NCBI RefSeq assembly: GCF_900327775.1
Contig: NZ_OUMZ01000007.1
Coordinates: 1,041,606-1,105,605 of the forward strand
Direction of reading: 5' to 3'
Source: Roseovarius sp. EL26
GTDB lineage: Bacteria; Pseudomonadota; Alphaproteobacteria; Rhodobacterales; Rhodobacteraceae
DNA length: 64,000 nucleotides
Under the pieces are notes generated by a model. That model was not told the DNA's origin and ran no database searches. It was given only the letters and a program-made list of their open reading frames with translations. Both the position numbers and the translations under genes were made by a program. This document shows positions 1-64,000 of this stretch, in pieces (position 1 is the first letter of the stretch; each line of letters starts with the position of its first letter).

Positions 1-152
1 GCTATTGCAACCGGATCATGAACCATGAACTCAGGCCATGCTGAGCCACCTACGTTTTGATGTTCATCAAAAAGTTCAGGACGTTCTAATAATGTGAAAA
101 TAGTGTAATTTTTGCTTGCGTGGCGCGCAGCCGAATTGGAATCGGAAGACAT
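1..152 (-). CDS. N-terminal part of an unidentified protein (runs off the window)
   Basis: An open frame starts at an ATG at 152 on the minus strand and stays open to the window edge, giving about 50 residues that begin MSSDSNSAARHASKNY. A clear Shine-Dalgarno sequence (AGGAGA) lies about 7 bases upstream of the ATG, which supports a real gene start. The peptide contains the stretch LLERPELFDEHQ and a Trp-Pro-Glu-Phe motif. It might be the start of a GNAT-type acetyltransferase, but too little is present to assign a function. It is transcribed divergently from the aminopeptidase gene at 436. Confidence 0.6.
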   Translation of the reverse strand, partial: MSSDSNSAARHASKNYTIFTLLERPELFDEHQNVGGSAWPEFMVHDPVAI

Positions 153-262
153 GATTGTTCTCCTGTGAGCATAGTAAAAGATTCAGATTTTGCTCAGTTG
201 AACTTCATGTACCCGGTTATCCTATCCAGTTTTCAGACATTGAATTGCTATCAAATTCCAGT

Positions 263-278
263 TCAAATTGCAATTTGA
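263..278. promoter_or_regulatory. 16-bp perfect palindrome, candidate operator
   Basis: The sequence TCAAATTGCAATTTGA equals its own reverse complement. It lies in the intergenic region between the divergent partial gene ending at 152 and the aminopeptidase gene starting at 436. A dimeric regulator could bind here, but no regulator gene is adjacent and the family cannot be named. Confidence 0.35.
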
Positions 279-435
279 CTTGGTACCTAAGGGTTCAAAG
301 CTGGTATTGAATCGAAACATCAACCATGAGTAAGGCCTTAAATCCTCTGCTAATTTCATACTTCAGCACCATCTCCTCTGGACATTTCTCCAACGCCTCA
401 GCACGGTATCCCCAACACAGACCAAGAGGATCAGC

Positions 436-2238
436 ATGTTCCAAAACTTCCATGACACCGCCAGCCCTCAACAAGGCCCTCCTCGTCTGGCGCAACTCCG
501 CGAAGAGATGGTCAAGGATGGCCTCGGCGGATTCATGATCCCGCGCGCGGATGCCCATCAGGGTGAATATGTCGCGGCCTGTGATGAACGTCTGGCCTAT
601 CTGACCGGCTTTACAGGCTCCGCCGGGTTTTGCATCGCGCTGGCAGACATTGCCGGTATCTTTATTGACGGGCGTTACACCGTACAGGTCAAGATGCAAG
701 TCGATGAGGATCATTTCACCCCCGTCGACTGGCCTGAGAACCTGCCCGCCGATTGGTTGCGCTCGCAAATGCCCAATGGTGGCGTCCTGGGTTACGATCC
801 TCTGCACTACACGCCGTCGCAGATCAAAGCGATTGAGAAAGGGCTTGAAAGCAGCGCCATCAGCCTGAAACCGCATGACAATCTGATTGACCGCATTTGG
901 ACCGATCAGCCCGCACCGCCCCAAGGCAAAGTTTCAGTTTACCCAGATGAATTTGCCGGCGACTCCCACGAAGACAAACGTGCCCGCCTCGCGACTGATC
1001 TCAAAACCGCGGGTCAAGAATCCGCCATTCTCACCCTGCCCGACTCCATCGCATGGCTTTTGAATATCCGGGGGTGTGATATCCCCCGCAATCCCGTGGC
1101 CCATGCCTTTGCCATCCTGCACGACACCGGCCACCTCACGCTCTTTATCGAAGACGCAAAACTTGACGACACGGTTAAAACCCACCTCGGTGCGGACATC
1201 ACCATTCGCCCGCCCCACGCCTTTGGCCCTGCCCTGCGCAGCCTGACCGGTCCTGTGCGATTGGATGACACCAGCGCCCCGCTGTGGATCGTGCAAGAGC
1301 TGGAAGCCTCAGAGGTGCCTTACGCGTTTGCACCCGATCCCTGCGTTCTGCCCAAGGCATGCAAAACTGAGGCCGAGATCAACGCCACCCGGACGGCACA
1401 TCTACGCGATGGTGCGGCGGTCTGTGAATTTTTATGCTGGTTTGACGCACAGCCCCCAGACACAATCTCCGAGATCGACGTGGTCACCAAGATCGAAGGT
1501 TGTCGCGCCGCAACTGGCAAGCTGCTGGATATCAGTTTTGATACCATCGCCGGCACCGGCCCGCATGGGGCAATGTCGCATTACCGGGTCAGCCACAGCT
1601 CAAACCGCACCTTGCAAGACGGCGAATTACTGGTGCTGGATGGCGGCGGGCAATATCTGGATGGCACCACCGACATCACCCGCACATTGCCAGTGGGCAA
1701 AGTCGGTGACGATGAAAAACAGGCTTTTACCCGTGTCCTGCAAGGCATGATCGCCATTTCCCGCCTGCGCTTCCCTGTTGGGCTCGCGGGCCGTGATCTC
1801 GACGCCATTGCGCGTTATCCACTGTGGCTGGTTGATCAGGACTACAATCACGGTACTGGCCACGGCGTCGGTGTGCATCTTTGCGTGCACGAAGGGCCAC
1901 AACGTCTGTCCAAGGTTAGCCATGTCCCGTTTGAACCCGGTATGATCGTCTCAAATGAGCCGGGCTATTACCGCGAGGGTGCCTTTGGCATCCGCATCGA
2001 AAACCTGGTGGTGGTCACAGCCGCCGATCTGCTGCCCGGCGGCGATCAAACCGGCAAGCTGTGTTTTGAGACACTTAATTTTGTGCCCATCGACAAGCGA
2101 CTGATCAAAGTAGAAATGCTCAGCGGGCCCGAGCGGGACTGGCTCAACGCATACCACCGCACCTGCCGCGACAAGATCACGCCTCTGCTGGACCAAGAAA
2201 CTCAGCTATGGCTGGAACAAGCGACCCAGCCCGTGTAA
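436..2238 (+). CDS. Xaa-Pro aminopeptidase (M24B family)
   Basis: This 600-residue protein is a cytoplasmic metallopeptidase that removes N-terminal residues preceding proline. Two creatinase-like N-terminal domains (about residues 20-320) precede a C-terminal pita-bread catalytic domain. Metal-ligand motifs of the family are visible: LLVLDGGGQYLDGTTDITRT gives the two aspartates, HGTGHGVG gives the histidine, and SNEPGYY and GIRIENLV give the two glutamates. The length matches the long, eukaryote-like three-domain aminopeptidase P common in Rhodobacterales. The chosen ATG has AGAGGA 5 bases upstream. An overlapping frame starting at 326 is a shadow. Confidence 0.95.
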   Translation: MFQNFHDTASPQQGPPRLAQLREEMVKDGLGGFMIPRADAHQGEYVAACDERLAYLTGFTGSAGFCIALADIAGIFIDGRYTVQVKMQVDEDHFTPVDWPENLPADWLRSQMPNGGVLGYDPLHYTPSQIKAIEKGLESSAISLKPHDNLIDRIWTDQPAPPQGKVSVYPDEFAGDSHEDKRARLATDLKTAGQESAILTLPDSIAWLLNIRGCDIPRNPVAHAFAILHDTGHLTLFIEDAKLDDTVKTHLGADITIRPPHAFGPALRSLTGPVRLDDTSAPLWIVQELEASEVPYAFAPDPCVLPKACKTEAEINATRTAHLRDGAAVCEFLCWFDAQPPDTISEIDVVTKIEGCRAATGKLLDISFDTIAGTGPHGAMSHYRVSHSSNRTLQDGELLVLDGGGQYLDGTTDITRTLPVGKVGDDEKQAFTRVLQGMIAISRLRFPVGLAGRDLDAIARYPLWLVDQDYNHGTGHGVGVHLCVHEGPQRLSKVSHVPFEPGMIVSNEPGYYREGAFGIRIENLVVVTAADLLPGGDQTGKLCFETLNFVPIDKRLIKVEMLSGPERDWLNAYHRTCRDKITPLLDQETQLWLEQATQPV

Positions 2239-2294
2239 TACAGTTCTGTTACAAAAAACGGCGATAATAAATAAGACCAACAAAGGGAATGAAC

Positions 2295-2636
2295 ATGTCA
2301 GAGATCACGATCAGAAAAGCAGCAGGCACATGGACCGTCCGCGCAGGTGGTGCCGTTCTGGCAGAAAGCAAAAACGCGCTTGAGCTGTCTGAGGCTGGCC
2401 ATGACGATGTGATTTACTTCCCGCGCTCTGATATCGCCATGGCGTTTCTTGATGACAGCGAACGCACCAGCTTTTGCCCACGCAAAGGCGATGCCAGCTA
2501 TTATTCCATCGTCACCAAAAGCAAAACCATAGACAACGCCGGTTGGAGCTACGAGGCCCCAACTGACGCAGCAGAGCCGATCAAAGGTCATTTGGCGTTC
2601 TATTCCAATGACGACGTAACGGTTGAACGGGTCTAA
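2295..2636 (+). CDS. DUF427 domain protein
   Basis: This small soluble protein of about 113 residues matches the DUF427 family (PF04248), a compact beta fold of unknown biochemical role. Typical features are an N-terminal strand containing GTWTVRAGGAVLAES, the FPRSDIAMAFL segment, a central Cys-Pro-x-Lys-Gly-Asp-Ala motif and the closing HLAFYSNDDVTVE. The ATG at 2295 is preferred over the one at 2289, because AAAGGG at 2282-2287 is properly spaced only from 2295. It lies 56 bases after the aminopeptidase gene and 9 bases before the FAD oxidoreductase gene, so the three may be cotranscribed. Confidence 0.85.
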   Translation: MSEITIRKAAGTWTVRAGGAVLAESKNALELSEAGHDDVIYFPRSDIAMAFLDDSERTSFCPRKGDASYYSIVTKSKTIDNAGWSYEAPTDAAEPIKGHLAFYSNDDVTVERV

Positions 2637-2645
2637 CCCCCACCC

Positions 2646-3950
2646 ATGAACGAACGTATCGAACACACTGATGTTCTGGTCATTGGCGGCGGCACCGCCG
2701 GCTTTGGCGCGGCTGTTGCCGCCGGGCGCCAAAGTCTGGATGTCACCTTGCTTGAAGCCACCAGCAAAGTCGGTGGTGTCATGGCCTTTTGCCCCGGCAT
2801 GCCTTGGGGCGCGGCCTATCCAGTAGGCCGGATCATCGGTGGATTAATGCAGGAACTGACCGAGCGGCTAGAGGCCATGACGCCTCCCGCTGCGGAAAAA
2901 CGCCCCTGTACGCTTGAGAATTTCGGGCCTGAGATCATCTATGACCACGACATCGCCACCCTGACGATGTTCGAAATGCTCGAAGAGGCTGGCGTCAAAA
3001 CCCGCCTGAATGCGGCCGCCTCCGCCCCTGACATGTCAGGCAACCAGATCGCCGCAGTCCAATGCTATGATCGCAACGGACCGTTTACCATCGAGCCCAA
3101 AATCGTGATCGATTGCTCCGGGGATGGCGACATTTCCGCCAAGGCGGGCGTGCCTTACACGCTGGGTGACGCTAGCGGCAACATGATGGGCGTGACGATT
3201 TCATTTATGATGATTGGCGTCGATTGGGGCCGCGCTTTTTCAGATCCTGACCCATATTTCACAAAATATGCCAGTACAGGCATCGCCGAGGGGCGTCTGC
3301 ACCCTGATCTGTCCCAGCTTTACCTGATGAAAGCCTTTCACAAGGGGAACGTGTTTTGCAACTCGGTCCACATTCGCGGCGTTGATGGCACCGATCCGGT
3401 CGCCGTCGGCAAGGCCGCACAAGAAGGTCGCCGCCGCTGCCATCAACTTGCACAATTTCTGCGATCTGATGTGCCGGGGTTCGAGAATGCCCATATGTCA
3501 ATGCTTTCACCCACCGTCGGTGTCCGCGAAACCCGCAAGCTCGAAGCGATTTACCGCATCACGGCACAAGACCTCGCCCGCGCCCGCAAGTTCGAAGACG
3601 GCATCGTCTGCTGCGACAACCCGATCGATGACGTCATGCGCGGTGACGATGACATGACCCACGAGGCCATCGTTGATTACGGCTCCTATTATACCATTCC
3701 CTTCCGCTCCCTTGTCCCTGAGGCCATCACCAACCTGATGTTCGCCGGTCGCATCATCTGCGCTGACCCAGTAGCCTTTGCCTCAGTGCGCGGCATGCCG
3801 CAATGCATCGCCATGGGCCAAGCCACCGGCACCGCTGCAGCACAGGCTATCTCTGAAAACCACACGGTTCAAAACGTCGACACCCAAGACCTGATCGCTG
3901 CCCTGACAAAACAAGGTATCAACGGCCTTGGGCAATCTCGCCTGAATTAA
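2646..3950 (+). CDS. FAD-dependent oxidoreductase (FAD_oxidored family)
   Basis: The 434-residue protein opens with a Rossmann dinucleotide-binding motif, VLVIGGGTAGFGAAVAAGR (residues 10-28), followed by LLEATSKVGG. A second glycine-rich segment (VIDCSGDGDISAKAG) and a C-terminal FAGRIICAD...RGMPQCIAMGQATGTAA region are typical of the PF12831 family of FAD oxidoreductases. The substrate cannot be told from sequence. The gene starts 9 bases after the DUF427 gene with no obvious Shine-Dalgarno sequence, suggesting coupled translation. A hairpin-containing 124-base gap separates it from the convergent ClC gene. Confidence 0.88.
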   Translation: MNERIEHTDVLVIGGGTAGFGAAVAAGRQSLDVTLLEATSKVGGVMAFCPGMPWGAAYPVGRIIGGLMQELTERLEAMTPPAAEKRPCTLENFGPEIIYDHDIATLTMFEMLEEAGVKTRLNAAASAPDMSGNQIAAVQCYDRNGPFTIEPKIVIDCSGDGDISAKAGVPYTLGDASGNMMGVTISFMMIGVDWGRAFSDPDPYFTKYASTGIAEGRLHPDLSQLYLMKAFHKGNVFCNSVHIRGVDGTDPVAVGKAAQEGRRRCHQLAQFLRSDVPGFENAHMSMLSPTVGVRETRKLEAIYRITAQDLARARKFEDGIVCCDNPIDDVMRGDDDMTHEAIVDYGSYYTIPFRSLVPEAITNLMFAGRIICADPVAFASVRGMPQCIAMGQATGTAAAQAISENHTVQNVDTQDLIAALTKQGINGLGQSRLN

Positions 3951-4074
3951 CCCGTTGATCCGTTCATTTCATCTGACCATAAATATCTCCGGCGGAGACA
4001 TGCCCGAGGCGGAGGCCAGAGGTCGACAACGAGACATACTGCGCGCCGCAGGCGCACATCTTAACGGGACAAAC

Positions 4075-5766
4075 TTACCGGTGCTCTTCTGCTGACACCT
4101 CAGCCAACGACCGGTTGAACGCCCACAGTGCGTCGACCTGATGCAAAGTGCCCCATAATTCTGCCGCTTCGCCCTCTCCGGCCAAGGTCACAACCGGAAT
4201 GTACGAAACATTGCTGCGTTCAAATATTGGCATGGCCGACTCCAAAGTGGCATTGCCATCGATGTAAATCCCATCCTCGATCAACCCCCAACAGGCCTCC
4301 TCGGTTGGGCTTGTGTCTGTTCCCAGTGGCCGCATCAGTTTGGCCACACGGTGCATCGCCAGCAAATAGGCCTGAGGTCCGGCAGCCAGATGCACGCCAC
4401 GTCGTTCCAACTGTGTCAGGAAAAACGACCGTTCAACCAATCGCGATGCCAGTGCGGTTGACATCGACACCGCCACCAGCACCGCAAGCCCGGTCTGCCA
4501 GTCTCCGGTCAGCTCAAACACAATCAGCGTTGTAGAAATTGGCGCACCAAGAACAGCCGCTGCCACAGCCCCCAACCCCGCAAGCGCATAGAGCGTGTGT
4601 GATCCCGATACTTGTGGAAAAATCGCTGTTGCGATCAAACCAAAGGCTAGTCCGGTCAGCGCACCAATCATCAACGAGGGCGAAAACACACCACCCCCCA
4701 TGCGCCCACCGATGGTAATGGCCACAGCCAACACCTTAAGCACAGTGAACACGATCGCCTCCCACAGCAACAACTCACCCGTCAATGCCGCCGAGGTAGT
4801 TTCATAGCCAACCCCAATGATATGCGGAAACCAAATCGCGAGGACCCCAAGCATTAGCCCCGCAATTGTTGGGCGCAGCCAGCGTGGCAATCGCAAACGG
4901 TCTTGCACGCGGCTGGCCAGGTCATCGGCAAAGAAAATCGAATGCATCAACGCCGTGGCCACCAGACCGCAGAGCAAACCCAACAACAAGAACGCTGGCA
5001 GCTCGACGTAGAATTCCAACGTATTTGCCAAAGGCAAAGCATATTCGGCAGTTTCGTCAAATTCGATCCGGTTGATGATCGTGCCGGCCACACTGGCAAT
5101 TGCGATGGGCGCAAAGGCGTGCACTGCAAAGTGACGCAACACCACCTCAAGCGCGAATAGCGCCCCGGCAATCGGCGCATTGAATGAGGCCGACACCGCC
5201 GCCGCTACTGCGCAGCCCAACAAATCACGGCTAGTGATACCACTGGCCGCGATTTTATCACTGACCCAGGTCGAAATCATCCCCGCCATATGCACCACCG
5301 GGCCTTCTCGCCCGCTGGACCCGCCAGTTCCCAACGTCACCAAAGAGGCCAGCGCTGATCCAAGACCTGCTTTTGTCTCAACCCGGCCATCATTTATGGC
5401 GGCCCCTTCGATCACGTCAGCAACGGACCGCACCCGCGCATCCGGGGTCAGCTTGTGCAATATTATCCCAACAACAAAACCACCCACCATTGGCACCAAA
5501 AGAATCCAATACCAAGGAAGTTCCAGCGCAAAGCTATGCAACCGGTGTACGTCATCTGTTCCATAAAAAAAACGCTGTAATGCATTGATAGACTTTCGAA
5601 AAAACAACGCGGCACTACCCGCTGCAATACCAATTATTAGGGCAATAACCCAAAATTGAAACTGACTGGGGCCTCGCTGGCGCAGCGTTTTCCAAGCCGT
5701 GCGCAAACCAGCACGCGCCTCTTGCGCTTTGTCGCGCAACAGCGCACGTACCTCAGAATCCTGCAT
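4075..5766 (-). CDS. ClC-family chloride channel or H+/Cl- antiporter
   Basis: This 563-residue integral membrane protein carries the ClC signature GSSGREGPVVHM, in which the glutamate is the gating residue used for proton coupling, and a later GGRMGGGVFSPSL selectivity segment. Hydrophobic helices run from about residue 36 to 440. The last 120 residues are soluble and contain a CBS-like stretch (LESAMPIFERSNVSYIPVV). The N-terminal 35 residues are charged and cytoplasmic. Transported anion and direction of flux are not evident. It is divergent from the GlcD-type oxidase gene and convergent with the FAD oxidoreductase gene. Confidence 0.93.
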   Translation of the reverse strand: MQDSEVRALLRDKAQEARAGLRTAWKTLRQRGPSQFQFWVIALIIGIAAGSAALFFRKSINALQRFFYGTDDVHRLHSFALELPWYWILLVPMVGGFVVGIILHKLTPDARVRSVADVIEGAAINDGRVETKAGLGSALASLVTLGTGGSSGREGPVVHMAGMISTWVSDKIAASGITSRDLLGCAVAAAVSASFNAPIAGALFALEVVLRHFAVHAFAPIAIASVAGTIINRIEFDETAEYALPLANTLEFYVELPAFLLLGLLCGLVATALMHSIFFADDLASRVQDRLRLPRWLRPTIAGLMLGVLAIWFPHIIGVGYETTSAALTGELLLWEAIVFTVLKVLAVAITIGGRMGGGVFSPSLMIGALTGLAFGLIATAIFPQVSGSHTLYALAGLGAVAAAVLGAPISTTLIVFELTGDWQTGLAVLVAVSMSTALASRLVERSFFLTQLERRGVHLAAGPQAYLLAMHRVAKLMRPLGTDTSPTEEACWGLIEDGIYIDGNATLESAMPIFERSNVSYIPVVTLAGEGEAAELWGTLHQVDALWAFNRSLAEVSAEEHR

Positions 5767-5862
5767 ACCATATCTGCCCAGTTGAATCGCGGATCAAAGC
5801 GCCCTTTCCTGTTCCACAGTATACACTTAAACTGCGCAGGTCATCCAAACGAAAGGCAGGAT

Positions 5863-7242
5863 ATGGAACTTCAGGCCGCGATTGTCGAATTAACCTCATT
5901 ATTAGGGCAACGCCTCAGCCTGTCCACGTCTGATCTGGATATTCACGGCAGAAGTGAGACCCATTTCCCGCTCTCGCCGCCAGATGCCGTGGCCTATCCG
6001 GCAACCACCGATGAAGTTGCACAAATCACTCGCATTTGTGCCCGCCATCATTGCCCGATTGTGGCTTGGGGCGTTGGCACCTCACTCGAAGGGCAAACTC
6101 AGATCATCTCAGGTGGGGTTTGCGTGGATTTTTCACAAATGAACGCCATCCTAGCCGTCCACCCCGAGAACATGAGCGTCACCATTCAGCCCGGTGTTAC
6201 CCGCGAGGCCCTCAACGAAGAGCTACGCGCCACAGGTCTGTTTTTCCCGGTCGACCCCGGTGCCAATGCCACGTTGGGCGGCATGGCCTCCACCCGCGCC
6301 TCCGGCACCACGGCGGTCCGGTATGGCACCATGCGCGACAATGTGCAGGCGCTTGAGGTGGTCACCGCAAACGGAGAAATCATCCGCACCGGCACCAAAG
6401 CCCGTAAATCCTCCTCTGGTTACGACCTCACTGCCTTGTTTGTCGGAGCCGAAGGCACCTTGGGTCTGATCACCGAGCTCACCCTGCGCCTTCACGGCCA
6501 ACCCGAGGCGATATCGGGCGCCGTCTGCGCTTTTCCCACGGTCTTGGACGCGGTGAACGCGGTGACGGAAACCATCCAGATGGGCCTGCCCATGGCCCGA
6601 ATTGAGCTGATGGACACTTATTCAGTACGTGCCGTGAACGCTTATTCCCAGATGAACCTGCCCGAGCAGCCGCATTTACTGGTGGAATTTCACGGCTCAA
6701 ACAGTGCCGTGGATGAACAAGCCACGCTGTTTGGCGACATTGCCGCAGATCACAGCGGCGCAGGTTTCCAATGGGCCAAGCAAGAGGAAGACCGCCGCGC
6801 CCTTTGGGCCATGCGGCACAGTGCCTATCACGCAATTCTGGCCACTCGCCCCGGCGCACAGGCCTTAGTAACTGATGTCTGCGTGCCAATCTCGCGCCTA
6901 TCCGAGACGATCAACGCCGCCCGCCATGATCTGGCAGAGCTGGGTTATGAAACAGCCCCCATATTGGGCCATGTTGGCGATGGCAATTTTCACGCCACTC
7001 TGCTGTTTGATGAGGGCGACACAGACGCACAAGAACGCGCAGTTAAAGCCTCTCATCGCTTGGTAGAACGCGCACTTGAATTCGACGGTACCGCCACTGG
7101 TGAACATGGCATCGGTCTGGGCAAACAAAAATACATGGCGCAAGAACATGGCGCCGCTTGGGGTGTGATGGGCATGATCAAACAAACACTTGATCCCAAA
7201 AACATCATGAACCCAGGCAAACTGGTGCCGTCAAGGAATTAA
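5863..7242 (+). CDS. FAD-linked oxidase, GlcD/D-lactate dehydrogenase type
   Basis: The 459-residue product fits the VAO/PCMH flavoprotein family that oxidises 2-hydroxy acids such as glycolate or D-lactate. An FAD_binding_4 domain (about residues 40-180) has the WGVGTSLEGQ motif and the segment GGMASTRASGTTAVRYG. The C-terminal FAD-oxidase domain has GHVGDGNFH, whose histidines are metal ligands in this family, and TGEHGIGLGK. The ATG at 5863 gives the expected N terminus (MELQAAIVEL). Upstream codons in the same frame overlap the start of the divergent ClC gene and are not plausible. A weak AGGCAGG precedes the start. No glcE or glcF partners are nearby, so a single-subunit D-lactate dehydrogenase is most likely. 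Confidence 0.9.
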   Translation: MELQAAIVELTSLLGQRLSLSTSDLDIHGRSETHFPLSPPDAVAYPATTDEVAQITRICARHHCPIVAWGVGTSLEGQTQIISGGVCVDFSQMNAILAVHPENMSVTIQPGVTREALNEELRATGLFFPVDPGANATLGGMASTRASGTTAVRYGTMRDNVQALEVVTANGEIIRTGTKARKSSSGYDLTALFVGAEGTLGLITELTLRLHGQPEAISGAVCAFPTVLDAVNAVTETIQMGLPMARIELMDTYSVRAVNAYSQMNLPEQPHLLVEFHGSNSAVDEQATLFGDIAADHSGAGFQWAKQEEDRRALWAMRHSAYHAILATRPGAQALVTDVCVPISRLSETINAARHDLAELGYETAPILGHVGDGNFHATLLFDEGDTDAQERAVKASHRLVERALEFDGTATGEHGIGLGKQKYMAQEHGAAWGVMGMIKQTLDPKNIMNPGKLVPSRN

Positions 7243-7564
7243 TGAATTTGGTGGAGGTTTCGAAAAGGCTTTACAGCCGACCTGTGCCTTTCACCAAGAT
7301 GCCTAATAACCTTGCAGGTAGACCAGAGTAATCTATCCCGCGTTCCCCAGTGAAACTCACGAAATTTCCCTAGTTCCGAGCGCAATTGCCGGCACCTTGC
7401 ACTGCGCACTCATGGCATCCTGAATAGCATCGGCAACCAAATTCGCCTCTAGGCTATTTCCAAAGTAATAAGGCATATCATCCCATCTCTTTTGCCATAA
7501 TATGATCACGGCCTGTGGGCTGCCCCAGCTTCACAATGGTTAATAAATATTGGTTCAAACCAAT
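7243..7564. other. Intergenic region without a convincing gene
   Basis: This 322-base gap separates the convergent oxidase and DMT transporter genes. The only open frame of note is a 39-codon minus-strand frame at 7357-7476 beginning MPYYFGNSLEANL. It has no clear ribosome binding site and no recognisable relatives. It could be a remnant of something longer. Nothing else is evident. Confidence 0.4.
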
Positions 7565-8455
7565 TTAGGCGATTACAATTATGCCCATGCCCAACACCGC
7601 AAGCGTCGCCCCCAACATCGCCAAAATGCCCGGCGGCGTGCCTTCTTTTATCCAGATCACAAATAACACCAACACAGGCGACAAAGACCCAAGCACGGCA
7701 ACAACGCCCGCATGATAATGGGCAAAGGCATAAAGCAGCAAAGACGATGACACCGCATAGCCAATAACGCCCGGCACAATAGTTTGACACACCAACTGGG
7801 GTGTCATTTCAGCCTGCGGTCGGAAGATCTGTGCCGGCCAGAGCCCGACAACAGATATGATCAAGGCTGCACCAAGCAACCGAATGGCCGAGGCTGCCAG
7901 CGGTTCCGTCCCTGCTTGCATAGCCGGTTTCATAATCAAGAACCCCATGCCCTGACAGGCCGTTGCCACAAGCCCCAACACGATCACCGACATTATAGAA
8001 CCAGTAAGATGATCGGTTTCCCCGACCTCATCACTGCCATATTGGATTGCAAGAAATACTCCGCATAGAACAACGGCCGCTCCCAACAGGTCGCTGTATT
8101 CGATCGCCTCCCCCAGCCAGAGGTAGGCCATGATCATCACAAATACACCTTTGAACGTCAGTAGCAGCTCTGTCCGTCGGGGGCCGCCACGCCGCAGGCA
8201 TTCGATCATCGCCAGATTGCCCAAAATGATACCAAAACAAATGCTGACGACAAAAGCAGGCCAATACGCCCAAGCCACACTGTGCCAAAGGCCAAAGACG
8301 GTGCAAATCACCGCCAGCAGCGCGGCGCAGACAATCAGCTGTATCCGGGTAAATTCAAACGCGCCAAGCGCCCGTGCCGGGGCCTGCGCAAGAACAATCC
8401 CAACCGCCCAGCCGGTGGATGCCCCAACAGCCGCGCACAATGGCAAAATAAACAT
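7565..8455 (-). CDS. DMT-superfamily (EamA) transporter
   Basis: The 296-residue protein is almost entirely hydrophobic with about ten predicted transmembrane segments in two repeats of five, the layout of EamA drug/metabolite transporters. The first repeat ends in a segment like LGEAIEYSDLLGAAVVLCGVFLA. The second ends in EGTPPGILAMLGATLAVLGM, matching the usual paired EamA pattern. It is an inner-membrane permease, probably an exporter of a metabolite or amino acid derivative. It is divergent from an HxlR regulator whose promoter region carries paired TAGCAA elements, so control by that regulator is likely. Confidence 0.9.
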   Translation of the reverse strand: MFILPLCAAVGASTGWAVGIVLAQAPARALGAFEFTRIQLIVCAALLAVICTVFGLWHSVAWAYWPAFVVSICFGIILGNLAMIECLRRGGPRRTELLLTFKGVFVMIMAYLWLGEAIEYSDLLGAAVVLCGVFLAIQYGSDEVGETDHLTGSIMSVIVLGLVATACQGMGFLIMKPAMQAGTEPLAASAIRLLGAALIISVVGLWPAQIFRPQAEMTPQLVCQTIVPGVIGYAVSSSLLLYAFAHYHAGVVAVLGSLSPVLVLFVIWIKEGTPPGILAMLGATLAVLGMGIIVIA

Positions 8456-8487
8456 GACATGGCCCCTCGGATCCGCTACATATTTGA

Positions 8488-8518
8488 TAGCAATAATTTG
8501 CTACACAAAAGATAGCAA
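8488..8518. promoter_or_regulatory. Candidate HxlR operator: TAGCAA-N4-TTGCTA plus a third half-site
   Basis: Positions 8488-8503 form an inverted repeat with perfect 6-base arms (TAGCAA, spacer TAAT, TTGCTA). A further TAGCAA lies at 8513-8518, just before the HxlR start codon. The elements occupy the 72-base divergent promoter region between the DMT transporter and the HxlR gene, a typical place for an HxlR-type dimer to regulate both genes. Confidence 0.5.
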
Positions 8519-8527
8519 GAGGATATG

Positions 8528-8875
8528 ATGCCCCAAACCACCCCTCTCCCCGGCGCACCTGTACGCGGGTCAAAATCCGGAAAACCGATCATGGCACTGT
8601 TTGACCTGCTTGGTCGAAGTTGGGCTTTAGGAATACTTTGGCAGCTTTCTGCAGGTCCGCTGACATTTCGTCAGCTACAGGACAAATGCGAATCTGTGTC
8701 CCCCACCGTGCTGAACAAACGCCTCAAAGAATTGCGCGAAAGTCAGTTTATTGAACGTGGTTCAGAGGGGTATCAACTTTCACCAACGGGTGTTGATTTG
8801 TTTCATCTGCTGAAACCCTTTGGCCCGTTCGCCAGACATTGGGCCGATAAGTTGCAACTTACGATCGCGATGTAA
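8528..8875 (+). CDS. HxlR-family winged-helix transcriptional regulator
   Basis: About 115 residues, the usual size for HxlR regulators. The winged helix-turn-helix spans roughly residues 22-100: LLGRSWALGILWQL, then GPLTFRQLQDKCESVSPTVLNKRLKELRE as the recognition region, then the wing YQLSPTGVDLF. It is expected to bind DNA as a dimer. It is divergent from the DMT transporter and probably controls it. Two adjacent ATG codons occur at 8525 and 8528; the second is better spaced from AAGAGGAT. Its ligand is unknown. Confidence 0.88.
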   Translation: MPQTTPLPGAPVRGSKSGKPIMALFDLLGRSWALGILWQLSAGPLTFRQLQDKCESVSPTVLNKRLKELRESQFIERGSEGYQLSPTGVDLFHLLKPFGPFARHWADKLQLTIAM

Positions 8876-8896
8876 CGACACCCGCAATCTACGATA

Positions 8897-9130
8897 TCAG
8901 ACACCAACCGTAAGGTTTTGCAGATATTCCATAAGTTTAGTGGTCAAAGCAGCTACGCCCCCCTCAACACCAGAGAATGCTGCAGCAATCAAGCCAACGA
9001 TCATCGCGGTCAAAACCACCCAATCAACACTTACTGCGCCATCTTGGTTCTGCCATAATTGTTTGAAGTATCTTGCCATATACCGCCCCAACCACGTTAC
9101 CATCCACCCCATAAGCAGGGTGCATAACAC
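8897..9130 (-). CDS. Flp/Fap-type pilin-like small membrane protein
   Basis: The 77-residue protein contains the segment DGAVSVDWVVLTAMIVGL followed by a hydrophobic helix, which is the pattern of Flp pilin-like proteins widespread in Rhodobacterales. The acidic residue preceding the hydrophobic helix is an Asp where many type IV pilins have Glu. A strong AAGGAGG lies about 5 bases before a GTG at 9130, so GTG is taken as the start; an ATG at 9112 is an alternative. There are no tad secretion genes nearby, so it stands alone. Assembly into a pilus is not shown. Confidence 0.75.
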   Translation of the reverse strand: MLCTLLMGWMVTWLGRYMARYFKQLWQNQDGAVSVDWVVLTAMIVGLIAAAFSGVEGGVAALTTKLMEYLQNLTVGV

Positions 9131-9309
9131 GCTCCCTCCTTAAAGCAAAAGGCCTTATTAATTTACAACTCATGATTGTCAAGCATGGCTATTGTGTGGC
9201 TACCTTCTGAATAATTCATACAATCCAGTATTGCGCGATCAAGCCGCCCACAAATAGAATGATCCAGCACACCAAAGAGCATCAAAATCAATGGTATGAT
9301 ATTCGCGTA

Positions 9310-10401
9310 TCATTGCTTGCCCTTTCTTCTTTTGCTCTGCTTTTGGATCATACGGACGGTCTTGCCAAAGGCTTTATCTTTTGACTTGCGCTCCGATAGA
9401 CTGGCCGAGTTGAACTCCTCCTCCGCCATCAGCTTGCGCCAGCGACCCAGGCGTGCGGCGTCGATCGCGCCTTCGTCAAGCGCCTTCAAAACCGCACATC
9501 CCGGCTCTGCATCATGCGCACAGTCATTGAACTTACATTGCCCCGCAAGACTGTGCAGATCCGCAAACAAGTTCTCAATGCCCGCCGCCACATCAGTCAA
9601 CTGCAGCTCGCGCATCCCAGGTGTGTCCAGAACCACGCAGCCCCCCGGCACAACATGCAATTGCCGCCGAGTCGTGGTATGCCGCCCCTTGTCATCATCT
9701 TCGCGAATAGCCTGCGTTTCAATCAATTGGGTCCCCGTCAACGCATTGGTCAAGGTCGATTTACCCACCCCGGATGACCCCAGAAAGGCCACCGTTTTAC
9801 CCGGCACACACCACGGCGCAAGCTTCACCTTGGGTTCATCCCCACGCGCATCAAGCACCACCACCTGCACCAGCTCCGAGATCGCCTGCGCCTGCGCTAG
9901 ATACTCCGCAGCAGACACCGCCAAATCACTCTTGGTCAGGATGATCACCGGCGTGATTTCGGCCTCAAGGATCAAGGCGATATACCGCTCTAGCCTCGCG
10001 ACATTAAAATCCTGATTGCAAGATGTGACAATAAAAGCCGTGTCAATATTGGCCGCGATCAGCTGCGCCACCCGTTCCGTCCCCGGCGCGCGCCGCTTCA
10101 ACAGGCTTTTGCGTTCCAAAACACGGCTCGCACCCGAATCCTGCGCGTCATACAACAGCCAGTCACCAACCGTCACCTTCGAGATCGGTGCAATGGTTGT
10201 GTCAATGTCATTGCCAACAACATGTAGGCCACTGCGATGCACTTCGATCACCCGAACCGGTGGGGTTTCAGTCAGCTCTTCAAGGCTGATCTGTTGGGCA
10301 AAACAAGGTTGCCACCCCAGCGTCTCGATGGTTGGCCTCTCACGCTTCTCCCCTCCACCGCTCATGCTGGGTGGAAGAAATTTGGAATAGTCCCTTGTCA
10401 T
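9310..10401 (-). CDS. rsgA: Ribosome small-subunit-dependent GTPase A
   Basis: The 363-residue protein is a circularly permuted GTPase that acts in late 30S ribosome assembly. An N-terminal OB fold is followed by motifs in permuted order: TKSD (G4), then GSSGVGKSTLTNAL (G1, P-loop), then DTPGMREL (G3). The C-terminal zinc finger has the expected ligands, CKFNDCAHDAEPGC (Cys-x4-Cys-x-His-x5-Cys). A basic tail ends in KRRKGKQ. Length and domain order match YjeQ/RsgA. Its upstream region contains an inverted repeat at 10469-10483. A 239-residue frame on the opposite strand is a shadow. Confidence 0.95.
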   Translation of the reverse strand: MTRDYSKFLPPSMSGGGEKRERPTIETLGWQPCFAQQISLEELTETPPVRVIEVHRSGLHVVGNDIDTTIAPISKVTVGDWLLYDAQDSGASRVLERKSLLKRRAPGTERVAQLIAANIDTAFIVTSCNQDFNVARLERYIALILEAEITPVIILTKSDLAVSAAEYLAQAQAISELVQVVVLDARGDEPKVKLAPWCVPGKTVAFLGSSGVGKSTLTNALTGTQLIETQAIREDDDKGRHTTTRRQLHVVPGGCVVLDTPGMRELQLTDVAAGIENLFADLHSLAGQCKFNDCAHDAEPGCAVLKALDEGAIDAARLGRWRKLMAEEEFNSASLSERKSKDKAFGKTVRMIQKQSKRRKGKQ

Positions 10402-10981
10402 TGGGGATATCTTTCATGTCAAAGCCACGGGACACCTTAAGGGTCCACCCCGGCTTATAGTGTTATTGTGTAATGATATTACAAAACCTCAAGTCCGCCA
10501 AATGTTGCCCATCAAATCGATTTGGCAGCACAGTATCTTCCATCGATTTTGTACCGGGAGGGTTGCTGCCTCCCCACATTAACAGGGCATGAAATCTCCA
10601 TTGCGATTACGTCTCGTCTAAAATGCCTACGCGTCACTTTCAAGGCCGCTAAGAGTTCACCCGCGCATAGCGTGAAAGCTCCAGCCATATCCGAGCATTT
10701 TGTCGACAAAGGAACCCCCTGCTCCTTCTACAGACCAGATTGCCAAAGATACACTTCCTGCACATTCCTCCACGCACGTAACAGCAGACAGAGCCCGCCG
10801 TATATCCTCCCAAGCATTGTCGCGATTCAACGTCGTTTGGCTGTTTATTCACTGTAGCCATTGTCTGTATCTCCGTTGGTTGGAGACATCTTCATCGTCT
10901 AAGTGCAGCGGACACAGATACACAAAGCGCATAGATAATTATGCAATCAGTGTAAGTACTTTATACATTTAGCAGAAGGGA
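10402..10981. other. Intergenic region, no supported gene
   Basis: This 580-base stretch lies between rsgA and tRNA-Val. It contains several overlapping short open frames on both strands (for example plus-strand frames starting at 10522 and 10700) with no recognisable domains and no good ribosome binding sites. Apart from the inverted repeat at 10469-10483 nothing can be assigned. It may be decayed sequence. Confidence 0.45.
10469..10483. promoter_or_regulatory. Inverted repeat TGTAAT-N3-ATTACA upstream of rsgA
   Basis: The 15-base element TGTAATGATATTACA has perfect 6-base arms around a 3-base spacer. It lies about 70 bases upstream of the rsgA start codon in AT-rich sequence. The shape is compatible with a Fur/Zur-type or other dimeric regulator, but no specific assignment is possible. 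Confidence 0.3.
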
Positions 10982-11057
<76 letters not shown>

Positions 11058-11136
11058 GTGAGGCGGGTCATAACTAAGCCTGAGGGTGGGCGCAAGCCCC
11101 CTTGAGACGGAAAATGCAGGATTTTTGAAAAACCTT

Positions 11137-11733
11137 TCAGATCCGCACTTCGTTTTCTTTCAGGCAGATCTCAGACCCATCTTGCAGACGGTAAATACAC
11201 CCCTGTCCGCGTTCAAGTTGGCGCATATCTGAATCATCCAGGCACAAGGCCAATGCGCGCAACATCAAGCCCGTGACGCCATGGGTGATGACAACTGTGG
11301 GTCCGGTCAAATAATTCAAAAAGGATGTGCAACGTGCTTGCAACTCCGCCACGGATTCGCCGCCCGGAGCATTGGTAAACAAGGTAAATTCGGTGCTTGG
11401 ACCGTCTTCCATTCCAAGTTCTTCAAATAAATCAGGCCTTGTGCGTCCTTCCCATTCTCCAGCCGATACCTCCTGCAGGCGCGCATCATATTTCACTTCC
11501 AGATCAATTCCTTGCAAGGCAATCTGCGCGGTCTGGCGTGTGCGGCCGAGCGGGCTGCAATAGACATCTGGCGTTGGAATGTCCTTGAGCAGCGCTTGCA
11601 ACAACCGCCCCTGTGCTTCAGCCTGTGCATGTCCACGTTCCGTTAAAGCGGAATCGCGACGGCCCTGCAGGCGGCGCTCGACGTTCCAAATTGTTTCGCC
11701 ATGCCTAAGCACATAGATTGGCGGTAAGGTCAC
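11137..11733 (-). CDS. Histidine phosphatase family protein (phosphoglycerate-mutase-like)
   Basis: The 198-residue protein carries the signature YVLRHGETIWNVERRLQG (residues 8-25), with the phosphorylated histidine in RHGE, and the later VVITHGVTGLMLRAL containing the second catalytic histidine. These define the branch 1 histidine phosphatase fold. It may be a phosphatase rather than a mutase, and the substrate cannot be predicted. It lies immediately downstream of a paralogue (11766-12347) with the same motifs, suggesting a tandem duplication in one operon. Confidence 0.9.
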   Translation of the reverse strand: MTLPPIYVLRHGETIWNVERRLQGRRDSALTERGHAQAEAQGRLLQALLKDIPTPDVYCSPLGRTRQTAQIALQGIDLEVKYDARLQEVSAGEWEGRTRPDLFEELGMEDGPSTEFTLFTNAPGGESVAELQARCTSFLNYLTGPTVVITHGVTGLMLRALALCLDDSDMRQLERGQGCIYRLQDGSEICLKENEVRI

Positions 11734-11765
11734 ATCTGTTCCACTTCGTCGTTACCCAAAAGGGA

Positions 11766-12347
11766 TTATTGCAACACCTCGGCTTGCCCGCCTTGAATGT
11801 GATGTACCATGCCCTGCCCGCCGGGAACCTGTGACAAATTAGAGATGTCTAAACCCAACACCAGACAGCGCAGCATCCGCGAAGTCACCCCATGGGTTAC
11901 AATTACGCTGGGGCCCTCAAGCCGGTGCAGGAACCCTTCTAACCGGGTTTGCATTTGTTCCTGTCGTTCACCATCCGGAGCCTGAAACTTCCAGACATGC
12001 GGATCATCAGAATGTTCCAGATTAGGATTCGCCGATTTAATATCGGCGACGGTCATCCCCGACCAACCCCCGATTGCTATTTCCTGCAAGGCCGGATCAG
12101 TTTTGATATGGCAGTTACGCCCGTCCATCGCTATTTCTGCGGTCTGCAGCGCCCGTTTGGCCGGGCTCGAAAAAGCCTGCACACCTTGCTCTGGCAACGC
12201 AGCTTTCAAGATTTCTCTCTGCCGCACGGCTTGTGCTAGGCCACATTCGGTCAGCGGACTATCAAACAGCCCCTGCAGGCGCCCAAGGACATTCCACTCG
12301 GTCTCGCCATGGCGTAAAATCCAAAGCTCTGGGAAGGCTTGGTTCAT
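11766..12347 (-). CDS. Histidine phosphatase family protein (paralogue of the next gene)
   Basis: The 193-residue protein contains LWILRHGETEWNVLGRLQG at its N terminus and SVIVTHGVTSRMLRCL near residue 150, the two histidine motifs of the phosphoglycerate-mutase-like fold. It shares the spacing and the C-terminal pattern (RGQG/GGQG followed by a short strand) of the gene at 11137-11733, 32 bases downstream. The two probably arose by duplication. A near-palindrome (ATCCAT-A-ATGGAT) lies about 70 bases upstream at 12416-12428. Confidence 0.9.
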   Translation of the reverse strand: MNQAFPELWILRHGETEWNVLGRLQGLFDSPLTECGLAQAVRQREILKAALPEQGVQAFSSPAKRALQTAEIAMDGRNCHIKTDPALQEIAIGGWSGMTVADIKSANPNLEHSDDPHVWKFQAPDGERQEQMQTRLEGFLHRLEGPSVIVTHGVTSRMLRCLVLGLDISNLSQVPGGQGMVHHIQGGQAEVLQ

Positions 12348-12483
12348 CAGCGCAAATCACTATGTTTCACGGGTGCCACGCGAATGATCAGGTAGCACAA
12401 AATTACGATTCCATAATCCATAATGGATCATAAATCGCGTCTCAAGGGCTGCTACCGAAAGCACCTAACAATCACATAAAAAC

Positions 12484-12514
12484 AATAAAGGGCGCTACAA
12501 CAGCGCCCTTTATT
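12484..12514 (-). terminator. Rho-independent terminator of lon
   Basis: A perfect inverted repeat with 13-base arms (AATAAAGGGCGCT and AGCGCCCTTTATT) around a 5-base loop lies 18 bases beyond the lon stop codon. The arms are GC-rich near the loop and AT-rich outside, so it can terminate in either direction. Confidence 0.85.
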
Positions 12515-12531
12515 TTATGCATGATCAACGA

Positions 12532-14943
12532 TTAGTGCGCGGTTGCGCCCGCCCCACCTGTACCGACTTTAAGCGCGGCTTCGGCGGCGGCGGCCTCTTC
12601 GGCGGCTTCATCCCATTCGATCGGTTCAGGCTCTCCAGTCAGGGCCAGTTTGAGCACCTCAGAGACATGTGTAACTGGGATGATTTTCAGCCCTTGTTTT
12701 ACATTGTCCGGGATTTCAGCCAAATCCTTTTCGTTCTCTTCAGGGATCAGAACCGTTTTGATGCCGCCACGTAGCGCCGCCAACAGCTTTTCCTTGAGCC
12801 CACCTATGGCCAAGGCATTGCCACGCAATGTGACCTCACCCGTCATAGCGATATCTTTGCGTACAGGGATATCTGTCAGAACCGACACAATCGATGTCAC
12901 CATCGCCAGACCGGCACTTGGCCCGTCTTTTGGCGTTGCCCCTTCGGGCACGTGAACGTGGATATCCATCTTGTCAAACTTCGGTGGCTTCACCCCGATC
13001 TGTGGCGCGATTGAGCGCACGTAACTGGACGCGGCATCGATCGATTCCTTCATCACATCGCCCAGCTTACCCGTGGTTTTCATCCGGCCTTTGCCCGGCA
13101 AGCGCAGGGCCTCGATGTTCAGCAATTCACCGCCAACGGATGTGTAGGCCAGACCAGTAACAACACCTACCTGATCGCGATCCTCCGCCAGACCATAGCG
13201 GAATTTTTTAACGCCAAGATAGTCAGAAATATTTTCTGATGTAACTTCAATTACTTCTGCCTCTTTCTTAACGATTTTGGTCACGGCTTTACGGGCAATT
13301 TTCGCGATCTCACGCTCAAGATTCCGCACCCCAGCCTCGCGGGTATAGTGACGTACTATATCCAGCAAAGCATCATCCTTAAGGGAAAATTCCTTGGCTT
13401 TTAAACCATGATTTTTGACCTGCTTGGTGATCAGGTGGCGTCGGGCGATCTCGGTTTTCTCGTCCTCGGTGTAACCCGCCAGCGGAATGATCTCCATCCG
13501 GTCCAACAGTGGCCCGGGCATGTTGTAGCTGTTCGAGGTGGTCAGGAACATCACGTTCGACAAATCATATTCTACCTCAAGGTAGTGATCCATGAAGGTG
13601 TTGTTTTGTTCTGGGTCCAGAACTTCAAGCATCGCACTGGCTGGATCACCACGGAAGTCCTGCCCCATCTTGTCAATCTCGTCGAGCAAGATTAGCGGGT
13701 TGGTGGTCTTGGCTTTTTTCAGTGCTTGAATGATCTTACCGGGCATCGACCCTATATAAGTCCGACGGTGACCGCGGATCTCAGATTCGTCGCGCACTCC
13801 GCCCAGTGAGATGCGGATAAATTCGCGTCCCGTTGCCTTGGCCACAGATTTACCAAGGCTGGTTTTACCCACGCCCGGCGGGCCAACAAGGCACATAATC
13901 GGGCCTTTAAGCTTTTTGGATCGTTGCTGTACTGCCAAGTATTCAACGATCCGTTCTTTGACCTTCTCGAGGCCGTAGTGATCGATATCCAGAACCTCTT
14001 CGGCTTTACTCAGATCCTTTTTGACCCGGCTGCGCACACCCCATGGAATGGACAGGATCCAGTCCAGATAGTTGCGCACAACGGTGGCTTCAGCACTCAT
14101 CGGTGACATGTTCTTGAGCTTCTTCAGCTCGCCGTCGACTTTTTCACGCGCTTCTTTTGACAGTTTGGTGTCATTAATGCGCGCCTCAAGCTCGGCAATC
14201 TCACCTTCGCCCTCTTCCCCGTCGCCCAACTCTTTCTGAATGGCTTTCATCTGCTCATTCAAATAATATTCACGCTGGGTGCGTTCCATCTGCGATTTGA
14301 CGCGGGTTTTAATCTTTTTCTCAACCTGCAGAACGCTCATTTCGCCCTGCATCAGGCCATAGACCTTTTCCAGCCGCTCACTGACCGAAAGCGTCTCAAG
14401 TAGTTCCTGCTTTTGCGCGACTTCAATGCCCAAATGCCCGGCAACCAGATCGGCCAGTTTTTCCGGCTCGGTGGTTTCGGAAATCGTTGCCAGTGCTTCT
14501 TCAGGGATGTTCTTTTTGACCTTGGCGTAGCGCTCGAACTCGCTTGTTACGGTGCGCAACAACGCCTCGATCGTGGCCTCATCACCCAGCTCCTCTTCAA
14601 GGAACGCGGCGCGGGCCTCAAAAAAACTATCATTTTCTAGGTATTCATCAATTTGAATGCGCGCAACGCCTTCGACCAACACCTTAACAGTGCCATCTGG
14701 CAGTTTCAGTAGCTGCAGTACATTCGCCAGAACACCAGAGCGGTAAATACCCTCCGCTTCGGGATCGTCCTCGCTTGGATCAATCTGGCTGGCCAGCAAA
14801 ATCTGTTTATCGTCCTGCATCACCTCTTCAAGGGCACGCACAGATTTTTCACGCCCGACAAAGAGCGGCACAATCATATGCGGAAACACCACGATATCGC
14901 GCAGGGGCAATACGGGAAGCGACGCATTAAGGAATTCTGGCAT
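12532..14943 (-). CDS. lon: ATP-dependent protease La (Lon)
   Basis: The 803-residue protein is a cytoplasmic AAA+ protease that degrades misfolded and regulatory proteins. An N-terminal substrate-binding domain (to about residue 200) and coiled-coil segment precede the AAA+ module with Walker A GPPGVGKTSLGKS and Walker B LILLDEIDKM. The C-terminal protease domain has PKDGPSAG, whose serine is the catalytic residue, and a downstream lysine in GGLKEKLLAALRGG. Length and order are those of LonA. AGGAT lies just before the ATG. A clear terminator follows at 12484-12514. Confidence 0.98.
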   Translation of the reverse strand: MPEFLNASLPVLPLRDIVVFPHMIVPLFVGREKSVRALEEVMQDDKQILLASQIDPSEDDPEAEGIYRSGVLANVLQLLKLPDGTVKVLVEGVARIQIDEYLENDSFFEARAAFLEEELGDEATIEALLRTVTSEFERYAKVKKNIPEEALATISETTEPEKLADLVAGHLGIEVAQKQELLETLSVSERLEKVYGLMQGEMSVLQVEKKIKTRVKSQMERTQREYYLNEQMKAIQKELGDGEEGEGEIAELEARINDTKLSKEAREKVDGELKKLKNMSPMSAEATVVRNYLDWILSIPWGVRSRVKKDLSKAEEVLDIDHYGLEKVKERIVEYLAVQQRSKKLKGPIMCLVGPPGVGKTSLGKSVAKATGREFIRISLGGVRDESEIRGHRRTYIGSMPGKIIQALKKAKTTNPLILLDEIDKMGQDFRGDPASAMLEVLDPEQNNTFMDHYLEVEYDLSNVMFLTTSNSYNMPGPLLDRMEIIPLAGYTEDEKTEIARRHLITKQVKNHGLKAKEFSLKDDALLDIVRHYTREAGVRNLEREIAKIARKAVTKIVKKEAEVIEVTSENISDYLGVKKFRYGLAEDRDQVGVVTGLAYTSVGGELLNIEALRLPGKGRMKTTGKLGDVMKESIDAASSYVRSIAPQIGVKPPKFDKMDIHVHVPEGATPKDGPSAGLAMVTSIVSVLTDIPVRKDIAMTGEVTLRGNALAIGGLKEKLLAALRGGIKTVLIPEENEKDLAEIPDNVKQGLKIIPVTHVSEVLKLALTGEPEPIEWDEAAEEAAAAEAALKVGTGGAGATAH

Positions 14944-15430
14944 TATTATATCCTGTATTAAGCAAGAAAGCTCCGGCCCCGAATAATCAGCAACCCCGGC
15001 CTTCTCCGTTTGACATGATTGATGTGGGCAGCGCGTGTCCGAATTTCAACCATATTCGGGCAACAATGCCTTGTCGGCTTAACAGGAGCAAGCCGCAAAT
15101 CAATGCATTCGTCTCAAATTCTCTTTACGTTTTCTTCAGCCCAGTGCCATAGCAGCTAACACGGCGACCGAAGCCCACATAAAGGCAAAAATAGTATAGC
15201 TCATAATATAACTCACAATGCAGACATCCCAGTACACCTGCATCATACACCAAAACCCGCCACTCACCTATTCAGGCTTTCCTTACCCGGCGTCATTTCG
15301 GGTAAATGCGCTAATTTGAGCGCGAATACAGCAACAATCCAACGGGTTGGACTGCCTTTGTTTCACAAATCAAACTCCATGCTAAAGATTGCCCTCGTCC
15401 CTAAACAGAATCGCCTAGACCAACACATTA
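14944..15430. other. Intergenic region between lon and tgt
   Basis: This 487-base gap holds the lon promoter side and the 3' flank of tgt. A 22-codon minus-strand frame at 15136-15204 encodes a very hydrophobic peptide (MSYTIFAFMWASVAVLAAMALG) that could be a single-pass micro-membrane protein, but no convincing ribosome binding site precedes it. Other short frames have no support. Confidence 0.4.
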
Positions 15431-16558
15431 TTAAAGTCGCTCAATATCGCCCTGTTCGCGCTGCGCGTGGAAGTCTGCCTCCCAAGCGGCAAAACGCCCC
15501 TCAGAAATTGCGCTCCGCATGCCTGCCATGAGGTCCTGATAGTAGTGCAGGTTGTGCCAGGTCAGCAACATCGAGCTGATCATCTCTTGGCTGCGGAACA
15601 CATGGTGCAGATAGGCGCGACTATAGTTGCGGCAAGTCGGACATGTACAAGCATCGTCGATCGGGCGTGGGTCATCTTGATGACGGGCATTTTTGATGTT
15701 CAAAACCCCATGACGTGTCCAGCCCTGCCCTGTCCGACCAGAGCGTGACGGCAAAACACAGTCCATCATATCGATGCCGCGCTTAACAGCGCCAACAATA
15801 TCATCTGGCTTGCCGACGCCCATCAGATAGCGCGGCTTGTCCTTGGGCAGATATCCTGGCGCATAATCCAGAACGCCAAACATGGCCTCCTGCCCCTCAC
15901 CCACAGCCAATCCACCAACGGCATAGCCATCAAAGCCGATATTTTTCAGTGCCTCGGCAGATTCCTCACGCAATTCCGGCGTGACACCACCTTGCATGAT
16001 CCCAAAGAGCGCATGACCCGGCCGATCGCCAAAGGCGTCCTTGGAGCGTTCCGCCCAACGCATGCTCAGCCGCATGCTTTCAGCAACTTCCTTATCAGTC
16101 GCAGGCAGTGCCGGGCATTCGTCGAAACACATGACAATGTCACTGCCCAACAGCTTCTGGATTTCCATCGACCGTTCGGGCGTCAGCTCGTGCTTGGAGC
16201 CATCAATATGCGATTTGAACGTCACCCCGTGTTCGTTTAATTTACGCAGCCCTGCTAGGCTCATCACCTGAAACCCACCGCTGTCGGTCAGAATGGGGCG
16301 CTCCCAGTTCATAAACTTATGCAGACCGCCCAGCTGATCGATCCGCTCCGCTGTGGGGCGCAGCATCAAGTGATAGGTATTGCCCAGCAAAATATCCGCC
16401 CCGGTCGCGCGCACGCTTTCGGGCATCATCGCCTTGACGGTCGCGGCTGTACCCACCGGCATAAACGCCGGTGTGCGGATCTCTCCGCGTGGGGTTGAGA
16501 TGACGCCGGTGCGGGCTTGCCCGTCTTCGGCATTAAGGGAAAAGGAAAAGGTTCTCAT
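15431..16558 (-). CDS. tgt: Queuine tRNA-ribosyltransferase (tRNA-guanine transglycosylase)
   Basis: The 375-residue enzyme exchanges guanine-34 for the queuosine precursor preQ1 in GU(N) tRNAs. Visible family features are [10 protein letters not shown], the catalytic-aspartate segment [22 protein letters not shown], and the zinc site [16 protein letters not shown] with a following histidine. The loop [13 protein letters not shown] matches the tRNA-contact region near the second catalytic aspartate. The start at 16558 ([13 protein letters not shown]) gives the normal length; an upstream in-frame extension of 33 codons contains no family sequence. It is divergent from the RimK fusion gene. Confidence 0.96.
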
Positions 16559-16699
16559 GCCGCCCACATGCACCGGATCAGCGCATTTGCCAAGCCCCGG
16601 GTTGCACCCTGTGGTCATACATGTTGTGATCATGCCTTCAGGGAAAGGGTTTCCCACAATGACGGAAGCCCCAAAAACACAAAATAAGGAGGGACGCGA

Positions 16700-18106
16700 T
16701 TGCCCACTCCCGATGACACAGACATTCTCAATTTCGGATGGGAAGAATGGATCAGCCTGCCTGATCTCGGCATTCCAGCGCTGCGCGCTAAAATCGATAC
16801 CGGCGCCCGCACCAGCGCGCTACACGCATTTGACATAGAAACATTTGGCCCGGCAGCCAAGCCCAAGGTTCGCTTCACCCTTCACCCCATTCCCGGCCGC
16901 GATGATCTGGTGATCCCGTGTTCCGCATTGATTACTGATCGACGTGAAGTGACCTCATCCAATGGCGAAAAAGAGATGCGTTTTGTTATACAAAGCGACT
17001 TATCCGTCAGCGGTCAAAGCTGGCCGATTGAGATCACGCTCACCAACCGCGCCACGATGAATTCGCGTATGTTGCTGGGACGTACGGCGCTTAAGGACAA
17101 TATCTCAATTGTTGCAACTGAGCGCTTCCAACAACCAGAACTCAATTATGACGTCTATCACACCTCAAAAATGCGTCAGGCCCAACCCAACAGATCCCTG
17201 CGGATCGCGGTTTTGTCACGTGAAGATAACTATTCCACCCGCCGTTTGGTGGAAGAGGGTGAAAAGCGTGGTCATACCGTTGAAGTGATCAACACCACCC
17301 GATGCTATATGACCATCAACGCCATGGCGCCGGATGTGCATTATGATGGCAAACGCCTGCCGCGCTTTGATGCGGTCATTCCACGCATTGGGGCATCAAT
17401 CACGCCCTATGGCACTGCGATTGTACGGCAGTTCGAAACCATCGGCACCTATTGTGTGAACCCCTCGGCAGGTATTACAGCGAGCCGCGACAAGCTGCAT
17501 GCGCACCAGTTGATGGCCCGTCACAAGGTCGGCATGCCCAACACCGCCTTTGCCGCCTCTCCCAAGGATACCGGCAATTTGATAGGATTGGTGGGCACCG
17601 CGCCGTTGATTGTCAAATTACTCGAATCCACCCAAGGCAAAGGTGTGGTGCTTGCCGAGACCAAAAAAGCCGCGGAATCGGTGATTGATGCCTTCCGGGG
17701 TCTCAAGGCCAACTTCTTGGTGCAGGATTTTGTCAAAGAGGCCGCCGGCGAAGACATTCGCTGTCTGGTGGTTGGTGGCAAGGTCGTCGCATCCATGAAA
17801 CGCACGGGGGCCGAGGGCGATTTTCGCTCAAACCTGCATCGGGGTGGTAGTGCGCAATCGGTACGCATCACCAAGGAAGAGCGTGAAACCGCCCTGCGCG
17901 CGGCCAAAGCGTTTGATCTCAATCTTGCAGGTGTCGATCTCTTACGTTCAGAAAACGGGCCAAAGGTCCTTGAGGTCAACTCTTCACCAGGGCTTGAGGG
18001 TATTGAAAACTCTACCGGAAAAAATATCGCCGGAAAGTTGTATGATGTGATTGAATCGCACGCTCGCGCCACGCCGATCAAGCGACGTAAAACGGCTAAA
18101 CCTTGA
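16700..18106 (+). CDS. ATP-dependent zinc protease domain fused to RimK-type ligase
   Basis: The 468-residue protein has two parts. Residues 10-150 match the RimB/ATP-dependent zinc protease family (PF05618), with the retropepsin-like motif [16 protein letters not shown]. From about residue 165 a RimK-type ATP-grasp ligase follows, with [32 protein letters not shown] and the metal-binding [13 protein letters not shown]. RimK ligases add glutamate to proteins such as ribosomal protein S6; the fusion suggests addition and removal or linked processing, which is inference. The start is an uncommon TTG at 16700, supported by AAGGAGGG at 16686-16693. It is followed by a strong terminator. Confidence 0.9.
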
Positions 18107-18118
18107 CGTCAACCTAAC

Positions 18119-18154
18119 GGCAGGGCCAGTACAGTATGGCCCTGCCTCGTTTTT
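18119..18154 (+). terminator. Rho-independent terminator after the RimK fusion gene
   Basis: Perfect 10-base arms (GGCAGGGCCA and TGGCCCTGCC) flank an 8-base loop and are followed after three bases by TTTTT at 18150-18154. It lies 12 bases after the stop codon. Confidence 0.88.
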
Positions 18155-18288
18155 ATATCTGCTTTAAAAATTTCTACTCAGGTGCAATTACGGCCTTTTT
18201 CCTGCCCGGTTTTCCTTTTATCTGCGGTTGTAAATTTACTACAAACACCCATATGTATACCATTGCATACACAAATTGAGGATCCTTA

Positions 18289-19176
18289 ATGGAAGACCTA
18301 CTTCTCGATCTCGTCTCATCAAATCTGCTGTTTATTCTGCTGGCCGTCTTTGTCTTTGTCCTGATTTTTCGTGGGGTCAAGATTGTCCCTCAATCTGAGC
18401 AACATGTGGTCGAACGGTTTGGCCGGCTGCGCGCGGTGCTTGGGCCCGGTATTAACTTTATCGTGCCGTTTCTGGACAAAGTGCGCCACAAGATCTCTAT
18501 TCTGGAACGCCAACTCCCGACCGCATCACAAGATGCTATCACCAAAGACAACGTTCTGGTGCAGGTCGACACATCGGTCTTTTATCGCATTACCCAACCC
18601 GAAAAGACAGTTTACCGCATTCGTGACGTCGACGCCGCAATCGCCACAACCGTCGCTGGTATCGTACGAGCACAGATCGGTCAAATGGACCTTGATGATG
18701 TGCAAGCCAACCGTGGCGGTTTGATCGATACCATCCAATCCTCAGTCGAAGACGCCGTTGATGACTGGGGCATCGAAGTGACGCGTGCCGAGATTCTGGA
18801 TGTGAACCTTGATCAGGCCACCCGCGATGCGATGCTGCAGCAGCTGAACGCCGAGCGCGCCCGCCGCGCACAGGTGACCGAGGCCGAGGGCGCAAAACGC
18901 GCGGTCGAGCTAAACGCCGATGCCGAGCTGTATGCCGCTGAGCAGATCGCCAAGGCCCGCCGAGTTCAGGCCGAAGCAGAAGCCTATGCCACCAGCACCG
19001 TTGCCGCTGCCATTGCAGAAAATGGCCTAGAAGCCGCGCAATATCAGGTGGCCTTGAAACAAGTAGAAGCGTTGAACAAACTTGGCAGCAGCCCATCATC
19101 ATCAACCATACTGGTCCCCGCAAATGCGCTTGAGGCCTTTGGCAACGCCTTCAACATGCTGAAAGGGAAATCATGA
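18289..19176 (+). CDS. SPFH/band 7 (stomatin-like) membrane protein
   Basis: The 295-residue protein has one N-terminal transmembrane helix (about residues 8-30), then an SPFH domain with VPQSEQHVVERFGR and the typical LDKVRHKISILERQLP region. A C-terminal alanine and glutamate-rich coiled coil (about residues 180-260) serves oligomerisation. It is of the QmcA/YbbK type that forms membrane-associated rings and is linked to membrane protein quality control. It overlaps the NfeD gene by 4 bases (ATGA), the standard SPFH-NfeD operon. GAGGAT precedes the start codon. Confidence 0.94.
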   Translation: MEDLLLDLVSSNLLFILLAVFVFVLIFRGVKIVPQSEQHVVERFGRLRAVLGPGINFIVPFLDKVRHKISILERQLPTASQDAITKDNVLVQVDTSVFYRITQPEKTVYRIRDVDAAIATTVAGIVRAQIGQMDLDDVQANRGGLIDTIQSSVEDAVDDWGIEVTRAEILDVNLDQATRDAMLQQLNAERARRAQVTEAEGAKRAVELNADAELYAAEQIAKARRVQAEAEAYATSTVAAAIAENGLEAAQYQVALKQVEALNKLGSSPSSSTILVPANALEAFGNAFNMLKGKS

Positions 19177-19445
19177 CAGATCTTTGGGCACAATGGTGGG
19201 TCTGGCTAGGCGCAGCACTCGTACTCGCCATTCTCGAAACCCTTGCACCGGGATATATTTTCCTTGGTATCGCCCTAGGCGCGGCCATCACTGCCGGGGT
19301 TGTCGCCCTGCCCTTCAATATCGGCCTGCCCGCCCTTATGGCGGTGTTTGCGGTACTGTCTCTGATCTCGTGGTTCGCCCTGCGCCGCGCGTTTAAACCT
19401 GCCGACGATCAGACCCGAATTGTGCATGAAGACATCAACAAATAA
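19173..19445 (+). CDS. NfeD-like short membrane protein
   Basis: The 90-residue protein has two or three membrane-spanning segments (WVWLGAALVLAILETLAPGY; ALGAAITAGVVALPF; ALMAVFAVLSLISWFALRR), with a conserved Leu-Glu-x4-Pro-Gly. This is the short NfeD type that partners with stomatin-like proteins. It lacks the C-terminal OB-fold domain of longer NfeD proteins, or carries only a stub of it. The start overlaps the SPFH stop by 4 bases, implying coupled translation. Confidence 0.9.
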   Translation: MTDLWAQWWVWLGAALVLAILETLAPGYIFLGIALGAAITAGVVALPFNIGLPALMAVFAVLSLISWFALRRAFKPADDQTRIVHEDINK

Positions 19446-19450
19446 TAATC

Positions 19451-19473
19451 AGGCGGGATATTCCCGCCTTTTT
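19451..19473 (+). terminator. Rho-independent terminator after the NfeD gene
   Basis: Eight-base arms AGGCGGGA and TCCCGCCT flank a TAT loop and run straight into TTTTT. It lies 5 bases after the NfeD stop codon. Confidence 0.9.
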
Positions 19474-19488
19474 GAAATTTTGTGGAAG

Positions 19489-19572
19489 TGGTGCGGGTGA
19501 AGGGACTCGAACCCCCACGCCATAGGCGCCAGAACCTAAATCTGGTGCGTCTACCAATTCCGCCACACCCGC
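19489..19572 (-). tRNA. tRNA-Leu (anticodon TAG)
   Basis: The minus-strand gene starts GCGGGTGTGGCGGAATTGG and ends with an encoded ACCA. Acceptor stem GCGGGTG pairs with CACCCGC. The anticodon arm CCAGA-TTTAGGT-TCTGG gives TAG. A long variable arm (GCCTATGGCG) and the GTTCGAG T loop identify a class II leucine tRNA of 84 bases. Confidence 0.97.
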
Positions 19573-19620
19573 ATTGAGGTGCCACATAACAAAGCCCGTA
19601 ACGGGATGCGAGAGGAAAAT

Positions 19621-20502
19621 TCAGCTCACGCCAAGTTTTTGGAAAACCTTTGGCAATTCCTCTGGCAGATCCTCGGCAATCAGACCGGGGCCAAAGCTGA
19701 GTGCGCATTCCACATGCAGCCACGCGGCCGTTTCCGCTGCCTGCATCGGATCAAACTCGCGCGCCATCAATCCGGTGACAAACCCAGAAAGCACATCCCC
19801 CGATCCCGCTGTCGCCAACCAAGGTGCCGATCTCTCATAATGCGCAGAGTTGATGGAACAGCGCCCATCAGGTGCTGCAATCACCGTATCGGCACCCTTG
19901 AACAGGACAACACACCCCGCCCTTTTGGCCGCCTCTCGCGTCGCATCCACCTTGGAATAGGCCAGGCCTTTGGTGGGCGCTTCGTTCAGTTTCGCAGCAA
20001 TGTCCGGAAACAACCGCGCAAACTCCCCGCCATGCGGCGTCAAAACACAGTTTTTATGCAGCTTGTCGAATAACACTTCCGGACTATCCGCGAAGACTGA
20101 CAGAGCATCCGCATCCAAAACTGTTGCCCGTTTGGCCGCCAAAGCCACCGGCACCAATTCTAGTGCTCGTTCAAGCCCCACCCCCGGCCCCAGACACAGC
20201 GCATTCAAGCGCTCGTCCTGCAACACCTCGGCAAAGCCTTCGCCCCCCTCAATCCGCTTGAGCATCACCGCCGTGACCTGACATGCCACCTCCATCTGTA
20301 CCGAGGGTGGCACGCCCAAGCTCACCAGCCCCGCCCCAATCCTGAGCGCCCCCCGCGCCGCCATGCGCGCCGCGCCGGTTTTGCCTGATCCACCCGAGAG
20401 GATGAGCGCATGACCGTGGGAATACTTGTGATTGTCGGAGTCTTTGCACAACCCGGCAATACGTGTGGCGTTGGCGTAGATAACTCTAGGGGCACGTCCC
20501 AT
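19621..20502 (-). CDS. nnrD: ADP/ATP-dependent (S)-NAD(P)H-hydrate dehydratase
   Basis: The 293-residue protein repairs hydrated NADH and NADPH using a nucleotide cofactor. It matches the C-terminal half of the bifunctional YjeF/Nnr enzyme: KYSHGHALILSGGSGKTGAARMAARGALRIGAGLV near the N terminus, VLTPHGGEFARLFP, and the signature TAGSGDVLSGFVTGLMA. It is in the same reading frame as the upstream epimerase gene, separated only by a TGA stop and one codon. AGAGAGG lies 8 bases before the ATG at 20502, so it can be translated separately. Confidence 0.9.
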   Translation of the reverse strand: MGRAPRVIYANATRIAGLCKDSDNHKYSHGHALILSGGSGKTGAARMAARGALRIGAGLVSLGVPPSVQMEVACQVTAVMLKRIEGGEGFAEVLQDERLNALCLGPGVGLERALELVPVALAAKRATVLDADALSVFADSPEVLFDKLHKNCVLTPHGGEFARLFPDIAAKLNEAPTKGLAYSKVDATREAAKRAGCVVLFKGADTVIAAPDGRCSINSAHYERSAPWLATAGSGDVLSGFVTGLMAREFDPMQAAETAAWLHVECALSFGPGLIAEDLPEELPKVFQKLGVS

Positions 20503-20505
20503 ATG

Positions 20506-21201
20506 TCAGGCCTCTCTGTCGGGCAAACCGATGTCCACAACCATCAGGCGTGCATCCGCCATATGTGGCATCTCGTGAATTGGTTTAGGTGAATGAAACG
20601 TGACGATCAAATCGCTTGGCATCGGGCGTTGTGCGAGGGTCGCGCCTGTGTCCACGTCGTATCCGGTAGGGATATCTATCGCGACGAAAAATGGCGTTGG
20701 CCCTGCACCTTCACCAAAGGTCGCATCAATCAGGCGGTTCATTGGCGCCATAACCTCGTTCAGCGGTGCGCGCTGACCGATGCCAAAAAGAGCATCCACC
20801 ACAAGCCATTGTTCCACCCCTTCAACCACAGCCTGCCGTGCCGCCCCCATAAGGATTTCGGCGTCATACCGATGTGCGACACCGATTTCACACCACCGCT
20901 TATAATTCACCCGCGCATCCGGTGGCAGCTTATCGGCCTCTCCATGCAGAAACACCTCCACCTCCCAGCCCCATTCCTTGAGCAATCGGGCAACAACAAA
21001 TCCATCACCGCCATTATTGCCCGGCCCGCACAGGACCACCGCGCGGTAGGATGTTTTTGCCTGCTCCGGCCATTCCTCAAAAATCGCCTCTACCACGCCC
21101 TGCCCTGCGCGTTCCATCAGCTCAAGTCCGGTGACCTCACCCGATTCAATCGCGGCCTGCTCAATGGCCCGCATCTGGGCTGCAGTCAAAAGTTCTGTCA
21201 T
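20506..21201 (-). CDS. nnrE: NAD(P)H-hydrate epimerase
   Basis: The 231-residue protein matches the YjeF N-terminal domain that interconverts the R and S forms of NAD(P)H hydrate. Features are MTELLTAAQMRAIEQAAI at the start, GPGNNGGDGFVVARLL as the nucleotide-binding loop, and VDALFGIGQRAPL. In most proteobacteria this domain is fused to the dehydratase. Here a TGA at 20506-20508 ends it four bases before the in-frame ATG of nnrD. The start at 21201 is chosen because the long upstream extension carries no family sequence and crosses glnB's start region. Confidence 0.88.
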   Translation of the reverse strand: MTELLTAAQMRAIEQAAIESGEVTGLELMERAGQGVVEAIFEEWPEQAKTSYRAVVLCGPGNNGGDGFVVARLLKEWGWEVEVFLHGEADKLPPDARVNYKRWCEIGVAHRYDAEILMGAARQAVVEGVEQWLVVDALFGIGQRAPLNEVMAPMNRLIDATFGEGAGPTPFFVAIDIPTGYDVDTGATLAQRPMPSDLIVTFHSPKPIHEMPHMADARLMVVDIGLPDREA

Positions 21202-21258
21202 CTGGGTCTCACTCGATTCACTCTTGCTCGTTTTAAACGCAACTTGCCTAAAATTTAG

Positions 21259-21708
<450 letters not shown>

Positions 21709-21748
21709 ACCCTTTCGCAATTTTCCCAGCAAAAAAAGGAAATCGGGA

Positions 21749-23155
21749 ATGAGCATCTCAGACGTTCTCAACCAAATCCGCGAAGACGACATCGAATATG
21801 TCGACATCCGCTTCACTGACCCGCGCGGCAAACTACAGCACGTCACTATCATCGCCGATCTGGTTGATGAAGATTTCCTCGAAGAGGGCTTCATGTTTGA
21901 CGGCTCCTCCATCGCGGGTTGGAAATCGATCGAGGCCTCGGACATGAAGCTCATGCCCGACACCACAAGCGCCTATGTTGATCCGTTTTACGCGGAAAAA
22001 ACCCTGTGCATCCATTGCTCGGTTGTTGAGCCTGACACTGGCGAAGCTTACCCACGCGACCCACGTGGCACGGCCCAAAAGGCTGAGGCTTACCTGAAAT
22101 CAACAGGTATCGGCGATGTGGCATACATGGGCCCAGAGGCTGAGTTCTTTCTGTTTGACGATGTGCGTTTCTCTAACAGTATCAACAAAGTATCCTACGA
22201 GGTTGATGCATCAGACGCATCCTGGAACACAGACACCGAATATGAGATGGGCAACATGGGCCATCGCCCTGGCCTCAAAGGTGGTTACTTCCCGGTTAAC
22301 CCAATCGATGAGGCACAGGACCTGCGTTCCGAGATGCTCAGCACCATGAAACGTCTGGGTATGAAGGTCGACAAACACCACCACGAAGTCGCCAGCTGCC
22401 AGCACGAACTGGGCCTGATCTTTGGATCACTGACCGAGCAAGCAGACGAGCTGCAAAAATTCAAATATATCATTCACAACGTGGCGCACGCCTACGGCAA
22501 ATCCGCCACCTTCATGCCAAAACCGATCTATGGTGATAACGGTTCCGGCATGCACGTGAACATGTCGATCTGGAAAGATGGCAAGCCTTTGTTTGCAGGT
22601 GACAAATATGCTGACCTGAGCCAGGAAGCACTGTATTTCATTGGCGGCATCCTGAGCCACGCCAAATCGCTGAACGCCTTCACCAACCCGGCCACGAACA
22701 GCTACAAACGTCTGATCCCAGGATTCGAAGCCCCCGTTCTGCGCGCCTATTCGGCACGTAACCGCTCGGGTTGTGTTCGGATCCCATGGACCGAAAGCCC
22801 CAAGGCGAAACGTGTTGAGGCGCGCTTCCCCGATCCGGCGGCCAACCCTTATCTGTGCTTTGCTGCCCTGCTGATGGCTGGCCTTGACGGGATCAAAAAC
22901 AAAATCGATCCGGGCGAAGCCATGGACAAAAACCTCTATGACCTTCCTGCGGAAGAGCTCAAAGACATCCCAACTGTCTGCGGCAGCCTGCGCGAAGCCA
23001 TGGAAGAATTGGAAGCGGATCACGACTACCTGATCGCCGGTGACGTTTTCACCAAAGACCAGATCGACGGCTATATCGCCCTTAAGATGGAAGAGATTCA
23101 ATCTTACGAGCACACACCGCACCCGGTTGAGTTCCAAATGTACTACAGCTGCTAA
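21749..23155 (+). CDS. glnA: Glutamine synthetase type I
   Basis: The 468-residue enzyme condenses ammonia and glutamate to glutamine, as a cytoplasmic dodecamer. Typical features are [26 protein letters not shown], the [13 protein letters not shown] active-site strand, [16 protein letters not shown], the ATP-binding loop [17 protein letters not shown], and NLYDLPAEE, whose tyrosine is the adenylylation site. The start at 21749 follows AAGGA and gives the normal length. It is cotranscribed with glnB 40 bases upstream and ends at a strong terminator. Confidence 0.98.
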
Positions 23156-23179
23156 TACAGCAGGTAATACCAGACGATC

Positions 23180-23204
23180 AGGCGCCCTTCGGGGCGCCTT
23201 TTTT
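23180..23204 (+). terminator. Rho-independent terminator of glnBA
   Basis: Eight-base arms AGGCGCCC and GGGCGCCT close a TTCG tetraloop, followed by a run of T. It lies 24 bases after the glnA stop. Confidence 0.92.
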
Positions 23205-23301
23205 GTACGCACTCTTCCGCCGTGGGCAATGTGACCTGTTTGACACTCCCGCAACACAGGCTAGATTGCCCCAACTGATTTCATACCAAAAGGATATCTG
23301 A

Positions 23302-24141
23302 ATGCGTCGCATCGCTCTTGGCCTTCTCATGACGGCCCTGTTCGCAGCCCCGGCCACCGCCCAAACACTTGACCGCATCCGGGCCAAAGGAGAAATTAAC
23401 ATCGGATACCGCACGGACGCAGCGCCCCTGTCATTCGCCGATAGTGGCGGTAATCCTACCGGTTATTCGATCAAAATCTGCAAAGCAATTGTTGCGGCTA
23501 TGGCTCAGCCACTTGAGCTTGAAAAAATCAAGACAAACTTTATCCCGGTCACAACAGAAGATCGTTTTGACAAAGTGGCATCCGGTGATGTTGACCTTTT
23601 GTGCGGAGCATCGACAATCACGCTGAGCCGCAGAGTGAAAGTTGACTTTTCAACTCCAACTTTCATTGATGGAACTGCAGTTCTGCTACTTCGGGACGCC
23701 AGCGGGGATATGTCAGCCCTGGATGGCAAGAAAATTGGCGTTAGAAAAGGCACTACCACCGAGAAAGCCCTGGGAAATTCGCTAAAACGCGCTGGCGTCA
23801 ATGGTGAAGTCGTTGCGTTTGATAACCATCAGGCTGCGATGGCGGCTATGGAAGCTGGCGAAATCGAAGCCCATTTCGCAGATCAATCTATTCTGTACAA
23901 TCTCTTTAGTAATAGTGAGCTACAAAATAAGTTCAAAATTTCAAACGAAATTTTAACGGTGGAAAAGCATGGCTTAGTGATGGCGCGTGGTGATGCGGAT
24001 ATGCGTCTTTTGGTCGATACCATCCTCTCAAGGCTTTATTCCAGTGGAGAGATGTCGAAACTATACCGCAAATCTTTCCCTACAGCACAACCTGGGCTGG
24101 CGATGCGTGCCATGTATCTGATCGCACCTACATTGCCGTGA
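23302..24141 (+). CDS. Amino-acid ABC transporter periplasmic binding protein (SBP_bac_3)
   Basis: The 279-residue protein has a signal peptide (MRRIALGLLMTALFAAPATA, cleavage about residue 20) and the family-3 solute-binding pattern: IRAKGEINIGYRTDAAPLSF, GYSIKICKAIV, FDKVASGDVDLLCG, then DGKKIGVRKGTTTEKAL. Ligands in this family are polar amino acids, often glutamate or aspartate. No permease or ATPase genes are adjacent, so it is an orphan binding protein. A terminator follows. AAAGGA precedes the ATG. Confidence 0.88.
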   Translation: MRRIALGLLMTALFAAPATAQTLDRIRAKGEINIGYRTDAAPLSFADSGGNPTGYSIKICKAIVAAMAQPLELEKIKTNFIPVTTEDRFDKVASGDVDLLCGASTITLSRRVKVDFSTPTFIDGTAVLLLRDASGDMSALDGKKIGVRKGTTTEKALGNSLKRAGVNGEVVAFDNHQAAMAAMEAGEIEAHFADQSILYNLFSNSELQNKFKISNEILTVEKHGLVMARGDADMRLLVDTILSRLYSSGEMSKLYRKSFPTAQPGLAMRAMYLIAPTLP

Positions 24142-24490
24142 TCATCGCAATCGTGAGCTAACATCGAAAAACCACAGATCAAAGGCACCATTATGGTGCC
24201 TTTTTTCATTATCTCAATGAGCACGGTCTCTTCATGTAAATTGCTTATCTTGCCTCAGCAAAAGCCAAAATATCTCTCAGCATAGGTATTCAAACGTTGA
24301 AACACCAAAGTCTGCAGCAGTTCTCAGAGAAAAACTACAAGCTATTTCTTTGTGACTATTTGTTTCAAATTTAGCACCAATAGCTTGAAATTTTGCAAAT
24401 TGCCTCAATGTGTCCGCAATTGAAACAAATTGATTTCACCTTATGCGTGCTATGTGCGTTAGAGCACAAATGTTCTGAGCGGGCTGTGGC
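24142..24490. other. AT-rich intergenic region
   Basis: After the terminator at 24181-24206 there are about 280 AT-rich bases before the next start codon. No open frame with a ribosome binding site was found. The region probably holds the promoter of the unknown membrane protein gene at 24491. Confidence 0.5.
24181..24206 (+). terminator. Rho-independent terminator after the binding protein gene
   Basis: Ten-base arms AAAGGCACCA and TGGTGCCTTT surround a 3-base loop and continue into six T residues. Confidence 0.9.
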
Positions 24491-25363
24491 ATGGATAATG
24501 ATAAAGATTGGTTGACTTCGGGCCTGGTGTTTTTGGGCTATCGAGATCTTGATATCGTCAAAATCGCCAATCGTGTTGCCCATAGCTTTGAGGCGCTCGA
24601 AGAAAAAGTCACATCCGTCAGAGTCCTCTCTGACATCTGCGCAATAGTTTCGACTGCAGATCACGTTGTGCGCTTGGCAATCTGCGAAGATATTGAAATC
24701 GCGACGTTGCAAACCCCCGCTGAATTTTTTTTAGCTGTCCAAATCAAACCAAATCTAGATGAAACCGGAATACCGGGGAGCACTCCGCTGAAAACGGATT
24801 CCGTGTTGGCCCATACACTGACATTGCTGCATTGGGCGCTGTCGCCCGACTATGTCAAATGGATAGGTCGAACGGCCGTGTTGAGCAGCGCCGACTTCAT
24901 CAAGGCCACAACACAACCTGAAGATCACGAAAGCCTTGTATTGCAACAAGGAACTACACCAGTTTCACGCGCCAAAGTCCTGCCGGAAATTGAAGAAACC
25001 GCAGATATTTTGCAGCAGCGCTTACTTGCACGGCAGTCTGTAACTGATCAAGATCACGCACGTAACAGTGACTTGCGCGCAATATTTCAGGAAAACTATC
25101 CAACTGAATCCAATCGCGCTGCCATCGTAGTCAACGCCATAAGACATAGTGACCTGCAGCGCTTGTCTGCATGGCTCATGTCGTTTTCTGTTTCTCTGTT
25201 TTGCCTTCCTATCGGTTTGGCATTGATTGTTTTCAACCTGATCAAGGGCGAAGACCTACGGCTGAGCTCTCAGGCTGCGGCTCTGACTGGGACATTTATC
25301 GCCTTTAACGCATATGGCACCACAGCTCAGGCCATGGGTGCCATTCAACACCTGGTCGGCTAA
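24491..25363 (+). CDS. Unknown protein with C-terminal membrane segments
   Basis: I do not recognise a named family in this 290-residue protein. Residues 1-150 form a soluble alpha/beta domain with no Cys or nucleotide-binding motif. A hydrophobic region follows near the C terminus: SAWLMSFSVSLFCLPIGLALIVFNLI (about residues 227-252) and a weaker second segment. The layout, and short matching stretches, resemble the protein at 26414-27076, so the two may be distant paralogues. They flank a lytic transglycosylase gene. The N-terminal domain would be cytoplasmic if the C-terminal segment anchors it. No strong ribosome binding site is visible at 24491. Confidence 0.7.
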   Translation: MDNDKDWLTSGLVFLGYRDLDIVKIANRVAHSFEALEEKVTSVRVLSDICAIVSTADHVVRLAICEDIEIATLQTPAEFFLAVQIKPNLDETGIPGSTPLKTDSVLAHTLTLLHWALSPDYVKWIGRTAVLSSADFIKATTQPEDHESLVLQQGTTPVSRAKVLPEIEETADILQQRLLARQSVTDQDHARNSDLRAIFQENYPTESNRAAIVVNAIRHSDLQRLSAWLMSFSVSLFCLPIGLALIVFNLIKGEDLRLSSQAAALTGTFIAFNAYGTTAQAMGAIQHLVG

Positions 25364-25448
25364 AACGTGATAGCCATCACAGGTTTCCCTTGTGCTGGCG
25401 CAACTCTCGACTACCTTTGATGAGAACCGCATCACTGAGGCTTTTGTC

Positions 25449-26261
25449 ATGTTAACGAAAAAAAGAAATTTCATTCTATCATTAGGAACTTGTTTGTTGG
25501 TTTTACAAACTGGGGCAGCAACGGCTGCTGAGTGCGGTAACAATGCCAGCGGGTTTGGAGCTTGGAAATCCAGCTTTGTCAAACAGGCCAAACAAGCCGG
25601 CGTTGGCAAGCGTGGCTTGCAAGCCCTTGCCAGTGCACAATATGCAACACGCACCATTGCCGCAGACCGCAATCAGAAAAGCTTTAAATATTCGTTAGAA
25701 AAATTCATGCAGGTGCGTGGTGCCAATACAATTGTTGCGCAAGGCCGCAAACGCAAAGCCGCAAACCCTAATTTCTATGCCTCACTAGAGCGTCAATATG
25801 GTGTGCCCGCGGGTGTCATAATCGCCATTCATGGTATGGAAACAGGGTTTGGTGGCTTCATGGGCGATAGCGCCGTTGTTTCGGCGATCACGACCCTTGC
25901 CTATGATTGTCGTCGCTCCGACTTTTTCGTGCCCCATGCCCTTGGCGCATTGAAATTGGTTGATCACGGCGCGATTACCCCTGCCACAAAAGGCGCCAAA
26001 CACGGCGAGTTGGGGCACACGCAGTTCCTGCCTGGAAATGCCTTAAAATATGGCGTGGACGCAAATGGCGACGGTAAAGTCGACTTTTATTCTCAAGCTG
26101 ATGCACTGGCCTCAACTGCTAATTTTTTGCGGCAAAAGGGTTGGAAGCCAGGAAAAGGATATCAACCCGGTCAACCCAACTTTCAAACCCTGCAGCAATG
26201 GAATGCGGCTGGTGTCTATCAAAAAGCCATCGCCATTATGGCAGCGAAAATCGATGCGTGA
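25449..26261 (+). CDS. Lytic murein transglycosylase, MltB-like (SLT_2)
   Basis: The 270-residue protein cleaves peptidoglycan glycan strands in the periplasm with formation of 1,6-anhydro ends. A signal peptide (residues 1-27, ending ATAAEC) is followed by the transglycosylase domain. The catalytic glutamate lies in AIHGMETGFGG (Glu131). DSAVVSAITTLAYD, the GELGHTQFLPGNALKYGVD segment and DFYSQADALASTANFL are characteristic of the MltB family. The ATG at 25449 follows GAGG and gives a proper signal sequence; an upstream ATG at 25392 adds codons of no family character. A Cys at about residue 29 is unlikely to be a lipobox. Confidence 0.9.
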   Translation: MLTKKRNFILSLGTCLLVLQTGAATAAECGNNASGFGAWKSSFVKQAKQAGVGKRGLQALASAQYATRTIAADRNQKSFKYSLEKFMQVRGANTIVAQGRKRKAANPNFYASLERQYGVPAGVIIAIHGMETGFGGFMGDSAVVSAITTLAYDCRRSDFFVPHALGALKLVDHGAITPATKGAKHGELGHTQFLPGNALKYGVDANGDGKVDFYSQADALASTANFLRQKGWKPGKGYQPGQPNFQTLQQWNAAGVYQKAIAIMAAKIDA

Positions 26262-26413
26262 AAATTGAACCATCTAGTTTTGGCAATTAATTGCTCACCC
26301 ATACGTGTACTGCTTGGATGACCTAATTCCGCCACAGTCCAAGCAAATTGTGTCCAAATTCATATGATGAAGTTCATATAATATTCGGACACTATAAGTG
26401 GGTGGAACATACG

Positions 26414-27076
26414 ATGTCCTATAATGATTTTGGAACGATCGCGGTCCTTGAGTATCGCCAAAAGCCAAAAATTGGATTTTCTGATATTGTCGAAGAGTTC
26501 GACATTGCCTTTCAGATGGCAGACACAGGCGTGCGCAGCCTGACTTGGGATTGTGATGACGTTGCAATTCTTGACCGCGAAACATTGCGTATCGCATTGG
26601 GATGGCTGAAACCCAACAGACCGGGGAATTCATGGCATTTGGTGATTGCTGTTGGCAGTTCGCCGCAGGGTGAAAAGTGCCCTCCAACGGCCGGCTACTT
26701 CGAGGCAATGTCACAACACATTGTAGAGCATACCAACAGCTACCTTCCTTATGACACCGTGATGCAAGGCGAAGCTAGCTGTGCGATCGGCAGCGATTTG
26801 ATCGACCTTGTTGCAGACCTCGTCGATGACAGCAGTGATCAGGTTGCAGACAACGCACCTTATGTGGCACCAGATGATATGATCCTGACTGCCGACGACG
26901 AGCCAGAGCAAAGCATCTCTCTTGTCAGTATCGGTGAGAAAATCTCACTTCCCAAGCGGTTGACCATCTATACGCTCAGCTGTTCATTCCTGCTACAGGT
27001 TCCTGCCATTGGGGCCTTTATGTTGGTGTATTCATTGCTGCGTGATGTCAGCGGAACCACGGCTCTTCCAGCCTGA
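26414..27076 (+). CDS. Unknown protein with C-terminal membrane anchor
   Basis: The protein has about 220 residues and no family I can name. It begins MSYNDFGTIAVLEYRQKPKI. The N-terminal 140 residues form a soluble alpha/beta domain, then comes an acidic linker (about residues 140-170), and then one hydrophobic segment LTIYTLSCSFLLQVPAIGAFMLVYSLL near the C terminus. It resembles the protein at 24491-25363 in overall plan and in scattered positions such as the DIV...RSL...DVAI...RIAL pattern. A start at 26414 is chosen over 26348 because conserved-looking sequence begins there. Confidence 0.68.
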   Translation: MSYNDFGTIAVLEYRQKPKIGFSDIVEEFDIAFQMADTGVRSLTWDCDDVAILDRETLRIALGWLKPNRPGNSWHLVIAVGSSPQGEKCPPTAGYFEAMSQHIVEHTNSYLPYDTVMQGEASCAIGSDLIDLVADLVDDSSDQVADNAPYVAPDDMILTADDEPEQSISLVSIGEKISLPKRLTIYTLSCSFLLQVPAIGAFMLVYSLLRDVSGTTALPA

Positions 27077-27105
27077 ACCTTCGCTCAGACTCTTTTTGCC
27101 GGACC

Positions 27106-27144
27106 GGCCTGTCCTTGCTTGAATGAAGGGCAGGCCGAACTTTT
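27106..27144. terminator. Bidirectional terminator between convergent genes
   Basis: Eleven-base arms GGCCTGTCCTT and AAGGGCAGGCC (one G-T pair) close a 9-base loop and are followed by TTTTT at 27141. It separates the unknown membrane protein gene and the DUF3445 gene. Confidence 0.75.
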
Positions 27145-27945
27145 TCAATTCTCTGATGTGTCCCCGCGTTTCATCACATAGGTATGGATAGAAAAGACAC
27201 AGGCCTGTGTTTTCGGCAGGCGCAGCACGCATTGTCTCTCAGTCCGCAGATAAGGATAATCTGCGCTTAATTCCTCAGACGGGGTCTGACGTGATACAGG
27301 CTGAAACAAGGATGGGTCAGAATAATACAGCCGGTTAAACCGCCACAGTGGCCGCCCAACCTGTACGCCATCAAAAAGGCGCTGCACCCGCCGCGCGACT
27401 TGATCATCATATTCCTGCACCCGCGCATGAATACCAATCAATGGTCGCCCGATCTTGTCGGACAATCGCCAGCTTGCCGGGAAACACAACACCGCCCCGG
27501 TCAACACATGTTCATCGCCCTGTTTTTGCAACAGGCAAAAATCATCCTGCACAATCCGTCCAAGACTCCCCAAAGGATCATCTGGATAAACATCAACAAC
27601 GACTCCATCTGGCCTCTTCACTGAGCTGCCCGATATCTGATACCCCTGCCCGTTTATCCTCAGCCAGCCCAGAACATGCTCCAACAGCTCCTCCGCTGCT
27701 GCACGCCCCTCGGGCAACAACGCTAAAACATCCTCTCGCCGTGTTTGCAGCAAGCGTTCCCGCTCGGCCATCTGGGCAGTAAAAGCCTCATCAGATAGCA
27801 GCCATTCTTCCGGCTTTAGCGGTGCAATCCCCGGCAAGGCGCGCAGGTTCTCCACATCATGCGGGGTTTGGGTCTGAAGGATCTCTTTGCCCTGTGCCTG
27901 GGTCTGGGCATGATCCTTGAAATGCAACGCCTCATTTTCCGCCAT
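27145..27945 (-). CDS. DUF3445 protein (heme-dependent oxidative N-demethylase-like)
   Basis: The 266-residue protein matches the DUF3445 family, whose characterised members are heme enzymes that oxidatively demethylate secondary amines. Family features include LPGIAPLKPEEWL, VQDDFCLLQKQGDEHVLTGA, CFPASWRLSDKIGRPL, IHARVQEYDD and YLRTERQCVLRLPKTQACVFSIHTY. The start at 27945 is supported by AGAGGTG. Whether this copy binds heme or acts on amines is inference from the family. It is divergent from purB. Residues before the chosen Met carry no homology. Confidence 0.82.
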   Translation of the reverse strand: MAENEALHFKDHAQTQAQGKEILQTQTPHDVENLRALPGIAPLKPEEWLLSDEAFTAQMAERERLLQTRREDVLALLPEGRAAAEELLEHVLGWLRINGQGYQISGSSVKRPDGVVVDVYPDDPLGSLGRIVQDDFCLLQKQGDEHVLTGAVLCFPASWRLSDKIGRPLIGIHARVQEYDDQVARRVQRLFDGVQVGRPLWRFNRLYYSDPSLFQPVSRQTPSEELSADYPYLRTERQCVLRLPKTQACVFSIHTYVMKRGDTSEN

Positions 27946-28068
27946 AACACACCTCTGAGCTCTTAAAACACGGGCATTCCGCCTCACTTGGCCGCTCTTA
28001 CCTTGCCGCTGCGCGCTGCGCGGTCTAAACCCGCGTCAAGATTTAACCGATATCCGAAAGCCCGTCAC

Positions 28069-29376
28069 ATGATTCCTCGCTATTCACGCCCTGAAATGGT
28101 TGCCATCTGGTCGCCCGAGACAAAATTCCGCATCTGGTACGAGATCGAGGCGCACGCCTGCGATGCTATGGCCAATCTGGGTGTGATCCCGCGCGAAAAC
28201 GCCGAGGCCGTCTGGAAAGCCAAGGATGTCGAATTTGATGTCGCCCGCATTGACGAGATCGAAGCTGAAACGAAACACGATGTTATCGCGTTTCTGACCC
28301 ATCTGGCTGAACATGTTGGCTCGGACGAGGCACGTTTTGTCCACCAAGGCATGACCAGTTCAGACGTGCTCGACACCTGCTTCAATGTCCAACTGGTGCG
28401 CGCCGCGGACATCCTGATCGAAGATGCCAAAGGTCTGCTCGCCGCACTGAAGACCCGCGCATTTGAACACAAAAACACCATCCGCATCGGCCGTTCACAC
28501 GGTATCCATGCCGAACCAACCACAATGGGCCTGACCTTCGCGCGTTTCTACGCTGAAATGGACCGCAACCTGCGTCGCCTTCAAACGGCACGTGAAGAAA
28601 TTGCCACTGGCGCCATTTCCGGCGCGGTTGGTACATTCGCCAACATCGACCCCGCAGTAGAAGAGCACGTCTGTAAGGAGCTGGGCCTCGAGCCAGAGCC
28701 GATCTCAACCCAAGTGATCCCACGCGACCGTCACGCCGCCTTCTTTGCCGCGCTTGGTGTTGTCTCCTCTACCGTCGAAAACATCGCGACTGAGATTCGC
28801 CACATGCAGCGCACCGAAGTTCTGGAAGCGGCCGAATTTTTCTCGATGGGTCAAAAAGGCTCATCTGCGATGCCGCACAAGAAAAATCCAGTTCTGACTG
28901 AAAACTTGACCGGTCTGGCGCGTCTGGTACGTATGGCCGTCGTGCCCGCTCTGGAAAACGTGGCGCTCTGGCACGAGCGCGATATTTCCCACTCATCTGT
29001 TGAGCGTAACATCGGTCCTGATACGACCATCACCCTTGATTTTGCTCTGGCCCGCCTGACCAGCGTGATCGAAAAGCTGCTGGTCTATCCTGACAACATG
29101 ATGGCCAACATGAACAAGTTTCCCGGTCTGGTCATGTCGCAACGAGTTCTGCTGGCCCTGACACAAGCCGGCGTCTCGCGCGAGGATTCCTATAAAATGG
29201 TACAGCGCAACGCCCTGAAAGTCTGGGAAACCGGCTGTGACTTCAAAGGAGAGCTGCTGGCCGATGAAGAAGTGGTCAAAGCACTGGGTGTGGAACAGAT
29301 CGAGGAGAAATTCGACCTTGGCTACCACACCAAGCATGTCGACACGATCTTTACCCGCGTTTTCGGCGAAAGCTAA
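28069..29376 (+). CDS. purB: Adenylosuccinate lyase
   Basis: The 435-residue enzyme acts twice in purine synthesis, releasing fumarate from SAICAR and from adenylosuccinate. It starts MIPRYSRPEMVAIWSPE, the typical form for the Bacillus-like class. Family features are TKHDVIAFL, VHQGMTSSDVLDT, GRSHGIHAEPTTMG with the general acid-base histidine, and the flexible signature loop GSSAMPHKKNP. The start at 28069 gives the normal length; an in-frame extension upstream reaches the divergent DUF3445 gene and is not used. Confidence 0.97.
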   Translation: MIPRYSRPEMVAIWSPETKFRIWYEIEAHACDAMANLGVIPRENAEAVWKAKDVEFDVARIDEIEAETKHDVIAFLTHLAEHVGSDEARFVHQGMTSSDVLDTCFNVQLVRAADILIEDAKGLLAALKTRAFEHKNTIRIGRSHGIHAEPTTMGLTFARFYAEMDRNLRRLQTAREEIATGAISGAVGTFANIDPAVEEHVCKELGLEPEPISTQVIPRDRHAAFFAALGVVSSTVENIATEIRHMQRTEVLEAAEFFSMGQKGSSAMPHKKNPVLTENLTGLARLVRMAVVPALENVALWHERDISHSSVERNIGPDTTITLDFALARLTSVIEKLLVYPDNMMANMNKFPGLVMSQRVLLALTQAGVSREDSYKMVQRNALKVWETGCDFKGELLADEEVVKALGVEQIEEKFDLGYHTKHVDTIFTRVFGES

Positions 29377-29470
29377 AATCTTTCACGAAAACGTTATGGG
29401 CTGAATAATCCGGCTTCTGGTGTGTTTTGTTTGGTATAATCAATCAAGACACACCTTTGCAGGAGGTCCC

Positions 29471-30001
29471 ATGCTTCGTCCATTACTTGCCGCCGCCATC
29501 ATCGCCCCCAGCCTTGCGCTTGCCGGGGGTGGCAGCTCCACCGCTCCGAAACCTTCAGAGACTACCCAAACCTGTACCGGTGGCAAAGTCTGGGACAAAA
29601 AATCAAAATCATGCGTCGATCCGCAGCATAGCGCATTGACCGATGACCAGTTGTATCAAGCCGTTCGCGAGTTTGCGTATCATGACCAGCTCGATCATGC
29701 GCAAACCGCGCTTTCTGCAATGTCCGACCAAGACGAAGACCGCGTTTTGACTTATTGGGGTTTCACCTATCGTAAACTTGGTGAAGTTGATCGCGGCATG
29801 GTTTATTATCGTGCGGCCCTCACAGAAAACCCCGCAAATATTCTGGCCCGATCCTACATGGGGCAGGCCATGGTCGAACAGGGTGACCTGCAAGGCGCGC
29901 GTCATCAGCTGCTCAAAATTCGAGAATACAACGGCAAAGGCAGTTGGGCAGAGGCCTCGCTTTATGAGGCTATTACCACCGGCCAGACCTACAGCTACTG
30001 A
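29471..30001 (+). CDS. Secreted TPR-type protein with CxxGxVWD motif
   Basis: The 176-residue protein has a signal peptide (MLRPLLAAAIIAPSLALAGG), a low-complexity linker, then CTGGKVWDKKSKSCV. Two or three tetratricopeptide-like helical hairpins follow (YQAVREFAYHDQLDHAQTAL; VLTYWGFTYRKLGEVDRGMVYY; ILARSYMGQAMVEQGDLQGA). It is probably periplasmic and of scaffold type. AGGAGG at 29461-29466 sets the start. The next gene encodes a tiny protein with the same CxxGxVWDxxSxSC motif. It lies 94 bases after purB. Confidence 0.82.
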   Translation: MLRPLLAAAIIAPSLALAGGGSSTAPKPSETTQTCTGGKVWDKKSKSCVDPQHSALTDDQLYQAVREFAYHDQLDHAQTALSAMSDQDEDRVLTYWGFTYRKLGEVDRGMVYYRAALTENPANILARSYMGQAMVEQGDLQGARHQLLKIREYNGKGSWAEASLYEAITTGQTYSY

Positions 30002-30062
30002 GCCCCCTGCCTTTTCCTGCCCTGCTGTGCTATACTGCGCGGCAGATGCAGGAGACAGACAG

Positions 30063-30218
30063 ATGAAAATTGTAGCAATTCTCGCCTTTGCCTTAAGCCT
30101 CAGCACCGCACATACCGCACTCGCGTGCAGCAAACACAGTAAACAAACAATGTCTTGTTCTGAGGGAACCGTCTGGGACACTAACAGCCATAGCTGTCAG
30201 CCACAAACCAGCAGTTAA
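30063..30218 (+). CDS. Small secreted cysteine-containing protein
   Basis: This 51-residue product has a signal peptide (MKIVAILAFALSLSTAHTALA) followed by a 30-residue mature region with CSEGTVWDTNSHSCQ. The same cysteine-flanked motif occurs in the protein encoded 62 bases upstream, so the pair is probably related. The two or three cysteines may form a disulphide in the periplasm. Function is unknown. A GGAGA stretch lies upstream of the ATG at 30063. Its stop codon overlaps that of the convergent acyltransferase gene. Confidence 0.7.
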   Translation: MKIVAILAFALSLSTAHTALACSKHSKQTMSCSEGTVWDTNSHSCQPQTSS

Positions 30219-31156
30219 TCGTCGGCTTTACGGCGCATTTCTTCTAATTGTTGGGCACCCTTGTCTGCCATTGGGCCGATACCGTCTTTCCAACGACGGT
30301 GAATCCAGAACCATTGATCCATACGCTGTCGCACTTGTGCCTCCAGCCGGTCGTTGACCTCTTGGGTCATGGTCACAGGATCAGAATGCGGCACAGGTTC
30401 TTCGACCAGAATGTTGAAATCTAAACCATTTTCCGCACGAATACCCCAAACCGGCACCAAAGGCGCATCGAATTTTAGCGCCAATTCAGCCGTTGCCAAA
30501 GGGGACAGCGCAGGCTTTCCAAAGAATTGCAGCGGCACGCCATCATGGGCGTTCAGGTCTGTCAGAATCGCCAGAACGCCACCACTGCGCAGATGCTTTA
30601 CCATTTGAATCATGCCGCGACGACCTTGCTCAAACATCGGCTCTGACAGTGAGCGCATGGCCTCAGTGTAACGCGCGTTGAACCAGTTGTTTGACATTGG
30701 GCGGTAAAACACCCCCATCTCGAAGCCTTGTTCGATCATTGCGACTCGCGCGGCATTGAAGCTGCCAAAATGTCCGGTCACAAAGATTACCGGTTTACCA
30801 TTCTCTCGCGCCTCGCGAATAGCAGGCAAGCCCGGGCCGGTCACAGGCGAATGCCGCGTGCGTTCCGTAAAGGCCTTGTGCGAATAAAGTTCGATCATGT
30901 TGCGCCCTGCCCCGTCGGGCACAGCACGCATCAAATGGCGGATTTCATCCTCAGGCAGGTCCGGTAACACATACGCCAGATTTTCACGCACGCGCTTGTC
31001 GTAGCCCGCAATCGGAGCCACTATCCGCGATGTGATCCAACCAATAAACGCAATCCGCCAGCGATACGGCAGCAGCATCGCAAAAGCGATTGGCGCATAC
31101 ATCGCCATGCCCACCATACGGTCACGGGTCCAAAAGGGCTGTTTTTCGTCGCTCAT
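30215..31156 (-). CDS. LpxL/HtrB-like acyltransferase with altered HX4D motif
   Basis: The protein of about 313 residues belongs to the lipid A lauroyl acyltransferase-like family: an N-terminal membrane segment (MVGMAMYAPIAFAMLLPYRW), NMIELYSH, VTGHFGSFNAARV, and LTDLNAHDGVPLQFFGKPA. Such proteins acylate lipid A or ornithine-type lipids at the inner membrane. The catalytic HX4(D/E) motif reads HFGSFN (His129, Asn134), so the acid is replaced by Asn. A TTG at 31174 is an alternative start; the ATG at 31156 is preferred. It may be inactive or use another residue. Confidence 0.82.
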   Translation of the reverse strand: MSDEKQPFWTRDRMVGMAMYAPIAFAMLLPYRWRIAFIGWITSRIVAPIAGYDKRVRENLAYVLPDLPEDEIRHLMRAVPDGAGRNMIELYSHKAFTERTRHSPVTGPGLPAIREARENGKPVIFVTGHFGSFNAARVAMIEQGFEMGVFYRPMSNNWFNARYTEAMRSLSEPMFEQGRRGMIQMVKHLRSGGVLAILTDLNAHDGVPLQFFGKPALSPLATAELALKFDAPLVPVWGIRAENGLDFNILVEEPVPHSDPVTMTQEVNDRLEAQVRQRMDQWFWIHRRWKDGIGPMADKGAQQLEEMRRKADD

Positions 31157-31232
31157 CAGGTCAAAATCCGGCAAATTTCGCCGCAGACATACGCCTGCCG
31201 CGCTTCAATAACAAGGCTTTGGCAAAACTCGG

Positions 31233-32111
31233 TCAGACCCACTTCGCCATCGGTGGCAGGCTCATCAGGACCGCATCCGGATCATGCCCCGTGGCCAGGC
31301 CAAACTTGGTGCCTCGATCATAGACCAGATTGTACTCGGCATAGAGCCCGCGATGCACCAGTTGCACATCCTTATCAGCCACGCCCCATTCCTGCACCCG
31401 TCGCCTGTCAATCAGGGGTACAAAGGCCGGTAAAAACGCCCGGCCGATGTCCTGTGTCAAAGCAAAGTCCGCCTCCCAGTCACCACTGTTTTGGTCATCC
31501 ATGAAGATACCACCAACACCGCGCGCACGTTTACGGTGTGGAATATAAAAATACTCATCAGCCCATTCTTTGAGACGCGGATAGAGACCTGCGCCGTGCG
31601 GCTCCAGATGCGCTTTCTGCGTGTCATGGAAATGCTGGGTGTCCTCAGTGTATTCAATGCAAGGGTTCAGATCAGATCCGCCACCGAACCACCAGGCCCC
31701 CGGCGTCCAGAACATCCGAGTGTTCATATGCACGGCTGGCGCATGCGGATTTTGCATATGCGCCACCAAACTAATGCCACTGGCCCAGAACTGCGGATTG
31801 TCTGCAATGCCCGGCACACCGCGTGCAGCCATGGATTTCTGCGCGGCCTCGTCCAATGTGCCGTACACCTCGGACACGTTGACGCCAACTTTCTCAAACA
31901 CGCGACCACCACGCATCACGCTCATCAATCCGCCACCGGCGTCTGATCCATCATCCGCCGTGCGTGTTGTCTCGCGCACGTCAAACCGTCCCGCGGGTTG
32001 ATCCCCCAGCGGGCCAGTGCTGTGCCGCTCTTCCAGGGCTTCAAACCCGATTACGATCTGATCACGAAGCTCACGAAACCAGGCCGCGGCCCGCTGTTTT
32101 TGTTCTTGCAT
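31233..32111 (-). CDS. hemF: Oxygen-dependent coproporphyrinogen III oxidase
   Basis: The enzyme of about 292 residues converts coproporphyrinogen III to protoporphyrinogen IX with oxygen, a late heme synthesis step. Characteristic stretches are GGRVFEKVGVNVSEVYG, ISLVAHMQNPHAPAVHMNTR, WWFGGGSDLNPCI, GGIFMDDQNSG and the C-terminal YNLVYDRGTKFGLATG. Two adjacent ATG codons follow AGGGGACT; the second (32111) is better spaced. It lies 20 bases after the SDR gene and may be cotranscribed with it. Confidence 0.96.
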   Translation of the reverse strand: MQEQKQRAAAWFRELRDQIVIGFEALEERHSTGPLGDQPAGRFDVRETTRTADDGSDAGGGLMSVMRGGRVFEKVGVNVSEVYGTLDEAAQKSMAARGVPGIADNPQFWASGISLVAHMQNPHAPAVHMNTRMFWTPGAWWFGGGSDLNPCIEYTEDTQHFHDTQKAHLEPHGAGLYPRLKEWADEYFYIPHRKRARGVGGIFMDDQNSGDWEADFALTQDIGRAFLPAFVPLIDRRRVQEWGVADKDVQLVHRGLYAEYNLVYDRGTKFGLATGHDPDAVLMSLPPMAKWV

Positions 32112-32131
32112 CATAGTCCCCTGTGCCGCGA

Positions 32132-32938
32132 TCAATGCGCTGGCGCTGTGACGGGGTCCAGCAGACTACGGCCACCATCAACTGTCAGCACCTGACCCGT
32201 CATAAAGTCCGAACTGTCGCTGGCCAGAAACTGCACGGTCTCAGCCAATTCATGCGCCGAAGCGATCCTCCCCAATGGCGTGCGTTCTTCGATTTCTTTA
32301 CGGAATTCCAAATTGTCACGCAGGGTTCGTTGCAATGACCCACTCATCACGGACCCAAACGCCACCGCGTTTACTCGGATCCGATTGGGTGCCAACGACA
32401 CAGCCATCGACCGGGTCATCTGGTTAAGTGCGGCATTTGATACGGAATAAGCCAGCAATTCAGGGTGCGTATTCCGCGCAGCGATCGAGGATAGATTAAT
32501 GATAGCACCAATCACACCGTCATCGTCATCCAATTTATCGGCCTGCTTGATCATCCGTTTGGCGATTGTCTGGCTCAACCGCAAAGCCGCCATGAGATTT
32601 TGTTGCAACAACATCTCGACCGCGTCATCCTCGGCACTCAAAGCATCCGAAGGGGCAATCTGTCGCGAGGCATTGATAAGGATATCAACCTGATCAAATG
32701 CATCAATTGTGGCCGATAACAGGTTGGCCTGGGTCAATTTTTCCCGAAGGTCCCCGGCAAAGTACCGTTGCGGGCTATCTTCCTTATTCTCACCCAATTC
32801 ATGCAGCAGTTGCTTTTCGTCCATGTCGGCAAACATTACGTTTGCACCTTTGTCAACGAAATGCCGTCCGATCGCCAAGCCAATTCCATTGGCCCCGCCG
32901 GTCACTATTGCTGTCTTGCCGGAAATTGAAAATGACAT
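32132..32938 (-). CDS. SDR-family protein lacking the catalytic lysine
   Basis: The 268-residue protein has the short-chain dehydrogenase fold with the cofactor motif VTGGANGIGLAIG (residues 12-24) and the serine strand IINLSSIAAR. The usual NNAG motif reads NASR, and the catalytic Tyr-x3-Lys reads YSVSN (Tyr164, Asn168), so the lysine is absent. The protein may bind NAD(P) without dehydrogenase activity or use an atypical mechanism. AAAGGTAG precedes the ATG. It lies between an RsmC-like gene and hemF. Confidence 0.88.
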   Translation of the reverse strand: MSFSISGKTAIVTGGANGIGLAIGRHFVDKGANVMFADMDEKQLLHELGENKEDSPQRYFAGDLREKLTQANLLSATIDAFDQVDILINASRQIAPSDALSAEDDAVEMLLQQNLMAALRLSQTIAKRMIKQADKLDDDDGVIGAIINLSSIAARNTHPELLAYSVSNAALNQMTRSMAVSLAPNRIRVNAVAFGSVMSGSLQRTLRDNLEFRKEIEERTPLGRIASAHELAETVQFLASDSSDFMTGQVLTVDGGRSLLDPVTAPAH

Positions 32939-32974
32939 AAACTGTCTACCTTTCGTCCCAGATTTGCGCGCAAA

Positions 32975-33964
32975 TCAACGTGGTTGCCGCAGAGGTTTTT
33001 GGCCATTCAAGATCTTGAACCTACGGTCCCCGGCCACTTCAGACACCTGCGCAAAAAGCGTTGCCATGGTTTTTTCATAGGGCAAATGCCGGTTCGCAAC
33101 CAGCCAAAGCTGCCCTTGCGGTTTCAACATCCCCCAAGCCGATCGAATAAACGCCTGCCCCAAGTCAGGGCTTGCAGCACGTCCGGTATGAAATGGTGGA
33201 TTGGTGACAACCGTGTTCACCCGGTCCTCAGGTTGCCAACGGGTCGCATCCTCCCAATGGAGCCAGGCCCGCGCATCAGCAATGTTTTGGCGGGCGCATG
33301 TAAGCGCATCATGATCTGCCTCGATCATATGCAACGCCTCTATCTCTTCACGCTCCAGAATGCGGGCACTCAGATATCCCCATCCACCACCCAGATCGAC
33401 AACATGCTTACCCAGTTTCTTGGGCAAGTGGTCTGCCAAAAGTTTAGATGCAGGATCAATCCCATCAGCCGAGAACACACCTGGCAAGGTCTCAAAACCG
33501 GGCGCCACCTGTTTGACCTGCGCACCCCAATCATCAAAGTCGTCACCGGCCACAAACGCGAACAGCTTGCCGTGCGCTTTTGACAATGGCGCTGATACCT
33601 CTGTGCGTTTGCGTACGGCTTTTAACATGGAGTCAATGCCATCTGTTTTTACACCGTCAACGACGATCAACCCCTCGGTCACCGCCGCAGCTTTGGCAAT
33701 CATCGCCTGCGACAATGCTTTGGCCCGCCCTAGAAACACCACCGCAAGGCTATAGCGCCCTTCGGGTTCCTGCGAACAACTGTAACCACGACCGGCAAAG
33801 TGATCATAGTCCGGCCGAAACCCTGTCACGACATGACAGCGTTCCATGGGTAACGCAGAAATATCCGTCTCGGACCGCGGACCAAAGATGGCGATGCGTC
33901 CCGCCTCGGGCAGGGTCAAATCCCCCTCGGACAGGGCCAGCGACAGGCGTGAAATCACAGCCAT
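32975..33964 (-). CDS. RsmC-like rRNA guanine-N2 methyltransferase
   Basis: The protein of about 329 residues has the two-domain plan of RsmC/RlmG-type enzymes: a degenerate N-terminal methyltransferase-like domain and a C-terminal SAM-dependent catalytic domain. SAM binding is shown by VVDLGGGWGYLSARIL and the target-base motif by VVTNPPFHTGRA. It probably methylates guanine in 16S rRNA (G1207 in E. coli), which is inferred from the family. The ATG at 33964 lies one base after the clpS stop codon, indicating tight coupling. Confidence 0.86.
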   Translation of the reverse strand: MAVISRLSLALSEGDLTLPEAGRIAIFGPRSETDISALPMERCHVVTGFRPDYDHFAGRGYSCSQEPEGRYSLAVVFLGRAKALSQAMIAKAAAVTEGLIVVDGVKTDGIDSMLKAVRKRTEVSAPLSKAHGKLFAFVAGDDFDDWGAQVKQVAPGFETLPGVFSADGIDPASKLLADHLPKKLGKHVVDLGGGWGYLSARILEREEIEALHMIEADHDALTCARQNIADARAWLHWEDATRWQPEDRVNTVVTNPPFHTGRAASPDLGQAFIRSAWGMLKPQGQLWLVANRHLPYEKTMATLFAQVSEVAGDRRFKILNGQKPLRQPR

Positions 33965-33965
33965 A

Positions 33966-34322
33966 TTATTCTTTTTCCATTGTACATTGCAGCGGATGTT
34001 GGTGTCTGCGGGCAAAATCCATCACCTGCGCCACCTTGGTTTCCGCAATTTCATGACTGAACACTCCGACCACCGCCACGCCTTTTTTGTGAACCGTCAG
34101 CATAATTTCAAAGGCCTGCGCATGATCCATTCCAAAAAACCGCTCCAGCACCGCGATTACAAACTCCATCGGAGTATAATCGTCATTGAGCAACAACACC
34201 TTATAAAGCGGCGGGCGCTTGGTCTTTGGACGTGTCTCAACCAGAACAGATGCATCCCCATCGGGTCCATCATCATCCTGGCTTGAGGTCGGGCCTGACA
34301 ATCTGACGATACAATCAATCAT
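33966..34322 (-). CDS. clpS: ATP-dependent Clp protease adaptor ClpS
   Basis: The protein of about 118 residues is the N-degron recognition adaptor that delivers proteins with destabilising N termini to ClpAP. After a variable acidic N-terminal tail, the core begins [19 protein letters not shown], whose NDD...T motif forms the N-degron pocket, and continues with [19 protein letters not shown], ending [12 protein letters not shown]. The ATG at 34322 is the best choice; a start at 34373 adds codons without family character. There is no clpA next to it in this window. Confidence 0.93.
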
Positions 34323-34493
34323 TACAAGATGCTGTCTGCTTATGCGGTTTCTGCGCTGTCTATATAGACTCAATAGCAGCGCTGAAAAGAGGTTAGCAGC
34401 ACAGATCCCCCCTCGTCAGCCATAAATGCATCAATTCTTTGCAAATGCAGCATTCAAACCCGCACACCCGCAATGTGGCATGAATTTATGCTC

Positions 34494-35459
34494 TTACAGA
34501 ATTTTCAGGATTTCTTCGGAAAATCCATACCGTGCCGCAGCCGGCGTCACGATACTTTCTTGTAAAATCGGGCGCAGACTGCTCGCAACACTTTCGGGCA
34601 TTTCCTTCAGCACGCCTTTGCGACTGATCAGTGAAATTGTCCGCGACAAAGGTGCCAATGGCAGTTCAAGCACGTCAAGCTGATCCGCAAACCGGCGAGC
34701 CCGCATCAAAGCCAACGGCGTCAAGATCGTCCACCCCTCGCCCTGTCCAACCAGCGCCAAAATCGCCGCATAGCTGTCTAACTCAAACCGATGCGGCAAA
34801 GAGATATTCTGACGGGCCAAATGAGAGGTAATCAAACGTCCCATATAGTGTCGTTGCGTATATTGAATCAGTGGTAACCGCTTGAGCTGCTTAAGTGTAT
34901 CACGATCCGAGTTAATCATCCCCTTAGGTGCAGCAACGACAAACCCTTCGCGCAGCAAGGGGTGCACTTCGACCCAGTCCTGTTCTGCGCCAAGTTCCGC
35001 AGCAACCACCACATCCAACGCGCGTGCATCCAATTGATCATAGAGAAAATGGCTGGCGCCGGTTTCCAGCAGAAACTGGCAGCCTTTCAGTTTTTGCGCC
35101 ATATGGGTCAACAGCTTAGGTGTTACGTCTGCTTCAAAATCCTCAATCATCCCAAGGCGGAACCGTGTCAGCATAGACAGGTCTGACATCGCCAGTTCTG
35201 CCCGTGCGAGTGCCGCCTCGTTCATTATGGCTTGCGCGCGGCGGTGCATGATCTCTCCCGCGGGGGTCAACCGCACCGGGCGCGCGTTACGTTGCAGCAA
35301 TGTCGCGCCCAAGGCACCCTCTAGGTTGGTCAACTGCTGGCTGACCGCCGAAGGGCTTGCACCCAATCGCTTGGCCGCCGCCGAGATCGAGCGTTCATCC
35401 GCCGCAGCCATGAACACTTCGATCCCCCACAGGGTTATGCGCCCGGGGCTATCAACCAT
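34494..35459 (-). CDS. LysR-family transcriptional regulator
   Basis: The 321-residue protein has an N-terminal winged helix (FMAAADERSISAAAKRLGASPSAVSQQLTNLEGALGATLL, about residues 16-55) and a C-terminal co-inducer domain. The gene starts 6 bases after the phaR stop codon on the same strand, so it is in the phaR transcript or very close to it. The target genes are unknown; PHA metabolism is possible only by context. Confidence 0.9.
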   Translation of the reverse strand: MVDSPGRITLWGIEVFMAAADERSISAAAKRLGASPSAVSQQLTNLEGALGATLLQRNARPVRLTPAGEIMHRRAQAIMNEAALARAELAMSDLSMLTRFRLGMIEDFEADVTPKLLTHMAQKLKGCQFLLETGASHFLYDQLDARALDVVVAAELGAEQDWVEVHPLLREGFVVAAPKGMINSDRDTLKQLKRLPLIQYTQRHYMGRLITSHLARQNISLPHRFELDSYAAILALVGQGEGWTILTPLALMRARRFADQLDVLELPLAPLSRTISLISRKGVLKEMPESVASSLRPILQESIVTPAAARYGFSEEILKIL

Positions 35460-35465
35460 TTGATG

Positions 35466-36023
35466 TTACTTTCCCAGCTTCGACAGTTTGTCCTGAAGCT
35501 CGGACAGTTGTTTCTTGATATCGCTGAGGTCTTCATTGCTGCTCTCGGCAGGTGCAGCATCGGGGGTGGGCATCGTACCCATGCCACTTAAACCACCGGT
35601 CATTGCCTTTAAGAACGCCTCTTGCTGCGCGCGCATGGCTTCCATACCTGGCATGCCAGACAGTGGATTGGCTTTGGTCATGCTGTCCATAACCTGGCTC
35701 TGACTGTCGCGCAGCATCTCAAAACTGGCGGCCAGAAAATCCGGCACCATACTAGTTGCCTGATTTGTGTAGCTACGCACCAGATCCGTCAGCACATTGG
35801 TCGGCAAGACATTTTCGCCTCGGCTTTCGTGCTCGGCAATGATTTGCAGCAGATATTGCCGCGTCAGATCATCGCCAGATTTCAGATCAATGATCTGAAC
35901 CTCGCGGCCATCACGAATAAACTCCGCGATATCTTCCAGTGTCACATAGTCGGATGTTTCCGTGTTATACAAACGACGGCTAGCGTAACGCTTAATCAAA
36001 AGCGATTTTCCGGTATCAGCCAC
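35466..36023 (-). CDS. phaR: Polyhydroxyalkanoate synthesis repressor
   Basis: The 185-residue protein is the DNA- and PHA-binding repressor of PHA granule genes. It has the PhaR N-terminal domain (KSLLIKRYASRRLYNTETSDYVTLEDIAEFI) and the accumulation-regulator segment QIIDLKSGDDLTRQYLLQII, followed by a low-complexity C terminus. The start is GTG at 36023, supported by GGGGAGG immediately upstream; the earlier in-frame ATG at 36056 is not preferred. Three TGCAGCA elements lie upstream, matching autoregulation known for this family. Confidence 0.92.
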   Translation of the reverse strand: MADTGKSLLIKRYASRRLYNTETSDYVTLEDIAEFIRDGREVQIIDLKSGDDLTRQYLLQIIAEHESRGENVLPTNVLTDLVRSYTNQATSMVPDFLAASFEMLRDSQSQVMDSMTKANPLSGMPGMEAMRAQQEAFLKAMTGGLSGMGTMPTPDAAPAESSNEDLSDIKKQLSELQDKLSKLGK

Positions 36024-36040
36024 GGATTTCCTCCCCAAAA

Positions 36041-36075
36041 TGCAGCACTGCAGCAAAGACTAGACACATGCAGCA
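36041..36075. promoter_or_regulatory. TGCAGCA repeats upstream of phaR (candidate PhaR operator)
   Basis: TGCAGCA occurs at 36041-36047, 36049-36055 and 36069-36075, with a CTGCAG core at 36048-36053. These TGC-rich elements resemble known PhaR target sites and lie within 55 bases of the GTG start of phaR, compatible with autorepression. Confidence 0.6.
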
Positions 36076-36108
36076 CAAAATAAAAGGGCGAGCCTGACGC
36101 TCGCCCTT
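36074..36108 (-). terminator. Rho-independent terminator of phaP
   Basis: Ten-base arms AAGGGCGAGC and GCTCGCCCTT enclose a 5-base loop; read on the minus strand the hairpin is followed by TTTTATTTTG. It lies 44 bases beyond the phasin stop codon and partly overlaps the phaR upstream repeats. Confidence 0.88.
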
Positions 36109-36151
36109 ACAGATCATACCTAATCGGGAGGATTAGTGGTAAGATCTAAGC

Positions 36152-36601
36152 TTATTTAGCAGCAGAAGTTGCTTTTTTTGCAGCTGTTGTGACTTCGTCA
36201 GCAGCTTTTTTAACAGCAGTTGCTGTTTCTTCTTGCAGGTCTTTGCCAGCCGCCATCATCAGCTCAACAGTTTGTGTCTGAACTGCTTTGGCGATTTCTG
36301 CGAATGCTGCGATGTTTTCGGCAGCAACTTCGGCGTTGGCTGATGCGAAATCAGTTACCGCTTTGGCGTAATCCGCTGGCTCTGTTTTTGCTTTGCTGAC
36401 GTCTGTCAGTTTGGCCAGTGTTTCTTTTGTCCATTTGCTGGACAGTTCAGCTGATTTTTCAGCTGCGGTCAGAGCAACACCAGACAGCTTTTCGCTCAGG
36501 GCTGCTTGGTTTTTGAACGCATCTTCCATCGCTTTTGTGTCGACGGGGAACGCGCCCATGATGTCTTTCATGACAGTGTTAAAGTCTTGTGCTTTAGCCA
36601 T
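36152..36601 (-). CDS. phaP: Phasin family protein
   Basis: The 149-residue protein is amphipathic and almost entirely alpha-helical with heptad-like alanine and lysine content. It starts MAKAQDFNTVMKDIMGAF and ends in an alanine/lysine-rich tail (KKATSAAK), typical of phasins that coat PHA granules. It lies upstream of phaR and downstream of phaC on the same strand. Its promoter carries two CTGC-N3-GCAG elements. AAGGA lies 8-9 bases before the ATG. Confidence 0.92.
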   Translation of the reverse strand: MAKAQDFNTVMKDIMGAFPVDTKAMEDAFKNQAALSEKLSGVALTAAEKSAELSSKWTKETLAKLTDVSKAKTEPADYAKAVTDFASANAEVAAENIAAFAEIAKAVQTQTVELMMAAGKDLQEETATAVKKAADEVTTAAKKATSAAK

Positions 36602-36663
36602 CGTTTCAATCCTTGATATGCGTCAGCGGGTAATTCCGCTTTCTGCGTCTGCAAACTATATAC

Positions 36664-36706
36664 ATGCTGCGCTGCAGCATTTCAAGGTTTTTTCTGCACT
36701 GCAGCA
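36664..36706. promoter_or_regulatory. Two CTGC-N3-GCAG sites upstream of phaP (candidate PhaR operator)
   Basis: The first site is ATGCTGC-GCT-GCAGCAT (36664-36680), an inverted repeat with perfect 7-base arms. The second, CTGC-ACT-GCAG (36694-36704), has the same form. Their centres are 27 bases apart, in the region between phaC's stop and phaP's start. Both agree with the CTGC-N3-GCAG target reported for PhaR proteins. Confidence 0.7.
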
Positions 36707-36739
36707 TAAATTTCACAATTCATGGATTTTCTTTTAATT

Positions 36740-38542
36740 TCAGCCCATTGCCTTACGGCGCACATAAGCACCTGGCGCTGGCGCCAAAGGTTGATGCGAA
36801 GAATCACCTGGTTCGCGGGCAGAAATCTTCTTGCCAGAGCGTTTGCGCAGCCATGTTTCCCAACGGGGCCACCATGACCCTTTGTGGAATTCTGCCCCCT
36901 CTTGCCAGTCATCGGCATTCAGGCTCAGGTCTGCATTGGTATAGTGGCCGTATTTCTTCTTGCTGGGCGGATTCACGATCCCGGCAATATGGCCCGACTC
37001 GGACACAATGAATGATCGGTCTTTCGCCCCGGTTTGCTGGAACCCACGGTAACAATCTTTCCACGCCGCAATATGATCCGTCTCACAGGTCACCGCCATC
37101 AGCGGGATTTTCACGTCACTGATATGAAGCGTCTCACCAAACAGCTCAAATCCACCATCGATGAATTCATTGCGCTGACACAGGCCGCGCAAATACTGCA
37201 TCGTCATCTTACCCGGAAGGTTGGCCCCGTCCCCATTCCAATACAGTAAATCAAAGGCGGGCGGCGTTTCTCCCATCATGTAACTTTTGATCGCGGGCGA
37301 ATAGATCAGGTCATTGGACCGCAGAAATGACATTGTGCGCGACATGATGAACGACCGCAGAATCCCCTGTTCGTTCACTTCCTCTTCAATCCCATCGATG
37401 AAATCGTTTTGCAGGAAAGGCACAAATTCCCCCTGCTCTGCAAAATCCGTCAACGCGGTAAAAAAGGTCGCGGACTTCACACTCTTATCGCCGCGCTTCG
37501 CCATCAATGCCAAAGTCAGGTGCAAGGTGGTCCCTGCAATACAATAACCAACCGCATTCACCTGCTTCACGTTGCAGATCGCTTTAACCTCGCGAATGGC
37601 CGCAAGGAATCCATCTTCAATATATTCTTCCAGACCTACATCAGCAAAAGACGCATCCGGGTTCACCCAGGAAACAACAAACAGCGTATACCCCTGATCA
37701 GTGATCCACTTGATCAGACTGTTTTGCTCTTTGAGGTCCAGAATGTAGAATTTGTTAATCCAGGGCGGGAAAATCACCAAAGGCGTCGAATGCACCTGCT
37801 CTGTCGTGGGCGCGTATTGGATCAGTTCCATCATTTTATTGCGGTACACCACTTCGCCCGGCGATGTGGCTACGTTTTCACCCAACTCAAAGGCACTCTC
37901 ATCCGCCAGCCGTACAACCAGCTCACCGTTATTGGCCTCCAGATCAGCAACAAGGTTTTCCAACCCCTTCACCAGACTGGCGCCTTCCGTCTCCACTGCC
38001 TTTTCCAATGCGTCTGGATTGGTGCCCAGAAAATTGGTCGGACTCATCATGTCGATGATCTGGCGCGAAAAGTAATCCAATCGCTGCTTGTCAGTCTGAT
38101 CCAGATCCTCGATCTCTGCCACCGCTTGCCGAATGGTCGCTGCATTGGTGGCATATTGCTGTTTGATATAATGGAAATATGGGTTCGTTTCCCACAGCGG
38201 GTTAGAAAAACGTCGGTCCCCCTTCAGTCGGTCATCGCCCTGCTCTTCCGGGTCGGCCTGGCTCTGCACCATCGCCTGTTGAGCTTCTATAAAATGGCGC
38301 ACTGATTTACCCCAATACTCCAATTGCTGCTCGTAAATCCGACTAGGGTTTTCCAGAAAATCCGCCCAATAGGTCGTTGCTGCACGTGCAAAAAGATCTT
38401 GCGACGGACCGTTCAATGTTGGATTCGCCGGCTTACGCACCGACAGGGCCTGCACCAAACGTTGCGATAATGCCTCTACTTGCGCAAGATTCTGATTTAA
38501 CCGCTCAAATTTCTGTTCGGAAATGTCCTCATGCGTTGCCAT
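36740..38542 (-). CDS. phaC: Class I poly(3-hydroxyalkanoate) synthase
   Basis: The 600-residue enzyme polymerises 3-hydroxyacyl-CoA to PHA on granules. The N-terminal domain precedes an alpha/beta hydrolase-like catalytic domain. The lipase-like box VGYCIAGT contains the nucleophile Cys334 in place of serine. ESGHIAGIVNPP near the C terminus carries the catalytic histidine, and the conserved Asp is in the CETDHIAAWKDCYRG region. Length fits class I. AAGGAAG precedes the ATG. The gene is divergent from phaZ, and the shared promoter region holds a CTGC-N3-GCAG element. Confidence 0.96.
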   Translation of the reverse strand: MATHEDISEQKFERLNQNLAQVEALSQRLVQALSVRKPANPTLNGPSQDLFARAATTYWADFLENPSRIYEQQLEYWGKSVRHFIEAQQAMVQSQADPEEQGDDRLKGDRRFSNPLWETNPYFHYIKQQYATNAATIRQAVAEIEDLDQTDKQRLDYFSRQIIDMMSPTNFLGTNPDALEKAVETEGASLVKGLENLVADLEANNGELVVRLADESAFELGENVATSPGEVVYRNKMMELIQYAPTTEQVHSTPLVIFPPWINKFYILDLKEQNSLIKWITDQGYTLFVVSWVNPDASFADVGLEEYIEDGFLAAIREVKAICNVKQVNAVGYCIAGTTLHLTLALMAKRGDKSVKSATFFTALTDFAEQGEFVPFLQNDFIDGIEEEVNEQGILRSFIMSRTMSFLRSNDLIYSPAIKSYMMGETPPAFDLLYWNGDGANLPGKMTMQYLRGLCQRNEFIDGGFELFGETLHISDVKIPLMAVTCETDHIAAWKDCYRGFQQTGAKDRSFIVSESGHIAGIVNPPSKKKYGHYTNADLSLNADDWQEGAEFHKGSWWPRWETWLRKRSGKKISAREPGDSSHQPLAPAPGAYVRRKAMG

Positions 38543-38565
38543 TTTAACGAATCTTCCTTAACTTT

Positions 38566-38576
38566 CTGCTGTGCAG
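38566..38576. promoter_or_regulatory. CTGC-N3-GCAG site between phaC and phaZ
   Basis: CTGC-TGT-GCAG lies 24 bases upstream of the phaC start codon and 66 bases upstream of the phaZ start. It has the same form as the two sites upstream of phaP, so PhaR may control the divergent phaC-phaZ pair. Confidence 0.6.
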
Positions 38577-38641
38577 CATAATATCGCCGGGTCACAGGTT
38601 TGTAACAGAGTCTACCCGTACACCACGCAGGAGACCAGTAC

Positions 38642-39931
38642 ATGCGTTACATGATGACTTACGACCTGATGGAAACCCTACGTAATACAAATCAATGGTT
38701 GGGCGCATCGGCCCTGTCGATGGCATCATACCCGCTTTTCAGCATGACACCAAACCCAGCCATGCAATGGATGGCCGCTTGGGGCGAGGTGACTGAACGC
38801 ACATTTCAACGCATGGTCGTCAAACCAGATTGGGGCATCGATTCCATCACCGGCGAAGATGGCCGCGACCATCTGATCAACATTGAAACCGTGATTGAGC
38901 GCCCTTTTGGCGACCTGATCCATTTCGCCGTTCAAGGCCGCGAAGAAATGGACCGCCGCGTGCTGCTGGTTGCCCCAATGTCCGGCCACTATGCCACCCT
39001 GCTGCGCTCCACCGTCAAATCGCTCCTGCCTGATTGCGAGGTCTATGTCACAGACTGGCACAATGCCCGCGATATCCCGGTATCCGAAGGCAAATTCGAT
39101 GTAGAGGATTACACTCTATACTTGGTAGATTTCATGCGCGAGCTGGGCGCAGACCTGCATGTCGTTGCGGTTTGCCAACCTGCCCCGCTCACATTGGCGG
39201 CTACCGCTTATCTGGCAGAACAAGATCCCAACGCGCAGCCCAGGTCACTAACCCTGATTGGTGGGCCGATCGATCCCGACGCTGCTGCCACCGATGTGAC
39301 TGACTTCGGTCGGCGCGTCACAATGGGTCAACTCGAAGAGACCATGATCCAACAAGTCGGGTTCAAATACAAAGGTGTGGGTCGCAAGGTGTACCCGGGC
39401 CTGCTCCAGCTATCGTCCTTCATGTCAATGAACGCTGAACGTCATGCCAAAGCCTTTACAGATCAAATCACACGCACTGCCCGCGGCGAAGCCACTGATC
39501 GCGACCCCCACAACAAATTCTACGATGAATACCTTGCTGTCATGGACATGCCTGCAGAATTTTACCTCTCCACCGTAGAGCGCATTTTCAAAGGCCTCGA
39601 GATCGCGCAAAACAAATTCACAATCGGCGACCATCAGGTAGATATTGGGGCAATCACCAGCGTTGCCGTCAAAACCGTCGAAGGCGGCAAAGACGATATC
39701 TCAGCACCCGGCCAATGTGTCGCCGCACTGGATCTGTTGACCGGCCTGCCCGACAGTAAAAAGGCCAGCTATATTGAGCCCGATGCTGGCCACTACGGTA
39801 TTTTTGCCGGTCGTAGCTGGCGCAACAACATCCGTCCATTGGTTCTGGATTTCATTGATGCCAACTCCGAGGCGCCAGCCAAACGCAGCCGGACAGCCCC
39901 CAAGAAAAAGAAATCGGCTCCTAAAGCTTAA
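38642..39931 (+). CDS. phaZ: Intracellular PHA depolymerase
   Basis: The 429-residue protein matches intracellular PHB depolymerases that mobilise native granules. The N terminus is MRYMMTYDLMETLRNTNQWLG. The catalytic cysteine is in VVAVCQPAPLTLAA and the conserved PDAGHYGIFAGRSWRN near the C terminus supplies the histidine. The tail is lysine- and proline-rich. AGGAGA lies before the ATG at the optimum distance. It is divergent from phaC, as in other roseobacters. Confidence 0.95.
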   Translation: MRYMMTYDLMETLRNTNQWLGASALSMASYPLFSMTPNPAMQWMAAWGEVTERTFQRMVVKPDWGIDSITGEDGRDHLINIETVIERPFGDLIHFAVQGREEMDRRVLLVAPMSGHYATLLRSTVKSLLPDCEVYVTDWHNARDIPVSEGKFDVEDYTLYLVDFMRELGADLHVVAVCQPAPLTLAATAYLAEQDPNAQPRSLTLIGGPIDPDAAATDVTDFGRRVTMGQLEETMIQQVGFKYKGVGRKVYPGLLQLSSFMSMNAERHAKAFTDQITRTARGEATDRDPHNKFYDEYLAVMDMPAEFYLSTVERIFKGLEIAQNKFTIGDHQVDIGAITSVAVKTVEGGKDDISAPGQCVAALDLLTGLPDSKKASYIEPDAGHYGIFAGRSWRNNIRPLVLDFIDANSEAPAKRSRTAPKKKKSAPKA

Positions 39932-39962
39932 GATACTGACGTTGCGATCAACCTGACATTCG

Positions 39963-39992
39963 ACAAAGCTGCCCCTTTCCGGGCGGCTTTGT
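39963..39992. terminator. Hairpin between phaZ and the convergent hydrolase gene
   Basis: Arms ACAAAGC and GCTTTGT with an inner GCCC/GGGC pair form a long stem with one mismatch, 31 bases after the phaZ stop. There is only a weak T run, so termination is likely but not strong in either direction. Confidence 0.55.
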
Positions 39993-40003
39993 AATTCGCT
40001 CAA

Positions 40004-40726
40004 TCACCCAACCCTCATCCGCAAAACCAAAGGTTGCTCTAACCAGCTGTTCAAGGCGTTCAGAACTTGCGTGGGTTGTTCCAATGTCGGCACATGCCCC
40101 GCCTCTGGAATGATCACAAGTTCTGCAAAGGGGATCAGATCTGCCATAAACTCCAGCCGTTTGACTGGCACAAGCGTATCATGCGCGCCCCCCAATACCA
40201 TCATCGGCACTTTGCTTTTGCGTAACTCGGCCTGATAGTCCCGTCGCCGTTGCAACGCCCGGATCTGCGAAATAATCCCATCCGCACCAATGGTCTGCGC
40301 CATATCCACCATCCGTGCCATAACAGTGGTTCTCACTGCACCCGGTGCCAATGTCTCCGCCGGCAACAAACCCTGCACTGCATCCTCCCATAGCCCGGCC
40401 TTCAACTTGATAATCCATGGCTCATAATCGGCCGCTGATTGTGGCGTTTCGGGTAAAGGCATGCAATTCATCAAGGCCACTCGCATCACTCGATCCGGGG
40501 CTCGGCGCAAAATCTCCATCGCGACATTGCCCCCCATTCCCATCCCGGCCAATGCAAACCGTTGGGGTAAAACATCCAACAGACCTGATGCAATATCCTC
40601 TATCCGTATCCCATCGGTGATCGGGGCCACGGTGATTGCACGATCCCGGCTCAACCCTTCCAGAACAGGGCCAAACACCCGTACATCGCTCATCAGACCC
40701 GGCAAAAGCACCAGTGGCTCACGCAT
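40004..40726 (-). CDS. Alpha/beta hydrolase-fold protein with Gly at the nucleophile position
   Basis: The 240-residue protein has an alpha/beta hydrolase fold: LVLLPGLMSD as the first strand and loop, ALAGMGMGGNVAMEIL as the nucleophile elbow, LGGAHDTLVP with the conserved Asp, and PEAGHVPTLEQP with the histidine. The elbow reads Gly-Met-Gly-Met-Gly (residues 61-65), so the expected serine is glycine (codon GGA). The acid and histidine are retained. AAGGAA supports the ATG at 40726. It may be inactive as an esterase, or use its fold for another reaction. Confidence 0.85.
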   Translation of the reverse strand: MREPLVLLPGLMSDVRVFGPVLEGLSRDRAITVAPITDGIRIEDIASGLLDVLPQRFALAGMGMGGNVAMEILRRAPDRVMRVALMNCMPLPETPQSAADYEPWIIKLKAGLWEDAVQGLLPAETLAPGAVRTTVMARMVDMAQTIGADGIISQIRALQRRRDYQAELRKSKVPMMVLGGAHDTLVPVKRLEFMADLIPFAELVIIPEAGHVPTLEQPTQVLNALNSWLEQPLVLRMRVG

Positions 40727-40888
40727 AATCAATTTCCTTGCGACCTCAATGTGTTATTCCTATTCCCATCCTGCCTGAGAGACGCATCAGGTCAAGCCCC
40801 GGTGCCTGCTTTCAATCCAAAGTGAGTCTTAAATCCAACACCTGAATGCAATTTCGGCACTACCTCTGCCGACAGACAACATGAGGCC

Positions 40889-40938
40889 GTTCGCCGCTGG
40901 CGAACAACGAGGGATCCAGCGCGCACCCTCAGGTGCGC
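40889..40938. other. Two hairpins in an intergenic region
   Basis: Arms GTTCGCC and GGCGAAC (40889-40905, 3-base loop) and arms GCGCACC and GGTGCGC (40921-40938, 4-base loop) occur side by side. The second is followed by an AATTTTC run on the plus strand. They lie between the upstream part of the hydrolase gene and the end of the VOC gene and could act as a terminator pair. Confidence 0.45.
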
Positions 40939-40962
40939 TCAATTTTCTTTGCTCAATTTACG

Positions 40963-41388
40963 TTAATGACCGTTCCAACGAAACGCGCCATCAGACCGCA
41001 GCGGTGAAAATGGATTGTGGGCAATTTCCCAAATATGGCCATCCGGATCAGAAAAATACCCATGATACCCACCCCAAAACACCTCTTGCGGCTGTTTCAA
41101 AATATGCGCGCCCGCCTGTTTCGCTTGCGCCATAAGCACATCCACATCATCACGAGATCGCAAATTATGGGCCAAAGTCATTGCCCCAGTCCCCAACTCA
41201 GCCTCAGACACCCCAATCTCCTCTGCCAAAGCCGCACGCGGGTACAGGCCCAGGGTCTGACTAATCAGATCAAAGGCAATCACCCCATCCGGGCTGTCGA
41301 CACGCAGCCACCCCAAGGCCTCATAAAACGCGGCGGATCGCGCAACATCCTCCACCCCCAAAGTTACCAACGAGATCCGCTGCTCCAT
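40963..41388 (-). CDS. VOC (glyoxalase/bleomycin-resistance) family protein
   Basis: The 141-residue protein has the two beta-alpha-beta-beta-beta repeats of the VOC superfamily: MEQRISLVTLGVEDVARSAAFYEALGW for the first and AGAHILKQPQEVFWGGYHGYFSDPDGHIWEIAHNPF for the second. The second contains the typical Phe-x-Asp-Pro-Asp-Gly-His followed by a Glu metal ligand. The reaction is not predictable. AAGGAG lies 6 bases before the ATG at 41388. It is 10 bases downstream of the next hydrolase gene on the same strand. Confidence 0.88.
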   Translation of the reverse strand: MEQRISLVTLGVEDVARSAAFYEALGWLRVDSPDGVIAFDLISQTLGLYPRAALAEEIGVSEAELGTGAMTLAHNLRSRDDVDVLMAQAKQAGAHILKQPQEVFWGGYHGYFSDPDGHIWEIAHNPFSPLRSDGAFRWNGH

Positions 41389-41398
41389 AACCAACTCC

Positions 41399-42154
41399 TT
41401 ACGCTGTAACCAAGCCCAAAACCTGCTCGACGCTCTGCTCCGTCAGCAACAAACAAGTCTCGTCCGAAAACCGATGATCTGCCCCATCCACCAACGTCAA
41501 GCGCAGGTCTGGACCTTTGGCATGCTCCAGCAAACGCAGAGCCACAGACATGTTCACATCCTCATCGGCGGTGCCTTGCAAAAACCGTGTTGGAAAGGGC
41601 AACGACAGCAACTCACGTAATACCAGCTGATGACGTCCATCTTCAATCAGGCGGCGGGTGATGATGTAATCCTCGCCGTAGTCACTAGGCAGTGCCACCT
41701 GTCCATCTCGCTCCAATGCGGCCTTTTGGCTTTCATCAAAACCGGCCCACATGGAATCTTCTGTAAAATCAGGGGCAGCAGCAATCGTAACCAAACCCGC
41801 AACCTTTTTGGGCATCTCGCGTGCACAAAGCAAAGAAATCCAGCCGCCCATAGAGGAGCCTACCAGCACCTGTGGACCTTCGGTCAAGGTTGTGATGGCC
41901 TCCATCGCATCTGCGGCCCAGTCCCCGATACAGCCATCAGTAAACCCCTCAGAGGACTGCCCGTGCCCGGAATAATCAAACCTCAGAAATGCACGCCCCT
42001 GCGCCTGCGCCCAAGCCTCAAGATGCACGGCCTTGGTGCCATCCATATCGGATTTGAAACCACCCAGAAATACCACGCCCGGCGCCTGTCCAAGGGTCTT
42101 GTGATAAGCGATGCGTCGCCCTGTCGATGTTTCAAGAAATTCTGCCTGCGCCAT
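41399..42154 (-). CDS. Alpha/beta hydrolase
   Basis: The 251-residue protein is a serine hydrolase with the intact nucleophile elbow VLVGSSMGGWISLL, an early VFLGGFKSDMDGTKA strand, and a C-terminal VDGADHRFSDE containing the catalytic histidine. Substrate is unknown; small-ester or dienelactone-type hydrolysis is possible. It lies upstream of the VOC gene in what appears to be a two-gene unit. A 277-residue frame on the opposite strand is a shadow. Confidence 0.87.
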   Translation of the reverse strand: MAQAEFLETSTGRRIAYHKTLGQAPGVVFLGGFKSDMDGTKAVHLEAWAQAQGRAFLRFDYSGHGQSSEGFTDGCIGDWAADAMEAITTLTEGPQVLVGSSMGGWISLLCAREMPKKVAGLVTIAAAPDFTEDSMWAGFDESQKAALERDGQVALPSDYGEDYIITRRLIEDGRHQLVLRELLSLPFPTRFLQGTADEDVNMSVALRLLEHAKGPDLRLTLVDGADHRFSDETCLLLTEQSVEQVLGLVTA

Positions 42155-42226
42155 GTCTTTGCCCTGACCTATGAAAGTTCAAAACAAGTGTCACCGAAAT
42201 CGGCAGGCAGTTACAAGATCAGAAAA

Positions 42227-42415
42227 TTACGCGATCGAACCGAGGCGCATTTCGATCTGCCGCAACAGGCCCTGACCTGCGGGGCGTTTCGCGGTGTTAT
42301 CATAGACCACGCCCACATCGTGGTCAGCCACATCTGCGGCTTGCTTAAACTGCGGGAACCCAGAGGTCGCTTCATTCATTTGGGCCATCTGCAATTGGGT
42401 CATCTGCACTGTCAT
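42227..42415 (-). CDS. Small protein of unknown function
   Basis: The 62-residue protein begins MTVQMTQLQMAQMNEATSGF and has a methionine- and glutamine-rich N terminus, then a segment GVVYDNTAKRPAGQG. The ATG at 42415 is chosen because AAGGA lies 8 bases upstream; the ATG at 42424 is too close to it. No signal peptide or membrane segment is present. I do not recognise the family. A cluster of TTGCRYACAA-like repeats begins about 120 bases upstream. Confidence 0.55.
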   Translation of the reverse strand: MTVQMTQLQMAQMNEATSGFPQFKQAADVADHDVGVVYDNTAKRPAGQGLLRQIEMRLGSIA

Positions 42416-43056
42416 AACGAACATCCTTGTTGTTCTTTAGCTCATCTTTCCAAGAGAGCGTAAGATCACGCTATGGCGATAAATTCACGATAACAATAAA
42501 AAAATCATTTAATTTCAGTATATTAAAATAAACCTTTGCATACAATTGTGCGCAACACTGGCATACATTTGCACACAACATGCTTAACGTCAGTATTACA
42601 GGCACTTGCCCCATATCGCGCACAACTGCACGCAATTGCATGCTTAAATCACTCTGTGTCAGATATGTGACACCTCATTCCACCCCCCTGCTCCAAAGCA
42701 GGTTCCTCAATATTTACTGGAGCTCAGATATCAGCCTCTAGCGACCGTCTTTGAGTAATCAAGAGATATCTGTGGTAACAGTTTATTCACAACTAAGTCG
42801 TTTTCAGACACATGCAAGACATACCGATGATATCTGCTTTGCGGACGATGCACCAATTCGCTGCACTTGCGCCAATGGCTACTTTCGTCGCTTCACATCT
42901 GTAGCGAAAGGCACTTCAGGCGAATACCAGACCTTCGCTACCATTGCATCCCTCGTGAAATGTGTGACAGTCGGCACAAGCAGTGCAGAACACAATAGTA
43001 TTACACTGCGACGCCTCTTCGTTGTAGCGTTGTTTTGGTGATTATGCGCAAGCCAA
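42416..43056. other. Intergenic region with repeat cluster, no supported gene
   Basis: This 640-base gap lies between the small protein gene and the end of the IclR gene. The first 120 bases are AT-rich, followed by the repeat cluster around 42535-42652. The remainder has a 96-codon plus-strand frame (42751-43041) without ribosome binding site or known domains. That frame is probably not a gene. Confidence 0.5.
42535..42652. repeat. Cluster of TTGCRYACAA-type short repeats
   Basis: Within about 115 bases there are several copies of a 10-base unit near TTGCRYACAA. The first two are arranged head to head as TTGCATACAATTGTGCGCAA, a near-perfect 20-base dyad. Further copies read TTGCACACAA, TCGCGCACAA, CTGCACGCAA and TTGCATGCTT. 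The arrangement suggests binding sites for a regulator or iteron-like protein. Coordinates are approximate by one or two bases. Confidence 0.55.
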
Positions 43057-43839
43057 TTACTTGTCGTGCATATCTGTGAGGTTTTGCGCGGCCCGGTTCA
43101 ATACAGGTAGGCAGTCTATAAGTTTACTGACGGGAAAGCGTAAAACTGGGGCGTGAATTGACAAGGTCGCAAGTAAACGTCGGTGGCTGTCATAAACTGG
43201 CACTGCGATTGCGGTCATCCCGGTCATGAACTCTTCGTTGTCAGTTGAGAATTTGCGTTGTCGAGTGAGATCCAGTTCGCGCTTGAGATCATCGGAAGAT
43301 GTGAGTGTCACGTCTGTCTTTTTTTCCAATGTACTGGACGAAAGTACCGCATCCAGCACGTTGGTCCGTAGCGTAGACAAATACATTTTTCCGCTGGCTG
43401 TACAATGAAACGGCACCTGTGTCCCAATCGGAAGCTGGATGCGCAGAGGCCATTTGGTTTCAACCCGATCCAGATAAATCATCCCCTCGCGATCAGGTGT
43501 GGCCAGATTGCAGGTTTCGCCGATTTCCTCGGCAACGCTTTTCAATATTGCCAACCGCCCTGTTCGCAGATGTTCCGAAGACATCGTATTCATCGCCATA
43601 CCGCGAAGCCGAAAACCCGGGCCATAAGATCTTCCATCTAGGTCGCGTTGCAGAAAACCTTCAGCCTCTGCGGTTTGCAGCAGCCTGTGGATCGTAGGCT
43701 TGGGCAGGCCCAATGCCTCGGTCAGTTGCGCGGGTTTCACCGCGATGCCCAAGCGTGCAACCTCTTCCAAAATGAGCAACAAACGCAGATTTGGTGGTGT
43801 TTGTTTGTCCTTTTGGGGCGTCAGGTCATTATCGGGCAT
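43057..43839 (-). CDS. IclR-family transcriptional regulator
   Basis: The 260-residue protein has an N-terminal winged helix-turn-helix (LLLILEEVARLGIAVKPAQLTEALGLPKPTIHRLLQTAEAEGF) and a C-terminal effector-binding domain with GETCNLATPDREGMIYLDRVE and the CTASGKMYLS motif typical of IclR proteins. It starts 9 bases after the dctM stop codon, so it is the last gene of the dctP-dctQ-dctM operon and probably regulates it. A candidate inverted repeat lies at 47231-47247. Confidence 0.93.
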   Translation of the reverse strand: MPDNDLTPQKDKQTPPNLRLLLILEEVARLGIAVKPAQLTEALGLPKPTIHRLLQTAEAEGFLQRDLDGRSYGPGFRLRGMAMNTMSSEHLRTGRLAILKSVAEEIGETCNLATPDREGMIYLDRVETKWPLRIQLPIGTQVPFHCTASGKMYLSTLRTNVLDAVLSSSTLEKKTDVTLTSSDDLKRELDLTRQRKFSTDNEEFMTGMTAIAVPVYDSHRRLLATLSIHAPVLRFPVSKLIDCLPVLNRAAQNLTDMHDK

Positions 43840-43848
43840 CGCATTTTT

Positions 43849-45207
43849 CTATCTGTTGGGCAGCAAGATCAACGCGAGATCAGGCACAAGTGATACCAGT
43901 ATCCAAACGCTGATCAGCGCTACAAGGTAGGGGACCGTATAGCGGAGCAGTCGGAAATAGGGAACGCCAGTTACACCAGAGGCTACATAAAGATTTAGAC
44001 CGTAAGGCGGTGTAATGAACCCAATAGATGCGCCGACTAGGAAGATCACCGAAAAGTGGATTGGATCAATGCCAACGGACGCAGCAATAGGTGCCAAAAT
44101 TGGGGCCAGGATGATGGTCACCGGCAGGCTTTCAAGCACCATACCCGAGAAGAACACGATCACCATCGAAGTGAACAAGACAGCGTAGTATCCGCCCATA
44201 GAGGTTACGAAATCACCGATTGTTTGCTGTGCGCCCAGCAGAGATAAAATTTGCTGCATCACAACTGAAATAGCGATCAGGGGTGCAAGAATTCCGGTGA
44301 TCTGCGCTGAACGCACAACGATTGATGGGATTTGAAACGGCGTAAACCCTTCGACAACGAACATTTCAGCAAAGCTTTTTTCAGTCACCGGTTTGTCGCG
44401 ATTTGCTCCCATCAGCTTATTTAGGGGCCAACTCACTACACCGGCAAGGACACAAAATCCGACCGTTACGCCCGCGGCCTCGGTCGGGGAAAATTTACCA
44501 GTGTAGATTCCCCACAGAACCAGACCAATGGCGAAGAACCCCAGCCAAGCGCCGAAAGCTGTCTTCAATACACGATTCAACTGCAGCGGAATCAGGTAAC
44601 CCCAGCCATTAATCTTGCAGATAATCCAACATGCCAGCTGCATACCGACAACCATCAACGTTCCAGGCAAGATACCTGCGACAAACAGCTCAGAAATGGG
44701 CAGGTTCAACAAGAAACCGTAGACGATGAAGATAATGGAAGGTGGAATAATAATCCCCACCGTCCCGCCAGCTGCAGCAGTTGCTGCCGAAAACCGTTCA
44801 TCGTAGCCGCCTTTAACCATTTCCGGGTGTAGCATTGAACCGATCGTAGCTGTCGTGGCGGAGTTGGATCCCGAGATCGCAGCAAAGAGTCCACAAGCCC
44901 CCAGTGAGGCCATCGCCAAGCCGCCACGCATCCAACCCAAACAGGCATAGGCAAAATCCGATAACCTTCGGGCGATGCCGGATTGGTTGATCAAATCACC
45001 GGTTAGAATGAAGAGCGGCATTGCCAAAAGGGCGAACCCCTTGTTGAACACATTGAGAAGTTCTGCCCCCATATTATCAAGTGTCAGCCCCAGCACGGCA
45101 GAACATCCAATAACCCAATATGCGATTACCAAAAGCACCGGCACACCCAGCATAAACAAGAGGGTGACACCAAGTGAAATTAACGTAACCCAGGTTCCAT
45201 CGGCCAT
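43849..45207 (-). CDS. dctM: TRAP transporter large permease (DctM type)
   Basis: The 452-residue protein has about 12 transmembrane helices and typical DctM segments: FALLAMPLFILTGDLINQSGIARRL, SGSNSATTATIGSMLHPEMVKGGYDERFSAATAAAGGTVGIIIPPS near the N terminus, and FIVLGASIGFITPPYGLNLYVASG near the C terminus. It forms the transporter with the DctQ protein encoded just upstream. The stop codon of dctQ overlaps the dctM start (TAATG). Confidence 0.95.
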   Translation of the reverse strand: MADGTWVTLISLGVTLLFMLGVPVLLVIAYWVIGCSAVLGLTLDNMGAELLNVFNKGFALLAMPLFILTGDLINQSGIARRLSDFAYACLGWMRGGLAMASLGACGLFAAISGSNSATTATIGSMLHPEMVKGGYDERFSAATAAAGGTVGIIIPPSIIFIVYGFLLNLPISELFVAGILPGTLMVVGMQLACWIICKINGWGYLIPLQLNRVLKTAFGAWLGFFAIGLVLWGIYTGKFSPTEAAGVTVGFCVLAGVVSWPLNKLMGANRDKPVTEKSFAEMFVVEGFTPFQIPSIVVRSAQITGILAPLIAISVVMQQILSLLGAQQTIGDFVTSMGGYYAVLFTSMVIVFFSGMVLESLPVTIILAPILAPIAASVGIDPIHFSVIFLVGASIGFITPPYGLNLYVASGVTGVPYFRLLRYTVPYLVALISVWILVSLVPDLALILLPNR

Positions 45208-45875
45208 TATACATCCCCCCCGATAATGGCTTGTTTGATCAACGGTTCACCGCTGCGCCAATTAGAAAAATCGTCTCTCAAGTTCTCAAATACCCGCCCA
45301 ACCAGCAGCAAGAATGACAATGGTGCGGTGATCAGGAACCACCATTGCATCACATTGTCTGTTCCGAGCACGATCTGAAAGTTCGACGCGGACAGGGCCG
45401 TCAGCCGAGTGGTTGTGACAAGCACGATCACCGCGAAAACGAACCACAAAACACCATCTAGGCACAGGCATGCCAATTGCCCCCTGCGAGGCATCATAGT
45501 CCGAAACTCCGCAAAGCTCAGGTGCGTACGCAAACGCACGTTAAAGGCCGCGCCAAACCACGCCATGATCATAAACAATAGCGGTGGAATGGTTGTTGAC
45601 CAAGGTTGCTGATTGGAGAAAACAAAGCGGTCAATCACCCCCCAGAAGATAATAAAGGCAATGGCGAGATAGCTCCAAACCATGATCGTGCGCTCTAAAT
45701 GCCGATCCAGAAGCGGCACCTTTGAATAGACCCACATGACAATCAATCCGCCAAGTGCTGCGGTGATGGCCCCCAACACCCATGCGGCATCGGATTTCAT
45801 AGCGTTTCGGATTTCAAAACTATCTTGTGCCGCAAACGCGCTCAATATTGCGCCAAGTTCTGACCATAATGCCAT
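45207..45875 (-). CDS. dctQ: TRAP transporter small permease (DctQ type)
   Basis: The 222-residue protein has four main transmembrane segments (for example VLGAITAALGGLIVMWVY; YLAIAFIIFWGVIDRFVF; GVLWFVFAVIVLV) and is somewhat longer than most DctQ proteins, with an extra N-terminal stretch. PWSTTIPPLLFMIMAWFGAAFNVRLRTHL matches the family. GGGAGA precedes the ATG. It overlaps dctM by one base and lies 97 bases downstream of dctP. Confidence 0.92.
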   Translation of the reverse strand: MALWSELGAILSAFAAQDSFEIRNAMKSDAAWVLGAITAALGGLIVMWVYSKVPLLDRHLERTIMVWSYLAIAFIIFWGVIDRFVFSNQQPWSTTIPPLLFMIMAWFGAAFNVRLRTHLSFAEFRTMMPRRGQLACLCLDGVLWFVFAVIVLVTTTRLTALSASNFQIVLGTDNVMQWWFLITAPLSFLLLVGRVFENLRDDFSNWRSGEPLIKQAIIGGDV

Positions 45876-45972
45876 TTCAGTCTCCCATTGATGCGCCGGA
45901 TTTTCCCGGTCTTATGAATAAAGTCAAAGTTGGCGCAAATTGACGCGCCAACCCCAGCAATCTTGCATTAAG

Positions 45973-47205
45973 TTATGACTTCCACCAACGGCGGGGTTCT
46001 ACATTTTCAGGTTTCATATCTGCGGGAACTTGTCGCGCGATATCGTAAATTTCCTGATACGTATCGATGCCACCGGCCCAATTGTTCAGGCGTTCACGCC
46101 ATTGTTCCCACAATTGTGGTTGGAACTCGGGCGAGCACATCTCTTCGGCCATCTTGATCTGATCGTCAGCGAGGAATGCATTGCGAACATTGTTTTCAGC
46201 GAAGATTGTCCCTGGCAATTGCGGGTCTGAGTGACCAACGGTCTTGACCAAGGCGGCTTCATTCGCTGCTTGAACGTGCGTTTGTGTCCAATACGAGGAT
46301 TCCATAACCGCATCTTGTAGGTGCCCATCAAGACTATCGAACACAGACGCAGACATTGATGTGTGTTCCGTGCCGCAGAAGAACTTGAGGTCAACAGATT
46401 GGGATACAACCGGTGACATGTTGGCATAGGCCACGGCCGAGGCCCATGTTTCGGCCCCATCGATAAGACCTTGCTTGAGACCGTCCAGAGTTTCCTCCCA
46501 TGCAACTGGAACCGGGTTCAAGTTCAGCGCTTGCATAGCGATCCGGCCAAGTTGCGTGCCCGTGACACGGTTCTTGGTTCCAAACAGTTCTTCTAACTTG
46601 GTGACTGTGGGTCTATCTTCCCAACCTAGGCCCAATTGAATTCCGCGCAGCTCACAGTGGCTGAACAGGAATTTCAGACCATGGCGTTTTTCAAGCGGTT
46701 CACGCAGAATGCGCTGGGACTCTGGGCTATAGAGGAAGTGGTATTGAGACGCCCGTCCCGGGAACATGTAGGCATAATCCAAAACGTTTAGATACGGTGC
46801 ACCGCCCGCGGAATTCTGTGTCGAGGCGGCATAGATGTCCACGATGCCTTGTTGAGTTTTCTCAACGCAGGATGTCTGCCCGCAGATTTGGTTGTTGCCG
46901 ATAAATTCAACGCGAATTTCACCATCGGTCCGGCTTTCAAGATCGCGGGCAAATTCTAGCGCACCAGCACGTTCGATCAAAAGGTTCTGATCATTGAAGC
47001 CCGATGCACCAAACTTCAATGTGTGTTTGGCTTCTTTTGCAAAACGCTTTTCGTAAGTTGATTCCGCCGCGCTGGCGAGATTCGCAAGGCTCATTGCGCC
47101 GCCAAAGCTGCCAGCAGCCAAAAGCGTCGAACTCATGCCGTAAGTACCCGCAACTCTGAATAAATCGCGGCGCGATATCCGTTTTAGATTATTGTCGATT
47201 CCCAT
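45973..47205 (-). CDS. dctP: TRAP transporter substrate-binding protein (DctP type)
   Basis: The protein of about 410 residues is a periplasmic binding protein. A twin-arginine export signal is likely: RISRRDLFRVAG followed by a hydrophobic stretch ending near LASAAES. The DctP domain follows with HTLKFGASGFNDQN, ARDLESRTDGEIRVEFIG and the QALNLNPVPVAWEETLDGLKQGLIDGAE segment that holds the ligand-binding arginine region. A start at 47205 (MGIDNNLKRISRRD) fits a properly spaced AGAGAAAG. Export by Tat is unusual but known in this family. The ligand is unknown; a carboxylate or alcohol-type substrate is possible by linkage to the GMC enzyme. Confidence 0.93.
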   Translation of the reverse strand: MGIDNNLKRISRRDLFRVAGTYGMSSTLLAAGSFGGAMSLANLASAAESTYEKRFAKEAKHTLKFGASGFNDQNLLIERAGALEFARDLESRTDGEIRVEFIGNNQICGQTSCVEKTQQGIVDIYAASTQNSAGGAPYLNVLDYAYMFPGRASQYHFLYSPESQRILREPLEKRHGLKFLFSHCELRGIQLGLGWEDRPTVTKLEELFGTKNRVTGTQLGRIAMQALNLNPVPVAWEETLDGLKQGLIDGAETWASAVAYANMSPVVSQSVDLKFFCGTEHTSMSASVFDSLDGHLQDAVMESSYWTQTHVQAANEAALVKTVGHSDPQLPGTIFAENNVRNAFLADDQIKMAEEMCSPEFQPQLWEQWRERLNNWAGGIDTYQEIYDIARQVPADMKPENVEPRRWWKS

Positions 47206-47230
47206 CTTTCTCTCCCATTTTGTCATTTAT

Positions 47231-47247
47231 TGAGACGTTTTGTTTCA
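47231..47247. promoter_or_regulatory. Inverted repeat TGAGAC-N5-GTTTCA between dctP and the GMC gene
   Basis: The element has 6-base arms with one mismatch around a 5-base spacer, in the 109-base divergent promoter region. It is similar in form to IclR-type operators, and the operon's own IclR gene makes this the most likely binder. Confidence 0.45.
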
Positions 47248-47314
47248 AAAAAGGCTAGCTTATTTCTTTCAACTTGCATAGAATTTTTTTCAAACACCGA
47301 TAAGGAGGGATGAA

Positions 47315-48910
47315 ATGGAGGCGGATTATGTCGTCGTGGGAGCAGGGTCATCTGGCTGTGTCATCGCCAATCGACTGAGTGCTGATCCCAAAAACAGGGT
47401 CATCCTATTGGAAGCAGGCGGGCGTGATATAAACCCCTGGATCCATATCCCCGTTGGGTATTTCAAAACTATGCACAATCCGTCTGTGGACTGGTGCTAC
47501 AAGACTGAGCCGGATCCTGGGCTGAATGGCCGTTCTCTAGATTGGCCACGTGGCAAAGTGCTGGGGGGCTCATCTTCGCTCAATGGATTGCTTTATGTAC
47601 GCGGACAGAAGCAAGATTATGACCGCTGGCGGCAGATGGGAAACAAGGGCTGGTCCTGGGAAGACGTGCTTCCCCTCTTTAAGCGCAGTGAAGATCAAGA
47701 GCGTGGCGCCGATGATCATCATGGAACTGGCGGGCCATTGTCCGTCTCAAATATGCGCATCCAACGCCCGATATGCGACGCTTGGGTTGCTGCGGCCCAA
47801 TCTGCGGGTTATCCATTCAATCCCGATTACAACGGTGAACAACAAGACGGTGTCGGATACTTTCAGCTGACAACCCGCAACGGGCGACGATGCAGTGCAG
47901 CTGTTGCTTTCCTCAAGCCCATTCGAAATCGCCCGAACTTACAGATCATCACTCATGCACTGGTTAAACGAGTCAACCTTGATGGCAAAAAAACCACGGG
48001 CCTGACCTTTATTGATCGTTCGGGACGTGAACAAACCATTACTGTGACGCGTGAAGTTATCTTATCTGCTGGGGCAATTAATTCGCCGCAAATTCTGATG
48101 CTCTCGGGGATCGGTGACGCCGGGCACCTCAAGGAAAATGGAATTGAACCGCTGCATGATCTTTCAGGTGTCGGGCGCGGGCTTCAGGATCACCTACAGG
48201 CAAGGCTTGTCTTTAAGTGCAATGAACCAACCTTGAATGACGAAGTTCGCAGCCTGTTCAACCAAGCCAAAATTGCATTGAAATACGCGATGTTCCGGGC
48301 CGGGCCGATGACGATGGCCGCAAGTTTGGCAACCGGGTTTCTGAAAACCCACCCTGATTTGGAGACCCCAGATATTCAGTTCCATGTTCAACCCTGGTCA
48401 GCGGACAGCCCCGGTGAGGGTGTCCATCCGTTCTCAGCTTTCACCATGTCAGTGTGCCAATTACGTCCGGAAAGCCGTGGCGAAATTGTTCTGAATGGTC
48501 CTGACCCGCGCAGCTATCCGAAAATTCACCCCAATTACCTAGCGACCGAAAGGGATTGCCGGACAATAGTTGATGGGGTGAATATCGCGCGCAACATTGC
48601 CCTTCATGCCCCGCTTGCTTCCAAAATATCCGAACAGTTCCGACCAACTGCTGATTTAAACATGGATGACTATGAAGGCACCCTGAATTGGGCGCGCGAC
48701 AACACGGCGTCGATCTATCATCCAACAGGTACGTGCCGCATGGGGCATGAACCTCATGCGGTTGTAGATGATGCGTTAAAGGTCCACGGGATCAAAGGCC
48801 TCCGCGTTGCCGATTGCTCAATCATGCCAGAAATTGTGTCGGGAAACACCAATGCCCCTGCGATTATGATCGGGGAAAAAGCAAGCGACCTTATTCTTTC
48901 GAATCCGTAA
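47315..48910 (+). CDS. GMC-family FAD-dependent oxidoreductase (choline/alcohol dehydrogenase type)
   Basis: The 531-residue flavoenzyme oxidises an alcohol to an aldehyde. Motifs in order: the FAD-binding VVVGAGSSGCVIANRLS (residues 6-22), DWPRGKVLGGSSSLNGLLYVRG, VILSAGAINSPQILMLSGIG, and the active-site IYHPTGTCRMG with catalytic His followed by SGNTNAPAIMIGEKASDLI with the conserved Asn. AAGGAGG at 47302-47308 sets the start. It is divergent from the TRAP operon and probably acts on the compound it imports. There is no betB-type aldehyde dehydrogenase next to it. Confidence 0.93.
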   Translation: MEADYVVVGAGSSGCVIANRLSADPKNRVILLEAGGRDINPWIHIPVGYFKTMHNPSVDWCYKTEPDPGLNGRSLDWPRGKVLGGSSSLNGLLYVRGQKQDYDRWRQMGNKGWSWEDVLPLFKRSEDQERGADDHHGTGGPLSVSNMRIQRPICDAWVAAAQSAGYPFNPDYNGEQQDGVGYFQLTTRNGRRCSAAVAFLKPIRNRPNLQIITHALVKRVNLDGKKTTGLTFIDRSGREQTITVTREVILSAGAINSPQILMLSGIGDAGHLKENGIEPLHDLSGVGRGLQDHLQARLVFKCNEPTLNDEVRSLFNQAKIALKYAMFRAGPMTMAASLATGFLKTHPDLETPDIQFHVQPWSADSPGEGVHPFSAFTMSVCQLRPESRGEIVLNGPDPRSYPKIHPNYLATERDCRTIVDGVNIARNIALHAPLASKISEQFRPTADLNMDDYEGTLNWARDNTASIYHPTGTCRMGHEPHAVVDDALKVHGIKGLRVADCSIMPEIVSGNTNAPAIMIGEKASDLILSNP

Positions 48911-49459
48911 ACGCAGTTTTGGCAATCAAATACCATGATGGGAAGAACAGTTTCTTGTTATTGATTGTAATGTTTAAGGTAAAATCCCTAGGCTATGAGA
49001 GGGTGCCTTCCTGTCAGTATTTAGTGTCTGGTAAATATACACCCCTCTTTCATCTTAAAATGCGGCGCCATCGACCAATTACCGCTGAAGCGGACCGCAA
49101 TGCGGCATCACTTTGAATACTGGAACGTCAGCGGCAGACACGATCTTGCTAACGTTATACAGGCGCGTAAAGCACGACGTGCGGCAGCTCTTTTCTAACC
49201 GAAATCGGGCGGAAAGCCGACATTCTATGCTTCGGGTTAGATTAGATTCACGGGATGGTAATTCGACTCAGATCATCAAACTTTCCAGAAAATTGAACAC
49301 AGCTTTTCATCATGTTATGTAATATCAATTCTGTTAGGTTACACTGTGTTTCGAAAAAGGAATTTACCTTTCATGCTCTCAATGAGATTGTTAATCAGAC
49401 TCAATTGTGGACGGTTACATTCCACGCATTTGGCCCTGTAACATTAAAATGATTTTCCA
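48911..49459. other. Intergenic region before the LacI gene
   Basis: This 549-base gap contains short open frames (for example plus-strand frames at 48814 and 49113) with no domain or ribosome binding site. Near its end are TGTAAC/GTTACA half-sites at 49336, 49414 and 49437. Nothing else was recognised. Confidence 0.5.
49413..49450. promoter_or_regulatory. Candidate LacI operator upstream of its own gene
   Basis: GGTTACA at 49413-49419 and TGTAACATTAAAAT at 49437-49450 form an inverted pair of GTTACA/TGTAAC half-sites. The second matches, in 13 of 14 bases, an element upstream of the M29-like gene (50532-50545). The shared sequence suggests the LacI-family protein binds both and regulates itself. 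Confidence 0.55.
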
Positions 49460-50491
49460 ATGCCCATGAAAAAACGCGTCACACTGAAACAAGTCGCCGA
49501 GCACGCGCAAGTTTCGCCGATGACCGTTTCGAACTTTATGAACGGTCGGTTCAACCTGATGACGCCTGAGATGCGCCAGAAGGTCGAACAGTCTGTTAGG
49601 GAGCTGAATTACCGCCGGAACCATGGTGCGCACATGTTGCGGACGTCTAAACTGTGGTCGATCGGGGTCATCGTGGTGGATGCCTCTGACCATTACCTAT
49701 CGGATGGTTACACGACACAGATCATCGCCGGGATCAGCAACACGCTGAACGACGGCGGGTTTTCTGTGATCCTGCAAGGGGTAAAACCCGATGCCTTTGA
49801 TACATCGGCCATGCTGCGCAATGTGCAGACCGATGGATTATGCGTATTGTTGTCTGGGTCAGACGCACAGCGGGCGCATCAGTTCAAACTGATCCGCGAG
49901 TTTCAGCAACCAACCGTTCTGTTTCTTGAAGCGCCGGACGTGCCATCTGATCAAATCTGCTCGGTCATGCAAGATGACTATGTGGCAGCGCGAATATTGA
50001 CACAGCGCGTGTTAAAGCGGCGACCTCGCTCGGTCTTGATCATGACAGCCGGTGAAAACGAATGGGCCGCCGTTAATGCGCGTGTTGCTGGCATGCGGGA
50101 TGAAATTGCGCAATCGGGTGGTGTTGAACAGCTGGACATTGTTCCAAGTGGCGATGGCCGCCATCGCGACGTGATCACCGCCTTGAACACGCATGCCGCA
50201 CAACACGGGTATCCGGAAGCAATCATGTGTATCAACGATGAGATTGCGCTTGGGGCCCTGAAAGCCTTGCAACGAGCCAGCGTCGATGTGCCGGGGCAAA
50301 CCTGCGTCACCGGGTTCAATGCTTTTGGCCTCCACGAGATCACGGCGCAGACATTAACCACCATGCAGTCCCCTGCCTATGAAATGGGTTGTGTCGGGGC
50401 CCGCGAATTGCTGCAGGCTTTAGACACCGGCAGCTTTGATCAAACAACAATTACCCTGCCTGCGGAGTTGGTCGAAGGCGACACCACTTAA
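49460..50491 (+). CDS. LacI-family transcriptional regulator
   Basis: The 343-residue protein has an N-terminal helix-turn-helix with the LacI pattern VTLKQVAEHAQVSPMTVSNFMNGR and a hinge segment, then a periplasmic-binding-protein-like effector domain. The ligand is probably a small metabolite; LacI relatives usually bind sugars or nucleosides, and here the neighbours suggest an amine or betaine. It is upstream of and codirectional with the M29-AhpD-MttB operon, with a shared promoter motif. An ATG at 49466 is an alternative start. Confidence 0.9.
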   Translation: MPMKKRVTLKQVAEHAQVSPMTVSNFMNGRFNLMTPEMRQKVEQSVRELNYRRNHGAHMLRTSKLWSIGVIVVDASDHYLSDGYTTQIIAGISNTLNDGGFSVILQGVKPDAFDTSAMLRNVQTDGLCVLLSGSDAQRAHQFKLIREFQQPTVLFLEAPDVPSDQICSVMQDDYVAARILTQRVLKRRPRSVLIMTAGENEWAAVNARVAGMRDEIAQSGGVEQLDIVPSGDGRHRDVITALNTHAAQHGYPEAIMCINDEIALGALKALQRASVDVPGQTCVTGFNAFGLHEITAQTLTTMQSPAYEMGCVGARELLQALDTGSFDQTTITLPAELVEGDTT

Positions 50492-50523
50492 CAGTCAAAA
50501 TTTCTCTGGATCTTTTTGATTTT

Positions 50524-50545
50524 TTACATATTGTAACGTTAAAAT
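50524..50545. promoter_or_regulatory. Candidate LacI operator upstream of the M29-like gene
   Basis: TTACA-TAT-TGTAA at 50524-50536 is a perfect inverted repeat, overlapping TGTAACGTTAAAAT (50532-50545). The latter matches the element upstream of the LacI gene in 13 of 14 bases. It lies 36 bases before the start codon of the first operon gene, suitable for repression. Confidence 0.6.
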
Positions 50546-50580
50546 ATGATGATTTTGCAAAATACAGAGCGATTCTGATC

Positions 50581-51678
50581 ATGAATGTACACGCCAATAA
50601 ACACGCGCTGGCCACTGCAGGCGCCCGGAATTTACTGCGCAACTGCGTGCAGCTATCAAAAGGGCAAAGCCTGTTGTTGATTACGGAAGATCGGCAGATC
50701 GATTACTTTGACAATGCGGTTGCCGATATCATCGCTGAACAGGCCCGAGAAATAGGTGCAACTATTTTGACCCTTTCAACACCGCGTGCAGACGGTCCGG
50801 ATGATGTGCCCGAAGCCCTGAACGCCGCAATGACGAAGGTGGACCATACCGTGTTCCTCAATCGGATTGGGGATCAGATGCGGTTCAGATCTCTGCCCGG
50901 CGCGGGCAGCAAAACGATGGTCTATACGCTGGATGTCGACACATTGGCCTCGCGCGCAGCGACCTATGATCATGATTTCATGGTGCGCATGGTCGCCCTG
51001 TTCAATGGTACGTTAGACGGCAAGAAGAAATGGAACATCACCTGCCCGGCAGGCACGGATGTCAGCGGCGAGATCCCCGCCCCTAAACCGGTTTCGGCCT
51101 CAAGCGGTGGTTTTGCCGTGCGCCTGTTTCCGATGTCAGTACACAAACCCATTTCTGCGCACACGATGAATGGCAAGATCGTCCTGCAACGCTGGGTCAC
51201 CGGGACAAATACGCACGCTTATTCACCCGAGGTGCATTATTTGAACACGCCGATCACCATCCATGTGGCAAACGGACATAGCACGGACATTGAGGGCCAC
51301 GGGCCAGACGTCGAAGCCTTTCGCGCACATGCGCGAATGGTGGCGGAAAAGTTTGGATTGGATGAAACCCTGATCCATTCCTGGCATCACGGCCTCAACC
51401 CCGGCACCGGATATTTTGCAGCGGCCAAGGATGACCCAGTGCGGTGGAATGGGATGATCTTCGGCTCGCCCCGCCATCTGCATTTTCACACCTGCGGGGA
51501 CTATCCGCCGGGCGAGATCAACTGGCACATCATCGATCCGACCGTGCGATTTGATGACGAGGCGTTCCTCACCGATGGCGAGGTTACCTTCTTTCAAACC
51601 GCTGAGGCGCAGACTCTTTTACAGGAATTCGGCCTGACCTCTGATGACATGGCCACGTATCAAGATATTGGTTTGTGA
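50581..51678 (+). CDS. M29/NicX-like metalloenzyme
   Basis: The 365-residue protein matches the fold shared by M29 aminopeptidases and 2,5-dihydroxypyridine dioxygenase (NicX). The C-terminal part carries clustered candidate metal ligands: LIHSWHHGLNPGTGYF, HLHFHTCGDYPPGEINWHII with the following Asp. The Asn-Pro-Gly segment is family-typical. Members act either as metal-dependent peptidases or as ring-cleaving dioxygenases; which applies here is open. It is the first gene of an operon with AhpD-like and MttB-family genes, suggesting a catabolic reaction rather than peptide turnover. There is no strong Shine-Dalgarno sequence. Confidence 0.75.
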   Translation: MNVHANKHALATAGARNLLRNCVQLSKGQSLLLITEDRQIDYFDNAVADIIAEQAREIGATILTLSTPRADGPDDVPEALNAAMTKVDHTVFLNRIGDQMRFRSLPGAGSKTMVYTLDVDTLASRAATYDHDFMVRMVALFNGTLDGKKKWNITCPAGTDVSGEIPAPKPVSASSGGFAVRLFPMSVHKPISAHTMNGKIVLQRWVTGTNTHAYSPEVHYLNTPITIHVANGHSTDIEGHGPDVEAFRAHARMVAEKFGLDETLIHSWHHGLNPGTGYFAAAKDDPVRWNGMIFGSPRHLHFHTCGDYPPGEINWHIIDPTVRFDDEAFLTDGEVTFFQTAEAQTLLQEFGLTSDDMATYQDIGL

Positions 51679-51685
51679 GGTTCCC

Positions 51686-52306
51686 ATGACTCATTCCGCC
51701 AGCTGGATCGAAGACGACACGCCGGTCGATAGCTTTTTGACCGAGGAGATACGCCAAGAGGTATGCCGCGACGATGGCACATTGCATCGATTGTATCAGG
51801 CGTTATCCCCTTGGCCCTCGGCCATCTTGCCGGTGCATAAATTCTATCAGGCGATCCTGCACGCCCCCGATGCGCCGCTGGATCTGCACAATGCCGAGTT
51901 TGTTGCAACCTACGTGGCGATCCTGAACCACTGCGTCTATGCCCGCGCCCATCATGGTGAAAATTTCTGCGCGACGGCCCCTGACAGGCGCAAGGCGGAA
52001 CAGGTGCTGGCCGTTCTGGAGCAAGGTGATCTGCAATCCGACATCTTGTCGGGTCGGCAACGTGCCATCGCACTCTATACCCGCAAGCTGAGCAACACAC
52101 CTGAAGCGATGACGCGCGATAATATCGACGCATTGACCACCGCCGGTCTTAGCGCCGCGGAGATTGTGCACGTCAATCAAATTGCCGCCAGTTTTGCCTA
52201 CTGGACGCGGATGATCAACGGACTGGGCATCACCCTTGGGAATGAAACTATCGGTCTGGAAACCACAACACTGACTGACATCATGGAGGAGCAACCCAAT
52301 GGTTGA
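51686..52306 (+). CDS. AhpD/carboxymuconolactone-decarboxylase-like protein with CxxA
   Basis: The protein of about 206 residues resembles the peroxidase-related AhpD/CMD fold. The active-site helix reads EFVATYVAILNHCVYARAHHGENF, where the normal CxxC-x3-H motif is Cys83-Val-Tyr-Ala86 followed by His90. The resolving second cysteine is therefore missing. A peroxidase with disulphide chemistry is unlikely; a CMD-like decarboxylase or isomerase role is possible. GAGG before the ATG and a stop 8 bases upstream support translation coupling. It overlaps the MttB gene by 8 bases. Confidence 0.72.
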   Translation: MTHSASWIEDDTPVDSFLTEEIRQEVCRDDGTLHRLYQALSPWPSAILPVHKFYQAILHAPDAPLDLHNAEFVATYVAILNHCVYARAHHGENFCATAPDRRKAEQVLAVLEQGDLQSDILSGRQRAIALYTRKLSNTPEAMTRDNIDALTTAGLSAAEIVHVNQIAASFAYWTRMINGLGITLGNETIGLETTTLTDIMEEQPNG

Positions 52307-53762
52307 ACTCGCGCAAAAACCACGCCGCAGCGGTGGTCGTCGCAAAAGCTCGCGCTCGGACAAGGTCAACCGCAAGGCCCATATTGCCGACATCTCTCCG
52401 CTCAAGGATCAGGCTCTGCAACTGCGTGTGGCTGATACGGGGCAACTGGTACAGATCCACGAGGCCGTTTTGAAAATCCTGTCGCAGATCGGCGTGATTG
52501 TTGAACATGAGGGTGCCCGGACAAAATTGATCAATGATCATGGCTGCATGCTGGGCGATGATGGATATCTGCGGATGCCGCCTGAGCTGGTAGAACGCGC
52601 GTTGGAGACGGTGCCGCGCGAAATCAAGCTTTATGATTTGAACGGCAAGCTCAGGGTCGATACCTCCAGCCAGATCACATCCTATTGCCCGGGGCACAAC
52701 TGCGTGCGCATTCTGGACCGGACAACCGGGGAACTGCGCCCTTGTACTTTGGAGGACATTCGCGAAACCGCCAAGGTTTGCGAAGTACTGCCCAATCTCA
52801 GCATGTCTTGTTCCTTGGGCTATCCAAGCGACATTTCCGCCGAGGACGAGGCGGTTGAAACGGTGAAAGTACTGTTTGCGCATTGCTCAAAACCCGCAGC
52901 CGTTTTGGCACATGATGAGCATATTCAGAACCGCATTTTGGCGCATTTGGCCGAACTGGCCGGAGGCTACAACAACCTGGCGGACAAGCCCATTGCGCTG
53001 GAGCTGATGGGGCCAATCTCTCCCCTGCGCCTGCCCGAAGATTTCTGCGAGCGCGTGATCAATGCCGCACATCATCACATGCCAATTGTGTGTTACCCAG
53101 CCACCTTCCCCGGGATGTCCAGCCCGATCAGCGTGGCCGGGGCAATCGCACAATCCTCGGCCGAGGCCATCGCCGGCATCGTCATCCACCAACTCACGGA
53201 ACCGGGTGCCCCAATCATGAGTGGATCTGCTGTTTTGCCCATGGATATGCGGCAGGCGGATTTGGCTTACGGGTCGCCCGAATACATGCTGAACGGCTTG
53301 GGCGCGGCGGATTACTTCAAATCCATCGGTGTGCCGTCATGGATCGGGGCGGGATGCTCAGATTCACACGCCTTTGACGCCCAAGCCGCCGCCGAGGCCG
53401 GGGCGAACATGGCCATCGCCGCACTGGCGGGCACGCCCTTTGTGCACAACCTCGGCTTCCTGTCAGGTGGGCGAACCGGGTCGCTTGAGATGCTGGCACT
53501 TTGCGATGAACTGGTAGGCTGGACCAATCAGATGGCGGCAGGCTGCCCGGTCAACGCCGACACCATTGCCTATGACGTGGTGCAACGCGCCGCCCCCGAC
53601 AACAGCTATTTAACGGACCAGCATACGCAAGACAGATTCCTGAGCGAAAATTGGTATCCAACACTCTTTGAACGCTCCGATGCAGATGCTTGGCTCGAAA
53701 ACGGAAGCCGAGATTTGCGTACCCGGATCAGAACGAAACTTTCTGATGTGTTAGATAACTAG
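52299..53762 (+). CDS. MttB-superfamily (trimethylamine methyltransferase-like) protein 1
   Basis: The 487-residue protein belongs to the MttB/COG5598 family, which transfers a methyl group from quaternary amines to a corrinoid protein. There is no in-frame amber codon, so it is a non-pyrrolysine member, like the glycine betaine, proline betaine or carnitine enzymes. A basic, disordered N terminus precedes the TIM-barrel domain, which begins around LVQIHEAVLKILSQIGVIVEHEGA. It shares segments such as ISVAGAIAQSSAEAIAGIVIHQLTEPGAP with the second MttB homologue at 58775-60280. No corrinoid-binding protein is found in the window. Confidence 0.88.
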   Translation: MVELAQKPRRSGGRRKSSRSDKVNRKAHIADISPLKDQALQLRVADTGQLVQIHEAVLKILSQIGVIVEHEGARTKLINDHGCMLGDDGYLRMPPELVERALETVPREIKLYDLNGKLRVDTSSQITSYCPGHNCVRILDRTTGELRPCTLEDIRETAKVCEVLPNLSMSCSLGYPSDISAEDEAVETVKVLFAHCSKPAAVLAHDEHIQNRILAHLAELAGGYNNLADKPIALELMGPISPLRLPEDFCERVINAAHHHMPIVCYPATFPGMSSPISVAGAIAQSSAEAIAGIVIHQLTEPGAPIMSGSAVLPMDMRQADLAYGSPEYMLNGLGAADYFKSIGVPSWIGAGCSDSHAFDAQAAAEAGANMAIAALAGTPFVHNLGFLSGGRTGSLEMLALCDELVGWTNQMAAGCPVNADTIAYDVVQRAAPDNSYLTDQHTQDRFLSENWYPTLFERSDADAWLENGSRDLRTRIRTKLSDVLDN

Positions 53763-53855
53763 TTCGGAGTTTTACGCTACAATAGTCTTAGAGTTCCTTA
53801 CCCTTCCGCTTTAGATTTCTCAGTACGATGCAGTTAATTGAAGGTGTATGAACTT

Positions 53856-54186
53856 TCATAAGTGGCGTAAACAAGCACTTGGGGCGGCATTAAAGCGTGA
53901 CTGTTCCAATACAGCCAATTCTATCCCTACAGAATTGTTGGTGAAAAACGTCATGCCATCGGAAAGTTGAGCTTGAATAACCTCCATCACTTCCGGGTGG
54001 TTGTGACCGACGAGCATTGGTCCAAAACCAATCAGGTAGTCGATGTATTCTTTCCCATCTTCATCCCAGACACGCGCCCCGCGGCCTTTTTTTGATTACA
54101 ATGCTTGGATCGTAATTCCCAAACCCTCCCGCAGGTAGAACTGACCGCGATTGAGCACACCACATCTCCTGAACTGTTTCGGCCAT
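53856..54186 (-). pseudogene. Broken class III aminotransferase (N-terminal fragment)
   Basis: On the minus strand, an ATG at 54186 preceded by GGAGG begins MAETVQEMWCAQSRSVLPAG and continues GFGNYDPSIVIKK. A run of seven A then shifts the frame, after which the sequence reads ARVWDEDGKEYIDYLIGFGP, MLVGHNHPEVMEVIQAQL and MTFFTNNSVGIELA, typical of glutamate-1-semialdehyde aminotransferase-like enzymes. With six A residues the frame would be continuous. The match ends near 53913, and an unrelated tail reaches a stop at 53856. It is therefore frameshifted and truncated, lacking the PLP-binding lysine. Confidence 0.85.
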
Positions 54187-54252
54187 TGCCTGTCGCCTCC
54201 TGCCCTGCAGGTGAATTTTATCTTGACCATGGATGAGGAGGAGTTAATTAAA

Positions 54253-55209
54253 ATGGTAGTTCTCGTGAAATTAATTCAGGCAAAAGAAATGCCAATCGGC
54301 CCCCTTCTTGAATTGCGCCACCTCAAGATGATCCGTGCCATAGCGGAGCACGGGCGCGTCACCGATGCGGCCGAGGCTTTGGGCGTAACACCTTCGGCCT
54401 TATCGCATCGCATCAAAGAGGCCGAGCGGCGACTGGATGTCGTTTTGTTTACGCGCATGCACAAGCGGCTGCGCATGACGCCCGCCGCAGACTACCTCGC
54501 CGAAACTGCCGATCGCATTCTGTCAGAAATGGACCGTGCTGAGCAGGATGTTCGACGTATGGATCGCGGTGTTGAACACGTGGTGCGCATCGCTGTTGAA
54601 GCTTACAGCTCTTATCACTGGCTGCCCAGCTTCACCAATTATCTGCGGGCGCATCTTCCTGGGGTGGATTTGCAAGTCATGGCGGGTGCCGGGCGAGAAC
54701 CCGTTCAGGCACTGACCAACCGACATGTAGATCTGATCGTTGTCTCAGGTGAAACGGTGCCGCTTGGCACAAATCATATCCCGCTATTTCGAGACCCGTT
54801 GGTCTTTATAATGCCACCCAATCATCGCCTTGCAGGAAAACCCTTTATTGAAGGCTCCGATATCGAAGGTGAAGATTTCATCACCTACACAAAGACACCT
54901 GAACCGGATCGGGAATTTGCCCGCCTGTTCCGCCCGTCGGAAAGCTATCCTCGCTGGACGGCTACTGTCGAACTACCTGAAGCCATCGTCGAGCTGGTAG
55001 CCGCCGGCCAAGGCACAAGCGTTCTGGCGGATTGGGCTGTTCGCCCCGCAATTGAAGCAGGGCGTATCATTGGAGCTCGCGTCGGGCAGGACGGTATAGA
55101 GATCCCTTGGCAAGCTCTGATGCGTTCTGAAGATAGCAATACCGGACCAATCACAGACGTGGGCAAAGCATTGGCGACATGGTCCAGCATTAGCGGCGGT
55201 TTTAGCTAA
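54253..55209 (+). CDS. LysR-family transcriptional regulator
   Basis: The protein of about 318 residues has an N-terminal winged helix (LLELRHLKMIRAIAEHGRVTDAAEALGVTPSALSHRIKEAERRLDVVLF) and a LysR co-inducer domain. The ATG at 54253 follows GAGGAG; an ATG at 54289 is also possible. Extension upstream to 54151 crosses the pseudogene and is unlikely. It is convergent with the FAD-GcvT fusion gene, with overlapping stop codons. It may control one or both catabolic operons around it. Confidence 0.88.
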   Translation: MVVLVKLIQAKEMPIGPLLELRHLKMIRAIAEHGRVTDAAEALGVTPSALSHRIKEAERRLDVVLFTRMHKRLRMTPAADYLAETADRILSEMDRAEQDVRRMDRGVEHVVRIAVEAYSSYHWLPSFTNYLRAHLPGVDLQVMAGAGREPVQALTNRHVDLIVVSGETVPLGTNHIPLFRDPLVFIMPPNHRLAGKPFIEGSDIEGEDFITYTKTPEPDREFARLFRPSESYPRWTATVELPEAIVELVAAGQGTSVLADWAVRPAIEAGRIIGARVGQDGIEIPWQALMRSEDSNTGPITDVGKALATWSSISGGFS

Positions 55210-57623
55210 CCCTTTAACCTGCTGTTCTCAGGGTCATAGACGTGATGTTCATGGCGCACGGCATTGCGCTCAACCCCAAAAGCCTGAACTGAGCATTCTT
55301 CACCCATGCTCAGAGAACCATTTTTAACATACCCAAGGGCCAGCAGTTTACCCGTACGGTATCCCATAGAAACCGACGTAAGATAGCCGATGACAACCCC
55401 ATCCTTTAGTATTGGATCTGAGGGCAAAGGCTCAGGGCCGAGATCAGTGATTTCCATCCCGATAAAACTCCACTCAACGTCTGTCTTTGATTGCCGGGCG
55501 ACGGCCTCTCGTCCTGTAAATGGGCCTTTCGCCATATTTGCAAACTTCGATAGCCCCGCATCAAACAGTGTGTATTCAGTCCCGAAGTCTGTTCCCCACC
55601 CATGATAGCCTTTTTCAACGCGCATCGCATTGAGCGCGTAGGAGCCAAAATTGCAGATGTTATGCGTTAAACCGGCCTGCCAAATGGCCTGAAAAAGCTG
55701 GGTCAGATGATCTGAGGAGACGTGCAATTCCCACCCCAGCTCGCCGACATAACTCACCCGCAAAGCGGTGACCGGAATGCCGGCAATCTCGATCTCTGCC
55801 ACGCTCATCCACGGCGCAGTCTGTGCGTCTAAGTTTGACGATGTCAGAGACTGTAAAAGCTCACGTGATTTTGGTCCCATGACCAGCAAAGCCCCGTCAT
55901 GTATATAGCCTTTGGTCAGCGTCACATCTGCTCTTTCGGCCTGAGCAGAAATCCAATCAAAATCCCGCTCAACCGCCAGCGTTGGTCCGCAGAGCAAAAA
56001 GCGATCTTCTGCCAAACGCGCAATTGTCGCTTCGGACCAAATGCGCCCCTCTGGCGTCAGCATGTATGACAGGCGAACGCGACCAACTGGGGGCAATTTT
56101 CCACAAACGACAGTGTCTAAAATTGCCGCTGCGTCTGGTCCTTCAAGCAGGTATTTTGTAAAACCGCCATGGTCCATGATGCCAACAGCGTCACGTACAG
56201 TTTCACATTCAACACGCACGGCATCCTGCCATGGCTCATGCCCAAAGCTCAGTTCGCCTGCGTCTGCTGCGGCGTCCTGCTTGAACCAAAACGCCCGCTC
56301 CCAGCCCCCGACCTGCCCCATCACAGCACCCTGATCGCACAGATGGTCATAGAGCGGAGTTTGATTGACCGGCCGTCCTGAATCCATAGTCCGGTGAGGG
56401 TAAGGGATCGCATATTGTAAATCATAGTGCTGCGACGCACGTTTCGCAGCATATTCTTGACTGGCCCAAGGCCCAAAGCGGCGTGGATCCCAAGCTGAAA
56501 GATCCCATTCTGTTTCTCCAACCGTCAACCATTCGGCCATTGCCTTCCCAATTGCGGCAGAATGGGTGATGCCGATTTGAACGCCAGTCGCGTGATAGAA
56601 ATTTTTCACACCGCCCGCAGGCCCAACCAATGGCAGCGCGTCGGGCGAATAAGGGATCGGTCCATTCACAAATCGCTGTGCGCCGGCCTCGGCCAAAATC
56701 GGCACATGGGCTGCTGCAGCTTCAAAAACCTCCATCATGCCGTCAATGTCATCGGCAAAAAGCTGGTGATCAAAATCAGCAGGTACGCCCTCTTGCCATA
56801 CCGGGCGGCCGTCATGTGCATACGATCCCAATAACAATGCATTGCGTTCACGGCGCAGATAATACCGAATATCCGGATCACGGATTAGCGGAAAGACGGC
56901 ACTATCTTCATCCAGTTGCTGTAATGCGCTGGTCACCATGTATTGATGTTCAAGCGTGACCACAGGCAAATGTAATCCTGCCAGTGCGGCGATCATCCCA
57001 CCGCTTGATCCGGCAGCATTAACAACCGTGCCAGCTACAAATGTACCCTGAGATGTCTCGACGTCCCATTCCCCTGACGCACGCTGAGCCAACCCGGTCA
57101 CTGGAGTGAAGCGTTTTACCTTCGCACCATTGGCACGCGCATGTTTCGCCAACGCTTGTGTCAACTGGCTGGGGTCAATGTCACCTTCATATGGGTCAAG
57201 GATACCACCCAAAACCGTTTCATCGGCCCGCCAATAGGGGTGTCTTTCTTCAATCTCGGCTGGATTGAGCATCTCCAGATCAAACCCGGCAGAGCGGGAC
57301 ACGCCGCACAAATGCTGAAACAACTGCATTCGCTCGGGTGTATGTGCCGGCCATATGGCCGAGGTATGCCGATAGGTGATTGGAGCCTCAGGGTCCTTGG
57401 CAAGCTCTTTATAGAGCTGCCATGCGTAATTACCCGCCCGCATGCCAAGCCATGAATTAGCATAAGTCGGGATGTTACCCGCCGCATGCCAGGTCGATCC
57501 GGCTGTCAGCTCATTCTTCTCAAGTAAAACGGTGTCGGTAATACCGGCCTCAGCCAGATGATAAAGGATTGCAGCACCGACAGCGCCGCCACCAATGACC
57601 GCCACCTGAACATAAGTGCTCAT
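55206..57623 (-). CDS. Dimethylglycine/sarcosine dehydrogenase-like FAD-GcvT fusion
   Basis: The 805-residue protein has an N-terminal DAO flavoprotein domain (QVAVIGGGAVGAAILYHLAE; covalent-FAD type motif AGSTWHAAG), an FAO_M linker domain, then a GcvT-type folate-binding domain (from about residue 430) with the GcvT C-terminal barrel. This is the DMGDH/sarcosine dehydrogenase architecture: oxidative demethylation of an N-methyl amine with transfer of the C1 unit to tetrahydrofolate. Substrate is not known. It is last in the mttB-SRPBCC-isomerase operon; its start overlaps the upstream stop by one base. Confidence 0.92.
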   Translation of the reverse strand: MSTYVQVAVIGGGAVGAAILYHLAEAGITDTVLLEKNELTAGSTWHAAGNIPTYANSWLGMRAGNYAWQLYKELAKDPEAPITYRHTSAIWPAHTPERMQLFQHLCGVSRSAGFDLEMLNPAEIEERHPYWRADETVLGGILDPYEGDIDPSQLTQALAKHARANGAKVKRFTPVTGLAQRASGEWDVETSQGTFVAGTVVNAAGSSGGMIAALAGLHLPVVTLEHQYMVTSALQQLDEDSAVFPLIRDPDIRYYLRRERNALLLGSYAHDGRPVWQEGVPADFDHQLFADDIDGMMEVFEAAAAHVPILAEAGAQRFVNGPIPYSPDALPLVGPAGGVKNFYHATGVQIGITHSAAIGKAMAEWLTVGETEWDLSAWDPRRFGPWASQEYAAKRASQHYDLQYAIPYPHRTMDSGRPVNQTPLYDHLCDQGAVMGQVGGWERAFWFKQDAAADAGELSFGHEPWQDAVRVECETVRDAVGIMDHGGFTKYLLEGPDAAAILDTVVCGKLPPVGRVRLSYMLTPEGRIWSEATIARLAEDRFLLCGPTLAVERDFDWISAQAERADVTLTKGYIHDGALLVMGPKSRELLQSLTSSNLDAQTAPWMSVAEIEIAGIPVTALRVSYVGELGWELHVSSDHLTQLFQAIWQAGLTHNICNFGSYALNAMRVEKGYHGWGTDFGTEYTLFDAGLSKFANMAKGPFTGREAVARQSKTDVEWSFIGMEITDLGPEPLPSDPILKDGVVIGYLTSVSMGYRTGKLLALGYVKNGSLSMGEECSVQAFGVERNAVRHEHHVYDPENSRLKG

Positions 57624-58327
57624 TAATGCGCCTCGAGTAGCTGACCGTATCCGAGGATTGGGTCCGTGATCCCGATACCGCGTAACGTTTGCCAATAAAC
57701 TGCAGCGTTGCAGGCGACGATAGGCTTGCCATGTGTGGCTTCCAAATCCGCAATCATAGCGACAACTGGTAGAGCGGTCCCAACCTGCAAGATGACGTCA
57801 CACTCGGTCGCTGCAACCTCGGCAAAGACATGTCGAATATCGTCAGCAGGTGTCTCGCAAATAGCGGGTAATGACGGGGCATTGGTGCCCTTTATGCTCA
57901 CCACGTTGAACCCCGCCGCTTCGGTGTTAGCTTTTACGACAGCATCAACATCAGCATTGAATGGCGTCACGATGCCAACCCGCGTCGCCCCCAAGGTACG
58001 CAGGGCTTCGTAATCCGCAAAGGATGCACAATAGATCGGGACCTCGACTTGGGCAGATATTTCATCACAGCGTTTTTTCAGCTTGTCGGGCCCGCCGGGA
58101 CCCGCATCTGTGGTCAACCCCACGGCGATGGCCGCAGGTTTACAATCCATCAACTTGGCCGCCTCATCAGGCAGATCATCCGAAATCACATCACCGCCCA
58201 GCCGAAACCGTTGCATCTGGTTGGTCACACCTGCGGGGCGCAAAAGCTCCAGCTCTGGCTGCACGACCGTGTTCATGGCGGGCGTCATGACACCAATCAC
58301 AGCGCGCGGGGCTAAGGTATCAGCCAT
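57623..58327 (-). CDS. Asp/Glu racemase-superfamily protein (maleate isomerase-like)
   Basis: The 234-residue protein fits the Asp/Glu racemase, arylmalonate decarboxylase and maleate cis-trans isomerase group. Two candidate catalytic cysteines occur in VPIYCASFADY and KPIVACNAAVYW. The starting segment IGVMTPAMNTVVQPELE is like maleate isomerases. The reaction could be isomerisation or racemisation of a dicarboxylic acid. GGAGA precedes the ATG. The start overlaps the SRPBCC stop by 8 bases and its stop overlaps the FAD-GcvT start. Confidence 0.82.
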   Translation of the reverse strand: MADTLAPRAVIGVMTPAMNTVVQPELELLRPAGVTNQMQRFRLGGDVISDDLPDEAAKLMDCKPAAIAVGLTTDAGPGGPDKLKKRCDEISAQVEVPIYCASFADYEALRTLGATRVGIVTPFNADVDAVVKANTEAAGFNVVSIKGTNAPSLPAICETPADDIRHVFAEVAATECDVILQVGTALPVVAMIADLEATHGKPIVACNAAVYWQTLRGIGITDPILGYGQLLEAH

Positions 58328-58763
58328 TCTCTGTCTCCTTCATAAACCTGTTCAGGCCGGCCATGCCGCCGATGTAAATGGTATCACCAACCACCTGTTC
58401 CATTTCAGCAGCGTTATCCGGTGCACACTCAAACCAGCTTTCCCAGATACTTAGCGTCTGCTGACCGTGGGTGATCGGAATGAAACGATGGATCGAAACA
58501 TATCCGGTGACCGGCAGTGGGCTTTCCAGAATGTCATAGGTGTAGAAGGTTTCGACATCAGAATGCGTCAGCAAAGTTTCGCGAAAAATGGTGCCATCTG
58601 CAATTTTCAGACTGCGGACCACGCCGACCTGTGTTGCGGCGCCATTTTCCAGTGTTGCGCCTTCTACTCCTGGATTCCAGGCGGCAACACCATCAAAGGC
58701 CCGGACTGCAGCCCAGGTTTTTTCAATGGGTGCGTCAATGATCATGCTGCGGAATACGTGCAT
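58320..58763 (-). CDS. SRPBCC (START/polyketide cyclase-like) protein
   Basis: The 147-residue protein has the helix-grip fold pattern of the SRPBCC superfamily: MHVFRSMIIDAPIEKTWAAVRAFDGVAAWNPGVEGATLENG at the N terminus, central strands, and a C-terminal helix (DNAAEMEQVVGDTIYIGGMAGLNRF). Members bind hydrophobic or aromatic small molecules or act as cyclases. AGGAGG lies just before the ATG. It is 11 bases after the MttB gene and is probably an accessory or enzymatic member of this operon. Confidence 0.82.
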   Translation of the reverse strand: MHVFRSMIIDAPIEKTWAAVRAFDGVAAWNPGVEGATLENGAATQVGVVRSLKIADGTIFRETLLTHSDVETFYTYDILESPLPVTGYVSIHRFIPITHGQQTLSIWESWFECAPDNAAEMEQVVGDTIYIGGMAGLNRFMKETENG

Positions 58764-58774
58764 AGGACCTCCTG

Positions 58775-60280
58775 TTATTGCTCAAGTCGGATGGGATAAG
58801 TGGCGCGAATTTTCGCCTCTGTTTCAACGCTCAGATGTGTGGGTCCCGGGCTTGCAAGAATATCAGCCACGCGTGCCTGTGCCCTGTCCCAGATAGATTG
58901 CTCGCCCGCATCAACCCAGTCATTCACACTCTGACGATCGGCAAGCGCCGGATACAGATAATCTGTTTTCATGCGCTTAAGGGTCTCTGCTTCGCCTAAG
59001 TAATGTCCGTCCTGCGTCACCACGCGTTCAATTGATTCAAGATTCAGTGTATCGTCAGATACTTCGATCCCCCGTATCGACCGCAGAATGGCGCCGCACA
59101 TGTCATCGTCAATCGCCATTGCCTCAAGGCTTGCCACCATAATTGATCCCAACATGCCCACCGACAGATTGATCATATCAGCGCCCGCGTGACCCGCCAT
59201 CGCAACGGTGTAGCCCTTTTCATATCCCGATTGCGCATCTGCGATCTTAGAATCGGTCATGCCTGCCGACACGGTCGATGGCAGGCCGAGATGCGCCAGC
59301 AATTGGGCTGCTGCCGCATTGGCAATAGCGCCTTCGCCACCGCCCCCGCTCATCGCGCCTGTCCGCAAATCTGAGATGAAAGGCATAAGGGCATAGATAC
59401 ACGACGCGCCAGGTTTAATGGCATCAACCACGACTAGCCCAGCCAGGCATTCGGCCAAACCTTGTGCAAGTGCCCCAGCCAATGTCACTGGACTGGTTGC
59501 CCCCGCTTGACCGGCTGAAACAATCTGCGGGATCATGCCTGCATCGATGACCCGCTCTAATATCTCTATACCTTCGGCGGCATATGTCAGCGGCGGCACC
59601 ACGTGCGCAATGACCGCCATACAAAACGGCCGCTCACGGAATGCGCCCGTACCGCCAAGGGCCATGTCAAACATATCAATGATTGGGCGAACATGATCCG
59701 CCTCGCAAAAACTGATGCCGATGGGTTTTGATGTGGCCTTCATACAGGCAAAGGCAGAGTTAATGTCCAACTCAAACGGATCTGTAAGATCTCTGGCAAC
59801 AACCGGACGCACGCCATAGTGAATATGGGATGACGCATCGAGAACACGCATCAATTCATAAAGATCGCTCAGGTGGCTATCCCGGTACGTTCCGGTTGTT
59901 GCATCCAGCATCTGCACTGCCGCCCCGCCCGTTCCGATATGAACCCGTCCACCGCCAATCATCAGATCGCGGTCTGGTGTGAAGCCGGGAAGCGAAATGT
60001 TTTTAGGTGCGCGGTTGCAGGCATACCGGATCATCGCAGGTGGAAAGCATATGCGACCATCCTCTCGGTGCCGTGCCCCGAGTGTGAGTAAGCGATTGGC
60101 CATCGGTCGTGGTAAGCCCGACATCCCGATGTGTGACAACATTTCAAAAGCATGGTCCACGATCATCGACGCATCTGTCGGCGATAATGGCTTTAAATAG
60201 CCACCGGTCGGTATCTCGCAATCGGGTACCGCACCCGTCCCGCTTTCCCCTGTCTGTCGCCGTGTGGCCCGCCGAACCAT
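58775..60280 (-). CDS. MttB-superfamily (trimethylamine methyltransferase-like) protein 2
   Basis: The 501-residue protein is a second non-pyrrolysine MttB/COG5598 homologue, sharing GATSPVTLAGALAQGLAECLAG with the first in the same position as its ISVAGAIAQSS segment. The TIM barrel runs through the centre and the conserved YPALADRQSVNDWVDAG is near the end. The start at 60280 is supported by AAAGGAA 7 bases upstream; an earlier frame to 60364 has no family sequence. It heads an operon with SRPBCC, isomerase-like and FAD-GcvT genes. Its methyl acceptor protein is not in the window. Confidence 0.88.
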   Translation of the reverse strand: MVRRATRRQTGESGTGAVPDCEIPTGGYLKPLSPTDASMIVDHAFEMLSHIGMSGLPRPMANRLLTLGARHREDGRICFPPAMIRYACNRAPKNISLPGFTPDRDLMIGGGRVHIGTGGAAVQMLDATTGTYRDSHLSDLYELMRVLDASSHIHYGVRPVVARDLTDPFELDINSAFACMKATSKPIGISFCEADHVRPIIDMFDMALGGTGAFRERPFCMAVIAHVVPPLTYAAEGIEILERVIDAGMIPQIVSAGQAGATSPVTLAGALAQGLAECLAGLVVVDAIKPGASCIYALMPFISDLRTGAMSGGGGEGAIANAAAAQLLAHLGLPSTVSAGMTDSKIADAQSGYEKGYTVAMAGHAGADMINLSVGMLGSIMVASLEAMAIDDDMCGAILRSIRGIEVSDDTLNLESIERVVTQDGHYLGEAETLKRMKTDYLYPALADRQSVNDWVDAGEQSIWDRAQARVADILASPGPTHLSVETEAKIRATYPIRLEQ

Positions 60281-60514
60281 GCCAATTCCTTTTTGTGGTG
60301 CACCCACTAAACCCCAAAGAATTGATGGATCAAATTCAATTACTCGCAAAAAATGATGAATCATATTCAGGCAAGTTTACAAAGCGCCCTCAAATTGGTC
60401 GGCAAATTACCTATTAGACCCTTGCCTGCAGGCGTTTAACGACGATTGGTTGCCCAAGCATAGGATGATCAATATCGTTCATTCATTGGATGACTTACCC
60501 TCGGCTGCATGGCA

Positions 60515-60533
60515 GGCAATTTACATCATTGCC
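60515..60533. promoter_or_regulatory. Inverted repeat GGCAAT-N7-ATTGCC between mttB2 and pxpA
   Basis: Perfect 6-base arms flank a 7-base spacer, 45 bases upstream of pxpA, within the roughly 300-base divergent region shared with the mttB2 operon. A LysR-family regulator is present on either side of this locus and could bind here. Confidence 0.4.
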
Positions 60534-60578
60534 GATCCCCGTATGCTGAAACGAACAGTGCGAAATGTGTAGGCTGCA

Positions 60579-61349
60579 ATGCTAAAAATAGATCTCAACT
60601 CTGACCTCGGCGAGGGTTTTGGCTCTTGGGCGATGGGTGATGACGCAACAATGCTCACGCTTGTAACCTCGGCTAATATTGCCTGCGGTGCACATGCCGG
60701 TGACCCAGAGACGATGTTCCAGACACTCTTGCTTGCCAAAGAAAACGGCGTCTCAGTCGGTGCGCATCCCGGGTACAATGATCGGATTGGATTTGGCCGT
60801 CGGGTGATCCCTATGCCCCCTGACGAGGTTGGGCGCATGTGTGCGGCCCAGATCGGTGCATTGATGGCGCTTGCAGCGCAGGCTGGTGTGTCAGTGGATT
60901 ACGTAAAACCCCATGGCGCCTTAGGAAATCTTGCGGCGCGTGACCGATCAGTTGCGGATGCCATTGTTGCGGCTGTCCAAAAGATAAGCCCCGATTTGGC
61001 AATGCTCGCGATTTCTGGCACTCAAAGTGAACTGGCAGCACGCGATTTAGGCACGCCAGTATATTCCGAGATTTTTGCAGATCGAGGGTATCTTTCCACC
61101 GGGCAACTTGTCCCCCGTGGGCAAGAGGGCGCGATGATTGATGACCCCGCGCAAGCCAGTGAACGACTTATTGCCTATCTCGAAACCGACATGATGCCTG
61201 TCGTCGACGGTGACCCCATTCGCCTAGCAGCACAATCCGTCTGTGTGCACGGTGATAGCCCCGGCGCCGTCGCCATGACAAAGGAAATACGTAAACGCCT
61301 GTTGGCACATGGGGTGGAAATCAGGCAATTTTCCAAACCTACGTCATGA
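60579..61349 (+). CDS. pxpA: 5-oxoprolinase subunit A (LamB/YcsF family)
   Basis: The 256-residue protein matches the LamB/YcsF family: MLKIDLNSDLGEGFGSWAMGDD, ACGAHAGDPETM, VGAHPGYNDRIGFGRR and VDYVKPHGALGN. With PxpB and PxpC it forms ATP-dependent 5-oxoprolinase, which opens pyroglutamate to glutamate. The three genes overlap in the order A-B-C as in other bacteria. GTAGG precedes the ATG. Within this cluster the complex might act on a lactam product of the catabolic route, which is inference. Confidence 0.93.
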   Translation: MLKIDLNSDLGEGFGSWAMGDDATMLTLVTSANIACGAHAGDPETMFQTLLLAKENGVSVGAHPGYNDRIGFGRRVIPMPPDEVGRMCAAQIGALMALAAQAGVSVDYVKPHGALGNLAARDRSVADAIVAAVQKISPDLAMLAISGTQSELAARDLGTPVYSEIFADRGYLSTGQLVPRGQEGAMIDDPAQASERLIAYLETDMMPVVDGDPIRLAAQSVCVHGDSPGAVAMTKEIRKRLLAHGVEIRQFSKPTS

Positions 61350-62041
61350 AGATGAACGCGCAATTTAAAGCCGTCGCAGACCATGCGCTTCTTGTTAGCT
61401 TTGCAACGGAGATAAGCGATGATGTGCATAATATCATCGTCGCATTGGACAAAGCTATTGTAGATGCGCCGCCGACGGGTGTGATTGAAACCATACCGGC
61501 TTTGGTGAACATCTTGGTGGATTTTGATCCGCTGATGACAGATCATATTACGATTACATCTGATATTCGCAACATGCTGCGGCACCTCAAACCAGACGGT
61601 TACACAGGCATCACTCATAATATTCCGGTCTGTTATGAGCATCCTTTTAATCCTGATCTATCGGCTGTGGCGCAACAGACCGGACTGTCAGAAGACGCCG
61701 TGATTAACGCACACCTTGCAGGGAATTACCGTGCGTTGATGTATGGATTTGCACCCGGCTTTGCTTATCTTGCGGGTGTTCCCGAAACCATTCAGGTGCC
61801 ACGGAAACCAGCGGCAATACGTGATATCCCCGGATGCAGCGTCATCATCGCTGGCCCTCAATGTATTGTGACGACGATAATGATGCCCACGGGCTGGTCC
61901 GTTATCGGACGGTCGACCACGTCGGTTTTAACGGGCAATGCTGATAGGCCTTTCCTGTTTAATATTGGCGATAAGGTAATATTCGAACGTATCACTCAGG
62001 CAGAATTCGAGCGATTAGCGAAAGGGAACGCAAATGACTGA
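61346..62041 (+). CDS. pxpB: 5-oxoprolinase subunit B (KipI-like)
   Basis: The 231-residue protein has the allophanate hydrolase subunit 1-type fold with the signature YGFAPGFAYLAGVPE and the segment PRKPAAIRDIPGCSVIIAGPQCIVTTIMMPTGWSVIGR. It pairs with PxpC. The start overlaps the pxpA stop by 4 bases (ATGA) and its end overlaps pxpC by 8 bases. Confidence 0.92.
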   Translation: MKMNAQFKAVADHALLVSFATEISDDVHNIIVALDKAIVDAPPTGVIETIPALVNILVDFDPLMTDHITITSDIRNMLRHLKPDGYTGITHNIPVCYEHPFNPDLSAVAQQTGLSEDAVINAHLAGNYRALMYGFAPGFAYLAGVPETIQVPRKPAAIRDIPGCSVIIAGPQCIVTTIMMPTGWSVIGRSTTSVLTGNADRPFLFNIGDKVIFERITQAEFERLAKGNAND

Positions 62042-63035
62042 CGCTGAGATCTATGTCAGTTTTGCAGGCCCTCATGTCACTTTTCAGGATGCTGGGCGCC
62101 GTGGGCATATGCGCTTTGGTGTTTCTGCTTCAGGGCCAATGGACCGTTTGTCTTTTGCAGCGGCGCATGCCGCGCTCGGCAATTCACCTGGACAAACAGC
62201 GATAGAAATCTCGCTAGCCGGTGTGACGCTTCAGTGCCGTGAAGGGGAAGTCACGCTTGCCATCATGGGTGAAGGGTTTGTTTTCGACCACAACGGACAA
62301 AAAGGCACGTCCGGGACAGTGCTGACCTTTCGCAAAGGAGAGAAGCTTAGCATCCGTCCCGGTGCAACGGGAAGTTGGGCCTATCTTGCCTTTGCAGGTT
62401 TGCTGCAAAGTGAAAGATGGCTCGGCCACAGCGCCACCCATGCCAGCTCTGGCTTTGGCGGCGGTGCCATACAATCGGGTCAGGTCTTAACTGTCCATGA
62501 TACTAGCATTCACAATGACCGCGAAGGCGCAATATCTCAGTATGATCACTCGTTGAACGCGCCAATTCGTGTGGTGATGGGACCGCAAGATCAGCATTTT
62601 GCCAAAGAAGCCCTTTCTATTTTTACATCCAATCCATTTGCCGTTACAGGCGCCTATGACCGTATGGGTATGCGTCTAAAAGGCCCATTGCTTGCCCTTG
62701 ACCGTGCCCTTTCTATTCCGTCAGAGCCAATTGTGCGCGGATCGGTTCAGGTGTCCGGTGATGGGATAGCGACGGTGCTGCTGTCCGATCATCAGACAAC
62801 CGGCGGCTATCCAAAGATCGCAACTGTCATTTCATGCGATATAGACAGATTGGTTCAGGCCCGCAGCGGCCAACAGATCAGATTTACTGCAGTTTCCCCG
62901 GAACAAGCGATCTCCGCGGTTCGTGACGATTCGTTATCACGTTCAAAATACTTGGATAAGATCGGGGAGCCACTCGGAACCCTTGAGCAACGGTTGATGC
63001 GGAACAACCTTATTCATGGCGAGTTCTTCCAGTAA
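62034..63035 (+). CDS. pxpC: 5-oxoprolinase subunit C (biotin-dependent carboxyltransferase-like)
   Basis: The 333-residue protein matches the PxpC/KipA family: VTFQDAGRRGHMRFGVSASGPMDRLSF near the N terminus, IRVVMGPQDQHF in the middle, and DHQTTGGYPKIATVISCDIDRL. AAAGGGAA precedes the ATG inside the pxpB gene. It completes the three-subunit 5-oxoprolinase. Confidence 0.92.
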   Translation: MTDAEIYVSFAGPHVTFQDAGRRGHMRFGVSASGPMDRLSFAAAHAALGNSPGQTAIEISLAGVTLQCREGEVTLAIMGEGFVFDHNGQKGTSGTVLTFRKGEKLSIRPGATGSWAYLAFAGLLQSERWLGHSATHASSGFGGGAIQSGQVLTVHDTSIHNDREGAISQYDHSLNAPIRVVMGPQDQHFAKEALSIFTSNPFAVTGAYDRMGMRLKGPLLALDRALSIPSEPIVRGSVQVSGDGIATVLLSDHQTTGGYPKIATVISCDIDRLVQARSGQQIRFTAVSPEQAISAVRDDSLSRSKYLDKIGEPLGTLEQRLMRNNLIHGEFFQ

Positions 63036-63186
63036 GGGGCCAGATATCCGGTTATCAACCACCCCCAAATGCCTGCCTTTTCTGCTGATTAACAATGCCC
63101 TCTTACCGCAGACTGCGCTCATTCCTGCCGGATGCAGCATTCGGTAGTAATGGGATATACTGGCCACTTCACCCAGCAGGTTAAGC

Positions 63187-63417
63187 TTGGCCTATACTGC
63201 ATGTAGGAGAAGTCGCGTAGCGAAGAATGATTTTGATGAGCTGATGTCGGTTGACGTTGGTATAGGCAAAGGTGTTTTTCACTTGGTTGGTTTTGATAAG
63301 TGCGGGCAGCTAGTGTTGCGCAAGAAGATCAAACGCATGGCGTTGATCTCGACGTTTGAGAACCTGCCCCATTGCTTTGTTGGCACGAAAGCTTGTCTGC
63401 ACGTAAGGAATTGTTAA
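63187..63417 (+). pseudogene. IS110-family transposase remnant (N-terminal fragment)
   Basis: The short frame reads VDVGIGKGVFHLVGFDKCGQ, then LRKKIKRMALISTFENLP and CFVGTKACLHVRNC. This matches the beginning of IS110 transposases, including the first catalytic aspartate of the DEDD domain. About 60 residues are preserved and the rest is lost. It lies between pxpC and the partial LysR gene. No terminal inverted repeats were seen, as expected for IS110. Confidence 0.8.
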
Positions 63418-63460
63418 AAGAACAATCTCTGTTTCCGCAAACATCGTTGGACATCATTTT

Positions 63461-64000
63461 CTAAAGCTGGCACCATAATTCACGCGCAGTTTCATCATCC
63501 ATTTTTGGATTTCGGAACGCTGAGATTGTTAACTCCGCATTCCATTCGCTGTTACCGACAGGTACCACTGCCCCCTCAGCGAGTTCGGGGGCAATCGCCG
63601 TTTCTGGCATCCAAGCAAACCCACTTCCAGACAGAAGCCTTCGTTTGATTGCTTCTACTAGGCCATCGACGTAGATCGTACTGGTGTTCGTAGGTTTTCG
63701 GTCCACTGTGTTCTCAACAACCATGCCCAGAAATGACGACCGCTCATAGGCGAGATATGGGATGGGTGGGCCATTCCGATTACTCAAATTCCATCCACCT
63801 GTCTGTGCCGGCCCTGTGGCGGCGACCGGGATGAGTCGGTCAACCACAAGATCTTTGCGCTCAAAGGCGGTTTCATCGATCATTGGAGAGACCGCGTGAT
63901 GATAGTAGCAAAGCATGATATCGACAGCACCCTCAATCAACAATTCGCAGCAAGTACTCAGAGAATCAGAGACAACTCGCGTACGTAAATCCGGTAGCAG
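63461..64000 (-). CDS. LysR-family regulator, C-terminal part (runs off the window)
   Basis: An open frame on the minus strand enters from the window edge and stops at 63461, giving about 179 residues. The sequence fits a LysR effector-binding domain: IEGAVDIMLCYYH, PYLAYERSSFLG, and the usual GSGFAWMPETAIAPELAEGAVVPV segment near the C terminus. The DNA-binding domain must lie beyond the window. Confidence 0.85.
   Translation of the reverse strand: MLPDLRTRVVSDSLSTCCELLIEGAVDIMLCYYHHAVSPMIDETAFERKDLVVDRLIPVAATGPAQTGGWNLSNRNGPPIPYLAYERSSFLGMVVENTVDRKPTNTSTIYVDGLVEAIKRRLLSGSGFAWMPETAIAPELAEGAVVPVGNSEWNAELTISAFRNPKMDDETARELWCQL

Follow-up and report, generated by a model that had tools for sequence, protein, structure and literature searches.

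Two neighbouring operons of Roseovarius sp. EL26, each carrying an MttB homologue, raise the question of whether they encode one catabolic pathway and on which class of compounds they act. The window analyzed here is a stretch of 64,000 nucleotides from this genome. In a first-pass annotation, the region was read as a two-operon cluster which, together with pxpABC, would demethylate and open a cyclic or aromatic betaine. The open reading frames and family profiles confirmed the listed families at their places and strands (LacI, AhpD-like, MttB1, FAD/GcvT, Amdase/EutA-like, SRPBCC, MttB2 and PxpA/B/C-like), and a LysR regulator gene missing from that annotation was added (54151..55209, + strand, by Pfam; likely start 54289). 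The cluster genes belong to two separately conserved modules, which lie side by side in EL26. Module A consists of MttB2, SRPBCC, Amdase-like and FAD/GcvT genes, often with LysR, and module B of LacI, NicX-like, AhpD-like and MttB1 genes. The modules probably remove methyl groups from betaine-like nutrients via vitamin B12 and folate and then degrade the remainder. For both modules, B12/folate-linked catabolism of methylated quaternary-ammonium (betaine-type) compounds is given a probability of about 0.6. No description of these gene sets was found in the literature searched.

The four genes of module A are located on the - strand and comprise MttB2 (58775..60280, ORF to 60364), an SRPBCC protein assigned by Pfam (Polyketide_cyc2, 58320..58763), which is retained with the module in related loci, the Amdase/EutA-like protein (57623..58327) and a DMGDH-type FAD/GcvT fusion (55206..57623; likely start 57623, ORF to 57695). 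With their probable starts, neighbouring genes overlap by 1 or 8 bases or are separated by an 11-base gap. The fusion has the Pfam domain order DAO, FAO_M, GCV_T, GCV_T_C of DMGDH/sarcosine dehydrogenase fusions and matched DMGDH in the PDB (5l46, E 1.3e-155). In 22 of the 42 related loci, the Amdase-like gene has a LysR relative (>45% identity) no more than 5.5 kb away.

By profiles and alignments, the Amdase/EutA-like protein belongs to the Asp/Glu racemase-maleate isomerase superfamily. The earlier reading as maleate-isomerase-like was not supported, since both positions that we take to be the catalytic cysteines of maleate isomerase and Asp/Glu racemase are substituted in the sequence alignments. 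A different cysteine, Cys206, is conserved in 18/18 operon-linked sequences and in 0/3 others. The protein also scored below the NCBIfam cut-offs for EutA (60.9 vs 318 bits) and arylmalonate decarboxylase (43.3 vs 225 bits). We also rejected the idea that this protein works alongside the NicX-like one as the maleate isomerase of a nicotinate-type pathway, because the cysteines are missing and because module A mostly occurs without module B outside the genus. The function was not clarified by distant homologues in six genomes (32-40% identity) or by plasmid homologues, of which the neighbourhood of one was examined; both are found in different surroundings.

All four module A genes are present in 37 of the 42 related loci, and the remaining five are cut by contig ends within the set. 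The loci span Alphaproteobacteria, Gammaproteobacteria and Acidimicrobiia MAGs. In 7 of the 37 complete loci the genes form two divergent pairs, MttB2 with FAD/GcvT and SRPBCC with the Amdase-like gene, and the linkage of the module therefore outlasts rearrangement. The stepwise N-demethylation proposed earlier for an MttB and a DMGDH-type fusion fits these families, and this pair is retained in the 37 loci. A class III aminotransferase gene lies beside module A in 16/42 loci and a 3-hydroxyisobutyrate-dehydrogenase-like (HIBADH-like) gene in 12/42, and the one HIBADH-like protein tested scored above its NCBIfam cut-off. Both genes are absent from the cluster in the EL26 window, which counts against the betaine reading. 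The same holds for the SRPBCC and Amdase-like proteins, for which simple betaine demethylation offers no obvious function. Carriers of module A include a gutless-worm symbiont and isolates with names suggesting marine animals and algae.

Module B is located on the + strand and starts with a LacI-family regulator (49460..50491; Pfam LacI, Peripla_BP), followed by a putative ring-cleaving dioxygenase of the M29 superfamily (50581..51678), an AhpD/carboxymuconolactone-decarboxylase-like protein (51644..52306; likely start 51686) and MttB1 (52299..53762). The earlier designation M29/NicX-like found no match for the dioxygenase in the local Pfam and NCBIfam copies, and a PDB sequence search with a three-sequence profile yielded nothing relevant. 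It was borne out by a fold search, in which the AlphaFold model (mean pLDDT 88.7) was closest to the NicX structures 7cn3 and 7cup (E 1.3e-16 to 1.6e-14, TM 0.61-0.66), so that the NicX fold is a property of the predicted model. His269, His301, His303 and Asp319 are invariant in 17 sequences and are candidate Fe ligands by comparison with those which we presume for NicX. A relative with 91% identity bears the UniRef name 2,5-dihydroxypyridine 5,6-dioxygenase, and many close relatives carry precomputed PF26233. Ring opening in module B is plausible because the predicted fold most resembles that of 2,5-dihydroxypyridine dioxygenase. The AhpD-like protein scored close to its cut-offs (CMD 23.2 vs 23 bits; TIGR01926 78.6 vs 81.8). 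In 33 of 40 places, a NicX-like gene has a gene of this type within 20 kb. Twelve records of plasmid NicX-like loci were found, and the five examined contained a Rieske-type oxygenase (5/5), sarcosine oxidase genes (4/5) and a pfam06253-type gene (1/5) as neighbours. A scan for sigma-70 promoters and terminators returned fewer sites than shuffled sequence and was uninformative.

MttB1 and MttB2 are non-pyrrolysine members of the MttB superfamily (PF06253, 257.6 and 336.6 bits vs a cut-off of 25). Both scored below the pyrrolysine-type equivalog TIGR02369 (298.5 and 306.6 vs 525 bits), and neither contains an amber-coded pyrrolysine, as no in-frame stop occurs in either gene. At the pyrrolysine position, alignment places Cys in MttB1 (to 7xcl) and Met in MttB2, and this deviation of both from solved members counts against the main reading. 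The closest PDB chains to MttB2 are 9yce, a glycine betaine methyltransferase, and 2qne. The motif G[AG]GC[ST]DSH was present in 103/103 MttB1 relatives in which the pattern was found, among the 120 relatives listed. The earlier observation that no corrinoid protein partner is present held for the cluster genes, and the suggested search elsewhere in the genome was successful: a B12-binding_2 protein with a DIHDIG motif lies 131 kb beyond the window (C7:1.23 Mb) with S-methyl_trans (MtgE-like) and DUF1638 genes. A Pterin_bind (MtgD-like) gene is located at C7:0.8 Mb near another MttB and FAD/GcvT. By families, the genome thus contains the B12-binding, Pterin_bind and DUF1638 (reactivation) genes of an MtgBCD-type system. 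A ProXVW-like betaine/choline ABC transporter is encoded 0.6 kb beyond the window end.

A single pathway in which the two operons and PxpABC together demethylate one cyclic or aromatic betaine and open its ring, as first proposed, appears unlikely, even though the distribution of the operons in the genus points in that direction. Among 84 genus genomes, in which module A was scored by SRPBCC and module B by MttB1 of at least 72% identity, module A is present in six and module B in seven. All six are within the seven, module B occurs in 1 of the 78 genomes lacking module A, and the association is strong in a Fisher test that ignores kinship (1.7e-8). Module B retained its gene order in all seven, with LacI upstream of the NicX-like gene (7/7). 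On a tree built from ThrS of 79 genomes, module A and module B each show five changes, and B follows A in a mean of 4.8 of 5 independent pairs, never in reverse; with five pairs the sign test has a floor of 0.0625. The predicted NicX fold would also suit such a pathway. Against it, the modules adjoin only in EL26 among the genus genomes: they are 41 kb (G130), about 480 kb (G299) and about 530 kb (G362) apart, or on different contigs (G303, G325). G355, a genus member without module A, has a 47% relative of MttB1. Of the 42 genomes with module A, 13 contain MttB1 relatives (E<=1e-60), none of them among the 9 named Ruegeria. The 42 related module A loci, examined with flanks of 10 kb or as far as the contig reached, contained no module B gene. 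The operon pair was therefore rejected as a single conserved cluster, and what remains of the proposed co-occurrence is the joint presence of both modules within the genus. The support for a cyclic or aromatic substrate is indirect and limited to module B.

The pxp genes lie divergent from MttB2 on the + strand: PxpA-like (60579..61349; LamB_YcsF, NF003814 341 vs 226 bits), PxpB-like (61346..62041; TIGR00370 131.5 vs 145.55 bits) and PxpC-like (62034..63035; TIGR00724 212.7 vs 230.2, NF045499 167.6 vs 500 bits). Only PxpA exceeds its subfamily cut-off, and the 42 loci, some truncated where a contig stops, show pxpA within 5.5 kb of module A in three cases. This argues against PxpABC as a general part of the pathway. 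The chance that it is an unrelated 5-oxoproline-scavenging operon beside module A by accident falls somewhat short of even. EL26 PxpA is the sole match in its genome at E<=1e-20, in G176 an orthologous cluster is accompanied by a TRAP-type gene, with nothing MttB-like within the 20 kb examined, and in G325 pxp is convergent to module A. Speaking for a functional link, the divergent arrangement is retained in three genomes, EL26 included, at 62-74% protein identity, and a second pxp lineage adjoins module A in a fourth. A further objection concerns the methyltransferases themselves, which might act on methylated compounds other than quaternary amines or have lost corrinoid dependence. Their large sequence distance, the residues at the pyrrolysine position and the ratio of 13 MttBs to one B12-binding_2 protein would fit this. 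MttB1 is also the weakest of the 13 matches, which counts against betaine catabolism. We consider the objection very unlikely to hold, as the DMGDH-type partner and the sarcosine oxidase genes near NicX-like clusters point to N-methyl groups, and several MttBs per corrinoid protein are described for Eubacterium limosum in the available part of the report (PMC8604678).

Returning to betaine catabolism, we infer the following reactions, their order and their substrates for the two modules. In module A, MttB2 would transfer the first N-methyl group from a quaternary amine to the MtgC-type corrinoid protein of the genome, and the MtgD-type protein would hand it to tetrahydrofolate. The FAD/GcvT fusion would remove a further N-methyl group as methylene-tetrahydrofolate, and the SRPBCC and Amdase-like proteins would next act on the carbon skeleton. 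The freed amine may be handled in other lineages by the aminotransferase and the HIBADH-like enzyme, and in EL26 PxpABC may open a five-membered lactam. In module B, MttB1 would demethylate, and the NicX-like dioxygenase with its AhpD-like partner would open the (hetero)ring. The ring opening of the first-pass annotation is thus represented by an enzyme of the appropriate type in module B, and its assignment to PxpABC is unproved. More specifically, module B could be an aerobic route of corrinoid-dependent N-demethylation of a heteroaromatic betaine followed by ring opening, in which MttB replaces the Rieske/flavin demethylases seen beside other NicX-like genes and which module A feeds in this genus; we regard this version as rather improbable. 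Among the possible substrates considered, which include beta-alanine betaine, zooanemonin and hydroxyproline betaine, none is favoured by the evidence.

Many MttB homologues of marine bacteria without an assigned substrate may share one corrinoid protein. With its conserved four-gene operon, module A offers a clearly delimited system in which substrates of this family could be assigned. Module A is perhaps a B12-dependent nitrogen-recycling route and may matter for the recycling of nitrogen compounds by marine bacteria.

Gene names of the nicotinate/2,5-dihydroxypyridine pathway include NicX, NicD and NicF. Module B resembles this pathway in the predicted NicX-like fold, whereas its protein is only 15-16% identical to NicX, neither operon has a NicD- or NicF-like gene by families, and the cysteines of maleate isomerase are missing from the Amdase-like protein of module A. 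The homarine pathway (Ferrer-Gonzalez et al. 2026, as cited in the accessible part of PMC13390433), in which environmental bacteria degrade an N-methyl pyridinium compound, would be similar by substrate type. According to the available sections of PMC8604678, MtpB, MtcB and MtyB of the anaerobic acetogen Eubacterium limosum are non-pyrrolysine enzymes for one quaternary amine each with a common corrinoid protein; the EL26 MttBs are likened to them by this description, in an organism unlike an acetogen. The system closest in components is MtgBCD of Ruegeria pomeroyi, where MtgC and MtgD are essential for glycine betaine demethylation and up to seven pfam06253 genes are reported, as far as the available text goes (PMC12478193). 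EL26 shares with it a pfam06253 methyltransferase, a single MtgC-type corrinoid protein and, outside the window, MtgD-, MtgE- and DUF1638-type genes matched by family, as well as a MetF2-like gene beside the MtgD-like one, named by position and resemblance (no Pfam match). MttB1 and MttB2, in contrast, are only distantly related to MtgB, and the SRPBCC, Amdase-like, FAD/GcvT, NicX-like and AhpD-like genes of their operons do not appear in MtgBCD as described there. We read the modules as an uncharacterised variant of the already known B12/folate-linked betaine catabolism.

The genes named by the first-pass annotation were all confirmed by ORF and family searches of the window, and a LysR gene (54151-55209) has to be added to them. 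They comprise module A (54151-60280), with genes for MttB2, an SRPBCC protein, an Amdase-like protein and a DMGDH-type FAD/GcvT fusion, often together with LysR, module B (49460-53762, + strand), with LacI, NicX-like, AhpD-like and MttB1 genes, and pxpABC-like genes (60579-63035, + strand) divergent from MttB2. By ortholog comparison, the probable starts of FAD/GcvT, MttB2, the AhpD-like gene and LysR are at 57623, 60280, 51686 and 54289, respectively. The annotation had read both operons as one pathway of betaine N-demethylation and ring opening; its observation was right, but its interpretation holds in part only. The reading that suits modules A and B best is that they are variants of a known process, B12- and folate-linked betaine demethylation, and have unusual partners. 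Neither operon was found described in a literature search on the gene combination, sponge symbionts, homarine and MttB, which covered subscription papers poorly and is hence no proof of novelty.

Scanning genome contigs with the Amdase-like protein resulted in 43 loci, or 42 after removal of one duplicate contig. The four-gene set is complete in 37 of the 42, while in the other five contig ends fall within the set. The genes lie on one strand in 30 loci and are split into divergent pairs (MttB2 and FAD/GcvT versus SRPBCC and Amdase) in seven. According to their titles, the records belong to Ruegeria, Roseovarius, Tateyamaria, Tropicibacter, Falsiruegeria, Pelagibius and several alphaproteobacterial MAGs, to gammaproteobacterial MAGs and the Olavius algarvensis Gamma 3 symbiont, and to one deltaproteobacterial MAG fragment, one Acidimicrobiales MAG and one Acidimicrobiia MAG; one record flagged as unverified Flavobacteriia agrees in contig name and extent with the dropped Roseobacter duplicate. 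In the order sample, 11 of 292 genomes have an Amdase-like match (E<=1e-30), of which five, the own genome included, reach at least 73% identity and the remaining six (32-40%) show different neighbourhoods. On a Salipiger abyssi plasmid, an Amdase-like homologue follows a TRAP transporter and immediately precedes a gene whose annotation reads glutamate cyclase domain protein.

Class III aminotransferases recur as neighbours in 16 and an HIBADH-like dehydrogenase in 12 of the 42 module A loci. For two aminotransferase types, a single representative each was tested, and these group near GABA/omega-amino acid transaminases and near D-phenylglycine and glutamate-semialdehyde enzymes, respectively; the single dehydrogenase tested scores 334.7 bits, above the HIBADH cut-off of 291.6. 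These neighbours, which are absent from the window's own cluster, would be consistent with demethylation followed by release of a primary amine. In alignments, MttB2 has Met opposite the Leu that MtgB carries at the pyrrolysine position; of the 41 sequences in the MttB2 cluster, 31 show the motif pattern, and 30 of these have Met. Sequence alignment of the Amdase-like protein shows neither of the two cysteines of maleate isomerases and racemases; Cys206, at another position, is kept in all 18 operon-linked sequences but in none of three others.

For module B, the gene order is kept in all seven genus genomes (84 searched) with an MttB1 ortholog of at least 72% identity, at differing genomic places, and an eighth, G355, has an MttB1 relative at 47%. 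MttB1 was found in at least two of 292 genomes of the order sample (E<=1e-90, at most five candidates scored per genome) and at least two of 385 of the class sample (E<=1e-100, at most four). Of the more distant relatives whose neighbourhoods were read, several have MttB1 accompanied by an AhpD-like gene, a LacI-like gene or both, or else by a peptide-type binding protein; others have neither kind of neighbour. MttB1 has Cys aligned to the pyrrolysine (printed X) of 7xcl, where MtgB has Leu; the motif pattern is present in 103 of the 120 relatives listed, all with Cys. In G314, taken as Roseovarius albus, which forms a long branch on the ThrS tree, MttB1 is 93% identical to that of the window and ThrS 77%, which suggests that module B was transferred horizontally.

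Beside module B, at 43057-48910, there are TRAP-type transporter genes, a divergent choline-dehydrogenase-like GMC oxidoreductase (604.2 bits, cut-off 605) and, by eye, a gene resembling an IclR regulator. A gene run at 35466-39931 resembles, also by eye, polyhydroxyalkanoate metabolism.

The AlphaFold model of the NicX-like protein (mean pLDDT 88.7) matches best, in Foldseek, the 2,5-dihydroxypyridine dioxygenase NicX of Pseudomonas putida (E 1.3e-16, TM 0.61-0.66, 15-16% identity), followed by M29 aminopeptidases. His269, His301, His303 and Asp319, which may correspond to the NicX iron ligands, are invariant in 17 sequences. Such a protein occurs at E<=1e-20 in 39 of 292 sampled genomes, with an AhpD-like gene within 20 kb in 33 of 40 places and within 2 kb in 14. 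Five of the 12 plasmid records with a match were read: a Rieske-type aromatic ring-hydroxylating oxygenase and an AhpD-like ('peroxidase-related') gene lie nearby in all five, while four have sarcosine oxidase genes and one has a gene of the trimethylamine methyltransferase family. A second locus of the own genome (L066, G000:C2:100000-119999) holds in a row sarcosine-oxidase-alpha-like, DAO, NicX-like, AhpD-like and GntR genes, then a peptide-type binding protein with its apparent ABC transporter genes, followed by FAD/GcvT and MttB; this locus parallels modules A and B. NicX-like and AhpD-like genes thus often accompany N-demethylating enzymes of various kinds. In L068, L081 and L082, genes assigned by clustering to histidine-utilisation types lie near NicX-like genes (with family tests for L068 alone), which hints that imidazole compounds are handled by some such clusters.

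Whether modules A and B belong together was judged from their distribution. Among the 84 genus genomes, six have module A (by SRPBCC) and seven module B (MttB1 at least 72%), all six A genomes included (Fisher 1.7e-8, a value that ignores kinship and does not count G355 with its 47% relative). A quick tree built from ThrS alone covered 79 genomes (two without match and three short partial ones left out). Each trait changes five times on it, and an average of 4.8 out of five independent pairs show B following A, with none in the opposite direction; five pairs have a p floor of 0.0625. Two observations speak against a tight link: MttB1 relatives (E<=1e-60) occur in 13 of the 42 genomes with module A (five of them genus members) and in none of the nine named Ruegeria, and module B adjoins module A nowhere but in the window. 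Ruegeria strain 2012CJ41-6 has relatives of MttB1 (70%) and the NicX-like protein (62%).

A functional link of pxpABC with module A is possible. Orthologous pxpABC (62-74% identity) are likewise divergent from module A in EL129 (G299) and a Roseovarius MAG; in Roseovarius aestuarii, another pxpBCA lineage (28-40%) is convergent to it. A pxpA lies within 5.5 kb in three of 42 module A loci, some of the others being cut by contig ends. PxpA occurs in 25 of 40 sampled genus genomes, at 72% identity or more only in the own genome, G299 and G176, and the window's PxpB and PxpC fall short of curated cut-offs. A ProX/ProV/ProW-like choline/betaine ABC transporter (C7:1106193-1109836; L009:2194-5837) starts about 0.6 kb beyond the window end, preceded by a LysR gene (3' part at 63461-64000) and followed by an alpha/beta hydrolase gene; comparison with the window and L009 genes did not reveal such a transporter next to pxpABC in G299.

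The first-pass annotation saw no corrinoid protein in the window and proposed looking elsewhere; the own-genome search found one B12-binding_2 protein, 131 kb beyond the window end. It carries B12-binding_2, B12-binding and a DIHDIG motif, with DUF1638 following it and a homocysteine S-methyltransferase gene 4 kb upstream. At 0.8 Mb on C7, a Pterin_bind protein lies near another MttB and FAD/GcvT, and a nearby protein lacking a Pfam match is taken for MetF2 by position and resemblance. The 3.9 Mb genome, in which the window spans C7:1041606-1105605, has 13 MttB homologues, none of the 13 matches with internal stops, as against only one B12-binding_2 protein. By gene type, the corrinoid, Pterin_bind, MetF2-like, DUF1638 and S-methyltransferase genes resemble the set reported by Mausz et al. 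(PMC12478193) for glycine betaine demethylation in Ruegeria pomeroyi. For Eubacterium limosum, one corrinoid protein is reported to be common to several MttB homologues (PMC8604678).
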